Source: Desulfotomaculum nigrificans DSM 574 (GTDB lineage Bacteria > Bacillota > Desulfotomaculia > Desulfotomaculales > Desulfotomaculaceae). Taken from it: 64,000 nt of DNA. The DNA lies in NCBI RefSeq assembly GCF_000189755.2, contig NZ_KI912183.1, positions 12,564 to 76,563 of the forward strand. Reading direction: 5' to 3'. Below are positions 1 through 64,000 of this stretch, piece after piece. The notes below the pieces were generated by a model that was given only the letters and a program-made list of their open reading frames with translations, was not told the DNA's origin and did no database searches. The translations under genes and the position numbers were made by a program. Position 1 is the first letter of the stretch. Each line of letters begins with the position of its first letter.

Positions 1-427
1 CTTTGGCTTTCTGTTCCAGCGATCGTACAATTCGTTTAACGCTGCTATAGCTGATGTCTATATTGTCTTCCACTAGGGCTTCATAAATATCAATTATTTT
101 TTTAACTTGTTTATGTTGGCCATTCCTCCGTTTCTGTTCATTTTCATCCAAATGTTTTTTTATTAGGCTTTGAATATCTTCAGTAACTTTCCGCTTGGGC
201 CTGTTTCCTACGGTATACTTGGGGGGTTCTACAATTTCCTGAATCAGTTCCCCGGGATCTACTAGGCCAGAAGATTGTTCCAACTCCTTTCGCTTTTCTT
301 CGTATTTATTGATGTATCTGCGGACCGTTTTTCGATCCACACCCAACAATCTGGCAATTTCCCGCTGGGACTTTCCCTCCCGGTAATACATGATGAGTAT
401 ATTTTGTTTTTGAATCAACTTGATCAT
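1..427 (-). CDS. istA: IS21-type transposase IstA, N-terminal part (cut by window edge)
   Basis: Read on the minus strand from ATG at 427, with GGGAG just upstream, the frame stays open to base 1 (142 codons). The protein opens with a helix-turn-helix typical of IstA: a run like REGKSQREIARLLGVDRKTV at about residues 17-36, followed by RRYINKYEEKRKELEQ and a basic stretch. The DDE catalytic core would lie beyond the window. IstA is the transposase of IS21-family elements and normally works with the AAA+ helper IstB, which is not visible here. The family call is firm in the HTH region, but whether the element is intact cannot be judged. Confidence 0.75.
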   Translation of the reverse strand, partial: MIKLIQKQNILIMYYREGKSQREIARLLGVDRKTVRRYINKYEEKRKELEQSSGLVDPGELIQEIVEPPKYTVGNRPKRKVTEDIQSLIKKHLDENEQKRRNGQHKQVKKIIDIYEALVEDNIDISYSSVKRIVRSLEQKAK

Positions 428-533
428 CTCTCCCGGCTCCTCACATAGCTGTAATTTTGCTCTATGAGGATTATCGGCTAAGGTGGGGGTTTTTTCAATG
501 ACCTTTGTGGTGTACTTTTAAATTACCATAAAC
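428..533 (-). mobile_element. Probable terminal region of the IS21-type element
   Basis: Non-coding sequence ahead of the istA start. Read on the minus strand from about 533 it begins TGTTATGTTTATGG, a plausible TGT-type IS21 end, followed by a stretch with AAAGTACACC. The exact boundary is a guess, because only one end of the element is in view. The 26 bases between this end and the first CRISPR repeat could be the remainder of a spacer. Confidence 0.4.
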
Positions 534-559
534 ATAACATCGCTAAAGTCAAGAAAAAT

Positions 560-719
560 GTTACAATTACCTCCCGGTTATCAAGGGGATTGAAACCGTC
601 AAGAAAGAAAAGTCCTATCTTGCGTCCTCGCTTATGGTTACAATTACCTCCCGGTTATCAAGGGGATTGAAACCGATGAATGAAACTATAGACATACTGA
701 CAAAGTGGGTTACAATTAC
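560..719 (+). CRISPR. Short, disrupted CRISPR array (two full 37-nt repeats plus an 11-nt repeat stub)
   Basis: Two identical 37-nt repeats lie at 560-596 and 637-673. Each begins GTTACAATTACC and ends GGGGATTGAAAC, an ending common in type I-A/I-B and type III arrays. Spacers are 597-636 (40 nt) and 674-708 (35 nt). A third repeat starts at 709 but stops after GTTACAATTAC at 719, where an IS3-type end beginning TGTAATGTACC takes over. No further repeat is seen to the right of the insertion and no cas gene is in the window. The leader side cannot be told because an IS21-type element lies to the left. Confidence 0.85.
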
Positions 720-1419
720 TGTAATGTACCAGATTTGATGGACACACCGAATTGAGATAAAATATCAAACATCGGAGGTGTCTTTTTTTGGCAGATAAAT
801 CCAAACGGTACAATAAGGAATTTTAAACTTGAAGCTGTAAAGTTAAAGGCAACCACCAATTAAAACATAATTACCCTGTTGTCCCAAATATTGTTGACCA
901 GAATTTCAATGTTGCCGAACCTAATAAACTATGGGCGGCAGATATTACGTATATCCCCACCGGTCAAGGTTGGCTTTACCTTGCAGTCATAATTGATGTA
1001 TGCCTTTAAAAGGTCGTTGGCTGGTCTATGGATGGTACCATGACAAAACAGCTTATAATAGACGCACTGGAGTACGCTGTCCGTCGGCAAAGGCCAAAAC
1101 CCAGTTTAATCCATTATTCCGATCGAAGGAGTCAGTATGCAAGCTATGCTTACCAAGATGCCTTAAAGCAATATGGGATTATTACCAGCATGAGCCGGAA
1201 AGGTAATTGTTATGATAATGCCTGTGCTGAATCGTTCTTTAGCACATTAAAAAATGAATTGATTTACCTGACAAAATTTAAAACCAGGGAAGAAGTGCGG
1301 CTGACAATCTTTGAATATATGAGGTTTACTACAACCGGATTCGGCTCCACTCTAGATTGGGTTGTAAATCCCCGGTTGAATATGAAAATTATCTTAAGGA
1401 GAAAAAGCCCGTAGCTTAA
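720..1419 (+). pseudogene. Decayed IS3-family element (orfA/orfB remnants)
   Basis: The left end (TGTAATGTACCAGATTTG) abuts a cut CRISPR repeat. A TTG-started orfA stub (about 788, ADKSKRYNKEF) is frameshifted at once and then joins the middle of orfB, so most of orfA and the start of orfB are deleted. OrfB keeps WAADITYIPTG with the first catalytic Asp (about 930-962), a stop at about 1007, then HYSDRRSQYAS with the second Asp and ACAESFFSTLKNE with the Glu. A further frameshift near 1320 precedes a shifted C-terminal end (EVYYNRIRLHSRLG to KEKKPVA, stop 1417-1419). No matching right inverted repeat is visible. The element is inactive. Confidence 0.85.
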
Positions 1420-1434
1420 ATTCTCGCTTTCCGG

Positions 1435-1491
1435 CTGTCAAGGGTCGGCGAAAGCCGAGACAAAGTCCTTGCCCTTGACAGCACCTTTTTT
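1435..1491 (+). terminator. Inverted repeat with T-tract
   Basis: CTGTCAAGGG (1435-1444) pairs with CCCTTGACAG (1472-1481), followed by CACCTTTTTT. It could end transcription coming from the IS3 remnant, or it may itself be a mobile repeat. The inner loop also holds a small GGC/GCC stem. Confidence 0.5.
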
Positions 1492-1640
1492 ACACCCTAT
1501 TAAATGGGGACAGGCAACAGCCTGGACCCCTGCCACCCGGCGAGGATAGAATAAAAAATAACTTAAAAATAAAAAACTTGTATCAAGGGATACCCGGAGG
1601 TATTAATTCAAATGCTTCAACTGCTACGGAGAGATGCAGA

Positions 1641-2801
1641 TTGAAATTATTAACGCGAGAACTTGCACAAAAGATTGTTGAAAGAACCATGGGAATTATC
1701 AACCGAAATATCAACGTTATGAATGAGAAAGGAATTATTATTGGCTCTGGAGATTCAAGTCGTATCAACCAAGTACATGATGGAGCAGTCGAGGTTATTG
1801 AAAGAGGAAATATCGTTGAGATTGATGAAGAAGAGGCACAGTTTATAAAAGGGGCAAAGCCCGGTGTCAATCTTCCTATTTATTTTAAAAATAAAATTGT
1901 TGGTGTTGTGGGGATTACTGGTAAACCAGAGGAAGTTAGAGGATTTGGTTTACTGATTAAAATGGCGGCAGAAATGATTTTGGAACAAGCGTTTTTAATG
2001 GAACAAATCCAATGGGATGAACGTTTAAAAGAAGAAATATTGCATCAGTTGATTACCGGGGAAATTACCTCTGACCCATGGTTTAAAGAAAGAGCTAAAA
2101 CATTAAGTATTGATCTTGATGTCCCCAGAGTGGCAGTTATTCTTGAATTAAGATCGAATTCCTTAACCGAAGAAACTATGAGTAACAAAAAGAAAAAGGT
2201 ATTAGCAATTTTAAAATCATTAATTGAACCAGATGATTTGTTAACTTTGGTTTATACCAATGAAATTATTCTGCTTAAAAAAATTCGCTTAAAAGGTATG
2301 GACTGGGATAAGAATCATTTACTTCACCAATTAAATGTTTGGAAATCTCGGTTATACCATTCCGCAAAAGTAAAATTAAAAATAGGAATTGGTACATATT
2401 ATCAAGATTTTAAAAGATTATCCCAATCTTATGATGAGGCGAAAAAGACTCTTAAAGTGGGATTAACTCTTTATCCGGATGAAGATATCTACTGGTACCA
2501 GGAGATGGGCTTTCCTATTTTAATTCAACAAATTTCTAATATGAACAATCATCCGTTGTTAGAACTTTATAAAAAGATCTTAAGCAAGGATAAAAAAGGA
2601 GAATTGCAGCAAACGTTAAAGGTGTTTATTGAAGAAAACGGCGAAATTAATAAAACAACAGAACGACTGTTCATTCATCGAAATACATTGCATTATCGAT
2701 TAGATAAAATAAAAGAAATTACGGGAAAAGACCCCAAAAAGCTAAATGAACTCATTGAATTATACACATCAATGCTTATATATATCCTGGGAAATGATTA
2801 A
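1641..2801 (+). CDS. cdaR: CdaR-family sugar-diacid/glycerate regulator
   Basis: Activator of the CdaR type, which senses diacids or glycerate and switches on the adjacent permease and kinase. The TTG at 1641 is chosen because GGAGAG lies 7-8 nt upstream and the protein then begins MKLLTRELAQKIVERTM, the usual family start; an ATG at 1578 in the same frame would add 21 unlike residues. The protein is about 386 aa. Residues about 1-135 form the diacid-recognition domain. The C-terminus carries the PucR-type HTH (ERLFIHRNTLHYRLDKIKEI). It is very AT-rich compared with genes after 11 kb and ends just before a strong terminator. Neighbours gntP and glxK support a role in glycerate use. Confidence 0.88.
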   Translation: MKLLTRELAQKIVERTMGIINRNINVMNEKGIIIGSGDSSRINQVHDGAVEVIERGNIVEIDEEEAQFIKGAKPGVNLPIYFKNKIVGVVGITGKPEEVRGFGLLIKMAAEMILEQAFLMEQIQWDERLKEEILHQLITGEITSDPWFKERAKTLSIDLDVPRVAVILELRSNSLTEETMSNKKKKVLAILKSLIEPDDLLTLVYTNEIILLKKIRLKGMDWDKNHLLHQLNVWKSRLYHSAKVKLKIGIGTYYQDFKRLSQSYDEAKKTLKVGLTLYPDEDIYWYQEMGFPILIQQISNMNNHPLLELYKKILSKDKKGELQQTLKVFIEENGEINKTTERLFIHRNTLHYRLDKIKEITGKDPKKLNELIELYTSMLIYILGND

Positions 2802-2814
2802 TTTTTTGTGCAAT

Positions 2815-2851
2815 AGTCCAAAAACTTTGTCTCAGTTTTTGGACTTTTTTG
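2815..2851 (+). terminator. Rho-independent terminator after cdaR
   Basis: A perfect 12-bp stem, AGTCCAAAAACT against AGTTTTTGGACT, with loop TTGTCTC and a run of Ts. It separates cdaR from gntP, so gntP-glxK must have its own promoter in 2852-2964. Confidence 0.92.
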
Positions 2852-2964
2852 TTTTTATTAATGATGTTTATTTGCAAGAAAAATATTACTATAGTAAGTG
2901 CAAAAATAATCTTTCACAAATATAAAAAGTATTGTTTGTTCATGACAAAAAGGAGGATTTAAAA

Positions 2965-4236
2965 ATGGATGCTCAATTACAAGTATCAGCTTTAGGAGCG
3001 GTTATTGCATTAGTGATTGCAATTTTTCTTATTTTACGGAAAGTTCCGCCAGCTTATGGAATGATTGCCGGTGCTTTAGTTGGTGGTATCATTGGTGGAG
3101 CTAATTTAGTTGATACAGTTTCATTAATGCTGGAAGGGGCAAAAGGTATTATTCCAGCGGTATTAAGAATTCTGGCAGCCGGTGTATTAGCAGGAGTTTT
3201 AATAGAATCTGGTGCAGCGTCAACCATTGCTGAAACAATTGTTAAAAAATTAGGCGAAACGAGGGCCTTACTAGCTTTAGCGATTGCCACAATGATTTTA
3301 ACTGCAGTAGGAGTATTCATTGATGTTGCTGTTATTACGGTTTCGCCCATTGCACTAGCGATTGCAAAGAGAGCAAACCTCTCTAAACTTGCGATCCTAC
3401 TGGCTATGATTGGTGGAGGAAAAGCAGGGAATATTATTTCTCCTAATCCAAATGCGATTGCAGCATCAGATGCGTTTCATTTACCATTAACTTCTCTTAT
3501 GGCTGCAGGACTTGTTCCGTCCATTTTCGGTGTGATCCTTACCTATTTTGTGGCAAAAAGATTAATTCAAAAGGGGACACATGTAGATATCAGTGAAGTA
3601 CAAAATCATTCTGAAGGAAATTTACCCGGATTCCTTCCTTCAATCACGGCTCCTGTTGTAACTATTTTGTTACTAGCCTTACGTCCACTATTTAATATTA
3701 ATATTGATCCGATGATTGCACTACCTGTTGGTGGCCTTGTAGGTGCAATTGTCATGGGGCGGATTAAAAAGATTAATGATTACGCTGTATCTGGCCTTGG
3801 AAAAATGTCAGGGGTCGCTATAATGCTTTTAGGAACAGGTACATTGGCTGGCATTATTTCCAATTCTGGTTTAAAAGGTGTTATCATTGATGCATTAAAT
3901 GCTTCAGGATTACCTGCGTACCTACTTGCACCAATTGCTGGTATTTTAATGTCTGGTGCTACAGCATCGACCACTGCCGGTACTGCAGTTGCAAGCCAAG
4001 TCTTTGGTCCAACCATTTTACAATTAGGTATCTCGGCCTTAGCAAGTGCTGCAATGATTCATGTAGGGGCTACTGTATTAGACCACTTACCACATGGTAG
4101 TTTCTTCCATGCCACGGGTGGTAGTGTCAATTTACAAATCAAAGAACGCCTTAAATTGATTCCTTATGAATCTTTAATTGGTTTAACAATGACAATTGTT
4201 TCTACTTTAATCTTTGGCGTTTTTCGTCTGTTATAA
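2965..4236 (+). CDS. gntP: GntP-family permease (glycerate/gluconate type)
   Basis: Inner-membrane carboxylate:H+ symporter of the GntP family, about 423 aa with some 12 hydrophobic segments. The ATG at 2965 follows AAGGAGGA with good spacing; an upstream in-frame start at 2932 would add 11 polar residues. Family landmarks are IGGGKAGNIISPNPNAIA near residue 150 and the repeated Gly/Ala-rich helices. Between cdaR and a glycerate kinase gene, glycerate is the most likely substrate, although GntP homologues also carry gluconate or other aldonates. It is separated from glxK by only 28 nt, so the two are probably co-transcribed. Confidence 0.88.
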   Translation: MDAQLQVSALGAVIALVIAIFLILRKVPPAYGMIAGALVGGIIGGANLVDTVSLMLEGAKGIIPAVLRILAAGVLAGVLIESGAASTIAETIVKKLGETRALLALAIATMILTAVGVFIDVAVITVSPIALAIAKRANLSKLAILLAMIGGGKAGNIISPNPNAIAASDAFHLPLTSLMAAGLVPSIFGVILTYFVAKRLIQKGTHVDISEVQNHSEGNLPGFLPSITAPVVTILLLALRPLFNINIDPMIALPVGGLVGAIVMGRIKKINDYAVSGLGKMSGVAIMLLGTGTLAGIISNSGLKGVIIDALNASGLPAYLLAPIAGILMSGATASTTAGTAVASQVFGPTILQLGISALASAAMIHVGATVLDHLPHGSFFHATGGSVNLQIKERLKLIPYESLIGLTMTIVSTLIFGVFRLL

Positions 4237-4264
4237 TTGTACCAAATAGATAGGAGTGGTACGA

Positions 4265-5401
4265 ATGAAGATCGTAATTGCCCCAGACTCTTTTAAAGAA
4301 AGTCTTACAGCTCTTCAGGTTTCAAATGCAATAGAGAAAGGATTTAAAGAAATCCTAAAAAATGCAGAATATATTAAGATTCCAATGGCAGATGGTGGAG
4401 AAGGAACTGTTCAATCATTGGTTGACGCAACGAATGGGAAAATTATTAAAAAAGAAGTGATAGGTCCACTTGGAAAACCAGTCGAAGCTTTTTTTGGAAT
4501 TTTAGGCGATGGAAAAACGGCAGTCATTGAAATGGCAGCAGCATCCGGGTTACATCTTGTTCCTCATGAAGAGCGAAATCCACTTATTACAACGACATGG
4601 GGAACAGGGGAATTGATTTTGGCAGCTTTAGATTATGAAGTGGATCATATTATTATCGGAATCGGTGGTAGCGCAACCAATGATGGTGGAGCAGGAATGG
4701 CTCAAGCGTTAGGTGCAAAGTTGTTGAATCACGAAGGGAAACAGATTGGTTATGGTGGAGGGGCATTGAATCATATCGCCGCCATTGATATCTCAGAGAT
4801 GGATCCTAGACTTCAAAATGTAAAAATAGAAGTGGCTTGTGATGTAAATAATCCTTTAGTTGGACCGACAGGGGCTTCTGCGGTCTATGGACCACAAAAA
4901 GGGGCTACTCCGGAAATGGTTCAATTTCTTGATCAAAACTTAAATCATTACGCAGAAATCATTAAACGCGATTTAAATAAAGATGTAAAAGAGATACCAG
5001 GTGCTGGAGCGGCAGGAGGTCTTGGAGCAGGTTTACTTGCTTTTCTTTCGGCAGAACTAAAACGTGGTGTTGATATTGTCATCTCAGCAACGAATCTGGA
5101 ACAACACATACAGGGTGCATCCCTGGTCATTACTGGGGAAGGGAAGATCGATTCCCAAACCATTAACGGAAAAACTCCCATCGGGGTCGCTAAAATAGCG
5201 AAAAAATATGGAATTCCGGTTATTGGTATAGGTGGTAACATTGCAAAAGATAGTGGGATCGTTTATGAACATGGAATTGATGCCTTGTTTAGTATTGTAC
5301 CACGAGTTACAAGCTTACAAGATGCGATGGAGAACGCAGAGAAATATGTTAGGCAAACAGCAAAAAATATTGCTGCCATTTGGAATTTAGCAAGAAAATA
5401 A
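4265..5401 (+). CDS. glxK: Glycerate kinase, GlxK/GarK family
   Basis: Phosphorylates glycerate with ATP to a phosphoglycerate (2-phosphoglycerate in many members of this family), feeding lower glycolysis. It is about 378 aa, the usual length. ATG at 4265 (MKIVIAPDSFKESL) is preferred over an in-frame GTG at 4256 that overlaps the ribosome site AGGAGTGG. Family motifs are MADGGEGT near residue 42, GIGGSATNDGGAGMAQALG near 130-150, and VITGEGKIDSQT near 285. It is the last gene of the glycerate block and shares the block's AT-rich codon use. Confidence 0.93.
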   Translation: MKIVIAPDSFKESLTALQVSNAIEKGFKEILKNAEYIKIPMADGGEGTVQSLVDATNGKIIKKEVIGPLGKPVEAFFGILGDGKTAVIEMAAASGLHLVPHEERNPLITTTWGTGELILAALDYEVDHIIIGIGGSATNDGGAGMAQALGAKLLNHEGKQIGYGGGALNHIAAIDISEMDPRLQNVKIEVACDVNNPLVGPTGASAVYGPQKGATPEMVQFLDQNLNHYAEIIKRDLNKDVKEIPGAGAAGGLGAGLLAFLSAELKRGVDIVISATNLEQHIQGASLVITGEGKIDSQTINGKTPIGVAKIAKKYGIPVIGIGGNIAKDSGIVYEHGIDALFSIVPRVTSLQDAMENAEKYVRQTAKNIAAIWNLARK

Positions 5402-5410
5402 GGCTGAATA

Positions 5411-5456
5411 AAAAGGGACTAAACAATTATGTTTATGTCTCCTTTTGTTTTTATTT
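5411..5456 (+). terminator. Terminator after glxK
   Basis: AAAAGGGAC pairs, with one bulge, with GTCTCCTTTT at 5437-5446, followed by a T-rich tail. It closes the glycerate operon before the rRNA promoters. Confidence 0.7.
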
Positions 5457-5622
5457 TAGAGTGTTTTAAAATTAAACCATATCGATTGCAAACTATATTG
5501 GCTTATTTTAGCAACTATGGAAAATGCTAATGAGAAGATTTATAAAAAATTCCGCTTGTCATAACATAATTTTTGTGTTAACATAACAAATGTCGTCGCG
5601 AGGTGACAGAAGAAATTACCAC

Positions 5623-5652
5623 TTGTTACTTCTTAAAAAAGAGTGGTAATAT
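5623..5652 (+). promoter_or_regulatory. rRNA promoter P1
   Basis: TTGTTA (5623-5628), an 18-nt spacer and TAATAT (5647-5652). The -10 region, AGTGGTAATATAA, resembles that of the second promoter 78 nt downstream, suggesting a duplicated promoter unit. Confidence 0.55.
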
Positions 5653-5701
5653 AAGGTTTCTCTCCTGGTGAGGGAGTGAACAAACTACCAAAAACTTTCA
5701 G

Positions 5702-5730
5702 TTGACGAACAACGAAAGTGGTGGTAAGAT
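5702..5730 (+). promoter_or_regulatory. rRNA promoter P2
   Basis: TTGACG (5702-5707), a 17-nt spacer and TAAGAT (5725-5730), near consensus. It lies about 250 nt ahead of mature 16S, with the leader between. Confidence 0.7.
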
Positions 5731-5973
5731 AAAATTCCCGCCGCATGAGCGGTGGTGAATAAATGGTCTTTGAAAACTAAACAGTGGATGATGGATGTGC
5801 AGCACGGTCAAGTCAAAAGTCAGCATCCCCTAAAGGGGACAAGATAAAGCTGATACTATGACAACCACATCCTCGTCAAGCGTGAAAGCGCTAGCGAGTA
5901 ATTCCTGGAAAAGTAAACTAAAAAGCCGAAGAACTCTTTAAGATATTGAACACCCTAAAGGGTGCGAGAAATA
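5731..5973 (+). other. rRNA operon leader
   Basis: Untranslated leader between the promoters and 16S. It holds short paired elements such as GGGGACAAG near 5836 and CACCCTAAAGGGTGCGAG just before 16S, consistent with processing stems and antitermination signals. No gene is seen. Confidence 0.6.
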
Positions 5974-10943
<4,970 letters not shown>

Positions 10944-11224
10944 ATATTGGCTGTTGGCCAGGTTACAAAGAATACGACGATTTACTTGAAGGTTGTTCAG
11001 TTTTGAGGGAATGAAATTAGTTGTTAGCCTAAAGGGTATTCCTTAAGGGTCATGTTGCTGGACTATGGGGCATTTCTAACGGGTCCTGTTATTAGGAAGC
11101 AAGACCATAAAGGAATACAGTATTAGTCCAACAACAGGACCAAAGAGGAATGCAGAATAAGTCCAACAGCTGACGGCCAAAAGCCAAAAGCTGACCCCAA
11201 AGCACTGCCCACAAGTCAATAACT
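10944..11224 (+). repeat. 23S-5S spacer with imperfect inverted and direct repeats
   Basis: GGTCATGTTGCTGGACTA (about 11048-11065) is an imperfect inverted match to TAGTCCAACAACAGGACC (about 11126-11143). A shorter direct copy (GAGGAATGCAGAATAAGTCC) follows at about 11147. The arrangement can fold into a long processing stem. No tRNA is seen. Confidence 0.6.
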
Positions 11225-11342
11225 TTCTGGTGGCGATACCGGAGGGGGTACACCTGTTCCCATCCCGAACACAGCAGTTAAGCCCTCCAGGGCCGATGGT
11301 ACTTGGGGCTCACGCCCCTGGGAGAGTAGGTCGCTGCCAGAG
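11225..11342 (+). rRNA. rrf: 5S ribosomal RNA
   Basis: About 118 nt. It carries the conserved CCCATCCCGAACACAGCAGTT, GCCGATGGTACTTGGGG and GGGAGAGTAGGTCGCTGCCA, with complementary ends (CTGGTGGCGA against TCGCTGCCAG). Confidence 0.95.
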
Positions 11343-11349
11343 TAAGTTT

Positions 11350-11391
11350 AACCCCCCACAGTCTAAAGACTATGGGGGGTGAGTTTTTTTA
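11350..11391 (+). terminator. rRNA operon terminator
   Basis: ACCCCCCACAGTC (11351-11363) pairs with GACTATGGGGGGT (11368-11380), followed by GAG and seven Ts. Confidence 0.93.
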
Positions 11392-11412
11392 TTCTAATAC
11401 TTTAAATAACAA

Positions 11413-11437
11413 CCGGGCTGAAATAGCTCGGTTTTTT
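11413..11437 (+). terminator. Second terminator after 5S
   Basis: CCGGGCT pairs with AGCTCGG across loop GAAAT, with six Ts after it. It is a back-up terminator for the rRNA operon. Confidence 0.8.
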
Positions 11438-11811
11438 AATAAGGTATACTATCTTTCTATTTTATTAAGTTCATGCTATAGATATCGTCAAAGTAGCTTG
11501 CTTAGCTTTTAGAATTAAAACTGAAGATTTCTTAGTGAATACCATATTGAAACATTAAACGATAACCGACCGGAAAACCCGTTATTGCCCGAGGCATTGC
11601 TGGTTGCCGTATATTCTATGATCACATTATAGCAGGAAAAATAAGTTGTTCGATAATGGCGGATATCGTTTCTAAAATACATAATTAAAGAAGGAAATTT
11701 GACTTTTTTAGACGAAATATCTTCATAAATTTAAGACCAATAAATGGCCTGATTTTGCCTCTAACTAAATCCAATTAAATAATTAGTTACTGTTTATAAG
11801 GGGGAGAACTT
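11438..11811. other. Non-coding stretch with a possible gene remnant
   Basis: No intact gene. One frame around 11545-11630 reads like a protein fragment (ETLNDNRPENPLLPEALLVA) that runs into stops, perhaps a decayed transposase or other gene; it was not identified. The last 60 bases carry the leader of the chemoreceptor gene with GGGGGAGA at about 11801-11808. Confidence 0.4.
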
Positions 11812-12738
11812 TTGTTGAATTTGTTCGGGTTTGGTAAAAAGCAACCATTATTAGAAAATCATAATGTTTTATCACCGGAGGAGTCGACTTCGGAAAAAAT
11901 AGAAATAATAAAGGAACCGGATCTCTTAACCTGTGCATTTAAAATGGCCCCGTATATTAAAGGTTTGTTGGGTGACGAAATCGGTTTTTATATGACGGAC
12001 CTAACTACCAACATATACTGTAATCACGGCGCCGTAAAATTAACCGTTAAAGAAGGAGACCCGATCAAGGAAGGAAGTACGGCGTACAAAACCATAAAAA
12101 GTGGTAACCGTACAGTAGCAAAAGTAGGGGCTGAGGTATATGGGTTACCTTTTATAGGGACCTGTTATCCCCTTTCCGACCCGTCGACCGAAAAAATCGT
12201 CGGGACCATTTTAATTACCAGGCCCATTGAGCGGCAGGAGAGGCTGAATAAAGAAGCAGAGAATATGGAACAACGGCTTGATACCCTGGCCCAGGCGATC
12301 ACCAACCTTTCCGCCACGGCGGAGGAATTGGCGGCTACCACCGAAAGTCTGAATAACCACGCTCAGGTCATTGGAGAAGAAGTAAAAAAGACTGACGATG
12401 TGGTTGCTTTTATTCGCGAGATCGCCGAACAAACTCACCTGTTAGGATTAAACGCTGCAATTGAAGCGGCCAGGGTAGGAGAAGCCGGGGCCGGCTTTAA
12501 TGTGGTGGCCGGTGAAATAAGAAAACTTTCCCAGGATACGCAGCATTCTGTTAAGGAAATTATGCATACCCTGCAAGGTATACAAAAATCCATTCTGGAA
12601 CTGACCCATTCCATTGAACAACTATCGGCGGGAACCCAGCAGCAGGCCGCAACGGCTGAGGAGATTAATGCAATTGTAAGTGAATTAGGGTCCGTTGCAG
12701 AGGAATTAAGGAAACAAGCCGATGAATTACTTCGTTAA
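11812..12738 (+). CDS. Soluble methyl-accepting chemotaxis protein
   Basis: Cytoplasmic chemoreceptor of 308 aa with no membrane segment. Residues about 40-145 form a sensory domain of unassigned type containing [10 protein letters not shown] and [13 protein letters not shown]. Residues about 150-308 form the coiled-coil signalling hairpin, whose tip near 200-225 ([20 protein letters not shown]) is the conserved CheA/CheW-binding region. TTG starts at 11812 or 11815 both fit the GGGGGAGA site. It ends 14 nt before larE, so it is probably the first gene of the lar operon. That would link a cytoplasmic signal, perhaps lactate or redox, with this metabolism; the link is inferred from position. 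Confidence 0.88.
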
Positions 12739-12752
12739 GGGTGATTTTAATT

Positions 12753-13565
12753 GTGAAAACTTTAGATGAAAAGTTAAAAAATTTGAGAGAAAAAATAAGA
12801 GGATACGGGAGTGTACTGATTGCCTTCTCAGGGGGAGTAGACAGTACTTTACTGTTAAAAATTTTGGCAGAAGAACTTCCTTCCCGGACTCTGGCTGTTA
12901 CAGCTATTTCCGATACATTTACATTAGAAGAAATAGAACGTGCCCAAAAGTTAGCCAAAGAGCTTGGAGTCGAACACCTGCTAATTGAAAGCACTGAAAT
13001 GACAGACCAAAGGTTTGTGTCAAATCCTCCGGAACGTTGCTACTATTGTAAACATATTCGTTTTAGTAAATTAAAAGAAATTGCCCGGGACAGGGGTATT
13101 GAAAATATAGTGGACGGATCCAATATCGACGATCTGGCTGACTTTCGGCCGGGTACTAAAGCAGTGGAGGAATTAGGGGTAAAAAGTCCTTTGCAGGAGG
13201 TAGGGCTTTCTAAAGCGGAAGTAAGGGAGCTGTCACGCCGACTCGGATTACCCACTTGGAATGTCCCGGCAGTTGCCTGTCTGGCTTCGCGTATTCCCTA
13301 CGGCGAAACCATTACGAAAGATAAGCTATTAACCATTAAAGCAGGTGAGGATTTTCTTAAATCATTGGGATTTTCACCCTGCCGTTTGAGGTATCATGGG
13401 AATTTGGCCAGAATTGAAGTACCAAGAGATAAGTTTATTAATTTAATAGAACACCAAGAAGAAATCACGAATTATTTAAAAAACCTGGGTTTTACCTATA
13501 TCACTTTAGATATAATGGGTTTGAGGTCCGGCAGTATGAATGAGAGCTTAAAGGAGGGTTTATAA
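12753..13565 (+). CDS. larE: LarE, sulfur insertion in nickel-pincer nucleotide synthesis
   Basis: ATP-dependent sulfurtransferase that turns the two carboxylates of the LarB product into thiocarboxylates (established for LarE). It is 270 aa from GTG at 12753, which follows AAGGGTGA; an in-frame GTG at 12741 adds four residues. The PP-loop SGGVDST is at 26-32. With this start a cysteine falls at 176 in PAVACLASRIPYG, matching the sacrificial Cys176 of Lactiplantibacillus LarE. Two more cysteines occur in RCYYCKH (96, 99). A three-cysteine set is the pattern of cluster-binding LarE proteins, which reuse sulfur from an iron-sulfur cluster. It is followed immediately by larB. Confidence 0.93.
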   Translation: MKTLDEKLKNLREKIRGYGSVLIAFSGGVDSTLLLKILAEELPSRTLAVTAISDTFTLEEIERAQKLAKELGVEHLLIESTEMTDQRFVSNPPERCYYCKHIRFSKLKEIARDRGIENIVDGSNIDDLADFRPGTKAVEELGVKSPLQEVGLSKAEVRELSRRLGLPTWNVPAVACLASRIPYGETITKDKLLTIKAGEDFLKSLGFSPCRLRYHGNLARIEVPRDKFINLIEHQEEITNYLKNLGFTYITLDIMGLRSGSMNESLKEGL

Positions 13566-14315
13566 TTGGATCAGTCTGAGATCAAAAATTTGCTCGAGCA
13601 GGTTAGAGACGGACACCTAACCATAGATCAAGGTTTGGAAAAATTAAAACATTTGCCATATGAGGATTTAGGTTTTGTCAAAATTGACCACCACCGCCAA
13701 TTACGCCGGGGCTTTGCAGAGGTAGTGTACTGTGCCGGCAAAACAGTGGAACAAGTTCAAAAGATAATGGAAGCACTGGCAAAAACAGAAAAAAATATCC
13801 TGGGAACCCGGGCAACTCCGGAAATGTATGAGGCTGTCCAGGATGTGGTGCCGGATGCAGAATATCATCAATTGGCCAGATTAATCACTGTTCAGCGCGG
13901 TGAACAAAAACAAGTAGGAAATATTTTAGTGGCTTGTGCCGGAACCTCGGATTTACCCGTTGCCGAGGAGGCAGCTATAACAGCGGAGATAATGGGTGCC
14001 AAAGTTGACAGGTTGTACGACGCAGGTGTAGCCGGTATCCATAGACTTTTGATGAACCGGGGCAAGCTAGATGCTGCGAAGGTAGTGGTAGTGGTAGCCG
14101 GAATGGAAGGGGCATTAGCCAGTGTCGTTGGGGGTCTGGTGGATAAACCAGTGATAGCGGTGCCTACCAGTGTAGGTTACGGGGCCAGTTTTAACGGCCT
14201 GGCGGCATTACTTGCAATGTTAAATAGTTGCTCTGCGGGAGTAACTGTAGTAAATATCGATAACGGGTTTGGGGCCGGTTATGCCGCAGCTATGATTAAC
14301 CGTATGGGGGAATAG
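13566..14315 (+). CDS. larB: LarB, pyridinium biscarboxylate synthase
   Basis: Carboxylates nicotinic acid adenine dinucleotide at pyridine C5 and releases AMP, the first step to the nickel-pincer nucleotide. It is 249 aa from TTG at 13566 with AGGAGGG upstream. The C-terminal half is PurE-like: ACAGTSDLPVAEEA near 123-136 and GYGASFNG near 204-211. Cys222 in NSCSAG matches the cysteine that forms an adduct with the substrate in characterised LarB. It starts one base after the larE stop and is followed 3 nt later by larC, a tight operon. Confidence 0.94.
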   Translation: MDQSEIKNLLEQVRDGHLTIDQGLEKLKHLPYEDLGFVKIDHHRQLRRGFAEVVYCAGKTVEQVQKIMEALAKTEKNILGTRATPEMYEAVQDVVPDAEYHQLARLITVQRGEQKQVGNILVACAGTSDLPVAEEAAITAEIMGAKVDRLYDAGVAGIHRLLMNRGKLDAAKVVVVVAGMEGALASVVGGLVDKPVIAVPTSVGYGASFNGLAALLAMLNSCSAGVTVVNIDNGFGAGYAAAMINRMGE

Positions 14316-14318
14316 GAT

Positions 14319-15107
14319 ATGCCGATTCTGTACTTTGATTGTTTTTCTGGTATTAGCGGAGATATGATTATCGGGGCACTGCTGGATGCCGGGCTCCCAT
14401 TTGATGTATTGGAGCAAGAAATTAAAAAACTTAAACTTGATGATTATAACATTAGGGAAGAGAAGGTCGTTAAAAGGGGTATTTCTGCCACCCAATTTAT
14501 CGTGGAAACCCATGAACATCATCCACACCGCCACCTGGTTGATATTCAAAAAATTGTAGGGGAAAGTGATCTGGAAGAACCAGTGAAAAACACCGTACTG
14601 GAGGTCTTTGCAAAGATTGCTGAGGCCGAAGGCAAGATACACGGAGTGAGTCCCGATACCATTCATTTTCATGAAGTAGGTGCCGTCGATGCCATTATTG
14701 ATATTGTAGGAGCGGTAGTAGGCTTACATACCATGGGCATTACCAAGGTATTTGCCTCCCCCCTGAATACGGGTGGCGGTTGGTCAAAATGTATGCACGG
14801 GACGATTCCGGTTCCTGCACCGGCAACCCTGGAATTGCTAAAAGGTGTCCCCATTTATAATGGGGGAGTATCCCTTGAATTGGTTACTCCCACCGGTGCT
14901 GCAATTATTACTACTGTATGCCAGGATTTTGGGCAGCTACCTCCTATGATACCAAAGGTTGTGGGTTACGGGGCCGGTACCGCAGATCCTCCGGTACCGA
15001 ACCTGCTGAGGGTTATTATAGGGGAGGAGACAAGCTGCGGGGTTAGTCATTTAAACCCTACGGAGCATAAACATACAGGACCTAAACATAACGAACACAG
15101 GCATTAA
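14319..15107 (+). CDS. larC: LarC N-terminal part only (LarC1-like), nickel insertion
   Basis: LarC is the CTP-dependent nickel-inserting cyclometallase that finishes the pincer cofactor. The protein here is 262 aa, whereas full LarC is about 400 aa; in lactobacilli larC1 and larC2 are joined by programmed frameshifting. It begins PILYFDCFSGISGDM and covers the LarC1 part (IHFHEVGAVDAIIDIVG, NTGGGWSKCMHGTIPVP), then ends in a His-rich tail (EHKHTGPKHNEHRH). The next 216 bases contain a terminator and no larC2-like frame. Either the C-terminal half is encoded elsewhere or this is a shortened form. The His-rich tail could hold nickel. Confidence 0.85.
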   Translation: MPILYFDCFSGISGDMIIGALLDAGLPFDVLEQEIKKLKLDDYNIREEKVVKRGISATQFIVETHEHHPHRHLVDIQKIVGESDLEEPVKNTVLEVFAKIAEAEGKIHGVSPDTIHFHEVGAVDAIIDIVGAVVGLHTMGITKVFASPLNTGGGWSKCMHGTIPVPAPATLELLKGVPIYNGGVSLELVTPTGAAIITTVCQDFGQLPPMIPKVVGYGAGTADPPVPNLLRVIIGEETSCGVSHLNPTEHKHTGPKHNEHRH

Positions 15108-15118
15108 GAATTTTTTTA

Positions 15119-15160
15119 ACGATAGCCTTTTACCATGTTTTTGGTTAAAGGCTAATTTTT
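15119..15160 (+). terminator. Terminator after larC
   Basis: AGCCTTTTACC pairs imperfectly with GGTTAAAGGCT around an ATGTTTTT loop, followed by AATTTTTT. It separates the MCP-larEBC operon from the next gene. Confidence 0.85.
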
Positions 15161-15323
15161 TATAAAACCAATGAAAATTCGCTAACTAAAAAACTTAAAA
15201 GATACGGTAGTTTCGAATGCAATCTATTGTTTTTAGAAGGGAAATAGGGCAGTTTAACGAATTTTAACTTAAATAAAAATGATGTTCGACTATGGTGAAT
15301 GGCCTTTGGGTAGGTGGTAAGAA

Positions 15324-16424
15324 ATGAGTATTTTTCAAAGTAGGGTTAAACGGGTACAGGACTACATCAAAAATACAGAGCTGGACTTACTGCTGGTGGT
15401 AGGAAGGGAAAATCTTATCTATTTTACGGGGTTAACCCAGATTGAATGTATGGCCATATTAATTCCCAAGGAAGGGGAGGCATGTGCCGTTACCCTGTGG
15501 TTGGATGCCGGCTATGTACAACAAGAATCGGGCATCAAAACATATGGGTATGTTTTTCCAAAAGAGAATTTAGCCAGTAAAGTTGTTAAGTGTATAAAGA
15601 ATTATGGCATGAACAAGCCGGTTATTGGTTTTGAACGGTATTTTGTGGACTTTGCCATGTATGATGAGATGAGAAAAGCTTTTCCCGAAGCTTATTTTAC
15701 TGCTGCGGGTGATATTTTTTATAAAATTCGCTCTGTTAAAGATGAACAGGAAATCAACTATATTAAACAGGCAGCTAACGCCGTTTGCTGTGGGGTTGAG
15801 GCAGCTGTAAAAGCGATTAAACCCGGCGTTACTGAATTGGAATTGTTAGCCGAAGCAGAGTATGCCATGATCAAAGCGGGTTCAGCCGGGTCCCCATTTC
15901 GTCCGCAGATTGTTTCAGGTGACAGAACACTGTTAACCCACCCCTGCAGCAGTGACAGAAAAATCAATTCTGGGGAAATAGTAGTTATTCATTTAGGAGC
16001 AACCTACCGGGGGTATTGTGCTAAAATGTGTCGTACCGTTGCACTGGGGCAAATTCCTCGGGAACAGGAGCAAGTTTACGAATTGTTGCTTGAGGCCCAG
16101 CAACGTGCCATTGATGAGTTGAAACCTGGTGTAACGGCCGATAGTGTGGATAGAGCTGCCCGGGAAATCATAGAGAAGGCCGGGTATCAGCGTTATTACC
16201 TTGATTATGTGGGATACGGCGTAGGGTTACGGCAGTCTGAATTTTATCCGATTATTGGTAAGGGGAGGAACGAAGTAATTGAAGCCGGTATGGTTGTTGA
16301 CCTACTCTTGCCCACTATTTATTTGCGCGGAATCGGCGGCCCCAGGGTTACCGATGTAATTCATGTTGGGGAGAAGACTAATGAAATCCTTACTGACTAC
16401 CCACGTGAGTTAATCAGGTTATGA
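15324..16424 (+). CDS. M24 (creatinase/aminopeptidase P fold) protein without metal ligands
   Basis: 366 aa: creatinase-type N-terminal domain (about 5-135) and a pita-bread M24 domain (about 145-360). The five metal-binding positions of M24 peptidases are replaced: His223 in VVIHLGA and Lys234 in CAKMCRT where Asp is expected, Tyr298 in GYGVGL where His is expected, Leu about 329 and Thr343 (RVTD) where Glu is expected. It therefore should not be a metallopeptidase. It may be a metal-independent creatinase-like hydrolase or a binding protein. ATG 15324 has only a weak ribosome site (GGTGG). It sits 54 nt before the nickel permease and after larC, so a link to that pathway is possible. Confidence 0.85.
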   Translation: MSIFQSRVKRVQDYIKNTELDLLLVVGRENLIYFTGLTQIECMAILIPKEGEACAVTLWLDAGYVQQESGIKTYGYVFPKENLASKVVKCIKNYGMNKPVIGFERYFVDFAMYDEMRKAFPEAYFTAAGDIFYKIRSVKDEQEINYIKQAANAVCCGVEAAVKAIKPGVTELELLAEAEYAMIKAGSAGSPFRPQIVSGDRTLLTHPCSSDRKINSGEIVVIHLGATYRGYCAKMCRTVALGQIPREQEQVYELLLEAQQRAIDELKPGVTADSVDRAAREIIEKAGYQRYYLDYVGYGVGLRQSEFYPIIGKGRNEVIEAGMVVDLLLPTIYLRGIGGPRVTDVIHVGEKTNEILTDYPRELIRL

Positions 16425-16478
16425 TGTATAGATATATAAATGGGTCAAAGAGCCAGATTGATTGAAGGAGGCAGACGC

Positions 16479-17510
16479 GTGAATCAAATTAAAATTGTTA
16501 ACAAAACGGCTATCGACCGTCCGAAATGGTTCTTCTATGCCCTTGCTGTGCTGGCAATTCATATCCTGGGGTTAACCCTTTTGATTACGGGGGCAGGGGA
16601 TCACCCGGAACTCCTTGGAATGGGATTTCTTACTTACACCCTTGGCTTACGCCATGCCTTTGATGTAGACCACATTGCGGCCATCGATAACACCGTTCGT
16701 AAGCTGCTGCAGCAAAGGGAAGACCCAACCGGTATAGGTTTCTTCTTTTCCTTAGGACATTCGTCAGTCGTTTTTTTAATGACCTTGTTTACTATTTTTG
16801 CTATGAATATTGTACAACAAGAACTTCCTCAACTAAAGGAAATCGGGGGTCTGATTGGTACTACCGTTTCAGGGGGATTCCTTCTTTTTCTCGGGCTTAT
16901 TAACCTCTATATCTGGAACGATATTTACCGTACCTTTACCAGGATGCGGCGTGGTGAATTTAATGAAGATAACCTGGAACAGCTACTCCTCTCCCGGGGA
17001 CTCATTGCCCGTATTGTAAGCCCGCTGTACCGGTTTATAAACAAGAGTTGGCAGGTTTTCCCGATGGGCTTCCTGTTCGGATTGGGTTTTGATACGGCCA
17101 GTGAGGTGGCCTTACTGGCTATATCCGTAGGAGCTGCACGGGAAACCATACCTTTAGCAGGTATTATTTCCTTCCCTATCTTGTTTGCAGCCGGTATGAG
17201 CTTGCTTGATACAGCGGACGGGGTGTTTATGTGCAATGCCTATCGCTGGGCTTTTGCCACGCCGTTACGAAAGATATACTATAATTTGACGATCACCGGG
17301 GTCTCTGTGGTGGTTGCCTTATTTATTGGATTTGTTGAGGTTGCTCAGGTATTGTCGTCTAAGATTGGGCTAAACGGTTGGGTTTGGAACTGGGTGCAGA
17401 ACCTGGATTTAAACAGATTTGGCTATCTTTTGGTGTTTTTATTTGTCCTGATATGGGCCGTTTCTTTTGGACTATGGAAATTTCTGGACCTCGAGAAACA
17501 GAGGACTTAG
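16479..17510 (+). CDS. nixA: NiCoT-family nickel/cobalt permease
   Basis: Secondary high-affinity nickel (cobalt) transporter of the HoxN/NixA family in the inner membrane. GTG 16479 is preferred because AAGGAGG lies at 16464-16470; an in-frame ATG at 16440 would add 13 residues. It is about 343 aa with roughly eight hydrophobic segments. Signature motifs are RHAFDVDHIAAIDN in helix II, LGHSSVVF in helix III and GFDTASEVALLAIS. Placement next to larEBC fits nickel supply for the pincer cofactor. Selectivity between nickel and cobalt cannot be read with certainty. Confidence 0.93.
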   Translation: MNQIKIVNKTAIDRPKWFFYALAVLAIHILGLTLLITGAGDHPELLGMGFLTYTLGLRHAFDVDHIAAIDNTVRKLLQQREDPTGIGFFFSLGHSSVVFLMTLFTIFAMNIVQQELPQLKEIGGLIGTTVSGGFLLFLGLINLYIWNDIYRTFTRMRRGEFNEDNLEQLLLSRGLIARIVSPLYRFINKSWQVFPMGFLFGLGFDTASEVALLAISVGAARETIPLAGIISFPILFAAGMSLLDTADGVFMCNAYRWAFATPLRKIYYNLTITGVSVVVALFIGFVEVAQVLSSKIGLNGWVWNWVQNLDLNRFGYLLVFLFVLIWAVSFGLWKFLDLEKQRT

Positions 17511-17596
17511 CGTTTTAATTTATCCACCCTTTTATGAAAACAGCAGTCGTTTTATTCTAAGTATTAGCAGATATCCTACCGGCAGAGGTGGTTTGG

Positions 17597-17886
17597 TTGA
17601 AAATTCTTTATTTTGATTGCATGGCAGGTCTCAGGGAGGATATGGCCCTGGGGGCCATGTTACAGGCCGGTGTTAGTGAAAATTATTTTTCGGAAACAAT
17701 TGGCAAAGCTTAAACTTAGCGGAGACAATGTGAGATAAAACCGGAAAGTAAATCTTTTTTAGCTTGAGTGTAAATTTTAAAGTTTTGGGAATCCGGCCAG
17801 AGGATGTCCATTCCTTCACAGAGTTGATTATCAAGGAAACTTCCTCATTGGGTATTCGGATTAGTTACCAAAATAGAATACTTTAA
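17597..17886 (+). pseudogene. Decayed second larC (N- and C-terminal scraps)
   Basis: From TTG 17597, 38 codons read KILYFDCMAGLREDMALG..., clearly matching the start of LarC (ILYFDCFSGISGDMIIG in the copy at 14.3 kb), then a stop at 17711-17713. From 17770 to 17886 another frame reads VNFKVLGIRPEDVHSF... and ETSSLGIRISYQNRIL, which resembles the C-terminal end of full-length LarC. The middle is deleted. It keeps a ribosome site ahead of the first scrap. This shows that a full-length larC once stood behind the nickel permease gene. Confidence 0.75.
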
Positions 17887-17906
17887 GAGAATTCTTTTAA
17901 TAACAT

Positions 17907-17946
17907 AAAAGCCATTTCCAAGTAAACCTTGGTAATGGCTTTTTAT
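17907..17946. terminator. Bidirectional terminator
   Basis: AAAGCCATTTCCAAG pairs with CTTGGTAATGGCTTT with Ts on one side and As on the other. It serves both the larC remnant (plus) and ubiX (minus). Confidence 0.85.
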
Positions 17947-17972
17947 TACTTGACATTATTTTATCCGATATT

Positions 17973-18554
17973 TTATCCGATGTCTGCGCCGGGCCAGCGT
18001 TTAGTGAGATTATTTTCTAATCCAAGTGTATCTAGCACTCGACCTATGGTCTGGTTTACCAAATCATCTAAAGTAACGGGCCGGTTATAAAAAGAAGGCA
18101 TTGGGGGCATAATCGTAACCCCCAGCTTAGCTAGCTTAAGCATATTTTCCAAGTGAATAGCGTTTAAAGGAGTTTCACGGGGCATTAATACCAACTTCCG
18201 TCCCTCTTTCAAAGTTACATCGGCGGCCCGCACCAGTAAATTGTCTGCGAAGCCATGGGCCAGGGCGGCCAGAGTCTTCATACTACAAGGCGCCACCACC
18301 ATACCGTTGTGTATAAATGATCCACTGGCCAATACCGATGCCAAGTTATTTTCTTTATGGCAGTAGTCGGCCAATTTAGCTACATCCTCTGGTAAATAGT
18401 TGGTCTCCAGTTCAATATTACGACTGGCCCAATTTGTTAAGATCAGGTGAGTTTCTACATTGTCCTTTTTAAGTTGTTCCAGGAGTCTTATACCATAAAT
18501 AACTCCGGTTGCACCGCTAATACCCACGACAATTCTTTTCCTATCTGCGGACAT
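17973..18554 (-). CDS. ubiX: UbiX-type flavin prenyltransferase
   Basis: Makes prenylated FMN, the cofactor of UbiD decarboxylases. It is 193 aa from ATG at 18554, which follows GAGGAGGA; an earlier in-frame ATG at 18575 would add seven residues. Motifs: RIVVGISGATG at the start (FMN loop), CSMKTLAALAHGFADNLL and the phosphate-binding run LVLMPRETPLN, then PPMPSFYNRP near the end. A ubiD gene lies 18 kb away at 36.9 kb, and this copy could supply its cofactor. It is transcribed divergently from the iclR operon. Confidence 0.92.
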   Translation of the reverse strand: MSADRKRIVVGISGATGVIYGIRLLEQLKKDNVETHLILTNWASRNIELETNYLPEDVAKLADYCHKENNLASVLASGSFIHNGMVVAPCSMKTLAALAHGFADNLLVRAADVTLKEGRKLVLMPRETPLNAIHLENMLKLAKLGVTIMPPMPSFYNRPVTLDDLVNQTIGRVLDTLGLENNLTKRWPGADIG

Positions 18555-18836
18555 TTGTTCCTCCTCTAAAAACAAAATGCTATTGAGTATAGTTTTATAT
18601 CGCTATGTTAACATAAAAAAACGAACTTTATGGCTAACAAATAAAGTTTTTTCATCCTTATCAGAAAGATACGACAATAACGAACGCATATTTAATTCTT
18701 GTAGAAGGATATCGTTAAAAGTTGACGAATTTAATTTTATAAATGAATGGCATTTGGTAATTCCGAACAACAGCGAAGTTTTACTTGTTAATCTAAGAAC
18801 TATGTTGGATAATAGTGAACAAGGGGGGATTACTAA
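18555..18836. promoter_or_regulatory. Divergent control region between ubiX and iclR
   Basis: AT-rich, 282 bases, no supported gene; an open frame from 18577 has no family resemblance. CTATGTTGGATAATAG at 18800-18815 resembles sites ahead of the BenE-like permease (26155-26168 and, inverted, 26206-26222), so it may be an operator of the adjacent IclR protein. GGGGGGA precedes the iclR start. Confidence 0.4.
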
Positions 18837-19643
18837 ATGCCAGAAACAAAATCAAAAAGGTCCGGAGAAACACAAATCAGATCGGTAGGAAAAGCTTTAA
18901 CAATTATTAACTATTTAGCAGAATCCCCAGGGGAGATGCCTTTGGTGAAAATAGCATCCAAACTGGGAATGGCCAAAAGTACAGTACATGGGTTACTGTC
19001 TACTCTCAAAGATTTTGGGTATATCGAACAATCACCATTTACTGGAAATTATAAACTGGGGATACGTCTTTTTGAATTAGGAAGTATCGTAGCAAATTCC
19101 TTTGATGTCCGTACAATTGCTGCGCCGTACATTCAACAACTGGTAGATAAAATCGAGGAAACGGTTCACCTGGTAACCCTGGATAAAGGGGAAGTATTAT
19201 ACATTGACAAGAGAGAAAGCCATCAATCCTTACGGATAGTTTCTCAGATAGGAATGCGCCTACCGGCCCATTGCACCGGAGTTGGAAAGGCATTGTTGGC
19301 CTATCTGCCGCCGGAAGAATTAAAATATCTTATCAAGACCAAAGGACTACCGCGTTACACCCAAAATACCATAACTGACCCCGAAAAGTTGGAAGAAGAA
19401 TTAAGACGGGTTAGGGAACGTGGTTATGCCGTTGATGTAGAAGAAATTATGGAAAGTCTGTGTTGTATAGCGGCACCGGTATTTGATCATACCGGTAAGG
19501 CGGTCGCAGCCATCAGTGTATCGGGACCGACGGCCCGCCTGGAAGGTGAGCGATTTGACATGATTGTAACCATGGTTATGCAGACGGCCAAGGAGATTTC
19601 AGCAGGATTAGGTTGCAGAAATACTCCTGGAGTAGGGAGGTGA
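18837..19643 (+). CDS. IclR-family transcription regulator
   Basis: 268 aa. Winged HTH at about 15-75 (MPLVKIASKLGMAKSTVHGLL) and IclR effector domain at about 85-260 (LPAHCTGVGKALLAYL, SLCCIAAPVFDHTGKAVAAI). ATG 18837 follows AAGGGGGGA. IclR proteins usually control catabolic operons and bind small aromatic or carboxylic effectors. It stands directly upstream of the NadC-like/MoaB-like/hydratase operon (5-nt gap to the next start) and so probably regulates it and itself. Confidence 0.93.
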   Translation: MPETKSKRSGETQIRSVGKALTIINYLAESPGEMPLVKIASKLGMAKSTVHGLLSTLKDFGYIEQSPFTGNYKLGIRLFELGSIVANSFDVRTIAAPYIQQLVDKIEETVHLVTLDKGEVLYIDKRESHQSLRIVSQIGMRLPAHCTGVGKALLAYLPPEELKYLIKTKGLPRYTQNTITDPEKLEEELRRVRERGYAVDVEEIMESLCCIAAPVFDHTGKAVAAISVSGPTARLEGERFDMIVTMVMQTAKEISAGLGCRNTPGVGR

Positions 19644-19648
19644 TTGAA

Positions 19649-20455
19649 TTGGAACTAAGGGAATTTCTTTTTCAGCCATTAAGGGATAAAAAATTTAGTT
19701 TTGTAATTACTGCTCAAGAAAAGGGTATTTTCTCCGGCGCAAAGCGTTTCAAGGAAATACTAACTGAACTTAACATAAAAGTAGATTGGGTGGCTGAAGA
19801 AGGATTTTCACTGCAACCGGATACCCCTGTTTTTCGAGGTAGCGGAACGGCTGAGAAGGTAGCCAGAGCAGAGGAAATGCTGTTAGGGGTCATAGGTAAG
19901 CCTTCCGGGGTTGCCACGGCAGCGGCTGAATTTATTAAACGAAGCGGGGGAAAAATAAAAGTTGTTTGTGGGGCGTGGAAGAAGGTGGCCCCAGAGATTC
20001 GGGCGGATTTACGCCAGGCTATTGCTACAGGCGGCGCAGGCATGCGTATTACGGAAGCTCCTTTTATTTATCTTGATAAAAACTATGTACGAATGTTTAA
20101 TGGTGTCGGACCGGCGGTCAGGCGAGCGGTGGAGTTTGACCCGGAGAGATTGGTGGCAGTGCAACTTAAGGGCGAAACGCAGCCGATTATTGAGGAAGTA
20201 AGGGAAGCGGTTGGTTCCGGGGCAAGCATCCTAATGATCGATACTGGTAACACAGCAGACCTGCGAACAGCGGTTAACGTTGCCATAGAGAATGGCTGGC
20301 GTGATAAAGTTCAATTTGCCTTTGGTGGTGGTGTCACACAAAAGGATTTTCCAGAAGTGATTGCCGCCGGTGCGGATATTGTTGATGTTGGTCGGGCCAT
20401 TATTGATGCCCCATTGCTTGATTTTCGGCTTGATGTGGAGAAAAAGGAGGAGTAA
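19649..20455 (+). CDS. NadC/ModD-type phosphoribosyltransferase paralogue with altered active site
   Basis: 268 aa with the alpha/beta-barrel layout of quinolinate phosphoribosyltransferase. TTG 19649 follows GGGAGGTGA; an in-frame ATG at 19613 overlaps iclR. Matches to NadC: SGVATAAAEFI (86-96), GGAGMRI near 128-134 where NadC has GG-x-NHR, and ILMIDTGNT where NadC has ImLDN. The NadC signature TRKTxPGLR is replaced by CGAWKKVAPEIR (107-118), and IKDNH by LDKNY. An ordinary role in NAD synthesis is therefore unlikely. It may act on another pyridine- or purine-like base, or on a nucleotide linked to the LarA-like protein downstream; this is inference. The gap to the next gene is two bases. 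Confidence 0.75.
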   Translation: MELREFLFQPLRDKKFSFVITAQEKGIFSGAKRFKEILTELNIKVDWVAEEGFSLQPDTPVFRGSGTAEKVARAEEMLLGVIGKPSGVATAAAEFIKRSGGKIKVVCGAWKKVAPEIRADLRQAIATGGAGMRITEAPFIYLDKNYVRMFNGVGPAVRRAVEFDPERLVAVQLKGETQPIIEEVREAVGSGASILMIDTGNTADLRTAVNVAIENGWRDKVQFAFGGGVTQKDFPEVIAAGADIVDVGRAIIDAPLLDFRLDVEKKEE

Positions 20456-20457
20456 CC

Positions 20458-21378
20458 GTGGAATGGGATCTCCTGGAGAAAACAACTTTCTGGATTGAGG
20501 GGATTGATCTTGAGGGAGCAAACCTCGGAGAAGTGGCTAAAACGGCGGCATTAGCCTTGGAAATGAAACCTGATGATATTATGGTTGTGGACGTAAGGCC
20601 GGGTCTAGTGGCCTTTGATGTCCTGCGGCGACAAGTGAAGGCTGAGTCAATTGTTGGTAAAGAAAAAGAGATTTTGCGGCAATTAGGTAATTTGGCCGGA
20701 GTTAAGCTGGATGCCTCAGCGGTGGTTCACTCAGAAGGTGTTCTCGGATTAATTGCCCTGGGAGAAAAGGAAGGGTTCAAAGTACTGACGGAATCAGAGA
20801 GAATGGCTGCGGATATCAGTAAAGCCGTTTCCCTGCGGGCCATTGTGTTTGCTTCCGGTAGTGAGGTCATTGCAGGCAAGATAGAGGATACCAATTCCCC
20901 TTATATTCTACAGGCCTTAGAGCAGGCTGGGTATAAAACTAAATTTGGTGGTATTTTAGAGGATAATGCGCAGGCTGCGGCCTCCGGCCTGGAAGCCGCA
21001 TTAGAACAGGGTTACGGGTTAATTATTACCACCGGTGGCGTTGGCGCAGAGGACAAGGACTTTAGCATTGAGGCCATCTGCCGCCTGGATCCTGATGCTG
21101 CAACCCCATGGATTCTTAAGTTTAAGCCGGATTATCACCGCCATCATAAAGAGGGCGTACGCATTGCCGTAGGTCAGGTGGGGATTGCCAGGATGGTGGC
21201 ATTACCTGGGCCGCACGAAGAAGCCAAGCTGGGTTGTAACCGTCTCATTGAGGGGTTACGGGCTGGTTTAGATAAGTCAGAACTAGCAGAATATATCGCC
21301 GGGGCGATCAGAGATCGTTGGCAAAACATGATGAAAAAAGGAGGACAAAAACATGGATCATCGCACCATAGCAGCTGA
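20458..21378 (+). CDS. MoaB/CinA-type (MoCF) domain protein with unrecognised N-terminal domain
   Basis: 306 aa from GTG with AGGAG upstream. Residues about 128-270 form a MoCF/CinA-like domain: FASGSEVIAGKIEDTNS, then the hallmark TTGGVGAEDKD at 191-201 and MVALPGPHEEA. Residues 1-127 are not recognised; they contain LVAFDVLRRQVKAESIVG. The domain binds molybdopterin in MoaB/MogA and pyridine-nucleotide-type ligands in CinA. In this neighbourhood either a tungsten/molybdenum cofactor or a nucleotide role is possible. The C-terminus is His/Ser-rich (HGSSHHSS). The end overlaps the next gene by 26 bases, so translation is likely coupled. Confidence 0.7.
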   Translation: MEWDLLEKTTFWIEGIDLEGANLGEVAKTAALALEMKPDDIMVVDVRPGLVAFDVLRRQVKAESIVGKEKEILRQLGNLAGVKLDASAVVHSEGVLGLIALGEKEGFKVLTESERMAADISKAVSLRAIVFASGSEVIAGKIEDTNSPYILQALEQAGYKTKFGGILEDNAQAAASGLEAALEQGYGLIITTGGVGAEDKDFSIEAICRLDPDAATPWILKFKPDYHRHHKEGVRIAVGQVGIARMVALPGPHEEAKLGCNRLIEGLRAGLDKSELAEYIAGAIRDRWQNMMKKGGQKHGSSHHSS

Positions 21379-22126
21379 GCTGTTGAGAGCTGAAGCAACG
21401 CAAACCCCTATAGACACGCTAACCGATACTTACCCCGATCTGAACGTTGAGGATGCTTACCAAATCCAACTTGCCCAGGTTGATATGCAGCTCAAAATGG
21501 GTCATAAGGTAGTGGGTAAAAAAATTGGCCTTACCAGCAAGGGTATGCAGCAACTTCTTGGTGTTAATGAGCCTGATTACGGCCACTTGTTTGAACACAT
21601 GCTGTTGATGGAAGGGGAACCTTGCCGCAGGGACCAATTGATCTGGCCCCGTATTGAAGGTGAGCTAGCCTTTGTCTTAAAAGACAGGCTAAAGGGTCCT
21701 GGTGTAAACATCGCCGATGTTTACAGGGCAACCGCCGGTATTATGCCTGCCATTGAAATTGTTGACAGCCGTATCCGTGATTGGAAAATTAAGCTACCGG
21801 ATACTGTTGCCGATAACGGGTCCAGTGCCAGGTTTGTCCTGGGCAGCCGTATGGTACCTGTTGAAGAATTGGATTTACGCCATATTGGTATGGTGTTGGA
21901 GAAAAACGGTGAAATGGTCAATAACGGCGCAGGAGCGGCCGTTTGGGGTCACCCTGCAGCAGCAGTGGCCTGGTTGGCTAATAAGTTAGCTGCTTATGAT
22001 ATTGCTCTGGAGCCTGGTGAAATCATCCTCTCTGGAGCCATTACCGCTGCTGTGGATGCCAACGCAGGGGATGTTTTTACTGTATCATTCCATTCGCTGG
22101 GTACCTTAAACCTTAAATTTATATAA
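21353..22126 (+). CDS. mhpD: 2-oxopent-4-enoate hydratase / 4-oxalocrotonate decarboxylase family
   Basis: 257 aa, the usual length. In aromatic meta-cleavage pathways this family hydrates 2-hydroxypenta-2,4-dienoate to 4-hydroxy-2-oxovalerate, or decarboxylates 4-oxalocrotonate. Motifs: [19 protein letters not shown] near 45-65, PDYGHLF, and the metal-binding pair in [11 protein letters not shown] near 105, with EIVDSRI further on. ATG 21353 follows AAAGGAGGA. Position ahead of acetaldehyde dehydrogenase and aldolase genes favours the hydratase. No oxygenase that would make its usual substrate is in the window. Confidence 0.85.
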
Positions 22127-22148
22127 AAAGCACAAGGGAGTTGAAACC

Positions 22149-23024
22149 GTGGAAAAGGTAAAAGTAGCAGTCATCGGCCCTGGTAACATTGGCTCAGACC
22201 TGATGTACAAGATTTTCCGCAGCAAGTATTTAGAAATGGCCCTGATGACAGGTATCGTAGAATCTGAGGGCATTAAGCGGGCACGTAACCTGGGGGTTAA
22301 AACCTCCACCGATGGCGTAAATGCTGTTCTGGCAGAAGAAGATATTAAAATCGTTTTTGATGCCACCGGTGCTAAACCTCATTTGATGCACGCCCCACTA
22401 CTTAAGGCAGCAGGAAAAATTGCCATTGACCTCACTCCGGCAGCAGTTGGACCCTACGTGGTACCTCCGGCAAACCTGGATAAGGTACAGGCGGAGCCTA
22501 ATTTAAACATGGTAACCTGTGGCGGACAGGCAACAGTACCTATCGTATATGCTATTAACCAGGTAGCCGGGGTAAACTACGCAGAAATCGTTGCCTGCAT
22601 CTCCAGTAAGAGTGCCGGGCCGGGTACCAGGCAAAATATTGATGAATTCACCCAAACAACAGCCAGAGCATTAAGAGTAGTTGGCGGCGCTAAAGAGAGT
22701 AAGGCTATTATCGTACTAAACCCTGCAGAACCACCATTGATGATGTCAAATACCATTTATACTGAGGTAGAGAATCCGGATGAAAAAGCCATTACAGAGG
22801 CCGTAAACGCTATGGTAAAAGAAATTCAATCCTATGTTCCGGGGTATCGCCTGCGGGTTCCCCCCATCATTGACGGAAACAAAGTAACCACCATTGTTGA
22901 AGTTGAAGGTGCTGGGGATTTCCTGCCCAAATACTCAGGCAATCTTGATATTATTACCTCCGCTGCAGTTGCCGTTGCTGAAAAAATTGCAGCAAAAATC
23001 TTAAGTAAGGAAGTGGTAGCATGA
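22149..23024 (+). CDS. mhpF: Acetaldehyde dehydrogenase (acylating), MhpF/DmpF type
   Basis: Converts acetaldehyde, NAD and CoA to acetyl-CoA and channels acetaldehyde from the partner aldolase. 291 aa from GTG. The NAD-binding start [17 protein letters not shown] is at about 5-22. The catalytic cysteine is in [12 protein letters not shown] near residue 120. Its stop overlaps the next start by 4 bases, typical for the enzyme pair. Confidence 0.93.
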
Positions 23025-24037
23025 GTAACGCAAAACACATCCACTTAGTCGATACAACTCTACGGGACGGCAGCCATGCCATCAGTCACCAGTACACGGC
23101 AGAGCAAATTGCCACTATTGCTGCCGGTTTGGATCAGGCCGGAGTGGAATTTATCGAAGTATCTCACGGAGACGGTTTAGCCGGCTCGTCAATTAACTAC
23201 GGCAGATCTGCCATTAGCGAAGAGGAAATGCTTAAGGCTGCCAGCAGTGTGATTAAGAATGCTACCCTAACTGTTTTGCTTATCCCGGGTATCGGAACCC
23301 AGGAAGATCTGGAAATGGCTATTAACTGTGGAGCCAAAGCCGTAAGGGTGGCAACTCATGTTACCGAGGCAGATATTTCCCAGCAGCATATCGCCATGGC
23401 CAAGAAAATGGGCTTAAAGGCAATTGGCTTTTTAATGCTTTCCCACATGGTAGAACCAGATAAAGTTGTGGAGCAAGCTAAATTATTTGAGTCCTACGGG
23501 GCAGACGTCGTATATGTAGCTGACTCTGCCGGAGCCATGCTGCCGGAGGATGTCAAGGCACGGATTAGCGCTGTGGTTGATGCTGTCAACGTACCCGTTG
23601 GTTTCCACGCCCATAATAACCTGACCCTGGCCACCGCCAATTCACTGGCTGCCATTGAGGCCGGCGCTACCTACATTGATGGAACCTGCCGCGGTCTTGG
23701 TGCCGGGGCCGGTAACTGCCAGATTGAAGCGCTGGTTGGCGTGCTGGATAAAAAAGGTTACCATACAGGAATAGATCTTTACAAGATTATGGATGTGGCG
23801 GAAGATCTCGTTGAACCCATTATGCACCGCCCCCAAGTAGTTCGTAATGCACCTTTTATGCTGGGTTATGCCGGTGTTTACGGTAGTTTCTTACTACATG
23901 CTTATCGGGCTGCCGAGAAATTTAACCTGGATCCAAGGGATATACTGGTGGAACTGGGTAAAAGAAAAATGGTTGGCGGTCAGGAAGACATGATTATTGA
24001 TGTCGCTTACCAACTATCTAAGAAAAGAGGTGCTTAA
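23021..24037 (+). CDS. mhpE: 4-hydroxy-2-oxovalerate aldolase, MhpE/DmpG type
   Basis: Splits 4-hydroxy-2-oxovalerate into pyruvate and acetaldehyde. 338 aa, TIM barrel of the HMGL-like family with a C-terminal communication domain. [16 protein letters not shown] at about 10-25 carries the metal Asp and catalytic residues; [20 protein letters not shown] holds the metal His pair near 190-210. It partners the dehydrogenase encoded just upstream. Confidence 0.94.
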
Positions 24038-24040
24038 GAA

Positions 24041-24661
24041 GTGAAGATTGTCAACCTATTGGCAGTGGTAGACAACGAAAAATGCCGGGGCTGCAGAACC
24101 TGTGAACGTGTTTGCCCGGTATTGGCCATTAAAATGGAAAACCGCAAGGCTGTGGTTGACAACGAGCGCTGCCGTGGCTGCGCCAATTGTGAGCAGCGGT
24201 GTCCTTACTATGCCATTACCATGGTTAAGCGGGAACAACCCATCGCGGTCAAAGTTGATGTAACTGCTGTAGATTATGCTTTGATTGAAGATCTGTGCCG
24301 AAAAGCCAAGTTTAACCCGGAACAAATTATTTGCTACTGCACAGCCACCAGGGCAGAAGAAGTTGCGGCTGCCATCCTGCAGGGAGCCAAATCGCCTGAG
24401 GAAATATCCTTTTTAACCGGGGTACGTACCGGTTGTAAAGTAGAATGTATCCAACCTGTTTTAAGACTGCTGGAAGCCGCCGATATAAAACCCGAACCTC
24501 CCAAAGGAGGCTGGCAATGGTACGGCCGGACTGTAACCGTTTGGGAGATTCCGGAGGAAGTTAAAAGGAAATACGCCAGTCGTGGCTTCTATTTTGACGA
24601 GGACATCAAAATTTTAGATCGCGTGGCTAATGCGCCGCTGCAAGGAAGGAGTGATTCCTAA
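24041..24661 (+). CDS. Two-cluster ferredoxin fused to BFD-like [2Fe-2S] domain
   Basis: 206 aa from GTG with AAGAA upstream. Two [4Fe-4S] motifs: Cys15-18-21-25 and Cys44-47-50-54. A BFD-like [2Fe-2S] domain follows with CYC at 98-100 and CKVEC at 132-136. The last 50 residues, rich in Trp/Tyr (WQWYGRTVTVWEIPEE), are not recognised. It is soluble. It is likely to carry electrons for, or insert clusters into, an enzyme of this operon. Its stop overlaps the start of the LarA-like gene, suggesting a matched pair. Confidence 0.85.
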   Translation: MKIVNLLAVVDNEKCRGCRTCERVCPVLAIKMENRKAVVDNERCRGCANCEQRCPYYAITMVKREQPIAVKVDVTAVDYALIEDLCRKAKFNPEQIICYCTATRAEEVAAAILQGAKSPEEISFLTGVRTGCKVECIQPVLRLLEAADIKPEPPKGGWQWYGRTVTVWEIPEEVKRKYASRGFYFDEDIKILDRVANAPLQGRSDS

Positions 24662-26082
24662 TGCGTCCACCGATTATGCCGATACCTCCACGGCCGTCCC
24701 AGTACGGTATTGATCCCTCGTTGGTAAAAACACGAGTGGCTGAATTACCGGGCATGACTTCTATCGGACTGAAGGAATTGTTTCCCGATCTGCCCGATGT
24801 CATTTACCCCAGTGCTGAAGGGGTGGCCGCCATTCGGAAAGCCACTGAAGAGAGCCTCAAAAATGTTGACATGAGCAAGATTAAGCCTGAGCACTCTGTC
24901 AATATCCTGGCTGCCCACCACGGGTTTACCCTGTTAGGCGGTGAACCCTACGCGGAGATGCTAAAAACCATTAAAGATGTTATTGAGGCCCGTACCGGTT
25001 GTAAAAACATTCGCCTGCGTGCCGGTGTAGGTCTACGCTTCCGTGAAACAGAAGAATATATCAAACGTTATGGTCTGGACGAGTACTTTAATGGTAAAGC
25101 CATTGGCGTAGCCCCGGTTGATGAGGGTATTGCCATTGAAACCGAAGTGGGTACATTGTACGGAATTAAGAAGATCTACGACGCTGACTGGATTGTCCAT
25201 GCTCATAACAGTGATGTGCGGGAAGTTCACTTCCACCGTCAGGTAGACCGGGCAGTGAAACCCTTTGGTATGGCCTATGCCCGAATTGAGACCCGTTCAA
25301 CCTATCACCAAAACCTGGGTCCCCGGGCAGCTAACTTCACCGCCAGGGCAATCTTTGACTCACCCTTTGTACAAAGCAAATTTGCCTTTGCTTCATTCCT
25401 AACGGTAGCGCCCAATGGTATTATCAATGTAGATTCGGACAATGACTTGTATGCTTTAAATGACCGGGTAACCCAGAGCGGTTGCAAATATTATGGTAAA
25501 ATGATGACCCTGTTTGGGGAAATTGACGAGTGTATTGCTGCCCTTGATTTCCCTTGCCCGGTAGTTTACGTCTTCTCAGCCGGAGTTATTTATGCTAATT
25601 TTGCCGGAGCCAACACAGACCTGTATGATCTTGATATTGCCCTGCCGGCTTATACCTGGTATACCGAAGCATTCTACGGCAAGCGGGGTAAGCCGTTATT
25701 GGATGACATTCCGCGGGTAAACAAAGCCATTAAGATGTGCGTGCATAACTATGCCTGGACCGGTTATCCCAGCGCCTTCTTTAGCGAGCACATCCCCACC
25801 ATTGTCGTTGGCCAGGAGCAAGCTGACCTATTTAACCGCGACCCGCAGAACTTGACCTATATGAAGCATGCTATGGTTGCCGAAGACACCAAAGCAGCAA
25901 TGGAGTTTGCTTATAAGGTTACCGGTACTAAGAAGGTTCTTATCTTTGACGGTGCCATGGGTGGTATCAACGTTAGCGAACCTTTGGCTGAGTTCTTACT
26001 GAAGAAAGCTCCCGAAGTAAGTAAGCGGGTAGACGAGGAATTACTGCCTAAATGGTTACGCCAACGGGGAGTTATTTTGTAA
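24661..26082 (+). CDS. Divergent LarA-like (nickel-pincer enzyme family) protein
   Basis: 473 aa, not recognised at once. His190, Lys200 and His216 reproduce exactly the spacing of His174, Lys184 and His200 of lactate racemase LarA, where Lys184 bonds the pincer cofactor and His200 ligates nickel. Around them, VREVHFHRQVDRAVKPFG takes the place of PHxFAGFSGGRK. The stretch NGIINVDSDNDLYAL matches a LarA strand region. The first catalytic His108 (GxHR in LarA) is missing in AGVGLRFRETEEY (121-133), and Arg75 of LarA has no counterpart in AAHHGFTLLGG (84-94). So cofactor binding may be kept while the chemistry or substrate differs. LarA kinship is inferred by eye; genes for the cofactor lie at 12.7-15.1 kb. 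Confidence 0.55.
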   Translation: MRPPIMPIPPRPSQYGIDPSLVKTRVAELPGMTSIGLKELFPDLPDVIYPSAEGVAAIRKATEESLKNVDMSKIKPEHSVNILAAHHGFTLLGGEPYAEMLKTIKDVIEARTGCKNIRLRAGVGLRFRETEEYIKRYGLDEYFNGKAIGVAPVDEGIAIETEVGTLYGIKKIYDADWIVHAHNSDVREVHFHRQVDRAVKPFGMAYARIETRSTYHQNLGPRAANFTARAIFDSPFVQSKFAFASFLTVAPNGIINVDSDNDLYALNDRVTQSGCKYYGKMMTLFGEIDECIAALDFPCPVVYVFSAGVIYANFAGANTDLYDLDIALPAYTWYTEAFYGKRGKPLLDDIPRVNKAIKMCVHNYAWTGYPSAFFSEHIPTIVVGQEQADLFNRDPQNLTYMKHAMVAEDTKAAMEFAYKVTGTKKVLIFDGAMGGINVSEPLAEFLLKKAPEVSKRVDEELLPKWLRQRGVIL

Positions 26083-26118
26083 AGTTAACTAAATTTTTAA
26101 AGATCCCAATCGAAATAT

Positions 26119-26187
26119 GGGAACCAGATTCTAATTGACATAATAACTTAGCAACTATGTTTCTATAGTTTCTGGTTCCCCTTTTTT
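26119..26187 (+). terminator. Long-loop terminator after the LarA-like gene
   Basis: GGGAACCAGA (26119-26128) pairs with TCTGGTTCCC (26171-26180), followed by CTTTTTT. The 42-nt loop contains CTATGTTTCTATAG (26155-26168), a possible IclR operator. Confidence 0.7.
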
Positions 26188-26203
26188 ATGCCTCAAAATT
26201 TGT

Positions 26204-26222
26204 AATATTATGTCGAACATAG
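26204..26222 (+). promoter_or_regulatory. Possible IclR operator ahead of the BenE-like permease
   Basis: AATATTATGTCGAACATAG. Its reverse complement CTATGTTCGACATAAT resembles CTATGTTGGATAATAG ahead of iclR and GATGTTCGACTATGG at 15283 ahead of the M24 gene. It touches the ribosome site, so binding would block expression. Confidence 0.35.
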
Positions 26223-26239
26223 GGAGGTATAACCTATAT

Positions 26240-27511
26240 ATGAATAATGGGATTTTGGAAAAAGGCTATAACATATCGGAAAGCCTTAAGCTGGTATTTA
26301 CCAATCTTAATTTTCCTCGTCTAACTACTGGCTTAATTGGGGCATTATTCAGCAGCATGGGACCTGGCATGATTGTCATGAGTGCAGCTAAAGACGGAAA
26401 ACTTACTGAGGCCATGGCAATATCCTGGATTTTTGCAATATTCTTTTTTGCCGGTATTGCTACTATGTTTATGTCCCTTTACTACCGGACACCGGTGGTA
26501 ATTGCCTTTAGTATTCCCGGGTCGGTTCTTATAGGTAAGTATCTGCAATCTGGTGGCACCATTGAAATGGCTGTAGGGGTTTATATTGCTATCGGGGTGC
26601 TGGTGATTATTCTAACTGCCACCGGTATAATTAAAAATCTCATTGAGCATATTCCCGTATCGATTATGTTAGGTATGGTGGCAGGGGTATTGCTTAGCTT
26701 TGGAATGAATGCATTCACAAGTGCACTAAAAATGCCCGCAATTTATGGTGTAATGGTAGCGGTGTTTTTCCTGTGGTACAGCATTAAGCGGTTCTCCAAG
26801 TCGGTTCCCGGTGTAGTGGTGGCCATGGTAATCGGGGTTGTCCTTCTAAAGTCTGCCGGGTTGCTCAAGAGTGTACCGGTAGCCTGGGAAATCGCCCACC
26901 CGGTATTTGTTTCGCCAAGTTTTGATTTTAAAAGTCTAATTTCCCTAGGTGTACCACTCTTCTTCATGGTGGTCGGCGTACAAAACATTCAGGCAGTGGG
27001 AGTGTTGCTTTCCAGAGGTTATACTCCACCCATCAACGCCATGTATACTGTGCCTTCAATTATGACCTTCTTCAATGCTTTTTGTGCAGGGCATACTGCG
27101 GTTACGGCCGGCCCCAGTACAGCCATCTGCTCCAGTGATATGGCCGGTACCAAGGAATATCGTTGGATTGCTTCCTTCTTTGAAGGGGTGTTCTGGGTGA
27201 TAATTGGTCTTCTGGCCAAGGTAGGTGTAGAAAGTGCCAAACTGGCGCCGAAGGAGTTTATGCAGGTTGTGGCTGGACTGGCTATGTTTGAAGTTTTTAT
27301 CAGCGTCTTTGAGGGAGCATTCAGTCATAAGTTCCGCAAGGGAGCCATGGCAGCTTTCTTTATCGCTGCTTCAAACATTTCTCTACTGCAAATTGGTTCA
27401 CCCTTCTGGGCCATTGTCTTTGGCATATTAGTATCTTTAATTGCTGAGAGACAGGACTTCAAAAAAGAATCTGCAGATACTGAGGTTACAGCTGGTACTC
27501 AGGCTGCTTAA
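26240..27511 (+). CDS. BenE-like (benzoate:H+ symporter family) permease
   Basis: Inner-membrane carrier, about 423 aa from ATG 26240 (GGGAGGT at 26222-26228); an earlier in-frame ATG at 26210 adds ten residues. About 11-12 hydrophobic segments. Features like the BenE/xanthine-uracil permease superfamily: PVVIAFSIPGSVLIG near 95-110, SLGVPLFFMVVGVQNIQAVGVL near 235-255 and CAGHTAVTAGPSTAICSS near 285-300. It follows the LarA-like gene and probably imports the pathway substrate, perhaps an aromatic or small organic acid. The substrate cannot be read from sequence. Confidence 0.82.
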   Translation: MNNGILEKGYNISESLKLVFTNLNFPRLTTGLIGALFSSMGPGMIVMSAAKDGKLTEAMAISWIFAIFFFAGIATMFMSLYYRTPVVIAFSIPGSVLIGKYLQSGGTIEMAVGVYIAIGVLVIILTATGIIKNLIEHIPVSIMLGMVAGVLLSFGMNAFTSALKMPAIYGVMVAVFFLWYSIKRFSKSVPGVVVAMVIGVVLLKSAGLLKSVPVAWEIAHPVFVSPSFDFKSLISLGVPLFFMVVGVQNIQAVGVLLSRGYTPPINAMYTVPSIMTFFNAFCAGHTAVTAGPSTAICSSDMAGTKEYRWIASFFEGVFWVIIGLLAKVGVESAKLAPKEFMQVVAGLAMFEVFISVFEGAFSHKFRKGAMAAFFIAASNISLLQIGSPFWAIVFGILVSLIAERQDFKKESADTEVTAGTQAA

Positions 27512-27597
27512 TATAAAACGCTGCTTAATATAACTAACTAGAAATTTAGTATTATTTATAAACCATTTATCATGGTTAGTTTAATTTGCGGGTCTAA

Positions 27598-27627
27598 TTG
27601 ACAAATGAATAAAAACTATGATATATT
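27598..27627 (+). promoter_or_regulatory. Promoter of the cbiMQO operon
   Basis: Consensus TTGACA (27598-27603), an 18-nt spacer and TATATT (27622-27627). It gives a leader of roughly 120 nt before the cbiM start. Confidence 0.65.
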
Positions 27628-27639
27628 AACTCTGATATT

Positions 27640-27728
27640 AAAACCATGAAGGTTTTGCTAAAACATTTTATAAAATTTTACAAATCAGACCCATGAAGGG
27701 CTGGAATTAAAATTCTACCCTTCATGGG
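27640..27728 (+). promoter_or_regulatory. cbiM leader with mutually exclusive hairpins
   Basis: CCATGAAGG occurs at 27644-27652 (inside a small AAAACC/GGTTTT hairpin) and again as CCCATGAAGGG at 27690-27700. Both can pair with CCCTTCATGGG at 27718-27728. Alternative pairing upstream of the ribosome site (GAGGAG, 27742-27747) is what a metal-responsive attenuator would need. No known NiCo or cobalamin riboswitch signature was found. Confidence 0.45.
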
Positions 27729-27756
27729 TTATTATTTTGTTGAGGAGTTGATATGT

Positions 27757-28836
27757 ATGCACATGGCAGACGCATTGATTTCACCTGTTGTTGGTGGAAC
27801 CATGTGGGCTGCAACTGCAGGTGTCGCAGCTTATTCCATGAAGAAAATTCAGAATGACATGGACGAAAAAAAGATACCATTGATGGGGGTAATGGGAGCG
27901 TTTGTTTTTGCTGCCCAGATGATTAACTTTTCAATACCGGGAACTGGTTCAAGCGGACACCTTGGAGGAGGAATGCTGCTTTCGGTACTGCTCGGCCCTT
28001 ACGCCGGGTTTCTGACCATGGCCTCCATTCTTTTGATTCAGGCATTATTTTTTGCTGATGGAGGAATTTTGGCTTTTGGCTGTAATGTGTTTAATCTTGG
28101 TTTTTATACTTGCTTTATTGCCTACCCATTCATTTTTAAGCGATTTATGAGAAATGGCTATACTCCGGGGCGTATTTTCAGCGCATCTATGGTGTCGGCA
28201 ATCCTTGGACTTCAAATGGGTGCCTTTAGTGTAGTAATTGAGACGTTGTTATCAGGGAAAACAGAATTGCCTTTTGGTACCTTTGTGCTGTTGATGCAGC
28301 CTATCCACATCGCTATAGGCGTGGTTGAAGGGCTTGTAACGGCAGCAATTGTTACATTTGTTTGGAAAGCACGTCCTGAAATTATAGAGAAGGCTGCAAT
28401 TGGTGAGGCAATTGGCAGCATATCCATAAAGAAGGTGCTTGTAGGATTTGGATTTGTAGCACTGATAACAGGAGGCGTTTTTTCCTGGTTCGCTTCCACT
28501 CACCCCGACGGGCTAGAATGGTCAATGTTCAAGACCGCAGGCAAGGAGGAACTTGAAACGCCAAAGGGAATTCACCAGACACTTTCGGATATTCAGAACA
28601 AAATCGCATTTCTGCCTGATTACAACTTTAAAGCAGCAGAAGGTAAAAAAGAACAAAGTACAGGAGCAGAAGAGGCGTGGCCTGCCGTCAGCGGTGGAAC
28701 CAGCATATCTGGACTTGTGGGAGGGGCAATGACACTTGTGCTGGCGGCTGTTACTGGCTTCCTTGTAAGCCTTTTTAAACGGAGAAATAAAACAGCAGGA
28801 CTACATAAGATTGATAGTCCGGGGCGGGGCGTATAA
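27757..28836 (+). CDS. cbiM: CbiM/NikM-type nickel-cobalt ECF component with PDGLE extension
   Basis: Substrate-binding membrane subunit of an ECF-type nickel/cobalt importer. ATG 27757 gives the conserved N-terminus MHMADALISP, whose His2 binds metal in this family; an in-frame ATG at 27724 would bury it. It is 359 aa. The CbiM core runs to about 235 (GTGSSGHLGGGMLLSVLLGPYAG region). Then come a membrane segment, the PDGLE motif (HPDGLEWSMF) and a final membrane helix, which is the CbiN/NikN-like part fused on. CbiQ and CbiO follow. Nickel is favoured over cobalt by the cooT and lar context. Confidence 0.93.
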   Translation: MHMADALISPVVGGTMWAATAGVAAYSMKKIQNDMDEKKIPLMGVMGAFVFAAQMINFSIPGTGSSGHLGGGMLLSVLLGPYAGFLTMASILLIQALFFADGGILAFGCNVFNLGFYTCFIAYPFIFKRFMRNGYTPGRIFSASMVSAILGLQMGAFSVVIETLLSGKTELPFGTFVLLMQPIHIAIGVVEGLVTAAIVTFVWKARPEIIEKAAIGEAIGSISIKKVLVGFGFVALITGGVFSWFASTHPDGLEWSMFKTAGKEELETPKGIHQTLSDIQNKIAFLPDYNFKAAEGKKEQSTGAEEAWPAVSGGTSISGLVGGAMTLVLAAVTGFLVSLFKRRNKTAGLHKIDSPGRGV

Positions 28837-28874
28837 CCCCGTCGTTATTTTATTACAGGATTTGGTGAGTGATT

Positions 28875-29687
28875 ATGCCCAATATTGCTGATTCAATTAA
28901 TAAAATACGTTTTCTGGACGAACTGGCAGAAAAGAGAACATGGATACATGATATTCATCCTGTATGCAAGCTATTCGTAACTATTGCATACCTTTTCGTA
29001 GTTGTTTCCTTTGGCAAGTATGATACAGGCAGACTTCTGCCATTTGTTTTTTATCCGGTGGTTGTTTTTACAATTGGAGAACTTCCGGTGCTGCCCATAC
29101 TGAAAATGATGCTTGTAGCCGCGCCTTTTGTACTTGGAATCGGCATATTCAATCCTTTATTGGACAAGTCGGTAGTGGCAGTCTTTTTTGGTGTTCCAAT
29201 ATCAGGAGGATGGATTTCCTTCTTTTCTTTGATGCTGAAGTGTGGACTTACTGTTGTGGCTGCGCTTTTGCTGCTTGCCACAACAGGGATGGAACGGATT
29301 GCACTGGCACTTAGAATGATTCGGGTTCCGAAGATTTTTGTGCTGCAGCTTCTTCTTACCTATCGCTACATTACAGTTTTAATAGAGGAAGCCAACCGGA
29401 TTTGGAATGCTTACATGCTGCGGGCGCCCGGACAAAAAGGAGTTAGCTTTAAGGCATGGGGGTCTTTAGCTGGGCAAATGTTGATGCGTTCCTTTGATAG
29501 GGCACAAAGGGTTTATCAGGCAATGGGTCTTAGGGGCTTTAACGGGGAATATAATCCCGGGTGCATAAAGAAACCAGCTGTAAAGGATTTTATATATTTT
29601 ACGTGCTGGGTAGTGTTTTTTGCTGTTTCAAGGTATTATAACCTTCCTGGGCTGATTGGCACAGTGGTTACAGGAGTGATGAAATGA
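28875..29687 (+). CDS. cbiQ: CbiQ-type ECF transmembrane protein
   Basis: Coupling membrane subunit of the nickel/cobalt importer, 270 aa from ATG 28875 (GGTGAG upstream). About five or six membrane segments. The coupling helices carry the Ala-Arg-Gly-type signatures MLRAPGQKG and QAMGLRGF near 180-225 that contact the ATPase. The stop overlaps the cbiO start by 4 bases. Confidence 0.92.
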   Translation: MPNIADSINKIRFLDELAEKRTWIHDIHPVCKLFVTIAYLFVVVSFGKYDTGRLLPFVFYPVVVFTIGELPVLPILKMMLVAAPFVLGIGIFNPLLDKSVVAVFFGVPISGGWISFFSLMLKCGLTVVAALLLLATTGMERIALALRMIRVPKIFVLQLLLTYRYITVLIEEANRIWNAYMLRAPGQKGVSFKAWGSLAGQMLMRSFDRAQRVYQAMGLRGFNGEYNPGCIKKPAVKDFIYFTCWVVFFAVSRYYNLPGLIGTVVTGVMK

Positions 29688-30439
29688 GCCATCATATCGT
29701 TGATTTTAATAACGTATTTTATGCTTACCCCGATGGAAAGCAAGCTGTAAATGGCATAACCTTCAGGATTCATCATGGTGAATCAGTGGGCATTGTTGGG
29801 GCCAATGGAGCCGGTAAATCCACGCTTTTGATGTTACTTACCGGGATTCTTTTACCAGCGAGAGGTGAAATCCATGTGGGTGAAACTCTTGTCACCAAGA
29901 AAACCCTGTCTGTCATCAGGCAAAAAATTGGGTTTTCTTTTCAAGATCCTGATGACCAGCTTTTTATGACTACAGTTTATGATGATGTAGCTTTTGGCCC
30001 CCGTAATTATGGAATAGACGAACCGGAAGTTGAAAAAAGAGTGATGAAAGCTCTCGAAACGGTGGGAATTGCACATTTGAAAGACAGAGCCCCTTACAAA
30101 CTTTCGGGTGGTGAAAAAAGGGCAGCAGCAATTGCGGCAATTCTGTCTATGGACCCGGACATTCTTGTGATGGACGAGCCTACAACTGCTCTTGATCCCA
30201 GAGCCAGACGAAGACTTATAAGCCTTCTGAAGGGTTTTTCGCATACAAAAATTATTGCCACCCATGACTTAGATATGGTGTTGGAACTTTGTGAACGAAC
30301 CATTGTGTTGAATGACGGTAGGGTTGTTTGTGACGGTACTTCGTCAAAAATCCTTACTAATGAAGAATTGCTGGAACAATGTGGTCTGGAAAAGCCTCTC
30401 ACACTTCAGGGATGCCCTTTGTGCGGCTCAAAAAAGTAA
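29684..30439 (+). CDS. cbiO: CbiO-type ECF ATPase
   Basis: Energising subunit of the importer, 251 aa. Walker A GANGAGKST near 37-45, Q-loop FSFQDPDDQLF near 86, ABC signature KLSGGEKR near 140, Walker B ILVMDEP near 162 and switch His in IATHDLD. The C-terminal QGCPLCGSKK carries a CxxC pair that might sense or bind metal. It is the last gene of cbiMQO. Confidence 0.94.
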   Translation: MSHHIVDFNNVFYAYPDGKQAVNGITFRIHHGESVGIVGANGAGKSTLLMLLTGILLPARGEIHVGETLVTKKTLSVIRQKIGFSFQDPDDQLFMTTVYDDVAFGPRNYGIDEPEVEKRVMKALETVGIAHLKDRAPYKLSGGEKRAAAIAAILSMDPDILVMDEPTTALDPRARRRLISLLKGFSHTKIIATHDLDMVLELCERTIVLNDGRVVCDGTSSKILTNEELLEQCGLEKPLTLQGCPLCGSKK

Positions 30440-30567
30440 TAACAGGCAGGTTTTAAGCCCAAACGGTGGATTTGTTATATAGGAAAAAACCTCGGAACAT
30501 ACCCGTTCTTTTGCTATAATAGCTATAATATATGTAATATATTAGGTTTGAGAATTGGGGGAATTTT

Positions 30568-30993
30568 ATGCGGGTTGCAGTAATAGACGGGCAAGGTGGA
30601 GGCATAGGAAAAGCAATTGTGGATAAATTCAGGCAGGCATTTGGGGAAGAGATTGAAATTATTGCTTTAGGTACCAATGCGCTGGCAACATCTTTGATGT
30701 TAAAATCAGGGGCGAATGAAGGAGCTTCAGGAGAAAATGCCATTGTTTTTAATGCTTCAAGAGTTGATGTTATCTTGGGAACAATCGGAATTATTACTGC
30801 AAACTCAATGCTGGGCGAACTAACGCCGATGATGGCTAAAGCGATTGCAGAAAGTCCGGCTAAGAAGATCTTAATTCCATTAAACAGGTGCAACATTGAG
30901 GTAGCCGGAATTAAGAATATGCCTCTTCCTCATTATATTGATGATGCAATTGAGCTTGTTAAAAGCTATATGAGAGGTGAAAACAATGTGTGA
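30568..30993 (+). CDS. DUF3842-family protein
   Basis: 141 aa. Begins MRVAVIDGQGGGIGKAIVDK, a Rossmann-like Gly-rich loop, and has GTIGIITANSMLGELTPMMAKAI in the middle. Function unknown. It overlaps the CooT-like gene by 8 bases and follows cbiMQO by 130 bases with AT-rich promoter-like TATAAT sequences near 30515-30529, so it may be a separate small operon tied to nickel handling. Confidence 0.8.
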   Translation: MRVAVIDGQGGGIGKAIVDKFRQAFGEEIEIIALGTNALATSLMLKSGANEGASGENAIVFNASRVDVILGTIGIITANSMLGELTPMMAKAIAESPAKKILIPLNRCNIEVAGIKNMPLPHYIDDAIELVKSYMRGENNV

Positions 30994-31180
30994 AGCAAAT
31001 GTGTATTTAATCGACAAGGAAGGTAATGAAAAGCTGCTTTTGGAATCAGTGGACAAGCTTGTTCCAAGTGACGAGAGTATAATGCTCGAAAACATATTTA
31101 GCCAGAGGAAGACGGTAAAAGCAAGGATAAAGGAAATGGCTCTCGTGGAACACCGTATTGTACTTGAAGAAAAAGATTAG
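30986..31180 (+). CDS. cooT: CooT-family small nickel-binding protein
   Basis: 64 aa from ATG 30986 with GAGGTGA upstream. Begins MCEANVYLIDKEG; CooT proteins are small dimers that bind Ni(II) through Cys2, which is present here. Known CooT belongs to nickel delivery for CO dehydrogenase. No CO dehydrogenase gene is in the window, so its client could be the lar system or an enzyme elsewhere. Placement next to cbiMQO supports a nickel role. Confidence 0.85.
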   Translation: MCEANVYLIDKEGNEKLLLESVDKLVPSDESIMLENIFSQRKTVKARIKEMALVEHRIVLEEKD

Positions 31181-31261
31181 GAGTTTGGTTTTTATAAGAA
31201 AGTGCAAAGATTAAGGGAGCGGGCTTTAAAGCAGACTATGAATAGGCAAAGGACTTAAAGG

Positions 31262-31298
31262 GGCTGACCTGAAAGCAAATTAGGTCAGCCTTCTTTTT
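31262..31298 (+). terminator. Terminator after cooT
   Basis: GGCTGACCT (31262-31270) pairs with AGGTCAGCC (31282-31290), followed by TTCTTTTT. Confidence 0.9.
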
Positions 31299-31960
31299 GT
31301 GACAGGCACCGGTTTTGACGTAATCGTACACGCTGTTGAGAAAACTTAAGATTGTTTAGAATGAAAAAAATTAGATTAATAAGAAAAAAACTACAATATT
31401 AAGAAGGAAAAGTAAAAATATTGTAGAATAACAAAGATTATAAAAATTCAAAAACGTTATTCGATATTGCAGAACATGAACGGTATTTGATCACTCAAAT
31501 TGGCTGAGAGGTATTCATGAAAAAGAAGACCAATATAATCCAGTCTGTTAATTGAGCCATACCATTTTGGAAGTATTAGAAAATCCACTAGGAATAAACA
31601 ACTGAGTAAGGTATAAATTATCGAAAAAATTTTTTTGCCATAAAATAAAAACATTGTTTGACAATATCGAACGCATAAAATGCTAAGTTTTTAAAGGGGG
31701 GAAGCTAGGCCATATTTAGAGGGGATGCTTTTGGATGGGCGATATTTACTAAAAGAAACATCTGGTGCAACAAGAAAGCCTGGGTGTATCAAGATGTTTA
31801 AAAAGGGGGTTAGCTAGCTTAAGTGTAGTTCCAAAATGGTGAACTCGTTTTATGACAAAGTTGGGTAATGTTGCTGTATGATAATTTGTTATCCGTCAAA
31901 AAATCTATTTGTCTGTCCTGTATTTCTAAAAACTTATTAATAAAAACGAGGGATGAAGTT
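31299..31960. other. Long intergenic region with a split inverted repeat
   Basis: No gene is supported. TTCGATATTG at 31460-31469 and its exact reverse complement CAATATCGAA at 31662-31671 are 200 bases apart and resemble the TCGAAC-type site ahead of the BenE-like permease; they may be operators. A GACAGGCACCGGTTTTGACG fragment near 31302 resembles dispersed repeats in such genomes. Confidence 0.45.
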
Positions 31961-33319
31961 ATGGAGAATGTTAACAAAGTTACAAAACGGCAGGTAGCCG
32001 TTGCCACTGTGGCTTCTGTTTTTGGTTGGTCGTTAGACCTTTTTGATCTTTTTCTAATTTTGTATGTTGCGCCAACAGTTGGAGCATTATTTTTTCCATC
32101 CAAAATACCTACACTTTCCCTGGCATCAGTTTTTGCGTCTTTCGCCATTAGTGTATTAATACGTCCCCTTGGATCGGCTATCTTTGGTACATATGCCGAT
32201 AACCGAGGACGAAAAAAAGCAATGGTTATAGCGGTAGTGGGTGTGGGGGTTTCCACGAGTTTATTAGGAATACTACCAACCTATAATCATGTAGGAGTAG
32301 TGGCTCCGATCTTATTCCTGCTTCTCCGTCTTTTGCAAGGGACCTTTGTGGGTGGTGTTACTGCGTCTACTCATACCATTGGTACCGAAACTGTTGAGCC
32401 CAAATGGCGCGGACTAATGTCCGGTCTGATTACTGGGGGTGCCAGTATTGGTGCTCTTTTAGCTTCTGTTATATTATATATAGTTTCTTCAGTGTTCCCG
32501 GGGGAAGCCTTTAACGTATGGGGCTGGCGGTTTATGTTTTTCTCTGGATTATTAAGCTCCGTGTTTGGCTTGATCTTATTCCGGGTCTTAGAGGAGTCCC
32601 CGGTATGGATTGAAATGAAGAAAAAAGAGAAAACCCAAGATAAGGATAAACCGAAGAAGACACCACTCAGGACAATCTTTTCAGGCCAATTTGCGAGAAT
32701 TATGTTAATCAATATCATGATTGTGGCCGGTGCTTCAACACAATACTATCTTACTTCGGGTTACCTACCATCTTTTCTCAGTCTTATTAACCATGTGCCC
32801 AAACCCGTAGCAGGAAAGATTCTAACTATTGTAAGCGTTATAGTTATTGTATCCCCTGTCCTGGTTGGACATTTAAGTCAATTTATCGGGCGAAAAAAAA
32901 CTTTCTTGCTTACAGCAATTGTAAATTTACCTTTACTAGTTTGGGGCTACCTACAGCTTGCTAAAGCAACCTCATTTAATGAAATTATTTTATACACGTT
33001 TATTATTTCTTTCTTTGGTAACGCTGCCTATGCACCCGTACTGATCTTCCTGAACGAGCGGTTCCCAACTGAGGTAAGAGCCAGCGGAACCGGGTTATCA
33101 TGGAACATTGGTTTTGCTATCGGCGGTCTAATGCCTACATTTGTTACCTTAGTCAGCCCAAATGTAAAAGACATAACAACAAACCTAATCATATTCCTTG
33201 TAGGATCAATTGCTCTCATGATAATTGGAACTCTTCTATCCCCTGAGACTAAAGGTAAATTCTGGTCAACTGAAAATGTGTCGGCTATGGAGAGTGAACA
33301 GCAAAGGATACCTTTGTAG
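31961..33319 (+). CDS. MFS permease, metabolite:H+ symporter type
   Basis: 452 aa from ATG 31961 (GAGGGA upstream); an in-frame ATG at 31868 adds 31 residues without a ribosome site. About 12 membrane segments. The loop 2-3 motif GTYADNRGRKKAM and the segment SLDLFDLFLILYVAPTVG are typical of the organic-acid/aromatic-acid MFS branch. WRGLMSGLITGGASIGALLAS is the helix 5 region. Substrate unknown. It precedes the MoaD-AOR genes with a 190-nt gap. Confidence 0.85.
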   Translation: MENVNKVTKRQVAVATVASVFGWSLDLFDLFLILYVAPTVGALFFPSKIPTLSLASVFASFAISVLIRPLGSAIFGTYADNRGRKKAMVIAVVGVGVSTSLLGILPTYNHVGVVAPILFLLLRLLQGTFVGGVTASTHTIGTETVEPKWRGLMSGLITGGASIGALLASVILYIVSSVFPGEAFNVWGWRFMFFSGLLSSVFGLILFRVLEESPVWIEMKKKEKTQDKDKPKKTPLRTIFSGQFARIMLINIMIVAGASTQYYLTSGYLPSFLSLINHVPKPVAGKILTIVSVIVIVSPVLVGHLSQFIGRKKTFLLTAIVNLPLLVWGYLQLAKATSFNEIILYTFIISFFGNAAYAPVLIFLNERFPTEVRASGTGLSWNIGFAIGGLMPTFVTLVSPNVKDITTNLIIFLVGSIALMIIGTLLSPETKGKFWSTENVSAMESEQQRIPL

Positions 33320-33397
33320 TAGTTTACCCATTATCCATTAAATTGCTAAGATTCCTCTAGGGTCAGACCCAAATGCTAAACTAAGACGAATTGTAGT

Positions 33398-33437
33398 AAA
33401 GTGGCTTGGAGGAACTCTTTGCTCCAGGCCACTTAGA
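33398..33437 (+). other. Hairpin ahead of the MoaD-like gene
   Basis: AAGTGGC-TT-GGAG pairs with CTCC-A-GGCCACTT around GAACTCTTTG. It is not followed by Ts. It may be a leader structure of the MoaD-AOR operon. It does not match the molybdenum/tungsten cofactor riboswitch as I know it. Confidence 0.4.
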
Positions 33438-33499
33438 CATACAGACTTTGAGGACAGACACATGTAACCCGAAAAAAGAAGAAACAAGTAAAGACTGGG

Positions 33500-33790
33500 A
33501 TGATGGGTATGGTAAAGATAGAGATTTTCCCACCGCTTGCCGATTTATTAACAAAAAAAGAAGTCTTTCTAACATTAGAGGAACCTATGAATATTATAGA
33601 TTTTATTTTATGGGTTAAAGAGTTACACCCGGATGTTTCCAGGGCTTTTACCTCTGTCGGAAAAATAGCGAATCCCAGTGATTTATTACACTATTTTTTA
33701 GTCTTAAAAAATAATGAAATCGCTACTAAAGATGAATATGTCATGGAGAATGATGTAATTAAACTAATTCTTCCCTTGCAGGGGGGGTAA
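33500..33790 (+). CDS. MoaD/ThiS-like small sulfur-carrier protein
   Basis: About 96 aa (93 if the ATG at 33509 is used; neither has a strong ribosome site). Ubiquitin-like fold, beginning VKIEIFPPLADLL and ending LPLQGG with the C-terminal Gly-Gly that is adenylated and thiocarboxylated. Genes of this type next to AOR genes usually serve dithiolene synthesis of the tungsto/molybdopterin. AOR starts 56 bases downstream. Confidence 0.85.
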   Translation: MMGMVKIEIFPPLADLLTKKEVFLTLEEPMNIIDFILWVKELHPDVSRAFTSVGKIANPSDLLHYFLVLKNNEIATKDEYVMENDVIKLILPLQGG

Positions 33791-33846
33791 TTCCACCAAA
33801 TCTCCAGCTAACATTTATACTTAGTTAACTAAAAAGAGGTGAGAGA

Positions 33847-35679
33847 ATGTCCGGTTATATTAATCGCTTTTTAGACGTTGACCTAAGTAGGATGAAATTA
33901 CAAGATATGCAGTTGCCCAAAGAATGGCTGGAAAACTATATCGGTGGCTCTGGTTTAGGAGCCAAAATTTTAGTAGAAAATACGGATCCCAAAATCGATC
34001 CCTTAGGGCCAGAAAACATTCTTTGCTTCCTAACCGGGCCGCTGACAGGAACCACTGTACCTGGTTCAGGTAGACATTCTATTGTTGCCAAATCACCTTT
34101 GACCAATATATGGGGTGAGGCGAGTGTCGGTGGCTATTGGGGAAGGGAATTAAAACGGGCCGGTTACGATGGCGTCATAGTCCGAGGTCAAGCACCAAAA
34201 CCGGTGTATCTGTGGATTAACGACGGTAAGGCGGAATTGAGAGAAGCCGGTCATGTTTGGGGTAAAGATACCTATGAGACTGACGATCTGTTGCGTAAGG
34301 AAACAGATCATAAGGCAGTAGTTAGCTGTATTGGACCTTCCGGCGAGAAAATGATTCCTATTGCAGGTATTTTTACCGATGGTAAAGAGGGACGGGCAGC
34401 GGCTCGCTGTGGGCTTGGGGCTGTTCAAGGTTCAAAAAATTTGAAGGCTATAGTAGTTAAAGGCACTGGTAAAGTCCCATTGTATAACGAACATGGTCTA
34501 AAGGATGCCCTAAAAAATGTTTTACCCGACTATGTCAACAGAACAAGAATGCTAAAACAATTTGGGACAGCCGGTCTGGTTATTGGCTGTGAACAGACTG
34601 GTGATCTACCCATCAAAAATTGGCGACTCGGTAAATGGGAAGAAGGGGCTTTGAAAATTTCGGGTCCCACCATGAAGGAGAAAATGGCGGTAAAAAGTTT
34701 TTTCTGTGCCGGTTGTGTGATTGGATGTGGCCGAAGTGTAAAAATGAAAGATGATCGGTATGGTCCTGTTGAAGGTGCCGGCCCCGAGTATGAAACCCTG
34801 GGTCTCATTGGCGCATCATGTTTAATTGATGATTTAGAAGCTATTGTAAAGGCTAATGAATTATGTAACCGGTATGGTATTGACTCCATTGAAGTAGGGA
34901 ATGCCGTTGCCCTGGCCATGGAGTGTTATGAAAAAGGACTAATCAATGAAAAAGACACCGGGTTGAAATTAGAATGGGGTAATGCCGCAGCAATGTTGGA
35001 ATTGGTTAAACAAATCGGTGAAGCTCGCGGCTTTGGTGCTGTTCTTGGTAAGGGATTGGTGGCTGCCACTGAGGAAATAGGCGGAGCTAGTAGAGATTAC
35101 GCCATGCATGTCAAAGGTTTGGCTTTTCCCGCCCATGACCCCCGGGCTTTTACCAGTCAAGCCCTTGGGTATGCAACTTCCAGTCGGGGTGCTTGTCATT
35201 TACAGTCATTTAGTCATGCCTTTGAACGTAATTTAACTATGCCGGAACTTGGGATTGACTCGCCACTTGATCGTTTCTCATCAGCAGGAAAAGGTAGTTT
35301 TGTGGCCAAGCTCCAGGATCTGATGGCTCTATATGATTCACTTTGCCTTTGTAAGTTCAGTCTATTTGGTGGTGTACAGCCAAGCCACCTGGCTCAATGG
35401 TTTGAGCTAGTTACCGGCTGGGAGCTTACACCTAGTAAACTAATGTTAGCCGGGGAGCGCATTTTTAACCTGAAAAGAATTTACAGCATTCGTGCCGGAG
35501 CAGCAGGACAGCAAGACACCCTGCCAAAACGTATTTTATCGGAACCCCGTGGAGAGGGCGGAGCCGCAACCAGTTTACCAGATTTGGAAACCATGCTAAA
35601 GGATTATTATCAATATCGAGATTGGGATGAACATGGCGTTCCAACTAGACGATTGCTGGAAAAGTTAAGTATAAACTAA
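33847..35679 (+). CDS. aor: Aldehyde ferredoxin oxidoreductase, tungsten type
   Basis: Oxidises an aldehyde to a carboxylate, or the reverse, with ferredoxin. 610 aa, family length. Three domains of the AOR fold. The iron-sulfur ligands are Cys287, Cys290 and Cys294 (FFCAGCVIGCG), with the fourth in DSLCLCKFS near residue 500. The bis-pterin binding region includes GRAAARCGLGAVQGSKNLKA. The gene is flanked by MoaD-like and iron alcohol dehydrogenase genes, an arrangement that would interconvert acid, aldehyde and alcohol. Confidence 0.94.
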   Translation: MSGYINRFLDVDLSRMKLQDMQLPKEWLENYIGGSGLGAKILVENTDPKIDPLGPENILCFLTGPLTGTTVPGSGRHSIVAKSPLTNIWGEASVGGYWGRELKRAGYDGVIVRGQAPKPVYLWINDGKAELREAGHVWGKDTYETDDLLRKETDHKAVVSCIGPSGEKMIPIAGIFTDGKEGRAAARCGLGAVQGSKNLKAIVVKGTGKVPLYNEHGLKDALKNVLPDYVNRTRMLKQFGTAGLVIGCEQTGDLPIKNWRLGKWEEGALKISGPTMKEKMAVKSFFCAGCVIGCGRSVKMKDDRYGPVEGAGPEYETLGLIGASCLIDDLEAIVKANELCNRYGIDSIEVGNAVALAMECYEKGLINEKDTGLKLEWGNAAAMLELVKQIGEARGFGAVLGKGLVAATEEIGGASRDYAMHVKGLAFPAHDPRAFTSQALGYATSSRGACHLQSFSHAFERNLTMPELGIDSPLDRFSSAGKGSFVAKLQDLMALYDSLCLCKFSLFGGVQPSHLAQWFELVTGWELTPSKLMLAGERIFNLKRIYSIRAGAAGQQDTLPKRILSEPRGEGGAATSLPDLETMLKDYYQYRDWDEHGVPTRRLLEKLSIN

Positions 35680-35695
35680 CAAGGGGGAATTTAAC

Positions 35696-36844
35696 ATGTC
35701 TTACTTATTTCAATTACCGACCAAAATAATTTTTGGAACCAATTCCATTAACGAACTGGCTAAAGAAGTATCCTTATTTAAAGCCAAAAAGGTTTTACTT
35801 GTTACCGACCCTGGGGTAATTAAAGCAGGTCTCCATGAAAAAGTAACAAGTTGCTTAACAGGCGCGGGGATCAGCTTTGATATATTCGACGGAGTTGAGC
35901 CAGATCCCAGTATTGCGACTGCCACAAAAGCAGCGAGAATGGCTCAAGAGGTGCAAGCTGAAGTATTGGTTGCTTTGGGCGGTGGCAGTGCCATTGATAC
36001 TGCTAAGTCAGCCTCAATATTAAGTAAAAGCGGGGGTAACCTGAAAGATTATGCCGGAGTGAATAAAGTACAGGAAGCAGGCATGCCGTTAATCGCTATT
36101 CCCACTACTGCCGGTACCGGTAGTGAGGTAACTGTCTTTGCTGTTATGAGTGACCCGGATAATAATGAGAAGTTTACTATTTCAAGTCCTTTGATTGCAC
36201 CGAATACTACTATTTTAGACCCGGTTCTCACCTTAACTTTGCCGCCTTCCTTGACCGCCTTTACAGGGATGGATGCCTTAACACATGCGATAGAGGCTTA
36301 CACTTCGGTGGTAGCCCAACCAGCCACTGATGCCTTAGCTTTAAAAGCTATTGAATTAATTATGAACAACCTGCGAACAGCTGTAGGACGCGGGGATAAT
36401 CTAAAGGCAAGAGAGAATATGTTACAGGCTGCTTTACTGGCCGGTGCCGCCTTTAATAACGCAAACTTGGGTTTATGCCATGCTATTGCCAGCCCCTTGG
36501 GGGGATATTTCCATGTTCCCCACGGGTTAGCAAACGCAGTAATGTTACCTTATGTAATGGAATATAATATGACAACTGCTGCAGAAAAATTTGCTGATAT
36601 TGCCCGGCTAATAGGTGTAGCAGACCAGGGTTCGAATGTACGCGTGATGGCGCGTAAAGCTGTTGAAGCTGTGAAAGAGCTGGCACAAGACATAAAAATA
36701 CCGGCTAAACTAAGAGATGTCGGGGCCAAGGAGGAACAGTTGCCAATGGTAGCAAAAGATGCTTTAAAAAGCATACAATTAAGATTTAATGCTAGAGTGT
36801 CCGGAGAACGTGATATTCTGGAACTGCTTCAGAAAGCATTTTAG
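35696..36844 (+). CDS. Iron-containing alcohol dehydrogenase
   Basis: 382 aa, NAD(P)-dependent, group III. GGGSAIDTAKSASIL near 95-110 is the nucleotide-binding loop. Metal ligands are in DALTHAIEAYTS, NLGLCHAIASPLGG and HVPHGLANA. It starts 16 bases after AOR with AAGGGGG upstream, so the two are co-transcribed and probably act on the same aldehyde. The substrate is not certain. Confidence 0.93.
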   Translation: MSYLFQLPTKIIFGTNSINELAKEVSLFKAKKVLLVTDPGVIKAGLHEKVTSCLTGAGISFDIFDGVEPDPSIATATKAARMAQEVQAEVLVALGGGSAIDTAKSASILSKSGGNLKDYAGVNKVQEAGMPLIAIPTTAGTGSEVTVFAVMSDPDNNEKFTISSPLIAPNTTILDPVLTLTLPPSLTAFTGMDALTHAIEAYTSVVAQPATDALALKAIELIMNNLRTAVGRGDNLKARENMLQAALLAGAAFNNANLGLCHAIASPLGGYFHVPHGLANAVMLPYVMEYNMTTAAEKFADIARLIGVADQGSNVRVMARKAVEAVKELAQDIKIPAKLRDVGAKEEQLPMVAKDALKSIQLRFNARVSGERDILELLQKAF

Positions 36845-36873
36845 CAATTTGATAAAATGTATCCAAATAGTAA

Positions 36874-36912
36874 GGCTTGCACCTTGCTTTTAGGGTGCAG
36901 GCTAAGTTTTTC
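36874..36912 (+). terminator. Terminator between the alcohol dehydrogenase and ubiD
   Basis: GGCTTGCACC (36874-36883) pairs with GGTGCAGGCT, followed by AAGTTTTTCT. Confidence 0.75.
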
Positions 36913-36946
36913 TATGTTAAGCTAGATTTAAGAAGGTGAAAAGTAT

Positions 36947-38290
36947 ATGATATGTACCTCTTTACGCCAATGGTTATCACTATTGGAAGAAAAAGGCTTA
37001 TTAAAACAGGTAAATAAATTGGTTGACCTGAAATACGAATTAGCAGCCTTGGGCAAAAAGGCCGATGGAAAATATGCTTTGCGGTTTAATAATGTTGGCG
37101 ACTATAAAATACCAGTAGTAACAGAAATTGCCGGGGGCCGGGAGTTTTTTGCCATGGCGATGGATGTTCCGGTGGATCAAGTGGCGGAACATTTTGCTCG
37201 GGCGCAAGCCAACCCCATTGATTGTACAGTTGTTGATGCCAGTAAAGCCCCTGTAAAGGAAGTAGTTAGTCAAAATGTGGACTTAAGTACCTTACCCATC
37301 CCTATACATCATGAAAAAGACAGCGGACCATATATTACGGCTGGAGTATTGGTGGCTAAGGATCCTAAAACAGGGATACGCAATATATCAATACACCGGC
37401 TACAGGTTTTAGGACCCAACCGTTTGGGGATCTTGATTTTGCCCAGGCACCTGTTCCACTTTTTCAGGGAAGCCGAGTCTATGGGTAAACCGCTGGAAGT
37501 GGCCATTGCCATCGGACTTGATCCCCTGGTGCTGCTGGCTTCACAGGCCCTTACACCGCCTGGTGTTGATGAATTAACCATTGCCAGTGCCCTTTATGGT
37601 AAGCCCTTGGAATTAGTTAAATGTGAGACTGTTGACCTGGAGGTTCCGGCTCAAGCAGAAATTGTGTTAGAAGGGAAATTGCTCCCTGGCATTAGAGAAA
37701 TGGAGGGACCCTTTGGTGAGTATCCTAAATATTATGGTCCGGCTTCACCAAAACCGGTTATTGAATTAACAGCCATGACCTCCAGGAAGGATCCCATTTA
37801 TCAAACAATCGTACCGGCCACCAGAGAACATCTTCTCTTAGGAGCAATCCCCCGGGAAGGTGGTTTATTCCAGATAGTAAAAAATACTGTACCTACTGTT
37901 TGTGCAGTACATTTAACACCTGGAGGAACCTGCCGGTATCACGTGGTAATTTCTATTGATAAGCAAAACGAAGGTGAAGCTAAAAACGCCATCTTTGCGG
38001 CTCTAAGCAGTAGTCAAGAAATAAAGCATGTGGTAGTGGTAGATAAAGAAGTGAACATTTTTGATCCGGAAGATGTAGAATGGGCTATAGCCACCCGCTG
38101 CCAGGCGGACCGGGATGTCTTTGTTGTAGCCGGGGCTATGGGAAATAAGTTAGATCCGTCCAGTGATGATGGTCTGAGTGCTAAGATGGGTATAGACGCT
38201 ACGGTCCCCTTAAACGCGGAGCCCGGCAGGTTTGAGAGAATCCGTATTCCCGGCGAGGATACAATCTCGCTGGAAGATTATATTGAGTAG
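36947..38290 (+). CDS. ubiD: UbiD-family prenyl-FMN decarboxylase
   Basis: 447 aa. Reversible decarboxylase of an aromatic, heteroaromatic or unsaturated acid using prenylated FMN. The catalytic E-R-E set is visible: Arg in NISIHRLQVLG near 155 and the Glu pair in EMEGPFGEYPKYYG near 255. ATG 36947 follows GAAGGTGA. The cofactor could come from UbiX at 18 kb. The substrate is unknown; the AOR and alcohol dehydrogenase upstream and the permease downstream suggest a carboxylic acid catabolic role. Confidence 0.92.
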   Translation: MICTSLRQWLSLLEEKGLLKQVNKLVDLKYELAALGKKADGKYALRFNNVGDYKIPVVTEIAGGREFFAMAMDVPVDQVAEHFARAQANPIDCTVVDASKAPVKEVVSQNVDLSTLPIPIHHEKDSGPYITAGVLVAKDPKTGIRNISIHRLQVLGPNRLGILILPRHLFHFFREAESMGKPLEVAIAIGLDPLVLLASQALTPPGVDELTIASALYGKPLELVKCETVDLEVPAQAEIVLEGKLLPGIREMEGPFGEYPKYYGPASPKPVIELTAMTSRKDPIYQTIVPATREHLLLGAIPREGGLFQIVKNTVPTVCAVHLTPGGTCRYHVVISIDKQNEGEAKNAIFAALSSSQEIKHVVVVDKEVNIFDPEDVEWAIATRCQADRDVFVVAGAMGNKLDPSSDDGLSAKMGIDATVPLNAEPGRFERIRIPGEDTISLEDYIE

Positions 38291-38312
38291 AAGATTATCA
38301 TAAAATAATCTT

Positions 38313-38358
38313 AACCAACCCACGCTCTCATTTCTTATGAGCGGGGGTTACTTTTTTG
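38313..38358 (+). terminator. Terminator after ubiD
   Basis: Imperfect stem: AACCCACGCTCTCAT against ATGAGCGGGGGTT, then ACTTTTTT. Confidence 0.65.
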
Positions 38359-38520
38359 AATAATACTATTCACAAGCAAATGAATTGCCATAATGGGCTA
38401 AGTGTGTTATATATAAATTGTAGGGTTAGTAGGAGTCGGTAGGAACTTTTATGCAGGAACTAATATATCTCAAAATAGTGGAAGAATGGTGGTACAGCAG
38501 GAGATAGTGACGTTAAAAAA

Positions 38521-38560
38521 CAGGTCACTCCTGGCGAGGGGTGGCCTTTTATTTTTTTCA
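38521..38560 (+). terminator. Terminator-like hairpin ahead of the second MFS gene
   Basis: AGGTCACTCCT pairs imperfectly with AGGGGTGGCCT, with TTTATTTTTTT after. It is preceded by TGGTGGTACAGCAGGAG, which looks like a damaged T-box, so it might be an attenuator. The rest of 38359-38591 shows no gene. Confidence 0.55.
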
Positions 38561-38591
38561 AAAACTATTCAACGTGAGGTGAAGATATCAT

Positions 38592-39896
38592 ATGTCAAGC
38601 AGGATGGGAAGTAATGGTAATATTACAACTGGTTACCTGGATAAACCGGTAATGGCCAGGAGAAGCCGGGTCAGATTTCTGATTTTAACTACACTGTTTA
38701 TAACCCTTCTAGTAGCTTATCTGGATCGGGTAAATATTTCTGTGCTTATTGCTGATCCGCAATTTCTGGCGGAGATGAATTTACAGCAGCAGGCTACCAA
38801 ACAGGGGTTATTAATGACTGTTTTTCTTATTGCTTACGGTTTAGCCAACATGTCTCTGGGTTTCGTGGGTGATAAGATAGGGCCCAGAAAAGCCATGTCT
38901 TTATCCATTGTGTCCTGGACTGTGGCCTGTTTTTTGGGCGGCTGGGCACGAAATTTCACAACTATGCTCTCCACCAGGGTTTTGCTAGGTGTGGGTGAAG
39001 GATTTCACTGGCCCATGCAGAGTACCTTTGTTAAGAACTGGTTTCCTGCCCATGAGCGGGGTCGGGCTAATGCCGCCTGGTTAATGGGGTTAATGGTGGG
39101 ACCAACCTTGGCCATGCCTATTTTGGCCAGTATAATTAGCAACCACGGCTGGCGATCCAGTTTCTTCTTTCTTGGTGTCTTAGGACTTCTTTTGCCACTG
39201 CCACTGATCTGGTTTTTGACCGCTGACCGGCCTGAACAGCACAGGATGACTAATGAGGCAGAGATTCGTTATATACAAGAAGGTGCGATGGAACCGGTAA
39301 AGGTAAAATTCGGTGCTAACCCTTATAAAGAAGTGCTGTCCTCAGGGGCTTTCTGGTTAACCGCCATTGGATATACAGCAGCAGCATCTATTTTCTGGGG
39401 TGTAATGACATGGTTACCCCAATATCTCAGAGTGGCTCGGCATTTTTCTTGGTCACAAATGGGTTATCTTTCTGCTTTGCCTTTTATTCTGGGTGGCATA
39501 TCATTAGTGGTGTCAGGTTTTATATCCGACAAAATGCTCCGTAGGGCACCTCTCTGCTGTCTTGGCTTTTTAGGAGCGGTTGCATTTCTCTATCTTGGTG
39601 CAACGTCCTCCAGCAACCTGGCCAGTGCCATCTTTATGGCGTTAAGTATAGCCTTTGTGGAGCTTGTCCAGCCCAATATATGGACCATTGTTCAGTCTAT
39701 GCTGTCGGCTGATTTGGTAGGAACGGGAGCAGGATTATTGAATGGAATTGCTAATTTTATTTCGGCGTTGGCGCCTATGGCCATTGGCTTTTTAATTTCT
39801 TTAACCGGTAGCTATTTTGGTGGACTTGTTTATTTGATGGTGATTGGCTTAATGGGGGCAGTTGCATCGGCTGTACTGGTAATTAAAAAATATTAG
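38592..39896 (+). CDS. MFS permease, anion:cation symporter (ACS) type
   Basis: 434 aa from ATG 38592 with GTGAGGTGAAG upstream. About 12 membrane segments. VAYLDRVNISVLIA in helix 1, GFVGDKIGPRKAMSLSIV in the loop 2-3 and RVLLGVGEGFHWPMQSTFVKNWFPAHERG in helix 4 are typical of the hexuronate/aldonate/tartrate branch. Together with the GlcD/GlcF genes downstream it may import a 2-hydroxy acid such as lactate or glycolate; the substrate is inferred. Confidence 0.88.
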   Translation: MSSRMGSNGNITTGYLDKPVMARRSRVRFLILTTLFITLLVAYLDRVNISVLIADPQFLAEMNLQQQATKQGLLMTVFLIAYGLANMSLGFVGDKIGPRKAMSLSIVSWTVACFLGGWARNFTTMLSTRVLLGVGEGFHWPMQSTFVKNWFPAHERGRANAAWLMGLMVGPTLAMPILASIISNHGWRSSFFFLGVLGLLLPLPLIWFLTADRPEQHRMTNEAEIRYIQEGAMEPVKVKFGANPYKEVLSSGAFWLTAIGYTAAASIFWGVMTWLPQYLRVARHFSWSQMGYLSALPFILGGISLVVSGFISDKMLRRAPLCCLGFLGAVAFLYLGATSSSNLASAIFMALSIAFVELVQPNIWTIVQSMLSADLVGTGAGLLNGIANFISALAPMAIGFLISLTGSYFGGLVYLMVIGLMGAVASAVLVIKKY

Positions 39897-39975
39897 AAAT
39901 TAAACCCCTTGGGTTACATTAAGAGGTTATAATTAATAATTGGTTATCAATTACAGCCAAAAAGGATATGGTGCA

Positions 39976-41364
39976 ATGGACAAAAGGGTTTTAGCTTATT
40001 TGGAACAATATGTAGGAAAAAATAATCTTTTAACCACATTGGAAAAACGTTTTAGTTATACTTATGATGCTTCTCCACTGAAACTGGCGGTGGCTGATTT
40101 GCCGGGAGTGGTAGTGTTTCCTGAGAATACAGAACAAGTCAGCAAGGTGTTACGCCTGGCCAATGAGAAAAAAATACCAGTAATCGTTCGGGGTGCCGGA
40201 ACAAATGTTAGCGGGGGAGCTCTGTCCATTGAAGACTGTATTGTGTTATGCCTGAATCGGATGAATAGAATTATCGAATTAGACCAGAAAAACTCTCTGG
40301 CCATAGTGGAACCTGGGGTAATCAATGGAGAACTACAGAGGGAAGCCGCTAAACTAGGTCTTTTTTATCCCCCTGACCCCCAGAGTTCGGAGTTTTCCAC
40401 CATCGGGGGCAACGTGGCCGAAAACGCCGGTGGCCCCCGCTGTGTTAAATACGGGGTAACCAGGGATTACATATTGGGTTTGGAAGTTGTTTTGCCCAAC
40501 GGAGATATCATTAATACAGGGGCCAAGACCATTAAAAACGTAACCGGTTATGATTTAACCCGCCTATTTGTGGGCTCCGAGGGGACATTGGGAGTTATTA
40601 CCAAAATCATTCTGAAACTGATCCCCAAGCCTGAGGCCACGAAGCTGGCCCTGGCCGTATTTCCAACGATGGAGGCAGCGGCAGACACTGTGGCCAGGAT
40701 TTCTGCCAGTGGCATAGTACCTGCCATGATGGAATTTTTGGACAATATCTATATTCGTAATATTGAAGAGTATGCCCATGTAGGTTTCCCCAAAGATGCC
40801 GGGGCGGTACTGATTTTGGCGGTGGATGGTGATGAGGAAATATTGGACAAATCCTTGCAGCGAATTGCTGAGATATGTCGAGCAGCAGGAGCCATGCAAA
40901 TACAGGTTGCCCACACCACAAAAGAAAATAACGAACTGATGCGGGCCCGCCAAGCAGCCTTTGCCAGTATGTCCAGGCTAAATCCTACCATTATTGGGGA
41001 AGACTTTACCGTTCCACGATCAAATATTCCCAAGATGGTGGCCAAGATTCAGGAAATTGCCCAAAAACACGGGGTAATCATCGCAACGGTGGGGCATGCC
41101 GGGGACGGTAATCTCCATGCCACCTTTTCCTGTGATGAACGGAATGAGGATGAGATGAAGCGGGTGGAAGCAGCCATTGACGATTTGGTGGATGCTACCC
41201 TGGCCCTGGATGGGGTAATAAGCGGTGAGCATGGTATTGGCAGATTTAAAGCTAAATATATGGAAAAACAGTTTGACCCAGCTCAACTGGCGTTGATGAA
41301 GTCAATAAAAAATCTTTTTGATCCTAACAATATTCTAAATCCCGGTGTCATGTTTAAGGAGTAA
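39976..41364 (+). CDS. glcD: GlcD-type FAD-linked 2-hydroxyacid dehydrogenase
   Basis: 462 aa from ATG 39976 (AAAGGATATGG upstream); an in-frame GTG/ATG start at 39940 adds 12 residues. FAD-binding domain at about 40-215 (VIVRGAGTNVSGGALS, GGNVAENAGGPRCVKYGVT) and FAD-oxidase C-terminal domain (HAGDGNLHATFS, SGEHGIG). Oxidises D-lactate or glycolate, passing electrons to the iron-sulfur partner encoded five bases downstream. D-lactate would fit a lactate-racemising context. Confidence 0.93.
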   Translation: MDKRVLAYLEQYVGKNNLLTTLEKRFSYTYDASPLKLAVADLPGVVVFPENTEQVSKVLRLANEKKIPVIVRGAGTNVSGGALSIEDCIVLCLNRMNRIIELDQKNSLAIVEPGVINGELQREAAKLGLFYPPDPQSSEFSTIGGNVAENAGGPRCVKYGVTRDYILGLEVVLPNGDIINTGAKTIKNVTGYDLTRLFVGSEGTLGVITKIILKLIPKPEATKLALAVFPTMEAAADTVARISASGIVPAMMEFLDNIYIRNIEEYAHVGFPKDAGAVLILAVDGDEEILDKSLQRIAEICRAAGAMQIQVAHTTKENNELMRARQAAFASMSRLNPTIIGEDFTVPRSNIPKMVAKIQEIAQKHGVIIATVGHAGDGNLHATFSCDERNEDEMKRVEAAIDDLVDATLALDGVISGEHGIGRFKAKYMEKQFDPAQLALMKSIKNLFDPNNILNPGVMFKE

Positions 41365-41369
41365 TCAAA

Positions 41370-42665
41370 ATGCAGCAGGAAAATAAACAGAAAGAGTCCG
41401 GGTTAGGGGCGGAAGTGATTAAATGTATTCGCTGTGGGGCTTGCCAGGTGGTTTGTCCCATTTTTAAAGAATCAAGCATTGAGTCTCATACGGCCCGGGG
41501 AAAGGTAAGGCTTATTCGGGCTGTTTTAGAGGATAAATTAAATTTATCAGGGGAATTTGAAGATTTATTGTCCCATTGTCTTTTGTGTCGGGCCTGTGTG
41601 CAAATTTGTCCAGCTGGGGTAAAAACAGATGAATTGGTTCAGGCTACCAGGTCCCAAGTGGTGGCAGAGAAGGGACTGCCGCTGGTTAAAAAGTTGGCCT
41701 TTAGAGTTGGACTAAAAAATCGCTGGCTATTTAACTCGGTCATGGCAGCACTCCCGGGGATACAGTGGCTGATGTTTCGCAGAGCACCCAATGATGCGGG
41801 AATGTTACCCCGTTATCCCCTGGGGTTGGATAAAAGAAGACTTACCCATCCCGTAGCCAAGAAAGCTTTCCGGAGTACAGTTCCCGAATTAGTCAAGGCT
41901 GACAAGCCCAACGGCAAAAAGGTTGCCTTATTTACCGGGTGTATGGGAAATTTTATTTACCCGGAAACGGCCATGGCTGCCACGAAGGTGTTAAATACCA
42001 ATGGATTTGATGTAATTATCCCCCGCCATCAACACTGTTGCGGTACACCCGTCCGGGTATCCGGTGATTTTGCTTCGGCCGTGGAGATGGCTAAAGTAAA
42101 TGTAGATGAGTTTTTCCCTTTATTAAATCAAGTGGATGCGATAATTGTTTTATGTGGTTCCTGTGGCATGAGTCTAAAAAAGGAGTCAGTGGCTTTATTG
42201 GTCGAAGATCCGGTGTATGGGCCTAAGGCTGCTGCTATGGCTGGCAAGATAAAGGATATTACTGAGTTTATTATCGCTCTGCCTAATTGGCAGAAACATA
42301 TCGTGAATTCACTCCAAACCAATGTAACTTACCATGACCCCTGTCACCTGGCCAGGGGAATGAAAGTAGTGGCTCAACCCCGGCAGATTATTAAAACCAT
42401 ACCCGGGGTGAATTTGGTGGAATTACCAAGAGACCAGGTTTGCTGCGGTGGTGCCGGCACCTTCAGTGTGTCTCACTATGACTTGTCCAGCAGGATTACC
42501 AAGCGCAAAGTTAAGGATATTGAAATGACCGGAGCTAACATTTTGGCCACCGGGTGTTCCGCCTGCCGTATGCAAATAGAGGATGGGATTTATCAAGCGG
42601 GCCTCCAGGTTAAAGCCCTGCATACCGTCGAATTGCTCTGGCAGGCCTACCGGCCAACCACTTAA
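41370..42665 (+). CDS. glcF: GlcF-type iron-sulfur subunit
   Basis: 431 aa. Two [4Fe-4S] motifs near the N-terminus: CIRCGACQVVCP and CLLCRACVQICP. Two CCG domains follow (HQHCCGTPV, DPCHLARG, QVCCGGAGTFS), as in GlcF/heterodisulfide reductase D. It forms the electron-transfer subunit with GlcD. A terminator follows. Confidence 0.93.
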   Translation: MQQENKQKESGLGAEVIKCIRCGACQVVCPIFKESSIESHTARGKVRLIRAVLEDKLNLSGEFEDLLSHCLLCRACVQICPAGVKTDELVQATRSQVVAEKGLPLVKKLAFRVGLKNRWLFNSVMAALPGIQWLMFRRAPNDAGMLPRYPLGLDKRRLTHPVAKKAFRSTVPELVKADKPNGKKVALFTGCMGNFIYPETAMAATKVLNTNGFDVIIPRHQHCCGTPVRVSGDFASAVEMAKVNVDEFFPLLNQVDAIIVLCGSCGMSLKKESVALLVEDPVYGPKAAAMAGKIKDITEFIIALPNWQKHIVNSLQTNVTYHDPCHLARGMKVVAQPRQIIKTIPGVNLVELPRDQVCCGGAGTFSVSHYDLSSRITKRKVKDIEMTGANILATGCSACRMQIEDGIYQAGLQVKALHTVELLWQAYRPTT

Positions 42666-42674
42666 GATCATATC

Positions 42675-42704
42675 AACCTCACGGTTTTAACCGTGGGGTT
42701 TTTT
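42675..42704 (+). terminator. Terminator after glcF
   Basis: AACCTCACGG pairs with CCGTGGGGTT across TTTTAA, followed by TTTT. Confidence 0.88.
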
Positions 42705-42782
42705 ACATGTATGAAAAAAACTGTGAGAATATTATTTATTTGTTAAGAGGATTTTAAGAAATTTTAGCGAATTAACATTACT

Positions 42783-42854
42783 GTGGAAACGTTACCACAA
42801 TTGCAAATCCCGAAAATACTACAATGTTTTTATAATTATGATAACGTTACCAGA
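42783..42854 (+). promoter_or_regulatory. Two LacI-type operators ahead of the ribose operon
   Basis: GTGGAAACGTTACCAC (42783-42798), a near-perfect palindrome, and GATAACGTTACC around AACGTT at 42843-42848. The shared AACGTT core fits autoregulation by the LacI-type gene that starts at 42867. Confidence 0.75.
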
Positions 42855-42866
42855 TGGGGGTGCAGG

Positions 42867-43898
42867 ATGGCCACAATTAAGGATGTAGCAAAATTGGCGG
42901 GGGTTTCTGTTTCCACCGTTTCCCGGGCCTTAAACGGCAGTGGTTATGTGGATCGCACCACCGAAGAGAGAGTTATGGCGGCGGTTAAACAGCTGAACTA
43001 TAAACCAAATCAAATTGCCCGGGGCTTAATTAGCAAAAAAACCAAAACCTTTGGCCTGATACTGCCGGATATCAGTAACCCGTTTTTTCCTGAGATGGCC
43101 CGGGGTGCCGAGGATGAAGCCAGTAAGCATGGCTATAATATTATCTTGTGCAATTCCGATTGGCAAATAGAAAAAGAAAAAATGCACCTCAACCTTTTAC
43201 AACAAAAATGTGTAGATGGAATTATACTGGTTGGTTCAAGAATTAATGAACAATATTTAAGCGTTTTGTCGAAATCTGCCACACCCATTGTGCTGCTTGA
43301 CCGTACCAGTGCATTGGACATTCATTCTATTAGCACCAACAACGTCCTGGGTGCATATTTAGCCACCAAGCATTTGATAGATCAAGGATATCAAAATATT
43401 GCCCATATTGCCGGACCGGCCCTTTCCCCTTCAGCCCAGCAGCGCCTGGCCGGATACCGTAAAGCCTTGGTAGAACACTACCGGGTTTTTGACTTAGTGC
43501 TGGTTACCGAGGGAGATTATCGCATTGCCGGTGGCACCCTGGCCATGCAGCGGCTGTTGCGTTTAGCCACTATTCCTGATGCCGTTTTTTGCGCCAATGA
43601 CCTGATGGCCATCGGTGCTTTGGAAGCCTTACAGCAGGCAGGAGTAAAGGTACCGGAAGAAATAGCCCTGGTTGGTTATGATGGCATTAACCTGGCCAGG
43701 TATGTCAACCCTAAATTAACCACCATCATTCAGCCGACATACCAAATGGGCATTATGGCGGTGCAATTAATTTTAGAAACTATTTCATCCGGGCAAAAAA
43801 ATTTTAAAAGTATTGAACTGGACCCGATATTAGAGATCAGAGAATCATCCCTGAGGAGGGAAACTTATGCCAAAACCTCATGTATTAGTGATCGGTAG
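42867..43898 (+). CDS. rbsR: LacI-family repressor of the ribose operon
   Basis: 343 aa from ATG 42867; an upstream in-frame GTG at 42783 lies inside an operator and is rejected. The HTH (MATIKDVAKLAGVSVSTVSRALNGSG) is followed by the hinge (ARGLISKKTKTFGLILPDISNPFF) and a periplasmic-binding-like effector domain. It is first in a run with rbsK, D, A, C and B, so ribose is the probable inducer. Its end overlaps rbsK by 32 bases. Confidence 0.92.
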   Translation: MATIKDVAKLAGVSVSTVSRALNGSGYVDRTTEERVMAAVKQLNYKPNQIARGLISKKTKTFGLILPDISNPFFPEMARGAEDEASKHGYNIILCNSDWQIEKEKMHLNLLQQKCVDGIILVGSRINEQYLSVLSKSATPIVLLDRTSALDIHSISTNNVLGAYLATKHLIDQGYQNIAHIAGPALSPSAQQRLAGYRKALVEHYRVFDLVLVTEGDYRIAGGTLAMQRLLRLATIPDAVFCANDLMAIGALEALQQAGVKVPEEIALVGYDGINLARYVNPKLTTIIQPTYQMGIMAVQLILETISSGQKNFKSIELDPILEIRESSLRRETYAKTSCISDR

Positions 43899-44772
43899 CC
43901 TTAACATGGATTTAGTTAGTTATTCGGATAGAATTCCTCATGTGGGAGAAACTGTTTTAGGCCAACGTTTTGCCACCGTACCCGGAGGTAAGGGAGCTAA
44001 TCAGGCTATGGCAGCAGTAAAATTAGGAGCTAAAGTTACCATGCTGGGGGCGGTAGGTAATGATAGCTATGGGGACCAACTGCTAAGTCACTTAAAACAA
44101 CATGGTGTGGATACAACCAGGGTGCTCAGAACGGGCAGCACCACCGGCGTAGCTTTAATTAACGTGGATGCCAATGGTAACAACCAAATTGTAGTGGTTC
44201 CCGGGGCCAATTATGACCTGGGGCCTGCTGAACTGGTCCGCCGACAGCAGGTCTTTGCCGATGCCGATGTGGTGGTACTGCAGCTGGAAATTCCTTTGCC
44301 CACAGTAGGTCAAGCCATTGAATTAGCCCATAAATACCATAAACCTGTGATCTTAAACCCGGCCCCGGCGCAACCGCTGCCGGATGATTGGCTGAACCAA
44401 GTTGATTATCTTATTCCCAATGAACATGAAGCTTTGTTGCTGGCCGGCAGCGAAGAAAATTTTTACGTCGCTTTGCGTCAAAAGATGAAGCACACACTGA
44501 TTGTTACCCGGGGTGAAAAGGGAGTTACCTTTATGCACCAAAACCAGTTAGTCAGTGTACCCGCCTTTATGGTGCAGGCTGTAGATACCACAGCCGCCGG
44601 GGATGCTTTTATTGGCGGTTTCAGTGTGGCCCTGGCCGAAGGATTGGGCCTCCCGGAGGCTATTAGATTTGGTTGTGCCGTAGCGGCCCTGTCGGTAACC
44701 AAAGAAGGAGCCCAAACATCACTGCCTTTGCGACAAGAAGTAGAACATTTTATGGGAGGTCTGAAACAGTGA
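43867..44772 (+). CDS. rbsK: Ribokinase
   Basis: Phosphorylates ribose to ribose 5-phosphate. 301 aa, PfkB family. [18 protein letters not shown] near 38-55 is the first signature and [13 protein letters not shown] near 240 holds the catalytic Asp and anion hole. GAGGAGGGAAA precedes the ATG. It overlaps rbsD by 4 bases. Confidence 0.95.
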
Positions 44773-45161
44773 AAAAGCACGGAATTTTACATCGCGAACT
44801 GGCTGCGTTAATTGCCAGTCTTGGTCATGGTGATGCTATAGTCGTAGCTGACAGCGGCCTGCCAGTGCCGCCGGGCGTAACTTGTATTGATTTGGCGGTA
44901 ACTAAAAATGTGCCGGGGTTCTTGCCTGTACTGGAAGCTATCATGTATGAACTGGTGGTTGAACGGGCCGTGGTGGCCAGGGAACTGGAGAATAATCCGG
45001 AATTACGGCAGGCCATCGCAGATAAGGTAGCTCCGGTGGAATTACAGACGGTTACCCATGAAAATTTAAAGCAGCTCAGTCAAAAGGCCCGGGCCGTCAT
45101 CAGAACCGGGGAATGGACACCCTATGCCAATATCATCCTGTATGCGGGAGTTGCCTTTTAA
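44769..45161 (+). CDS. rbsD: D-ribose pyranase
   Basis: Interconverts ribopyranose and ribofuranose for ribokinase. 130 aa from GTG 44769. [21 protein letters not shown] at the start and [12 protein letters not shown] at the end are family hallmarks. Translation is coupled to rbsK. Confidence 0.95.
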
Positions 45162-45175
45162 AAGGGGGAAAACCA

Positions 45176-46672
45176 GTGGAAATACTGCGCATGGCGGGAA
45201 TATGCAAGGAGTTCCCGGGGGCCAAAGTTTTAAAAAACGTCCACTTATCCGTTGAGCAGCAAGAGATTCATGCTTTGCTGGGGGAAAACGGGGCCGGTAA
45301 ATCCACCTTGATGAAAATTCTTACCGGTATATATACCATGAACAGCGGCACTATCATCTACCAGGGGAAACAGGTGCAAATCCACGGGCCAAAAGAAGCA
45401 GAGGAACTGGGCATTGTGATGATCCACCAGGAGTTTAATTTAATTCCTGAGTTAAGTGCAGCTGAAAATATATTCCTGGGCAGTGAGGCTCAATTCACCA
45501 GGTTTGGTAAAATCAACTGGTCTGCATTGGTTAATGCTTCCCGGCAATACCTGGAACAAGTGGGGCTTAAGGTGCATCCCAAAACCCCGGTGTCCCGGTT
45601 AAGTGTGGGTGAGAAGCAATTGGTGGAAATCGCCAAAGCATTATCCAAAAAAGCTCGGCTTTTAATTATGGACGAACCAACGGCAGCTTTAACTGAGGTT
45701 GAAAAAGAAAAGCTGTTTGGTATTATGCGGTCTTTGATCAAACAAGGAGTTTCCATTATTTATATTTCTCACCGGATGGAAGAATTATTTGAAATTTGCC
45801 ACCGGGTCACCGTATTAAGGGACGGTGAATATATTGCCACCCTGGGTATCCCGGAAACCACCATTGATCAGCTGGTTAATCTGATGGTGGGACGGGAAGT
45901 TAGCAAACGTTTCCCCAAAGTTAAAGCTAAACCGGGGGAAGTGGTACTGCGGGTAAATAACTTCCACAACCAGAAATTATCCCAGATAAATATTGAGGTT
46001 AAGGCAGGTGAAGTGGTTGGCATTGGCGGCCTGATGGGAGCGGGTCGGACTGAACTGGCCCGGGCCATTTTTGGACTGGATCCGGTTAATGGGACCATTA
46101 CATTAAAAACCCGCCAGGGGTATTTTCAGGGTAAGTTTAAGCACCCCAGGGACGCTATTGCTCACGGCCTGGCCATGGTATCAGAAGATCGCAAAGACCA
46201 GGGTCTGATCTTACCCTTTAGCGTCCAGGAAAATCTGGCCCTGCCCACCTTGGATCAACGAGCCAGACTGGGTGTTGTGAATCGGCGTCAGGAAAGCAGA
46301 ATGACTAAGAAATACATTGATATGTTAAAAATCAAAGTTTCCGGACCAAGTCAAAGGGTGGGCAGCCTGAGCGGCGGTAACCAGCAAAAGGTTGTATTTG
46401 GCAAATGGTTGGAGACCAACCCCAGCTTATTGATTTTAGATGAACCTACCAGGGGTGTGGATGTGGGCGCTAAGGTAGAAATTTATGAATTAATTAACCA
46501 GCTAACGTCCAGGGGAATAGCCATAATCCTAATTTCCTCCGATTTGCCGGAACTAATTGGCATGAGTGATCGCATCTATGTCATGTCTGAGGGGAAAATA
46601 ACAGGTCATTTCACCCACGATGATGTTACCGAAGAAGCATTTATGCACTGTGCTACTGGAGGTGTACAATGA
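45176..46672 (+). CDS. rbsA: Ribose ABC transporter ATPase
   Basis: 498 aa with two ABC domains. GTG 45176 follows AAAGGGGG. First domain: GENGAGKST Walker A near 38, LSVGEKQ signature, LLIMDEP Walker B. Second domain: GLMGAGRTEL at the Walker A position (degenerate, as usual), LSGGNQQK signature, LLILDEP. It energises import with RbsC and RbsB. Confidence 0.95.
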   Translation: MEILRMAGICKEFPGAKVLKNVHLSVEQQEIHALLGENGAGKSTLMKILTGIYTMNSGTIIYQGKQVQIHGPKEAEELGIVMIHQEFNLIPELSAAENIFLGSEAQFTRFGKINWSALVNASRQYLEQVGLKVHPKTPVSRLSVGEKQLVEIAKALSKKARLLIMDEPTAALTEVEKEKLFGIMRSLIKQGVSIIYISHRMEELFEICHRVTVLRDGEYIATLGIPETTIDQLVNLMVGREVSKRFPKVKAKPGEVVLRVNNFHNQKLSQINIEVKAGEVVGIGGLMGAGRTELARAIFGLDPVNGTITLKTRQGYFQGKFKHPRDAIAHGLAMVSEDRKDQGLILPFSVQENLALPTLDQRARLGVVNRRQESRMTKKYIDMLKIKVSGPSQRVGSLSGGNQQKVVFGKWLETNPSLLILDEPTRGVDVGAKVEIYELINQLTSRGIAIILISSDLPELIGMSDRIYVMSEGKITGHFTHDDVTEEAFMHCATGGVQ

Positions 46673-47607
46673 AAAATACAACTGCTATCTTTCAACGGTA
46701 TAGGCTAGGTCCCCTGATTGGTTTAATTTTAATTGGCGTGTTTTTATCGATTCTTTCCGACCGTTTTCTAACTACCAGCAACTTGCTAAACGTAGCCCGG
46801 CAGGTGTCCATTAACGCCCTGCTGGGGGTAGGCATGACCTTTGTTATTTTAACCGGCGGCATTGACCTGTCCGTAGGTTCCATTTTGGCTTTATCCGGGG
46901 CATTGGCAGCCGGTTCCCTGGCTTTTGGCGTTAACCCGGTACTGGCCGTGCTGGTAGCCTGTTTGGTTGGCTTGGTGGCTGGCACGATAAACGGTACTAT
47001 TATTGCAGTTGGCCGGGTAGCCCCATTTATTGCCACCCTGGCCACCATGACATTATTCCGGGGCGGCACTTTGATTTACACCGAAGGCAGACCTGTCCGG
47101 GCGGTGGCTGAAGGATTTAACAGCCTGGGGGGCGGGTATATCGGACCCATACCTACACCGGTTATCATCATGGCTCTGGTGGTTTTAGCGGCCTGGTTTG
47201 TGCTTTCTCAAATGACCCTGGGCAGAAGAATCTTTGCCATTGGAGGTAATGAGGAGGCTGCTATTTTAAGCGGCATAAAGACCAACCGGTATAAAATCCT
47301 GGTTTACTCCGTCAGCGGTCTGCTAGCGGGTCTGGCCGGGGCTATTCTAACCTCCAGATTGTTGTCGGCCCAGCCCACCGCCGGAACCGGTTATGAACTG
47401 GATGCCATTGCCGCGGTGGTAATCGGAGGTACCAGTCTAAACGGGGGCGTTGGTGGTGTGCTGGGAACCCTGGTGGGTGCCCTTATCATTGGGGTAATTG
47501 ATAATGGCTTAAATTTATTAAACGTATCCTCGTTCTATCAGCAGGCGGTAAAAGGATTAATCATCTTAATTGCGGTACTGATAGACCGGCGTAATGCTGG
47601 GGGGTGA
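46669..47607 (+). CDS. rbsC: Ribose ABC transporter permease
   Basis: 312 aa membrane protein. FVILTGGIDLSVGSILALSGALAAG and GTSLNGGVGGVLGTLVGALIIG are the family motifs. It overlaps rbsA by 4 bases. Confidence 0.95.
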   Translation: MKNTTAIFQRYRLGPLIGLILIGVFLSILSDRFLTTSNLLNVARQVSINALLGVGMTFVILTGGIDLSVGSILALSGALAAGSLAFGVNPVLAVLVACLVGLVAGTINGTIIAVGRVAPFIATLATMTLFRGGTLIYTEGRPVRAVAEGFNSLGGGYIGPIPTPVIIMALVVLAAWFVLSQMTLGRRIFAIGGNEEAAILSGIKTNRYKILVYSVSGLLAGLAGAILTSRLLSAQPTAGTGYELDAIAAVVIGGTSLNGGVGGVLGTLVGALIIGVIDNGLNLLNVSSFYQQAVKGLIILIAVLIDRRNAGG

Positions 47608-47680
47608 TAGGGGAAACAGGCGACCGACGTTTTTAGTAAGTGGGTGCAAAACATTATTAATTAATTCGGGAGGAGATTAA

Positions 47681-48616
47681 ATGAAAAAACTGTGGAAATT
47701 AACAGCGGTTTTAGTAAGTCTGGTATTTGTTTTCGCCCTGGTAACAGGTTGCGGCAGCAGTGCCCAAAAGGAAACTGACAAGACAACCTCTAGTGACTCC
47801 AAACAATTAACCATTGGTTTAGCTATTTCTACTTTAAACAACCCCTTCTTTGTAGATATGCGTGACGGGGCCCAGGCGGCTGCTGATAAAATCGGCGCCA
47901 AATTAGTGGTGATGGATGCCCAGGATGACGCATCCAAACAAGTATCACAGGTAGAAGACTTAATCCAGCAAAAAGTAGATGTGATCTTATTGAACCCCAC
48001 CGACAGTGACGGTTTAGTAACCGCCGTACAGGATGCCAACAAAGCTAACATTCCTGTCATTACCCTGGACCGCAGTGTCAGCGGCGGTACGGTAGTTTCC
48101 CACATTGCCTCCGACAACGTAGCTGGCGGTAAAATGGCTGCCGATTTCATTATTAAACAGCTAAATGGCAAAGGAAAAGTAGTTGAGTTAGAAGGTATTC
48201 CCGGTACCTCCGCCGCCCGGGAACGCGGTCAGGGCTTCCATTCCGTTATTGATACCCAAAAAGACATTAAAGTAGTAGCCAAGCAGCCGGCTAACTTCGA
48301 CCGTTCCAAAGGTATGAGCGTAATGGAAAACATCCTGCAAAGCCAGCCGGAAATCCAGGCTGTATTTGCCCACAACGATGAAATGGCCCTGGGTGCCCTG
48401 CAAGCCATTGAGGCTGCTAAGAAACAGATTCTTATTGTCGGTTTTGACGGCGGAGCTGATGCCGTGAAAGCTGTACAAGACGGTAAAATGGCTGCCACTG
48501 TGGCCCAGCAGCCCAAGTTGATTGGTGAAATCGGTGTGCAGACTGCTCAAAAAGTAACCAAGCAGGAAAAGGTTGCAGCAAGTATTCCGGTAGCTTTAAA
48601 ACTTGTTACTAAGTAA
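47681..48616 (+). CDS. rbsB: Ribose-binding lipoprotein
   Basis: 311 aa. Lipoprotein signal peptide with lipobox LVTGC at about 20-24, so it is anchored outside the membrane. The mature part has the type I periplasmic-binding fold ([48 protein letters not shown]). GGAGGAG precedes the ATG. Last gene of the operon. Confidence 0.95.
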
Positions 48617-48624
48617 TAACCAAC

Positions 48625-48653
48625 GCCCACAGTGATAAAACTGTGGGCATTTT
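48625..48653. terminator. Bidirectional terminator between rbsB and the antiporter
   Basis: GCCCACAGT pairs with ACTGTGGGC across GATAAA, with short Ts on both sides. Confidence 0.85.
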
Positions 48654-48674
48654 AGTTATGTATCAAATCAGATT

Positions 48675-49664
48675 TTAATAAAGTACCATCACCGCCCCGA
48701 CAAAAATCAAGTAAAAGACACTGTTGAAGGCTAAGGTTATGGGGCGAATTTCACCCCGTAGCCGGAGCAGGATAAACACCGTGCCGGCAGCGGTAAGGGC
48801 CAGGGCTGCGCATATTATACCTAATTTAGATAAATGCCAGGGGGTTAACAATAGGCCCAGGGCGGGAATAACAGAGCTTTGAAATACCATGGCGCCGGTA
48901 ATATTACCCAGGGCCAGGGTATCTTTACCCTGACGCACCCAAATAACACTGTTAAATTTCTCCGGCAGCTCAGTGGCAATGGGGGCGATGATAACTGACA
49001 AAATAAAGGCCGGCACACCCCAGCGGGCGGCAATTAATTCAATTTCCTGCACAAATAAATGAGCTCCTATAACTATCCCGGTTAAGGCGATGATAATTTG
49101 GAAAGTAATTAAGCCTATGCCAGGATCGGGATTTTTTTTAGAAATATGCAGCGGTTTTAAGGCCTCACATCCCTCGCCTGCTTCACAGCCCAGAGTTTTG
49201 GCTACATAGTAACCATAGGCCACCACCAAAAAAATGGCTACATAACGCTTGGCACCGTCCGGGATAATACCCGCCAGTACCGCCACGGTATAAACCAGCA
49301 AAAAGAAGCTCAGATCTCGGTTCATAGTGGGGCGATCAATGAACATGGTTTGGCGACGTTTACCGTTGACTTTCCAAATCATACCCGCCATCCCCGTGAT
49401 GGCCAGGGCCAGGGTAGACAGCATGAAAGGTGCCCCCAGGATAGCACCAATACCCACCTCATCCGCCATATCTCCGGCTCCGAACAAAATGGCAATGACC
49501 GGGATCATAGTTTCCGGTAAAGCGGTGCCCACGGCGGCCAATAGACTGCCCACTGCCCCTTCAGATAAATTAAGCTTATTCCCCAACCATTCAATCCCGT
49601 TGGTAAACACCTCAGCACTAAGTAAAATGATGGCCAGGCTGACAATTAACAACATATAAGCCAT
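48675..49664 (-). CDS. Sodium/calcium-exchanger-family (CaCA) membrane protein
   Basis: 329 aa, about 10 membrane segments. The two alpha repeats are AVGTALPETMIPV (near 45) and IAPIATELPEKFNSVIW (near 225), with acidic residues for cation binding. A cytoplasmic Cys-containing loop (LGCEAGEGCEALKP) lies between the halves. It probably exchanges Ca2+ or another cation for Na+ or H+. It stands alone on the minus strand. Confidence 0.88.
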   Translation of the reverse strand: MAYMLLIVSLAIILLSAEVFTNGIEWLGNKLNLSEGAVGSLLAAVGTALPETMIPVIAILFGAGDMADEVGIGAILGAPFMLSTLALAITGMAGMIWKVNGKRRQTMFIDRPTMNRDLSFFLLVYTVAVLAGIIPDGAKRYVAIFLVVAYGYYVAKTLGCEAGEGCEALKPLHISKKNPDPGIGLITFQIIIALTGIVIGAHLFVQEIELIAARWGVPAFILSVIIAPIATELPEKFNSVIWVRQGKDTLALGNITGAMVFQSSVIPALGLLLTPWHLSKLGIICAALALTAAGTVFILLRLRGEIRPITLAFNSVFYLIFVGAVMVLY

Positions 49665-49856
49665 GAAGTTTCAATCCCCTCAAAAAATCTCTCTTTCATA
49701 ATTCCCCATATTATAAATGACATGCAAAAATCAAAACCCAAAAGGGAATTCTTATTCAAGATAGAACTATTTCTTAATACTTCGGATTTGGTGTTATCCA
49801 AACAGAAATAAAGGAGTAGCGGCAGCTAAGCACATTAACAGGAAGGAAGATGAGAA

Positions 49857-50348
49857 ATGGAAAATTTGTGGGCACCGTGGCGTTCAGTTTATATCGGTAA
49901 ACCCCAGACCGGCTGTATCTTTTGTGAAAAGCTTAATTCCGATGCGGATGCAGAAAACCTGGTGGTTTACCGGGGGGATAAAACCTTTGTGATCATGAAT
50001 TTATATCCCTATAATAACGGACACTTGCTGATAGCTCCCAAACGTCATGTAGGTGATATTTCTGAACTTACCGATGAAGAACTTTTTGAATTAAACAAAA
50101 TGACCCAATCTATGGTCCAGGTTTTGCGCACTGCCTTTAGCCATCCCCACGGCTTTAATATCGGCATTAACCTGGGCAAGGTGGCCGGAGCGGGAATTCC
50201 CGGACATCTGCATGTACACATTGTTCCCCGCTGGGAGGGGGACGGCAATTTCATGGCCGTTGTGGGTGATACAAGGGTCATTTCCGAGGGACTAAATAAG
50301 ACCTACGAAAAGATTACCGGGGCCGTTAAACAGCTAAATTTGCCCTAA
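49857..50348 (+). CDS. HIT-family nucleotide hydrolase/phosphorylase
   Basis: 163 aa. The HIT triad HLHVHIVPRW is near residue 120; GCIFCEKL near the start forms the zinc-type CxxC. MENLWAPWRSVYIGKP is the typical Ap4A-phosphorylase-like start. It stands before nadD and could act on dinucleotides or AMP adducts. GGAAGGAAGATG precedes the ATG. Confidence 0.9.
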   Translation: MENLWAPWRSVYIGKPQTGCIFCEKLNSDADAENLVVYRGDKTFVIMNLYPYNNGHLLIAPKRHVGDISELTDEELFELNKMTQSMVQVLRTAFSHPHGFNIGINLGKVAGAGIPGHLHVHIVPRWEGDGNFMAVVGDTRVISEGLNKTYEKITGAVKQLNLP

Positions 50349-50368
50349 AGAGGAAGGATAGGTATGCC

Positions 50369-50974
50369 GTGCGCCGGATCTGTATAATGGGAGGTACTTT
50401 CGATCCCATCCACTTTGGCCATCTGGTGGTGGCTGAAGAAGTTAGATGCCGATTTGCATTAGAAAAGGTGGTCTTTATCCCTACAGGAAAACCACCTCAT
50501 AAAAAAAACCAAAGGATAACCGATCCCCTTGACCGGTTAAAAATGGTTCAATTGGCCACTGCTGATAATGAATTCTTTGAAGTTTCCCGGTTGGAAATAG
50601 ACCGCCAGGGCTATTCCTATACCATAGACACGGTTCGGGCAGTGAAAGCCCTATATAATGCCGAAAAAGTTTATTTTATTACCGGTGCCGATGCTGCTTT
50701 AGAAATATTCACCTGGAAAGACGTGGACGAACTGCTTACCATTTGTACATTCATCGCTGCTACCAGGCCCGGTTTTAATTTAAATAGATTGGAGGAAAGT
50801 TTAAAATCCTTACCTAATAACATTTCAAAAAACATTATACCTTTGGAGGTTCCGGCTTTATCCATTTCATCCACTGATATCAGGCAAAGGGTAAAAGAGG
50901 GTAGAAGTATCAAGTACCTGCTGCCGGCGTCTGTGGAAAATTATATCTGGCAAAACAATTTATATACCAAATAA
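50369..50974 (+). CDS. nadD: Nicotinate-nucleotide adenylyltransferase
   Basis: 201 aa from GTG. Makes nicotinic acid adenine dinucleotide, the NAD precursor and also the substrate of LarB. GGTFDPIHFGHLVVAEE near 8-24 holds the nucleotidyltransferase HxGH-type motif; SISSTDIRQRVKEG near 170 is the second motif. Usual position ahead of yqeK and rsfS. Confidence 0.95.
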   Translation: MRRICIMGGTFDPIHFGHLVVAEEVRCRFALEKVVFIPTGKPPHKKNQRITDPLDRLKMVQLATADNEFFEVSRLEIDRQGYSYTIDTVRAVKALYNAEKVYFITGADAALEIFTWKDVDELLTICTFIAATRPGFNLNRLEESLKSLPNNISKNIIPLEVPALSISSTDIRQRVKEGRSIKYLLPASVENYIWQNNLYTK

Positions 50975-51093
50975 AACTTGCCTGAACTGGAAATATCTTA
51001 GCCCAGGGGTCACTGCATTTACGTACTACCTTTTGCAAATAATACATCATGAAACAACAAGAAACCAGAACCGACTGGAAAGAGGTGACTTAA

Positions 51094-51351
51094 TTGGCAA
51101 CTTTATATGTAGGTAATTTACCCTGGGCTACCAAAGCAGAGGATTTAACAGATGCCTTCTCACAATATGGTGAAGTATTAGGAAGTCGAGTAATAACAGA
51201 CCGTGAAACCGGTCGTTCTCGCGGCTTTGGTTTTGTAGAGGTACGCGATGAGGACGCGGAAAAAATGATTGCAGCGCTCAATGGAACCGAACTGGGTGGT
51301 AGGGTTATCACCGTAAATGAGGCCAAGAGCCGGGCAAACGGTCAGGTTTAA
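51094..51351 (+). CDS. RRM-type RNA-binding protein
   Basis: 85 aa from TTG with GAGGTGA upstream. A single RNA-recognition motif: RNP2 LYVGNL at 4-9 and RNP1 RGFGFVEV near 44-51. Small bacterial RRM proteins bind RNA, often in the cold; the exact role here is unknown. It is inserted between nadD and yqeK. Confidence 0.93.
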   Translation: MATLYVGNLPWATKAEDLTDAFSQYGEVLGSRVITDRETGRSRGFGFVEVRDEDAEKMIAALNGTELGGRVITVNEAKSRANGQV

Positions 51352-51362
51352 CAATGCTTAGA

Positions 51363-51395
51363 AACCTCCATCCCTTGGGGAGCGGAGGTTTTTTC
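51363..51395 (+). terminator. Terminator after the RRM gene
   Basis: AACCTCC pairs with GGAGGTT, with CCCTTGGGG inside and TTTTTT after. Confidence 0.88.
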
Positions 51396-51420
51396 TATAT
51401 TTTTATCAGGGGGAGGAGCC

Positions 51421-52002
51421 ATGATAAATCAGGACTATATCAAAGATACTTTAAGTTTGTCCATGCCGCCGGAAAGATTTAATCATTCACTGGGGGTGGC
51501 GGAGACCGCCGTCAAGCTGGCCCACAAATATGGGGCAGATCCCCAAAAGGCCTGGTTAGCTGGGATTTTACATGATATTGCCAGGGATTTAAGCGACAGT
51601 GAAATGTTAAACAGAGCCCAAAAGGCCAATTTACAGGTCAGTGAATATGGTTTTGCCATGCCCTTGCTGCTGCACGGGCCGGTGGGGGCCGTTATGGCCA
51701 GGGAACAATTCCAGATAACCGACCCGGAAATCATTAATGCCATCGCCTTACATACTGTTGGTTCCGAGTACATGGCACTATTAGATAAAATATTATTTGT
51801 GGCGGATAAAATTGAACCAAATCGCCGGTTTAGCGGCGTCGAGGAAATTCGTAAGCAGGCAGATACTGATCTGGATTTAGCCCTAATCAGCTGCTTTGAC
51901 GAGGGAATAAGATACACCCTTAAACTTGGCTATCTGCTACATCCCACCAGTGTAAAGGCCCGCAATGCCATTCTGGCAGCCAGGGGTACTTTTAGGAAAT
52001 AG
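51421..52002 (+). CDS. yqeK: YqeK-type HD hydrolase
   Basis: 193 aa. HD-domain hydrolase that cleaves Ap4A symmetrically in this family. Metal ligands in RFNHSLGVAETAVKLA, LHDIARDLS and LLHGPVGAV. GGGGGAGG precedes the ATG. Typical nadD-yqeK-rsfS order. Confidence 0.93.
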   Translation: MINQDYIKDTLSLSMPPERFNHSLGVAETAVKLAHKYGADPQKAWLAGILHDIARDLSDSEMLNRAQKANLQVSEYGFAMPLLLHGPVGAVMAREQFQITDPEIINAIALHTVGSEYMALLDKILFVADKIEPNRRFSGVEEIRKQADTDLDLALISCFDEGIRYTLKLGYLLHPTSVKARNAILAARGTFRK

Positions 52003-52047
52003 TGGAATAGGATATAATATCCTATATAATATCAGGGGGGAATTTCA

Positions 52048-52404
52048 TTGGCACTAAGCCCTAAGGAGATTGTTGATATTGCTCATCAAGCAGCGGACGA
52101 CAAGAAAGCTAAGGATATCACGGTGCTGGATATCAGTCATATCTCTATTATTTGTGATTATTTTTTAATTTGCACCGGTGGTTCCCGCACTCAGGTCCAG
52201 TCCGTGGCTGAACACATTGAAGAGAAGTTAGAGGAGGCAGGGGTTAAGCCTTTACGTAAGGAAGGCTTTCGGGAAGGTACCTGGATTTTGCTGGACTATG
52301 GTGATGTAGTGGTGCATGTTTTCCAGGAGATGGAACGGGATTTTTATAACCTGGAGCGGTTATGGGGTGACGCCCAGGTGGTGGAAATTTCCGCCAAAGC
52401 ATAA
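52048..52404 (+). CDS. rsfS: Ribosomal silencing factor RsfS
   Basis: 118 aa from TTG with GGGGGGA upstream. Binds L14 of the large subunit and blocks subunit joining when starved. KDITVLDISHISIICDYFLICTGGS and DYGDVVVHVFQEMERDFYNLERLW are the family hallmarks. Confidence 0.95.
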   Translation: MALSPKEIVDIAHQAADDKKAKDITVLDISHISIICDYFLICTGGSRTQVQSVAEHIEEKLEEAGVKPLRKEGFREGTWILLDYGDVVVHVFQEMERDFYNLERLWGDAQVVEISAKA

Positions 52405-52419
52405 ATTTATAAAACTTCA

Positions 52420-52448
52420 TTGACATGGTTAGTTCACTTGTTTATAAT
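52420..52448 (+). promoter_or_regulatory. Consensus promoter of the T-box operon
   Basis: TTGACA (52420-52425), a 17-nt spacer and TATAAT (52443-52448), a perfect sigma-A promoter a few bases ahead of the T-box leader. Confidence 0.92.
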
Positions 52449-52456
52449 AACGTCTA

Positions 52457-52712
52457 TATAAGCGAAAACGGTGATGGGGAGCAGTAAGTGATGTAACCCT
52501 TCAGAGAGCCGTTGGTTGGTGCAAAACGGTGGGCAAAATCGCTGAATCTCGCCCCGGAGTTGTTCGGCGGAAATTTGTGTACTCCGAACCGGGTTTGCCC
52601 GTTATAGCTTTTTCGAGTGGGTAGGTGCCAGACACTTGCCAACAGGGGTGGTACCGCGGGAGAAAACCTCTCGTCCCTTATCCGGGGATGAGAGGTTTAT
52701 ATATTTTATAAA
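52457..52712 (+). ncRNA. T-box leader, probably leucine-specific
   Basis: Stem I carries the AGTA motif at 52483-52486, an apical region with GTTGGTTGGTGC and the specifier side GCTGAATCTCG, reading CTC (Leu) at 52548-52550. The T-box sequence GGGGTGGTACCGCGGG is at 52645-52660. The terminator stem AACCTCTC / GAGAGGTT follows at 52665-52697 with a weak T-rich tail. Uncharged leucyl-tRNA would favour read-through into the acyl-CoA ligase gene and probably leuS. The specifier is read by eye. Confidence 0.88.
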
Positions 52713-52812
52713 AAAGGAAAATTTATTCTCTTATAGCTGTTTGGTTTATGACAAAGGGGTATTTGTCACACCTTAAAACAGAATATTCGCTAATTTGTTT
52801 GGGAGGGGTTTC

Positions 52813-54477
52813 ATGCAAAAACTTGACAGAATTACCGTGGGTGGTTTGTTGGATCGTATCGCGACAAAATTCCCAGACCATGATGCACTGGTATATACAG
52901 ATAGAAATCTCCGTTACACCTATCACCAATTTAACCAACTTTGCCGTCAGGTGGCTAAGGGTTTAATGGCCCTGGGCCTAAAAAGGGGTGAACACATTGC
53001 CATCTGGGCCACCAATGTACCCGAATGGGTGACCCTGCAATTTGCCACCGGCAAAATGGGTGCTGTGCTGGTTACTGTCAATACTAACTATAAAACCTTT
53101 GAAGTAGAGTACCTGTTAAAGCAGTCGGATACCACTACCCTGGTGATGATTGGTGGTACCAAGACATCCAACTATATTAACATCATTAATGAATTATGCC
53201 CGGAACTCCGGGACAGCCAACCGGGCAAGCTAAATTCCGCCCGGCTGCCAATGCTAAAGAATGTTATTTTTATCGGTGAAGATACTCCGGCAGGTATGTG
53301 GAACTGGCGGGATATCTTAGCAATGGCTAACCAAGTGACTGATGAAGAACTGGATGCCAGGCAGGCCAGTCTTGACCCGGATGACTGTATTAACATGCAA
53401 TACACCTCTGGTACCACCGGATTTCCCAAAGGGGTTATGCTGACTCATTTTAATATTATCAACAATGCCCACAGTATTGCTGATTGTATGAATTTTACCG
53501 AGCAAGATAAACTTTGCATACCGGTTCCTTTTTTCCATTGCTTTGGCTGTGTGCTGGGCACCATGACCTGCGTTGTTTCAGGAGCCACGATGGTTCCGGT
53601 GGAGGTGTTCCACCCGGTGCGGGTACTGGAAACTATCGAACAGGAGCGCTGTACCGCCGTACATGGCGTGCCTACCATGTTTATCATGGAACTTGAGGAA
53701 CTAGACAAGAAAAAATATGATACCAGCAGCTTGCGCACAGGTATTATGGCCGGTTCGCCCTGCCCCATTGAAGTAATGAAAGCGGTGGTTAACCGTATGG
53801 GGGCCAGGGAGATCACCATCACCTACGGTCAAACTGAGGCTTCCCCGGCCATTACCATGACCAGAACTGATGATCCCATCGACTTAAGGGTTACCACAGT
53901 TGGCCGGACTATTCCCAATGTGGAAGCTAAAATCCTTGATCCGGAAACCGGTGCAGAATGTCCGCCGGGGGTACAGGGAGAGATCTGCGCCAGGGGTTAC
54001 AATGTGATGAAAGGGTACTACAAGATGCCGGAAGCAACCGCCCAGGCCATTGATGCAAATGGCTGGCTGCATACCGGTGATTTGGGGGTGATGGATCATA
54101 ACGGCTACTTTAAAATCACCGGGCGGTTAAAGGATATGATTATACGTGGCGGGGAAAACATTTACCCCCGAGAAATTGAGGAGTTTCTTTATACCCACCC
54201 ACTGGTTAAGGATGTCCAGGTGGTGGGGGTTCCCAGTGCTAAATATGGTGAAGAGGTGCTGGCCTTTATTCAGCCCAAAGAAGGCGCTAATTTAACCAAG
54301 GAAGAAATTCAGGCTTATTGTCAGAATAAAATTGCCAAGTATAAAATACCATCATATGTATTGTTCACGGATAGCTATCCCACCACTGCCAGTGGAAAAG
54401 TTCAGAAATATCGGCTGAGGGAGAAAGCCATCAGGGAACTGGGGTTAGAGGAGTTAGCCAATATTGAAACTGCTTAG
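52813..54477 (+). CDS. AMP-forming acyl-CoA synthetase
   Basis: 554 aa from ATG 52813 with GGGAGGGG upstream. Activates a carboxylic acid with ATP and CoA. Motifs: YTSGTTGFPKGVMLTH (P-loop), ITYGQTEASPA, HTGDLGVMD, GRLKDMIIRGGENIYPREIEEF and the catalytic Lys in TASGKVQKYR. Closest in style to medium-chain or FadD-like ligases. It is the first gene after the leucine-type T-box, which is unusual for this enzyme. It may activate branched-chain acids from leucine; that is inference. Confidence 0.92.
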   Translation: MQKLDRITVGGLLDRIATKFPDHDALVYTDRNLRYTYHQFNQLCRQVAKGLMALGLKRGEHIAIWATNVPEWVTLQFATGKMGAVLVTVNTNYKTFEVEYLLKQSDTTTLVMIGGTKTSNYINIINELCPELRDSQPGKLNSARLPMLKNVIFIGEDTPAGMWNWRDILAMANQVTDEELDARQASLDPDDCINMQYTSGTTGFPKGVMLTHFNIINNAHSIADCMNFTEQDKLCIPVPFFHCFGCVLGTMTCVVSGATMVPVEVFHPVRVLETIEQERCTAVHGVPTMFIMELEELDKKKYDTSSLRTGIMAGSPCPIEVMKAVVNRMGAREITITYGQTEASPAITMTRTDDPIDLRVTTVGRTIPNVEAKILDPETGAECPPGVQGEICARGYNVMKGYYKMPEATAQAIDANGWLHTGDLGVMDHNGYFKITGRLKDMIIRGGENIYPREIEEFLYTHPLVKDVQVVGVPSAKYGEEVLAFIQPKEGANLTKEEIQAYCQNKIAKYKIPSYVLFTDSYPTTASGKVQKYRLREKAIRELGLEELANIETA

Positions 54478-54483
54478 CAATTA

Positions 54484-54512
54484 TTGAAATAGTGTCAAAA
54501 TCGTGGTAAAAT
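54484..54512 (+). promoter_or_regulatory. Possible internal promoter of leuS
   Basis: TTGAAA (54484-54489), a 17-nt spacer and TAAAAT (54507-54512). It would let leuS be expressed without the T-box. Confidence 0.5.
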
Positions 54513-54586
54513 TTCCGAGTAATATCGAATTATACCATAATATCCAAATTCAATATACCAAGTAGATCGACTGGGAGGCATTTATT

Positions 54587-57070
54587 TTGAAGGAGCAATA
54601 TGACTTCAAGGAAATAGAAGCTAAATGGCAACAGTACTGGGAGAAACAAAATATTTACCAAGTGCCCGATTACTCGGACCGTCCTAAATATTATTGTTTG
54701 GAAATGTTTCCTTATCCCTCCGGTAAGTTGCACATGGGTCACGTGAGAAACTATTCCATAGGTGATGTGGTGGCCCGCTTTAAGAACATGCAGGGATACC
54801 ATGTACTGCACCCGATGGGCTGGGACGCCTTTGGTTTGCCGGCGGAAAACGCCGCCATTAAAAATGGTATTCCCCCGGCCACCTGGACTTGGGATAACAT
54901 AGCCCATATGAGATCCCAACTAAAACAACTGGGCTTAAGCTATGATTGGCAGCGGGAAGTGGCCACCTGCCACCCGGAATACTATAAATGGGGCCAGTGG
55001 TTGTTCCTGCAATTGTATAAAAGAGGATTGTGCTATAAAAAACACGCCCGGGTCAACTGGTGCCCGGACTGCGCCACTGTGTTAGCCAACGAGCAGGTGG
55101 TGGAAGGCGGTTGCGAGCGCTGCGGTGCCACTGTGGAGCAAAGGGAACTGGATCAGTGGTTCTTCCGCATCACCGATTACGCTCAGCGGCTGCTTGACGA
55201 TCTTAAATTACTGGAAGGCTGGCCGGATAAAGTTAAAATCATGCAGGAAAACTGGATTGGCCGCAGTGAAGGCGCTGAGTTAACCTTTAAAGTAGAAGGC
55301 AGCGATGATGAGATTACTGTATTTACCACCCGGCCCGATACAGTTTATGGTGTCACCTATATGGTACTGGCCGCCGAACACCCCCTGGTGGCCAAATTAT
55401 CCGCCGGCAAACCCCAGGAGGCCCAGGTGGCTGAGTTTGTCAACCGGGTAGGAAAGCTCACGGAATTGGCCCGCACCAGTAACGAAAAGGAAGGCGTGTT
55501 TATCGGCGCATACTGCATTAACCCATTTAATGGGGATAAGGTGCCTATTTTGGCTGCCAACTATGTTCTGTACCACTACGGTACCGGTGCGGTTATGGGT
55601 GTGCCGGCCCACGATGAAAGGGACTTTGAATTTGCCCGTAAGTATAATTTGCCGATTAAACCGGTAATTAAGCCGGTAAATGGTGAAGAGCTGGTGGCCG
55701 AAAACATGACCGAAGCCTACACTGGACCCGGGGTGATGGTTAATTCCGGGCCCTTTGACGGCACCCCCAACCAGCAGGGCATTAAAAAGGTAATTGAATA
55801 TGCCGAGCAAAAGGGTATCGGCAGGGGATTGGTGAACTTCCGGCTGCGTGACTGGCTGATCTCCCGTCAGCGCTACTGGGGTACCCCTATTCCAATTATA
55901 TATTGTGATAAATGTGGTGTTGTACCGGTGCCGGAGGATCAACTGCCGGTACTGTTGCCCACCGATGTAGCCTTTAAACCCACTGGGGAATCCCCCTTAA
56001 AGGGCGATCCGGAGTTTGTGCACACCACCTGTCCCCAATGTGGTGGCCCGGCCCAGCGGGAGACCGACACGATGGACACCTTTGTTGATTCATCCTGGTA
56101 TTATCTCCGTTATACCAGCCCCCGGGATACCGAGCAGGCCTGGGATAAGCAAAAGGCTAATCACTGGATGTCGGTGGACCAATATATCGGCGGGGTGGAA
56201 CATGCCATTTTGCACCTACTTTATTCCCGGTTCTTTACCAAGGTCTTCTATGACCTGGGACTGGTGGATGTACAAGAGCCCTTTAAAAACCTGTTAACCC
56301 AAGGTATGGTGTTAAAGGACGGGGCTAAAATGTCCAAATCCAAGGGTAATGTGGTAAGCCCTGAGGAAATTGTGGATCGTTACGGCGCCGATACCGCCAG
56401 ACTGTTCATTCTGTTTGCCGCTCCGCCGGAAAGGGATTTAGAGTGGAGCGACCGGGGGGTTGAGGGAAGTCACCGCTTCCTGAACCGGGTATGGCGGTTG
56501 GTATATTCGGTGAAGGACGAAGTGGCTGCTGCTCCGGCCATTGACCCGAAGGCCAACTTTGTTGGTGTGCATAAAGAAATGCGCCGGTTAACTCACTATG
56601 CCATTAAGAAAGTAACCGAAGATGTCAGCGGCAGGTTTAACTTTAATACCGCTATCAGTACCATTATGGAACTGGTGAACGGTATTTACACCTACCGGGA
56701 TAAAGTGGCTGCGGTTGAACGTAACAGCTCCGTGTTGGCCGAGGCCATTAACAGTATGATTATTCTGCTGGCTCCCTTTGCCCCTCACATTTCCGAAGAG
56801 TTGTGGGCAGCCACCGGCCATAAGGAAAGTGTACATAAGCAGCCCTGGCTGGTTTATGACCCGGCTGCCCTGGTGGAAGATGAAGTGGAGATTGTGGTGC
56901 AGATCAACGGCAAGGTCAGGGATCGTATGAACATTCCCGCCGGACTGTCAGCCGCCGAAATGCAACAGGTGGTGCTGGCCAAAGATTCAGTGCAGCAATT
57001 AATTTCCGGTAAGCAAGTGGTGAAAATCATTCCAGTACCAGGAAAATTAATTAATATTGTAGTAAAATAG
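54587..57070 (+). CDS. leuS: Leucyl-tRNA synthetase
   Basis: 827 aa from TTG with GGGAGG upstream. Class I synthetase: [16 protein letters not shown] carries the HIGH-type motif near 45; the zinc site is [22 protein letters not shown]; an editing domain follows with [34 protein letters not shown] is the KMSKS motif near 580. Usual bacterial length. Probably regulated by the leucine-type T-box upstream of the acyl-CoA ligase gene. Confidence 0.97.
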
Positions 57071-57081
57071 ATTAGTAAAAC

Positions 57082-57114
57082 TAAAGACACCCGGTTGGGT
57101 GTCTTAGTTTTTTG
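57082..57114 (+). terminator. Terminator after leuS
   Basis: AAGACACCC pairs with GGGTGTCTT across GGTT, then AGTTTTTT. Confidence 0.92.
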
Positions 57115-57163
57115 TTAGTAAGGCTTTATCCTTTTACACAAGGAAGAATATTGTTTTAATTGT

Positions 57164-58180
57164 CTAAATTTTAACTATTACTTTAATAGCATTTTCTTTA
57201 TCCTCTGCGGCAGTAGTAATTGCTTGTTGTAGATTAGCCAGATCGAACCAATGAGTCACAAATTGTTTATGATTTATGACGCCTTTGGATAAAAGATCAA
57301 TGGCCTCTGGAAAACAGCGAGTGGGACCATCGTAGGCCTTCAGGGTTAGGTGTTTGGCATGAAATAAATCTGCGTCAAACTGAACAATGTTTCCTTTGCC
57401 ATGAGCATATCCAATGTATGAAATAATGGCACCTGGGTTGGCCAGTTTCACAGCATCGGAAATAGTGGAAGGGTGAGCAGTTATAAGAATTTTGTCAAAA
57501 CCAAGCCCCTGACAGGTTGTGAGCACTGCTTCTGCAGTACTGGAACCGTTAAGAGATATTACCCTGTTTGCACCCAATTCTTTTGCCAGAGCCATGCGGG
57601 CCCGGCTGCCGGAACGACCAACAATACTTACCGAGCGTGCTCCCATATGTTTAACCGTAGCCAGAGCCATGAGTCCCAGTGGTCCAGGACCTATGATTAG
57701 TACATCATCATTGATAGAAATATCAGCTAGATCAACCATACAAAGGGCAACGCTTAGTGGTTCGATCAAAACAGCTTGTTCAAAATCAAGATCCTGAAAA
57801 GGAATAACATTCTTAGCTGGAACACAGATATATTCGCTGAACCCGGAGAATTTACCGTAAATATTGGTAATATTTGAGCAGTTAACGGAGCGCCCCCTCA
57901 GGCAATGATCACATAAGCCACAGGTAGTGCTGCACTCAACGGCCACTGAATCCCCTTCCTTTAGATGAATCACGGATTCGCCAACTGCAACTACCTCGCC
58001 CACTGCTTCATGTCCTATGTGAGTCCAATCCTCTGCCGTATGGTATGCAACGGCTATATCCGAACCGCAAACACCACAATATCTGACGCGAATTAATGCT
58101 TCCTGTGGACCCGGGCTAGGTGGTTGTTGCTCATTTTTAAAAAGTATTTTATTCGGACTTTTTACCAGAGCTGTTTTCAT
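57164..58180 (-). CDS. Zinc-dependent medium-chain dehydrogenase (possible L-galactonate-5-dehydrogenase type)
   Basis: 338 aa. Catalytic zinc motifs RYCGVCGSDIA and HIGHEAVGEVV; structural zinc cysteines in ECSTTCGLCDHCLRGRSVNC; the NAD loop is VLIIGPGPLGLMALA. It is transcribed away from uxaB-uxaA. Enzymes of this type in such a place oxidise a sugar acid or polyol, for example L-galactonate to D-tagaturonate, which UxaB and UxaA would then use. The exact substrate is inferred from neighbours only. Confidence 0.82.
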   Translation of the reverse strand: MKTALVKSPNKILFKNEQQPPSPGPQEALIRVRYCGVCGSDIAVAYHTAEDWTHIGHEAVGEVVAVGESVIHLKEGDSVAVECSTTCGLCDHCLRGRSVNCSNITNIYGKFSGFSEYICVPAKNVIPFQDLDFEQAVLIEPLSVALCMVDLADISINDDVLIIGPGPLGLMALATVKHMGARSVSIVGRSGSRARMALAKELGANRVISLNGSSTAEAVLTTCQGLGFDKILITAHPSTISDAVKLANPGAIISYIGYAHGKGNIVQFDADLFHAKHLTLKAYDGPTRCFPEAIDLLSKGVINHKQFVTHWFDLANLQQAITTAAEDKENAIKVIVKI

Positions 58181-58210
58181 TCTCCAACCCCGTTCCTGTT
58201 AACTGACTAA

Positions 58211-58351
58211 TGTAAACGTTTATAAATCTATTTTTACTTAAAATACCGACCATGTCAAATAAAAACATTATAAAATTAATAAATATTATTAGATTGATTT
58301 CTACCTGTATATAGTAATATATAACAAAAAATTAAGATGTAAAGGTTTACA
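58211..58351. promoter_or_regulatory. Two LacI-type operators in the divergent region
   Basis: TGTAAACGTTTATA (58211-58224) and TGTAAAGGTTTACA (58338-58351), one near each divergent gene. The rest of 58181-58477 is AT-rich with no gene. They resemble the sites at 61632 and 62827 only loosely, so the LacI protein of this block or CcpA could bind. Confidence 0.65.
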
Positions 58352-58477
58352 AAAGAAAATAAGAGAAAATTCGGCTAAATTTAAGCTAAACTTATTTTAT
58401 TGTAAGTTGGACGACTTGGCTAAATAGAATGATTTATGTATTCTTAAAGAAAGATACTTGAGGAATGGGGGAGCTTG

Positions 58478-60004
58478 ATGAAATTAACCCAAGAATTGTT
58501 ATCAGCAGATTTTAAATTTCCTGAAGATTTAGAAGTGCCACAATACGGAGAAGCACCAGAAAGAATTTTGCAGTTTGGCGAAGGGAACTTCATGCGGGCC
58601 TTTGTGGATTGGATGGTTCATCAATTAAACCAGCAAGGGTTTTTCCACGGGAGAGTGGTAGTTGTTCAGCCGATTCCGCACGGGCTGGTATCGTTGATTA
58701 ACGAACAAGACGGCTTGTACACGTTGTTTCTACGGGGTATTCAAGAGGGCAAGGTAGTGGAAAAGAAACAAGTTATCTCTTCTCTTAGTCGTGGTCTGAA
58801 TCCTTATGAAGATTGGCAAGGTTTTTTGGCCTGTGCTGAGAACCCGGACATGCGTTTTATTTTTTCCAACACCACCGAGGCAGGGATTTCCTATCTTAAA
58901 GAAGATTTTGTGGAAGGTCAGCCGTTAATATCTTATCCAGGCAAGCTGGCTGCTTTTTTGTATCATCGTTACAAACGTTTTCAAGGGGACCCGGCCAGGG
59001 GAATGTTAATCTTTCCCTGCGAGTTGATCGACCGTAATGGAGATAATCTAAAGAAAATTGTTTTACAGTTGGCCAGGGAATGGAAGTTACCCCAGGATTT
59101 TGTAGATTGGGTAGAAAATCATAACTTTTTCTTCAATACTTTGGTGGACCGTATTGTTACCGGCTATCCCAGGGCAGAAATTCAGGAAATCAACGAATAC
59201 CTGGGTTATGAGGATAACCTGGTGGATGCAGGTGAAATCTTCCATCTCTGGGTGATTGAAGGTGATAAAAGATTTAGTGAGGAGCTGCCGTTCCACAAGA
59301 TTGGTTTAAATGTTCTTTGGGTAGATGATGTAACCCCCTACCGTGACCGGAAGGTACATATTTTAAATGGTGCCCACACCATGACAGTACCGGTAGCTTA
59401 TCTTTATGGGTTGGACACCGTTAAAGAGGCTGTTGAAGATCCTGTTATAGGTGAATTTATGTACAGGGGAATTTTTGAAGAAGTTATTCCTACCCTGAAA
59501 TTGCCCGAAGAAGAGAAGGTTAAGTTTGCCAACGATGTGCTCGAGCGCTTCCGTAATCCATTTATTCGCCATTACCTGATTGATATTGCATTAAACTCAA
59601 CCTCTAAGTTCAAAACCCGTTGCCTTCCTACTTTATTGGCATATGTAAAACTTAAAAATAGTTTGCCTAAGATGTTGAGCTTCTCCCTGGCGGCATTGAT
59701 GGCCTTTTACCGTGGCAACCGTATTGAAGACAATACTCTACTAGCAATTCGCCAGAAAGGTGACTATAAAGTTAAGGACAATAAGGAAGCTCTGGAGTTT
59801 TTCGTGGAAACTTGGTCAACCTTTGACTCCACAGACGGGGAGTTCTTAAAGGAAGTAGTCCAGAAGGTGCTGGGTAACTCTTTAATGTGGGGTATGGACC
59901 TTAACAATATACCTGAGTTAACTGATAAAGTAACCGTTTACCTGCAAGACATTATCAATCTTGGCATGACTGAGGCTGTCCAAAAAATCCTTGACATGAG
60001 GTAA
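58478..60004 (+). CDS. uxaB: Tagaturonate reductase
   Basis: 508 aa from ATG 58478 (GGGGGAG upstream; the TTG three bases earlier is too close). NAD-dependent, mannitol-dehydrogenase family; reduces D-tagaturonate to D-altronate. RILQFGEGNFMRAFVDWMVHQL near the start is the nucleotide loop; FNTLVDRIVTGYPR and LNGAHTMTVPVAYLYG are typical of UxaB. It is followed 5 bases later by uxaA. Confidence 0.93.
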   Translation: MKLTQELLSADFKFPEDLEVPQYGEAPERILQFGEGNFMRAFVDWMVHQLNQQGFFHGRVVVVQPIPHGLVSLINEQDGLYTLFLRGIQEGKVVEKKQVISSLSRGLNPYEDWQGFLACAENPDMRFIFSNTTEAGISYLKEDFVEGQPLISYPGKLAAFLYHRYKRFQGDPARGMLIFPCELIDRNGDNLKKIVLQLAREWKLPQDFVDWVENHNFFFNTLVDRIVTGYPRAEIQEINEYLGYEDNLVDAGEIFHLWVIEGDKRFSEELPFHKIGLNVLWVDDVTPYRDRKVHILNGAHTMTVPVAYLYGLDTVKEAVEDPVIGEFMYRGIFEEVIPTLKLPEEEKVKFANDVLERFRNPFIRHYLIDIALNSTSKFKTRCLPTLLAYVKLKNSLPKMLSFSLAALMAFYRGNRIEDNTLLAIRQKGDYKVKDNKEALEFFVETWSTFDSTDGEFLKEVVQKVLGNSLMWGMDLNNIPELTDKVTVYLQDIINLGMTEAVQKILDMR

Positions 60005-60009
60005 GGGCT

Positions 60010-61512
60010 ATGGAAAAAGAGTTTGGATTGTTACAAATTCATAGCAATGACAATGTAGCTGTAGCCATGCGTAATCTTTTAGCCGGAGAGAGAATTTTAG
60101 TCGCTGGAAAGACATTACAAATCTTAGAAGACATCCCAACAGGGCATAAAGTGGCTCTGGTGGATATTACTCCAGGAACTCAAGTGATTAAATACGGATA
60201 TTCCATAGGGAAGGCAACAAATTTTATTCCTGCAGGGAGTTGGGTTCACACCAACAATCTGACAACCGGGTTGGATGGATTGGTGGAATATCATTATAAT
60301 CCCCAATCTGTTAATGTGGTTGAAAATCAGAATAAAGAAATGTTTTTTGATGGTTATTTAAGAGAAAACGGACAGGCGGGAATTAGAAACGAAATCTGGA
60401 TTATCAATACCGTAGGTTGCTGTAATAAAGTGGCAGAAGAACTTTCCCGCCGGGCTATGGAACGTTTTAAAGGACGGAAAATTGACGGAGTCTTTCAATT
60501 TTCCCATCCCTACGGCTGTTCGCAGCTAGGGCAGGACCACCGTAATACCCAGAAGATACTGGCTGGGCTGGTTCAGCATCCGAATGCCGGGGGAGTGTTA
60601 GTGCTGGGGCTGGGGTGTGAAAATAATCATATTGAAGAGTTTAAGCGTGTGCTGGGGCCTTATGATCCTGACCGGGTAAAATTCTTAAATACGCAGGATG
60701 TTGAAGATGAATTGTCAGAGGGTCTGTTGCTGCTGGAAAAGCTGGTAGACCATGCAGAACGATATGAACGGGTTCGGGTACCAGTGGCGAAATTGATTAT
60801 AGGGCTTAAATGCGGTGGTTCTGATGCTTTTTCCGGTATTACCGCCAACCCTCTGGTGGGAGAAATCTCTGACAGGCTTATTTCAGCAGGTGGAAGTTCG
60901 CTGCTGACCGAGGTTCCTGAAATGTTTGGGGCTGAAACCATATTAATGAACCGGGCTGCGGATGAAGCGGTGTTTCAAAAGACCGTTCAGTTAATTAATG
61001 ATTTCAAACAGTATTTTCTCAATCATAATCAGGTGATCTATGAAAATCCTTCGCCCGGTAATAAAAAAGGTGGTATCACGACCCTGGAAGAAAAATCCTT
61101 GGGCTGTACCCAAAAGGGTGGCAGGGGAAAAGTAGTGGATGTTTTGAATTATGGAGAGAGAGTATCTGTTCCAGGTTTAAATTTGCTCAGCGGTCCGGGC
61201 AATGATATGGTAGCAGTTACTGCCCTGGCGGCAGCCGGAGCCCAATTGATTCTTTTCACTACCGGTAGGGGAACCCCCCTGGGCGGGCCGGTACCTACCG
61301 TGAAAATATCCTCTAACTCCGACCTAGCCCGGCGTAAGGCTAACTGGATTGACTTTAATGCCGGTCAACTTTTAGAAGGAAAAGCCATGTCTGAACTAAG
61401 CGATGAATTTTGGAATTACATTTTAAGTGTTGCCTCTGGTAAGTTACATACCAAAAACGAAGAGAATAACTACCGGGAAATTGCCATATTTAAAGATGGA
61501 GTGACTCTTTGA
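60010..61512 (+). CDS. uxaA: Altronate dehydratase
   Basis: 500 aa. Dehydrates D-altronate to 2-keto-3-deoxygluconate. N-terminal SAF domain (about 1-95, HSNDNVAVAMRNLLAGE) and C-terminal catalytic part (QFSHPYGCSQLGQDH, GLKCGGSDAFSGITANP, GRGTPLGGPVPTVKISSN). Completes the tagaturonate-altronate-KDG route with uxaB. A palindrome, TAATTGTTTAAACAATTG, lies about 55 bases after the stop. Confidence 0.94.
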   Translation: MEKEFGLLQIHSNDNVAVAMRNLLAGERILVAGKTLQILEDIPTGHKVALVDITPGTQVIKYGYSIGKATNFIPAGSWVHTNNLTTGLDGLVEYHYNPQSVNVVENQNKEMFFDGYLRENGQAGIRNEIWIINTVGCCNKVAEELSRRAMERFKGRKIDGVFQFSHPYGCSQLGQDHRNTQKILAGLVQHPNAGGVLVLGLGCENNHIEEFKRVLGPYDPDRVKFLNTQDVEDELSEGLLLLEKLVDHAERYERVRVPVAKLIIGLKCGGSDAFSGITANPLVGEISDRLISAGGSSLLTEVPEMFGAETILMNRAADEAVFQKTVQLINDFKQYFLNHNQVIYENPSPGNKKGGITTLEEKSLGCTQKGGRGKVVDVLNYGERVSVPGLNLLSGPGNDMVAVTALAAAGAQLILFTTGRGTPLGGPVPTVKISSNSDLARRKANWIDFNAGQLLEGKAMSELSDEFWNYILSVASGKLHTKNEENNYREIAIFKDGVTL

Positions 61513-61631
61513 ACAGATTACACCTATCCCTACAGAAAATATTTGTCGAAAAGAATTTTAAATATTCCTAATTGTTTAAACAATTGGGTAGGTAATTTTA
61601 AGTTTACGTAGAATATAATTATTTACAAAAA

Positions 61632-61643
61632 GTAAGCGCTTTC
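61632..61643 (+). promoter_or_regulatory. LacI/CcpA-type operator ahead of the LacI gene
   Basis: GTAAGCGCTTTC, identical to the core of the site at 62827-62840. It suggests autoregulation or catabolite control. Confidence 0.7.
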
Positions 61644-61677
61644 TTTTTCTGATTGGTTTCGACAATGGGGTGAAGGT

Positions 61678-62676
61678 GTGACAACAATTTACGACATTGC
61701 GAGGAGGGCAAATGTCTCCATTGCTACGGTTTCTCGTGTATTGAACAATGGCCCTGGTGTTAAAGAGGAAACAAGACAACGGGTTCAGGAAGTAATAAAA
61801 GAATTTAATTACTCACCAAATGTTATGGCAGTGGCTCTTACAAGTAAAAAAACCTACACCCTGGGTTTGCTTATTCCAGATATTGCTAACCCATTCTTTG
61901 GGGAACTGGCCCGGGGGGTAGAAGATCGAGCCAATTACTACGGGTTTAACGTGATTATCTGTAACACGGATAATAAGCCTCATAAAGAAAGTGATTACCT
62001 GCGTCTGCTTAGTCAAAAAAGGATAGACGGATTGGTATACGCCGCAGCAGAAACAGGTAATCAAGGGATAAAAGAAGTGACCAGGAAAGGTTTTCCGGTT
62101 GTCCTTCTGGCCCGTGAAATTGACGGTCTAAATTTGGACGCGGTTCTGGTTGATAACGTGGGTGCTGCATATGTTGCTACCAAACACCTGGTAGACTTAG
62201 GACACAGGAAAATAGCACTTGTCACTGAGAGTTTAAAAATCCAATCCAGCCGTGACCGCCAGAAAGGTTACCTGAAGGTTCTTTCAGAAGAAGGCATTGT
62301 TACCATACCGGAGTACCAAATTTTTAATGTTGGTAGTATGATGGCAGGCAAGGAAGCAGCAACGAAGTTGCTGACTCTGACAAATCCACCCTCTGCTGTT
62401 GTAGCCTTCAATGACATGGTAGCCATTGGGGTTATGGAAGGAGCTAAAGAGATGGGGTTTAAAATTCCTCAAGATCTTTCGGTGATTGGTTTTGATGACA
62501 CCATTATTGCCTCTGTTACCGATCCCCCGTTAACTACAATGGCCCAGCCTATTTATCAGATGGGAAGTTATGCCATAGACAGGTTGGTAGGACTCATAAA
62601 AGGGGAAGGTGGTGGCGTAAAAAGATTGGTTTTAGAGGCTCGGCTAGTGGTCAGACGTTCAACAACCCCTGCGTAA
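61678..62676 (+). CDS. LacI-family regulator of the hexuronate block
   Basis: 332 aa from GTG. HTH TTIYDIARRANVSIATVSRVL, hinge VMAVALTSKKTYTLGLLIPDI, effector domain with SAVVAFNDMVAIGVM and SVIGFDDTIIASV. It lies between uxaBA and the sugar ABC genes and probably controls both. Confidence 0.92.
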   Translation: MTTIYDIARRANVSIATVSRVLNNGPGVKEETRQRVQEVIKEFNYSPNVMAVALTSKKTYTLGLLIPDIANPFFGELARGVEDRANYYGFNVIICNTDNKPHKESDYLRLLSQKRIDGLVYAAAETGNQGIKEVTRKGFPVVLLAREIDGLNLDAVLVDNVGAAYVATKHLVDLGHRKIALVTESLKIQSSRDRQKGYLKVLSEEGIVTIPEYQIFNVGSMMAGKEAATKLLTLTNPPSAVVAFNDMVAIGVMEGAKEMGFKIPQDLSVIGFDDTIIASVTDPPLTTMAQPIYQMGSYAIDRLVGLIKGEGGGVKRLVLEARLVVRRSTTPA

Positions 62677-62826
62677 CGCATTTTAAGGAAAGTGTATTAA
62701 ATAAACGGATGTCAACCCAAGATGTATTTAATTAAGCCCATAACGGATTTCTTTTAGACTAAGGCAAGTACTTTAAAGTCAGATGTAAAACGTGAATACA
62801 CTTTACTTCTGAAATATTTCAATATA

Positions 62827-62840
62827 TGTAAGCGCTTTCG
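62827..62840 (+). promoter_or_regulatory. LacI/CcpA-type operator ahead of the sugar ABC genes
   Basis: TGTAAGCGCTTTCG matches the cre-like consensus and shares GTAAGCGCTTTC with 61632-61643. It is 40 bases before the ATPase start. Confidence 0.75.
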
Positions 62841-62879
62841 CTTTTGTTATCACACATCTAAGAAGGGAGGGCTTACACC

Positions 62880-64000
62880 ATGTCAGTTCCGCTTTTGCAA
62901 TTAAAGGAAGTTTCCAAAGCATTTCCTGGAGTACAGGCCCTTGATAAAGTTAATTTACAGATTAAACCCGGCGAAGTACTTGGTTTGTTGGGTGAAAACG
63001 GTGCTGGTAAGTCTACGCTCATCAAAATACTTACCGGTGCATACCAGAAGGATGAAGGTCAAATATTCTGGGAAGGTCGGGAAGTGAATATTAGTAACCC
63101 CAAGGAAGCTATTTCTCTTGGGATTGCGTGTATCTATCAGGAGCTCAACTTGGTCCCCCACTTACCCATATACGAAAACATATTTTTGGGTCGGGAACCT
63201 AAGGCTATTTCAGCCATTGGATGGTTAGACCAAAGACAGATGATCAAGCGGTCGGCAGAATTGCTAAAGGAACTGGGATTGGAAATCAACCCTAAGAAAA
63301 AGGTGGAAACCCTTGGGGTTGGTCAGCAACAAATGGTTGAAATTGCCAAGGCTTTGTCTGTGAATGCCAAGCTCATTATTATGGATGAACCAACTGCCAG
63401 TTTAAGCGCCCATGAAACGAATGAATTGTTAAAGACCGTAATACGCTTAAAAGAACGGGGCATTGCTGTCATATTCATTTCTCACCGAATGGACGAGATT
63501 TATCAAGTCTGCGATACTGTTACTATTTTACGTGACGGGAAATATGTAGATAGCCTAGCCTTGAAGGACACCAACATAGAAGAAATCATTCGGCTTATGG
63601 TTGGTCGCAGTCTGGATGAGAAGTTTCCTAAAGTTGTTGTACCCAGGGGTGAAGAAGCCCTACGGGTAGAAGGTATTACCCGTAAGGGGATATTAAATAA
63701 TATCAGTTTCACGGCATACAGAGGGGAAGTTCTGGGCATAGCCGGTTTGGTTGGAGCAGGTCGTACAGATTTGGCACGGGCAATTTTCGGGGCTGATCCC
63801 AGGGATAGTGGGGAAATTTATGTAAATGGCGAACGAAAAGACATTAAGTCACCAAGGGATGCGATTAAGTGCGGGATAGCCTTTTTAACGGAAGATCGAA
63901 AGAGACAGGGTTTAATACTGATGCATAGTATAGCCTTTAATACGACCCTGATTGGCCTAAATGAATATGCCAGGGGAACGATTATCAATCTAAAAAAAGC
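62880..64000 (+). CDS. Sugar ABC transporter ATPase, RbsA/MglA type (cut by window edge)
   Basis: 373 codons visible, open at the end; full length should be about 500. ATG 62880 follows AAGGGAGG. First ABC domain: GENGAGKST, LGVGQQQMVEIAK and LIIMDEPTAS. The second begins with GLVGAGRTDLARAIFGADP. EDRKRQGLILMHSIAFN is the linker motif of this branch. Close in kind to RbsA at 45.2 kb. Its neighbours suggest uptake of a hexuronate, aldonate or related sugar. Confidence 0.93.
   Translation, partial: MSVPLLQLKEVSKAFPGVQALDKVNLQIKPGEVLGLLGENGAGKSTLIKILTGAYQKDEGQIFWEGREVNISNPKEAISLGIACIYQELNLVPHLPIYENIFLGREPKAISAIGWLDQRQMIKRSAELLKELGLEINPKKKVETLGVGQQQMVEIAKALSVNAKLIIMDEPTASLSAHETNELLKTVIRLKERGIAVIFISHRMDEIYQVCDTVTILRDGKYVDSLALKDTNIEEIIRLMVGRSLDEKFPKVVVPRGEEALRVEGITRKGILNNISFTAYRGEVLGIAGLVGAGRTDLARAIFGADPRDSGEIYVNGERKDIKSPRDAIKCGIAFLTEDRKRQGLILMHSIAFNTTLIGLNEYARGTIINLKK

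Follow-up and report, generated by a model that had tools for sequence, protein, structure and literature searches.

The locus around P0001 of Desulfotomaculum nigrificans DSM 574 raises the question of whether a protein that matches no Pfam family at E<=1, and none in an NCBIfam scan, may be a nickel-pincer (NPN) enzyme and, if so, what reaction it would catalyze. The first-pass annotation of the 64,000-nucleotide stretch of DNA analyzed here (the window) had proposed kinship to lactate racemase (LarA), the kinship to be checked by profile-profile comparison and abandoned if the predicted fold proved unrelated. The features of the window that bear on the question are collected in Table 1. A literature search found no description of the P0001 family or its operon and no experiment on the family.

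Table 1. Features of the window considered in the analysis, in order of position.
Feature	Position	Strand	Remark
LarE, sacrificial sulfur transferase of NPN synthesis	12741..13565	+	327 bits, cut-off 150
LarB, NPN synthesis	13566..14315	+	304 bits, cut-off 175
LarC N-terminal part only (LarC1), NPN nickel insertion	14319..15107	+	C-terminal part absent there
M24-family hydrolase, recurrent P0001 neighbor	15324..16424	+	
NicO/HoxN-type nickel transporter	16440..17510	+	profile scans
IclR-family regulator, operon head	18837..19643	+	
qprt, quinolinate-phosphoribosyltransferase paralogue with rewritten base pocket	19613..20455	+	start codon uncertain
mocf, N-terminal alpha/beta domain and MogA/MoeA-type domain (PF00994)	20458..21378	+	profile and fold
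FAA-hydrolase family, 2-oxopent-4-enoate hydratase or 4-oxalocrotonate decarboxylase	21353..22126	+	both below curated cut-offs
Acetaldehyde dehydrogenase (acetylating)	22149..23024	+	453 bits, cut-off 282
4-Hydroxy-2-oxovalerate aldolase	23021..24037	+	537 bits, cut-off 286
fdBFD, two 4Fe-4S ferredoxin motifs, BFD-like 2Fe-2S domain and conserved tail	24041..24661	+	partner subunit candidate
P0001, LarA-fold protein, candidate nickel-pincer enzyme	24661..26082	+	473 aa, ATG start, ORF intact
BenE-family transporter, likely substrate importer	26210..27511	+	profile scans
CbiMN-CbiQ-CbiO, ECF-type nickel/cobalt importer	27724..30439	+	profile scans

P0001 homologues (n=41, 52-93% identity) are found in Clostridia, Deltaproteobacteria and one archaeal MAG, the carriers being Desulforamulus, Moorella, Sporomusa, Oscillibacter, Flavonifractor, deltaproteobacterial MAGs and the archaeal MAG. 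One deltaproteobacterial MAG, DX1.bin82, holds two different P0001 loci (L016 and L040), both with mhpD-mhpF-mhpE-fdBFD. A search for P0001 homologues on plasmids found none, and wider genome searches for intermediates between P0001 and LarA returned either clear orthologues or nothing.

At the level of sequence profiles, P0001 is not joined to LarA. Lar_N (PF09861) at E<=10 matched 0/41 homologues, and PDB chains searched with the P0001 family by phmmer and hmmsearch gave nothing significant. The proposed profile-profile comparison likewise yielded no significant link: hhalign of the family against 21 canonical LarA proteins was not significant in local, global or sub-optimal mode, a full-length alignment appeared only as a sub-optimal one, and the alignment of homologues has too little diversity (Neff 1.8). 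The fold tells more. With an AF2 model built without templates (pLDDT 81.6, pTM 0.85), Foldseek at E<=0.001 retrieved the LarA family exclusively, the best 13 matches having E values of 2.7e-9 to 2.6e-6. VIA-align of the model against the LarA family gave Z 17.7-19.0 and rmsd 3.8-6.2 over 326-361 residues, with the best non-LarA chain at Z 7.7. The model has the two-domain LarA fold and aligns over nearly its whole length. TM-scores against the family are moderate (0.37-0.49, normalised by query length), for which domain orientation and weak loops may be the cause, and the key loop is modeled with low confidence (pLDDT 60-81 in blocks 181-230). An unrelated predicted fold was not seen, all significant structural matches being to the LarA family. 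Since the fold matches solely this family, the kinship is supported though no sequence profile shows it, and P0001, as modeled, almost certainly belongs to the LarA fold superfamily. According to the model, it founds a LarA-superfamily family that every sequence library used has missed.

Kinship had originally been suspected from the spacing His190-x9-Lys200-x15-His216, which reproduces the LarA spacing (10 and 16) exactly, all three residues being invariant across the 41 homologues. Such a spacing arises by chance with a probability of about 0.014 in shuffles of P0001 itself and is weak by itself; with shuffling confined to the invariant positions the value drops to 0.0015, which is better evidence. 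The spacing was not used as sole support. The invariant residues also include His86, His87, Arg126, His180, His182, Arg187 and His192. Residues were paired with LarA (L. plantarum numbering) in four MAFFT modes. LarA His200, the fourth nickel ligand, falls on His216 in 4/4 modes. For the catalytic His174 and the NPN-tethering Lys184, 3/4 modes give Arg187/Arg197 and 1/4 gives His190/Lys200, and the sub-optimal hhalign alignment places His174 on His190. We prefer the His190/Lys200 pairing because Lys200 is invariant, unlike any other lysine of that region (family members have either Lys or Arg at position 197), and because His190-Lys200-His216 aligns without any gap.

LarA Asp72 pairs with His86 and Arg75 with Phe89 in 4/4 modes, and the NPN ribose and phosphate contacts that Asp72 and Arg75 make in LarA are not found in P0001; the GFSGG loop ahead of the tether lysine is missing as well. 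LarA His108 pairs with Arg126 in two modes and with a gap in the other two. The AGVGLRFR segment reported in place of the LarA GxHR is present, its Gly124 and Arg126 being invariant. An invariant arginine at the His108 position supports the proposal that the family is without LarA's first catalytic histidine. In LarA, the arginine at position 73/75 contacts the phosphate of NPN, and in the Isosphaera enzyme it binds the carboxylate of the substrate as well (PMC12611868); in P0001 an invariant Phe89 aligns there. Judged from its aligned residues (Arg126 for His108, His86 for Asp72, Phe89 for Arg75), the P0001 family is not a LarA-type racemase.

The non-conservation of Asp72, Arg75, His108 and the GFSGG loop could also mean that P0001 kept the LarA fold, lost the pincer cofactor and binds another ligand, the lar genes being retained for canonical LarA only. 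Related groups with altered catalytic residues are suspected not to use NPN (PMC7583248). The gene neighborhoods make such a loss quite improbable, as lar genes lie inside P0001 operons and LarE and LarB are near-universal in P0001 carriers, including a genome without a Lar_N match. LarE scored above its cut-off in 37/37 sampled P0001 genomes and LarB in 36/37, the one genome without LarB (G154) having P0001 as a contig-edge fragment. The LarB background in the phylum sample is 217/398 genomes. The co-occurrence of LarB and P0001 gives a Fisher p of 1e-6, uncorrected for relatedness beyond the observation that 13/14 families in the phylum sample have LarB, and a p of 0.07 in the class sample alone. 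In 11 of the 27 carriers of the phylum sample, P0001 and LarB share a contig and are no more than 20 kb apart. At L143 a single strand reads benE-M24-iclR-fdBFD-P0001-qprt-mocf-mhpD-mhpF-mhpE-larE-larB-larC; L142, L144 and L145 resemble it in having the lar genes inside the P0001 run, and at L141 the lar genes are just divergent. In an Oscillibacter locus (L034), cbiMNQO-larC-larB-larE is divergent from P0001. Genome G197 encodes P0001, two LarB and two LarE with zero Lar_N matches, and G094 encodes P0001, LarB and LarE with Lar_N matches below cut-off only.

In D. nigrificans DSM 574 itself, LarB, LarE and LarC are all available. LarC1 of the window is a 262-aa protein with a His-rich tail (HKHTGPKHNEHRH); the DNA beyond its gene is AT-rich and non-coding. 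Full-length LarC is encoded elsewhere (G000:C1:2280720-2281883, 406-aa frame). Two canonical LarA genes are found at 1.42 and 1.79 Mb, distant from the lar genes, which are therefore not exclusive to P0001. Taken together, the co-occurrence with larE and larB and the shared gene runs support the pincer-nucleotide link proposed in the first-pass annotation, and P0001 quite likely uses a pincer-type cofactor. A search for a nickel riboswitch found none, and no tRNA gene was found in the window. A complete rRNA operon (16S, 23S, 5S; 5975-11342) stands directly upstream of the lar genes, and a DUF3842 gene (30568-30993) follows cbiO; DUF3842 occurs in 6/56 P0001 loci, for example adjoining larE in L034.

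The most constant neighbor of P0001 is an iron-sulfur gene. fdBFD lies directly upstream, the two genes overlapping by one base at stop and start (TAATG) in the window, and it adjoins P0001 in 53/56 loci, the other three ending at contig ends. All 12 of its cluster cysteines are conserved. fdBFD is likely the redox partner of P0001, and with such a partner the P0001 step would result in net oxidation or reduction, not isomerization; we put forward net redox chemistry with fdBFD tentatively. A redox-neutral alternative, in which P0001 is an NPN-dependent isomerase, racemase or dehydratase working with a single catalytic histidine and fdBFD serves cofactor maturation or another pathway step, seems unlikely to us. 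Single-histidine LarA homologues do exist, although it is the second histidine that is replaced there (PMC12611868), and Desguin et al. proposed for them a hydride shift to the neighboring carbon (PMC7583248). Against this reading stands the constancy of the Fe-S gene and its overlap with P0001; the main text of PMC7583248 mentions no Fe-S partner for LarA homologues.

The operon with ferredoxin-BFD and a 4-hydroxy-2-oxovalerate pathway, also claimed at first pass, is real: up to and including P0001, intergenic gaps range from -31 to +22 bp. For the FAA-hydrolase family member, 2-oxopent-4-enoate hydratase is the closest assignment and 4-oxalocrotonate decarboxylase the second. The transporters of P0001 loci differ (BenE, TRAP, DctM-like and Liv, with unlisted families typed by eye from sequence), which suggests an imported organic acid as the pathway substrate. 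From BenE and the nearby UbiX/UbiD genes, a pyridine carboxylate or another ring acid was considered as a candidate. Genes for MoaD-like, aldehyde ferredoxin oxidoreductase (AOR), iron alcohol dehydrogenase, UbiD and UbiX proteins lie at 33500-38290 and 17973-18575 of the window; UbiD genes stand beside P0001 in 14/56 loci and AOR genes in 6/56. Farther downstream, a T-box leader (148.6 bits, 52462-52681) precedes an acyl-CoA-synthetase-like gene (52795-54477), after which comes a leucyl-tRNA synthetase-like gene at 54587.

To our knowledge, all described LarA enzymes give the hydride back to the same substrate. During LarA catalysis, the hydride of the 2-hydroxy acid passes to the NPN pyridinium and its proton to one histidine; the second histidine returns a proton on the opposite face (PMC12611868, PMC11770544). 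With Arg126 at the position of LarA's other catalytic histidine, two-histidine racemization of a 2-hydroxy acid is unlikely in P0001. From the computed fold, conserved residues, operon and co-occurrence we infer its cofactor use, residue roles, redox coupling and substrate as follows. P0001 would carry the NPN cofactor made by LarB, LarE and LarC, tethered via Lys200 and with His216 as the fourth nickel ligand. His190 or the neighboring His192 may act as general acid/base, and P0001 would use one face for hydride transfer from or to a carboxylate substrate. Its product would lead to 2-oxopent-4-enoate, then hydration and aldol cleavage to pyruvate and acetaldehyde, and finally acetyl-CoA. Given an arginine in place of one histidine and a fixed Fe-S partner, the simplest interpretation is hydride chemistry on one face, coupled to an exchange of electrons. 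On balance we think it fairly likely that P0001 is an NPN-type hydride-transfer enzyme, possibly redox-coupled to the Fe-S protein and feeding the 2-oxopent-4-enoate route, its chemistry presumably differing from that of LarA.

Two further genes travel with P0001. The class genomes with qprt, those with mocf and those with P0001 are the same 13/113; qprt scores 308-396 bits there, all other matches (NadC) scoring at most 102. L054, the most distant of the loci, keeps qprt, fdBFD, P0001 and mocf and has no hydratase, dehydrogenase or aldolase gene; this persistence makes the four look like a functional unit. That qprt is plain NadC was rejected, as the true NadC of D. nigrificans DSM 574 is encoded elsewhere (C1:2464390). 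In quinolinate phosphoribosyltransferase (QPRTase), Arg138, His160, Arg161 and Lys171 bind the nicotinate 3-carboxyl, Asp222 the ribose and Lys139 the phosphate (PMC3633916). qprt is homologous to QPRTase over its whole length, and by profile alignment the base-pocket Arg138 and His160 are replaced, with the Asp222 and Lys139 equivalents retained. Residues 120-287 of mocf have a MogA/MoeA-type fold (Z 14-16).

It is possible that qprt and mocf are dedicated genes for the P0001 cofactor. A specific version, in which P0001 carries a variant pyridinium-nucleotide metal cofactor, qprt attaching the base, mocf activating the phosphate or inserting the metal, and LarB/E/C performing the sulfur and nickel steps, is somewhat unlikely in our estimate. 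The shared distribution, the persistence at L054, the separate NadC of D. nigrificans DSM 574, the altered base pocket with kept ribose and phosphate positions, and the fold of mocf all favor it. However, qprt and mocf could instead serve the catabolic substrate or a molybdenum/tungsten cofactor, an AOR gene being near some loci. The fullest combination, a two-subunit nickel-pincer oxidoreductase of P0001 and fdBFD with Fe-S electron exchange and a cofactor nucleotide built by qprt and activated by mocf, we regard as rather unlikely, more so than the variant cofactor itself.

Newly seen here are the invariant Fer4/BFD gene upstream of P0001 and the co-distribution of qprt and mocf with P0001. 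Since P0001 combines a LarA fold and the lack of one catalytic histidine with NPN and Fe-S genes encoded alongside, it probably represents a new type of nickel-pincer enzyme, acting in an anaerobic catabolic pathway. About 15% of analyzed genomes reportedly produce the nickel-pincer cofactor but have no LarA homologue (PMC11796402), and the P0001 family, which Lar_N does not detect, offers a specific candidate for at least some of the missing NPN users, for example in G197. If true, nickel-pincer chemistry would extend from hidden-redox racemization to a catabolic step in anaerobes, and qprt and mocf may be two further genes of nickel-pincer cofactor biology. Some P0001 loci also encode other proteins with LarA-like features. 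Near P0001, L016:5315-6700 codes for a further LarA-like protein (similar genes occur in L020 and L039) in which the NH of the nickel-ligand region is retained and which has QATLWGYGGSGM where LarA has PHxxxGFSGGxK, apparently without His174 and Lys184. A DUF362-like Fe-S protein (L060:949-2055) has a KGHELTGYGGVLKNIGMGLG segment that matches Lar_N weakly (17.6 bits), and a distant kinship of the DUF362-like and LarA families is possible.

Among known systems, LarA (PDB 5HUQ, 6C1W) and the LarA homologues of Desguin 2020 share with P0001 the full-length two-domain fold and the position of the nickel-ligand histidine, and LarA likewise has larB, larE and larC in the same genomes, often in the same gene run. 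P0001 differs from LarA in its 12-16% identity, its lack of a Lar_N profile match and of the GFSGG loop, its obligate Fe-S neighbor and its two further dedicated genes. For qprt, NadC is matched by profile and fold over the whole protein, but the base pocket of qprt is rewritten and NadC lies elsewhere. MogA-MoeA proteins resemble residues 120-287 of mocf, which has an extra N-terminal domain, and, unlike NadC or the MogA-MoeA proteins, qprt and mocf have a distribution tied to P0001. Further parallels are LarA_Bw and LarA_Sp (PDB 9Q3J, 9Q3K; PMC12611868), which also have the LarA fold with one catalytic histidine missing (Z 19.0 for P0001 against 9Q3K_A). In these enzymes, the second histidine (His174) is replaced by Asn and the first is kept, whereas in P0001 it is the first that is replaced. 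Their Lys and His for NPN are plain and their context is that of sugars, while P0001 is found in a 2-oxopent-4-enoate context.
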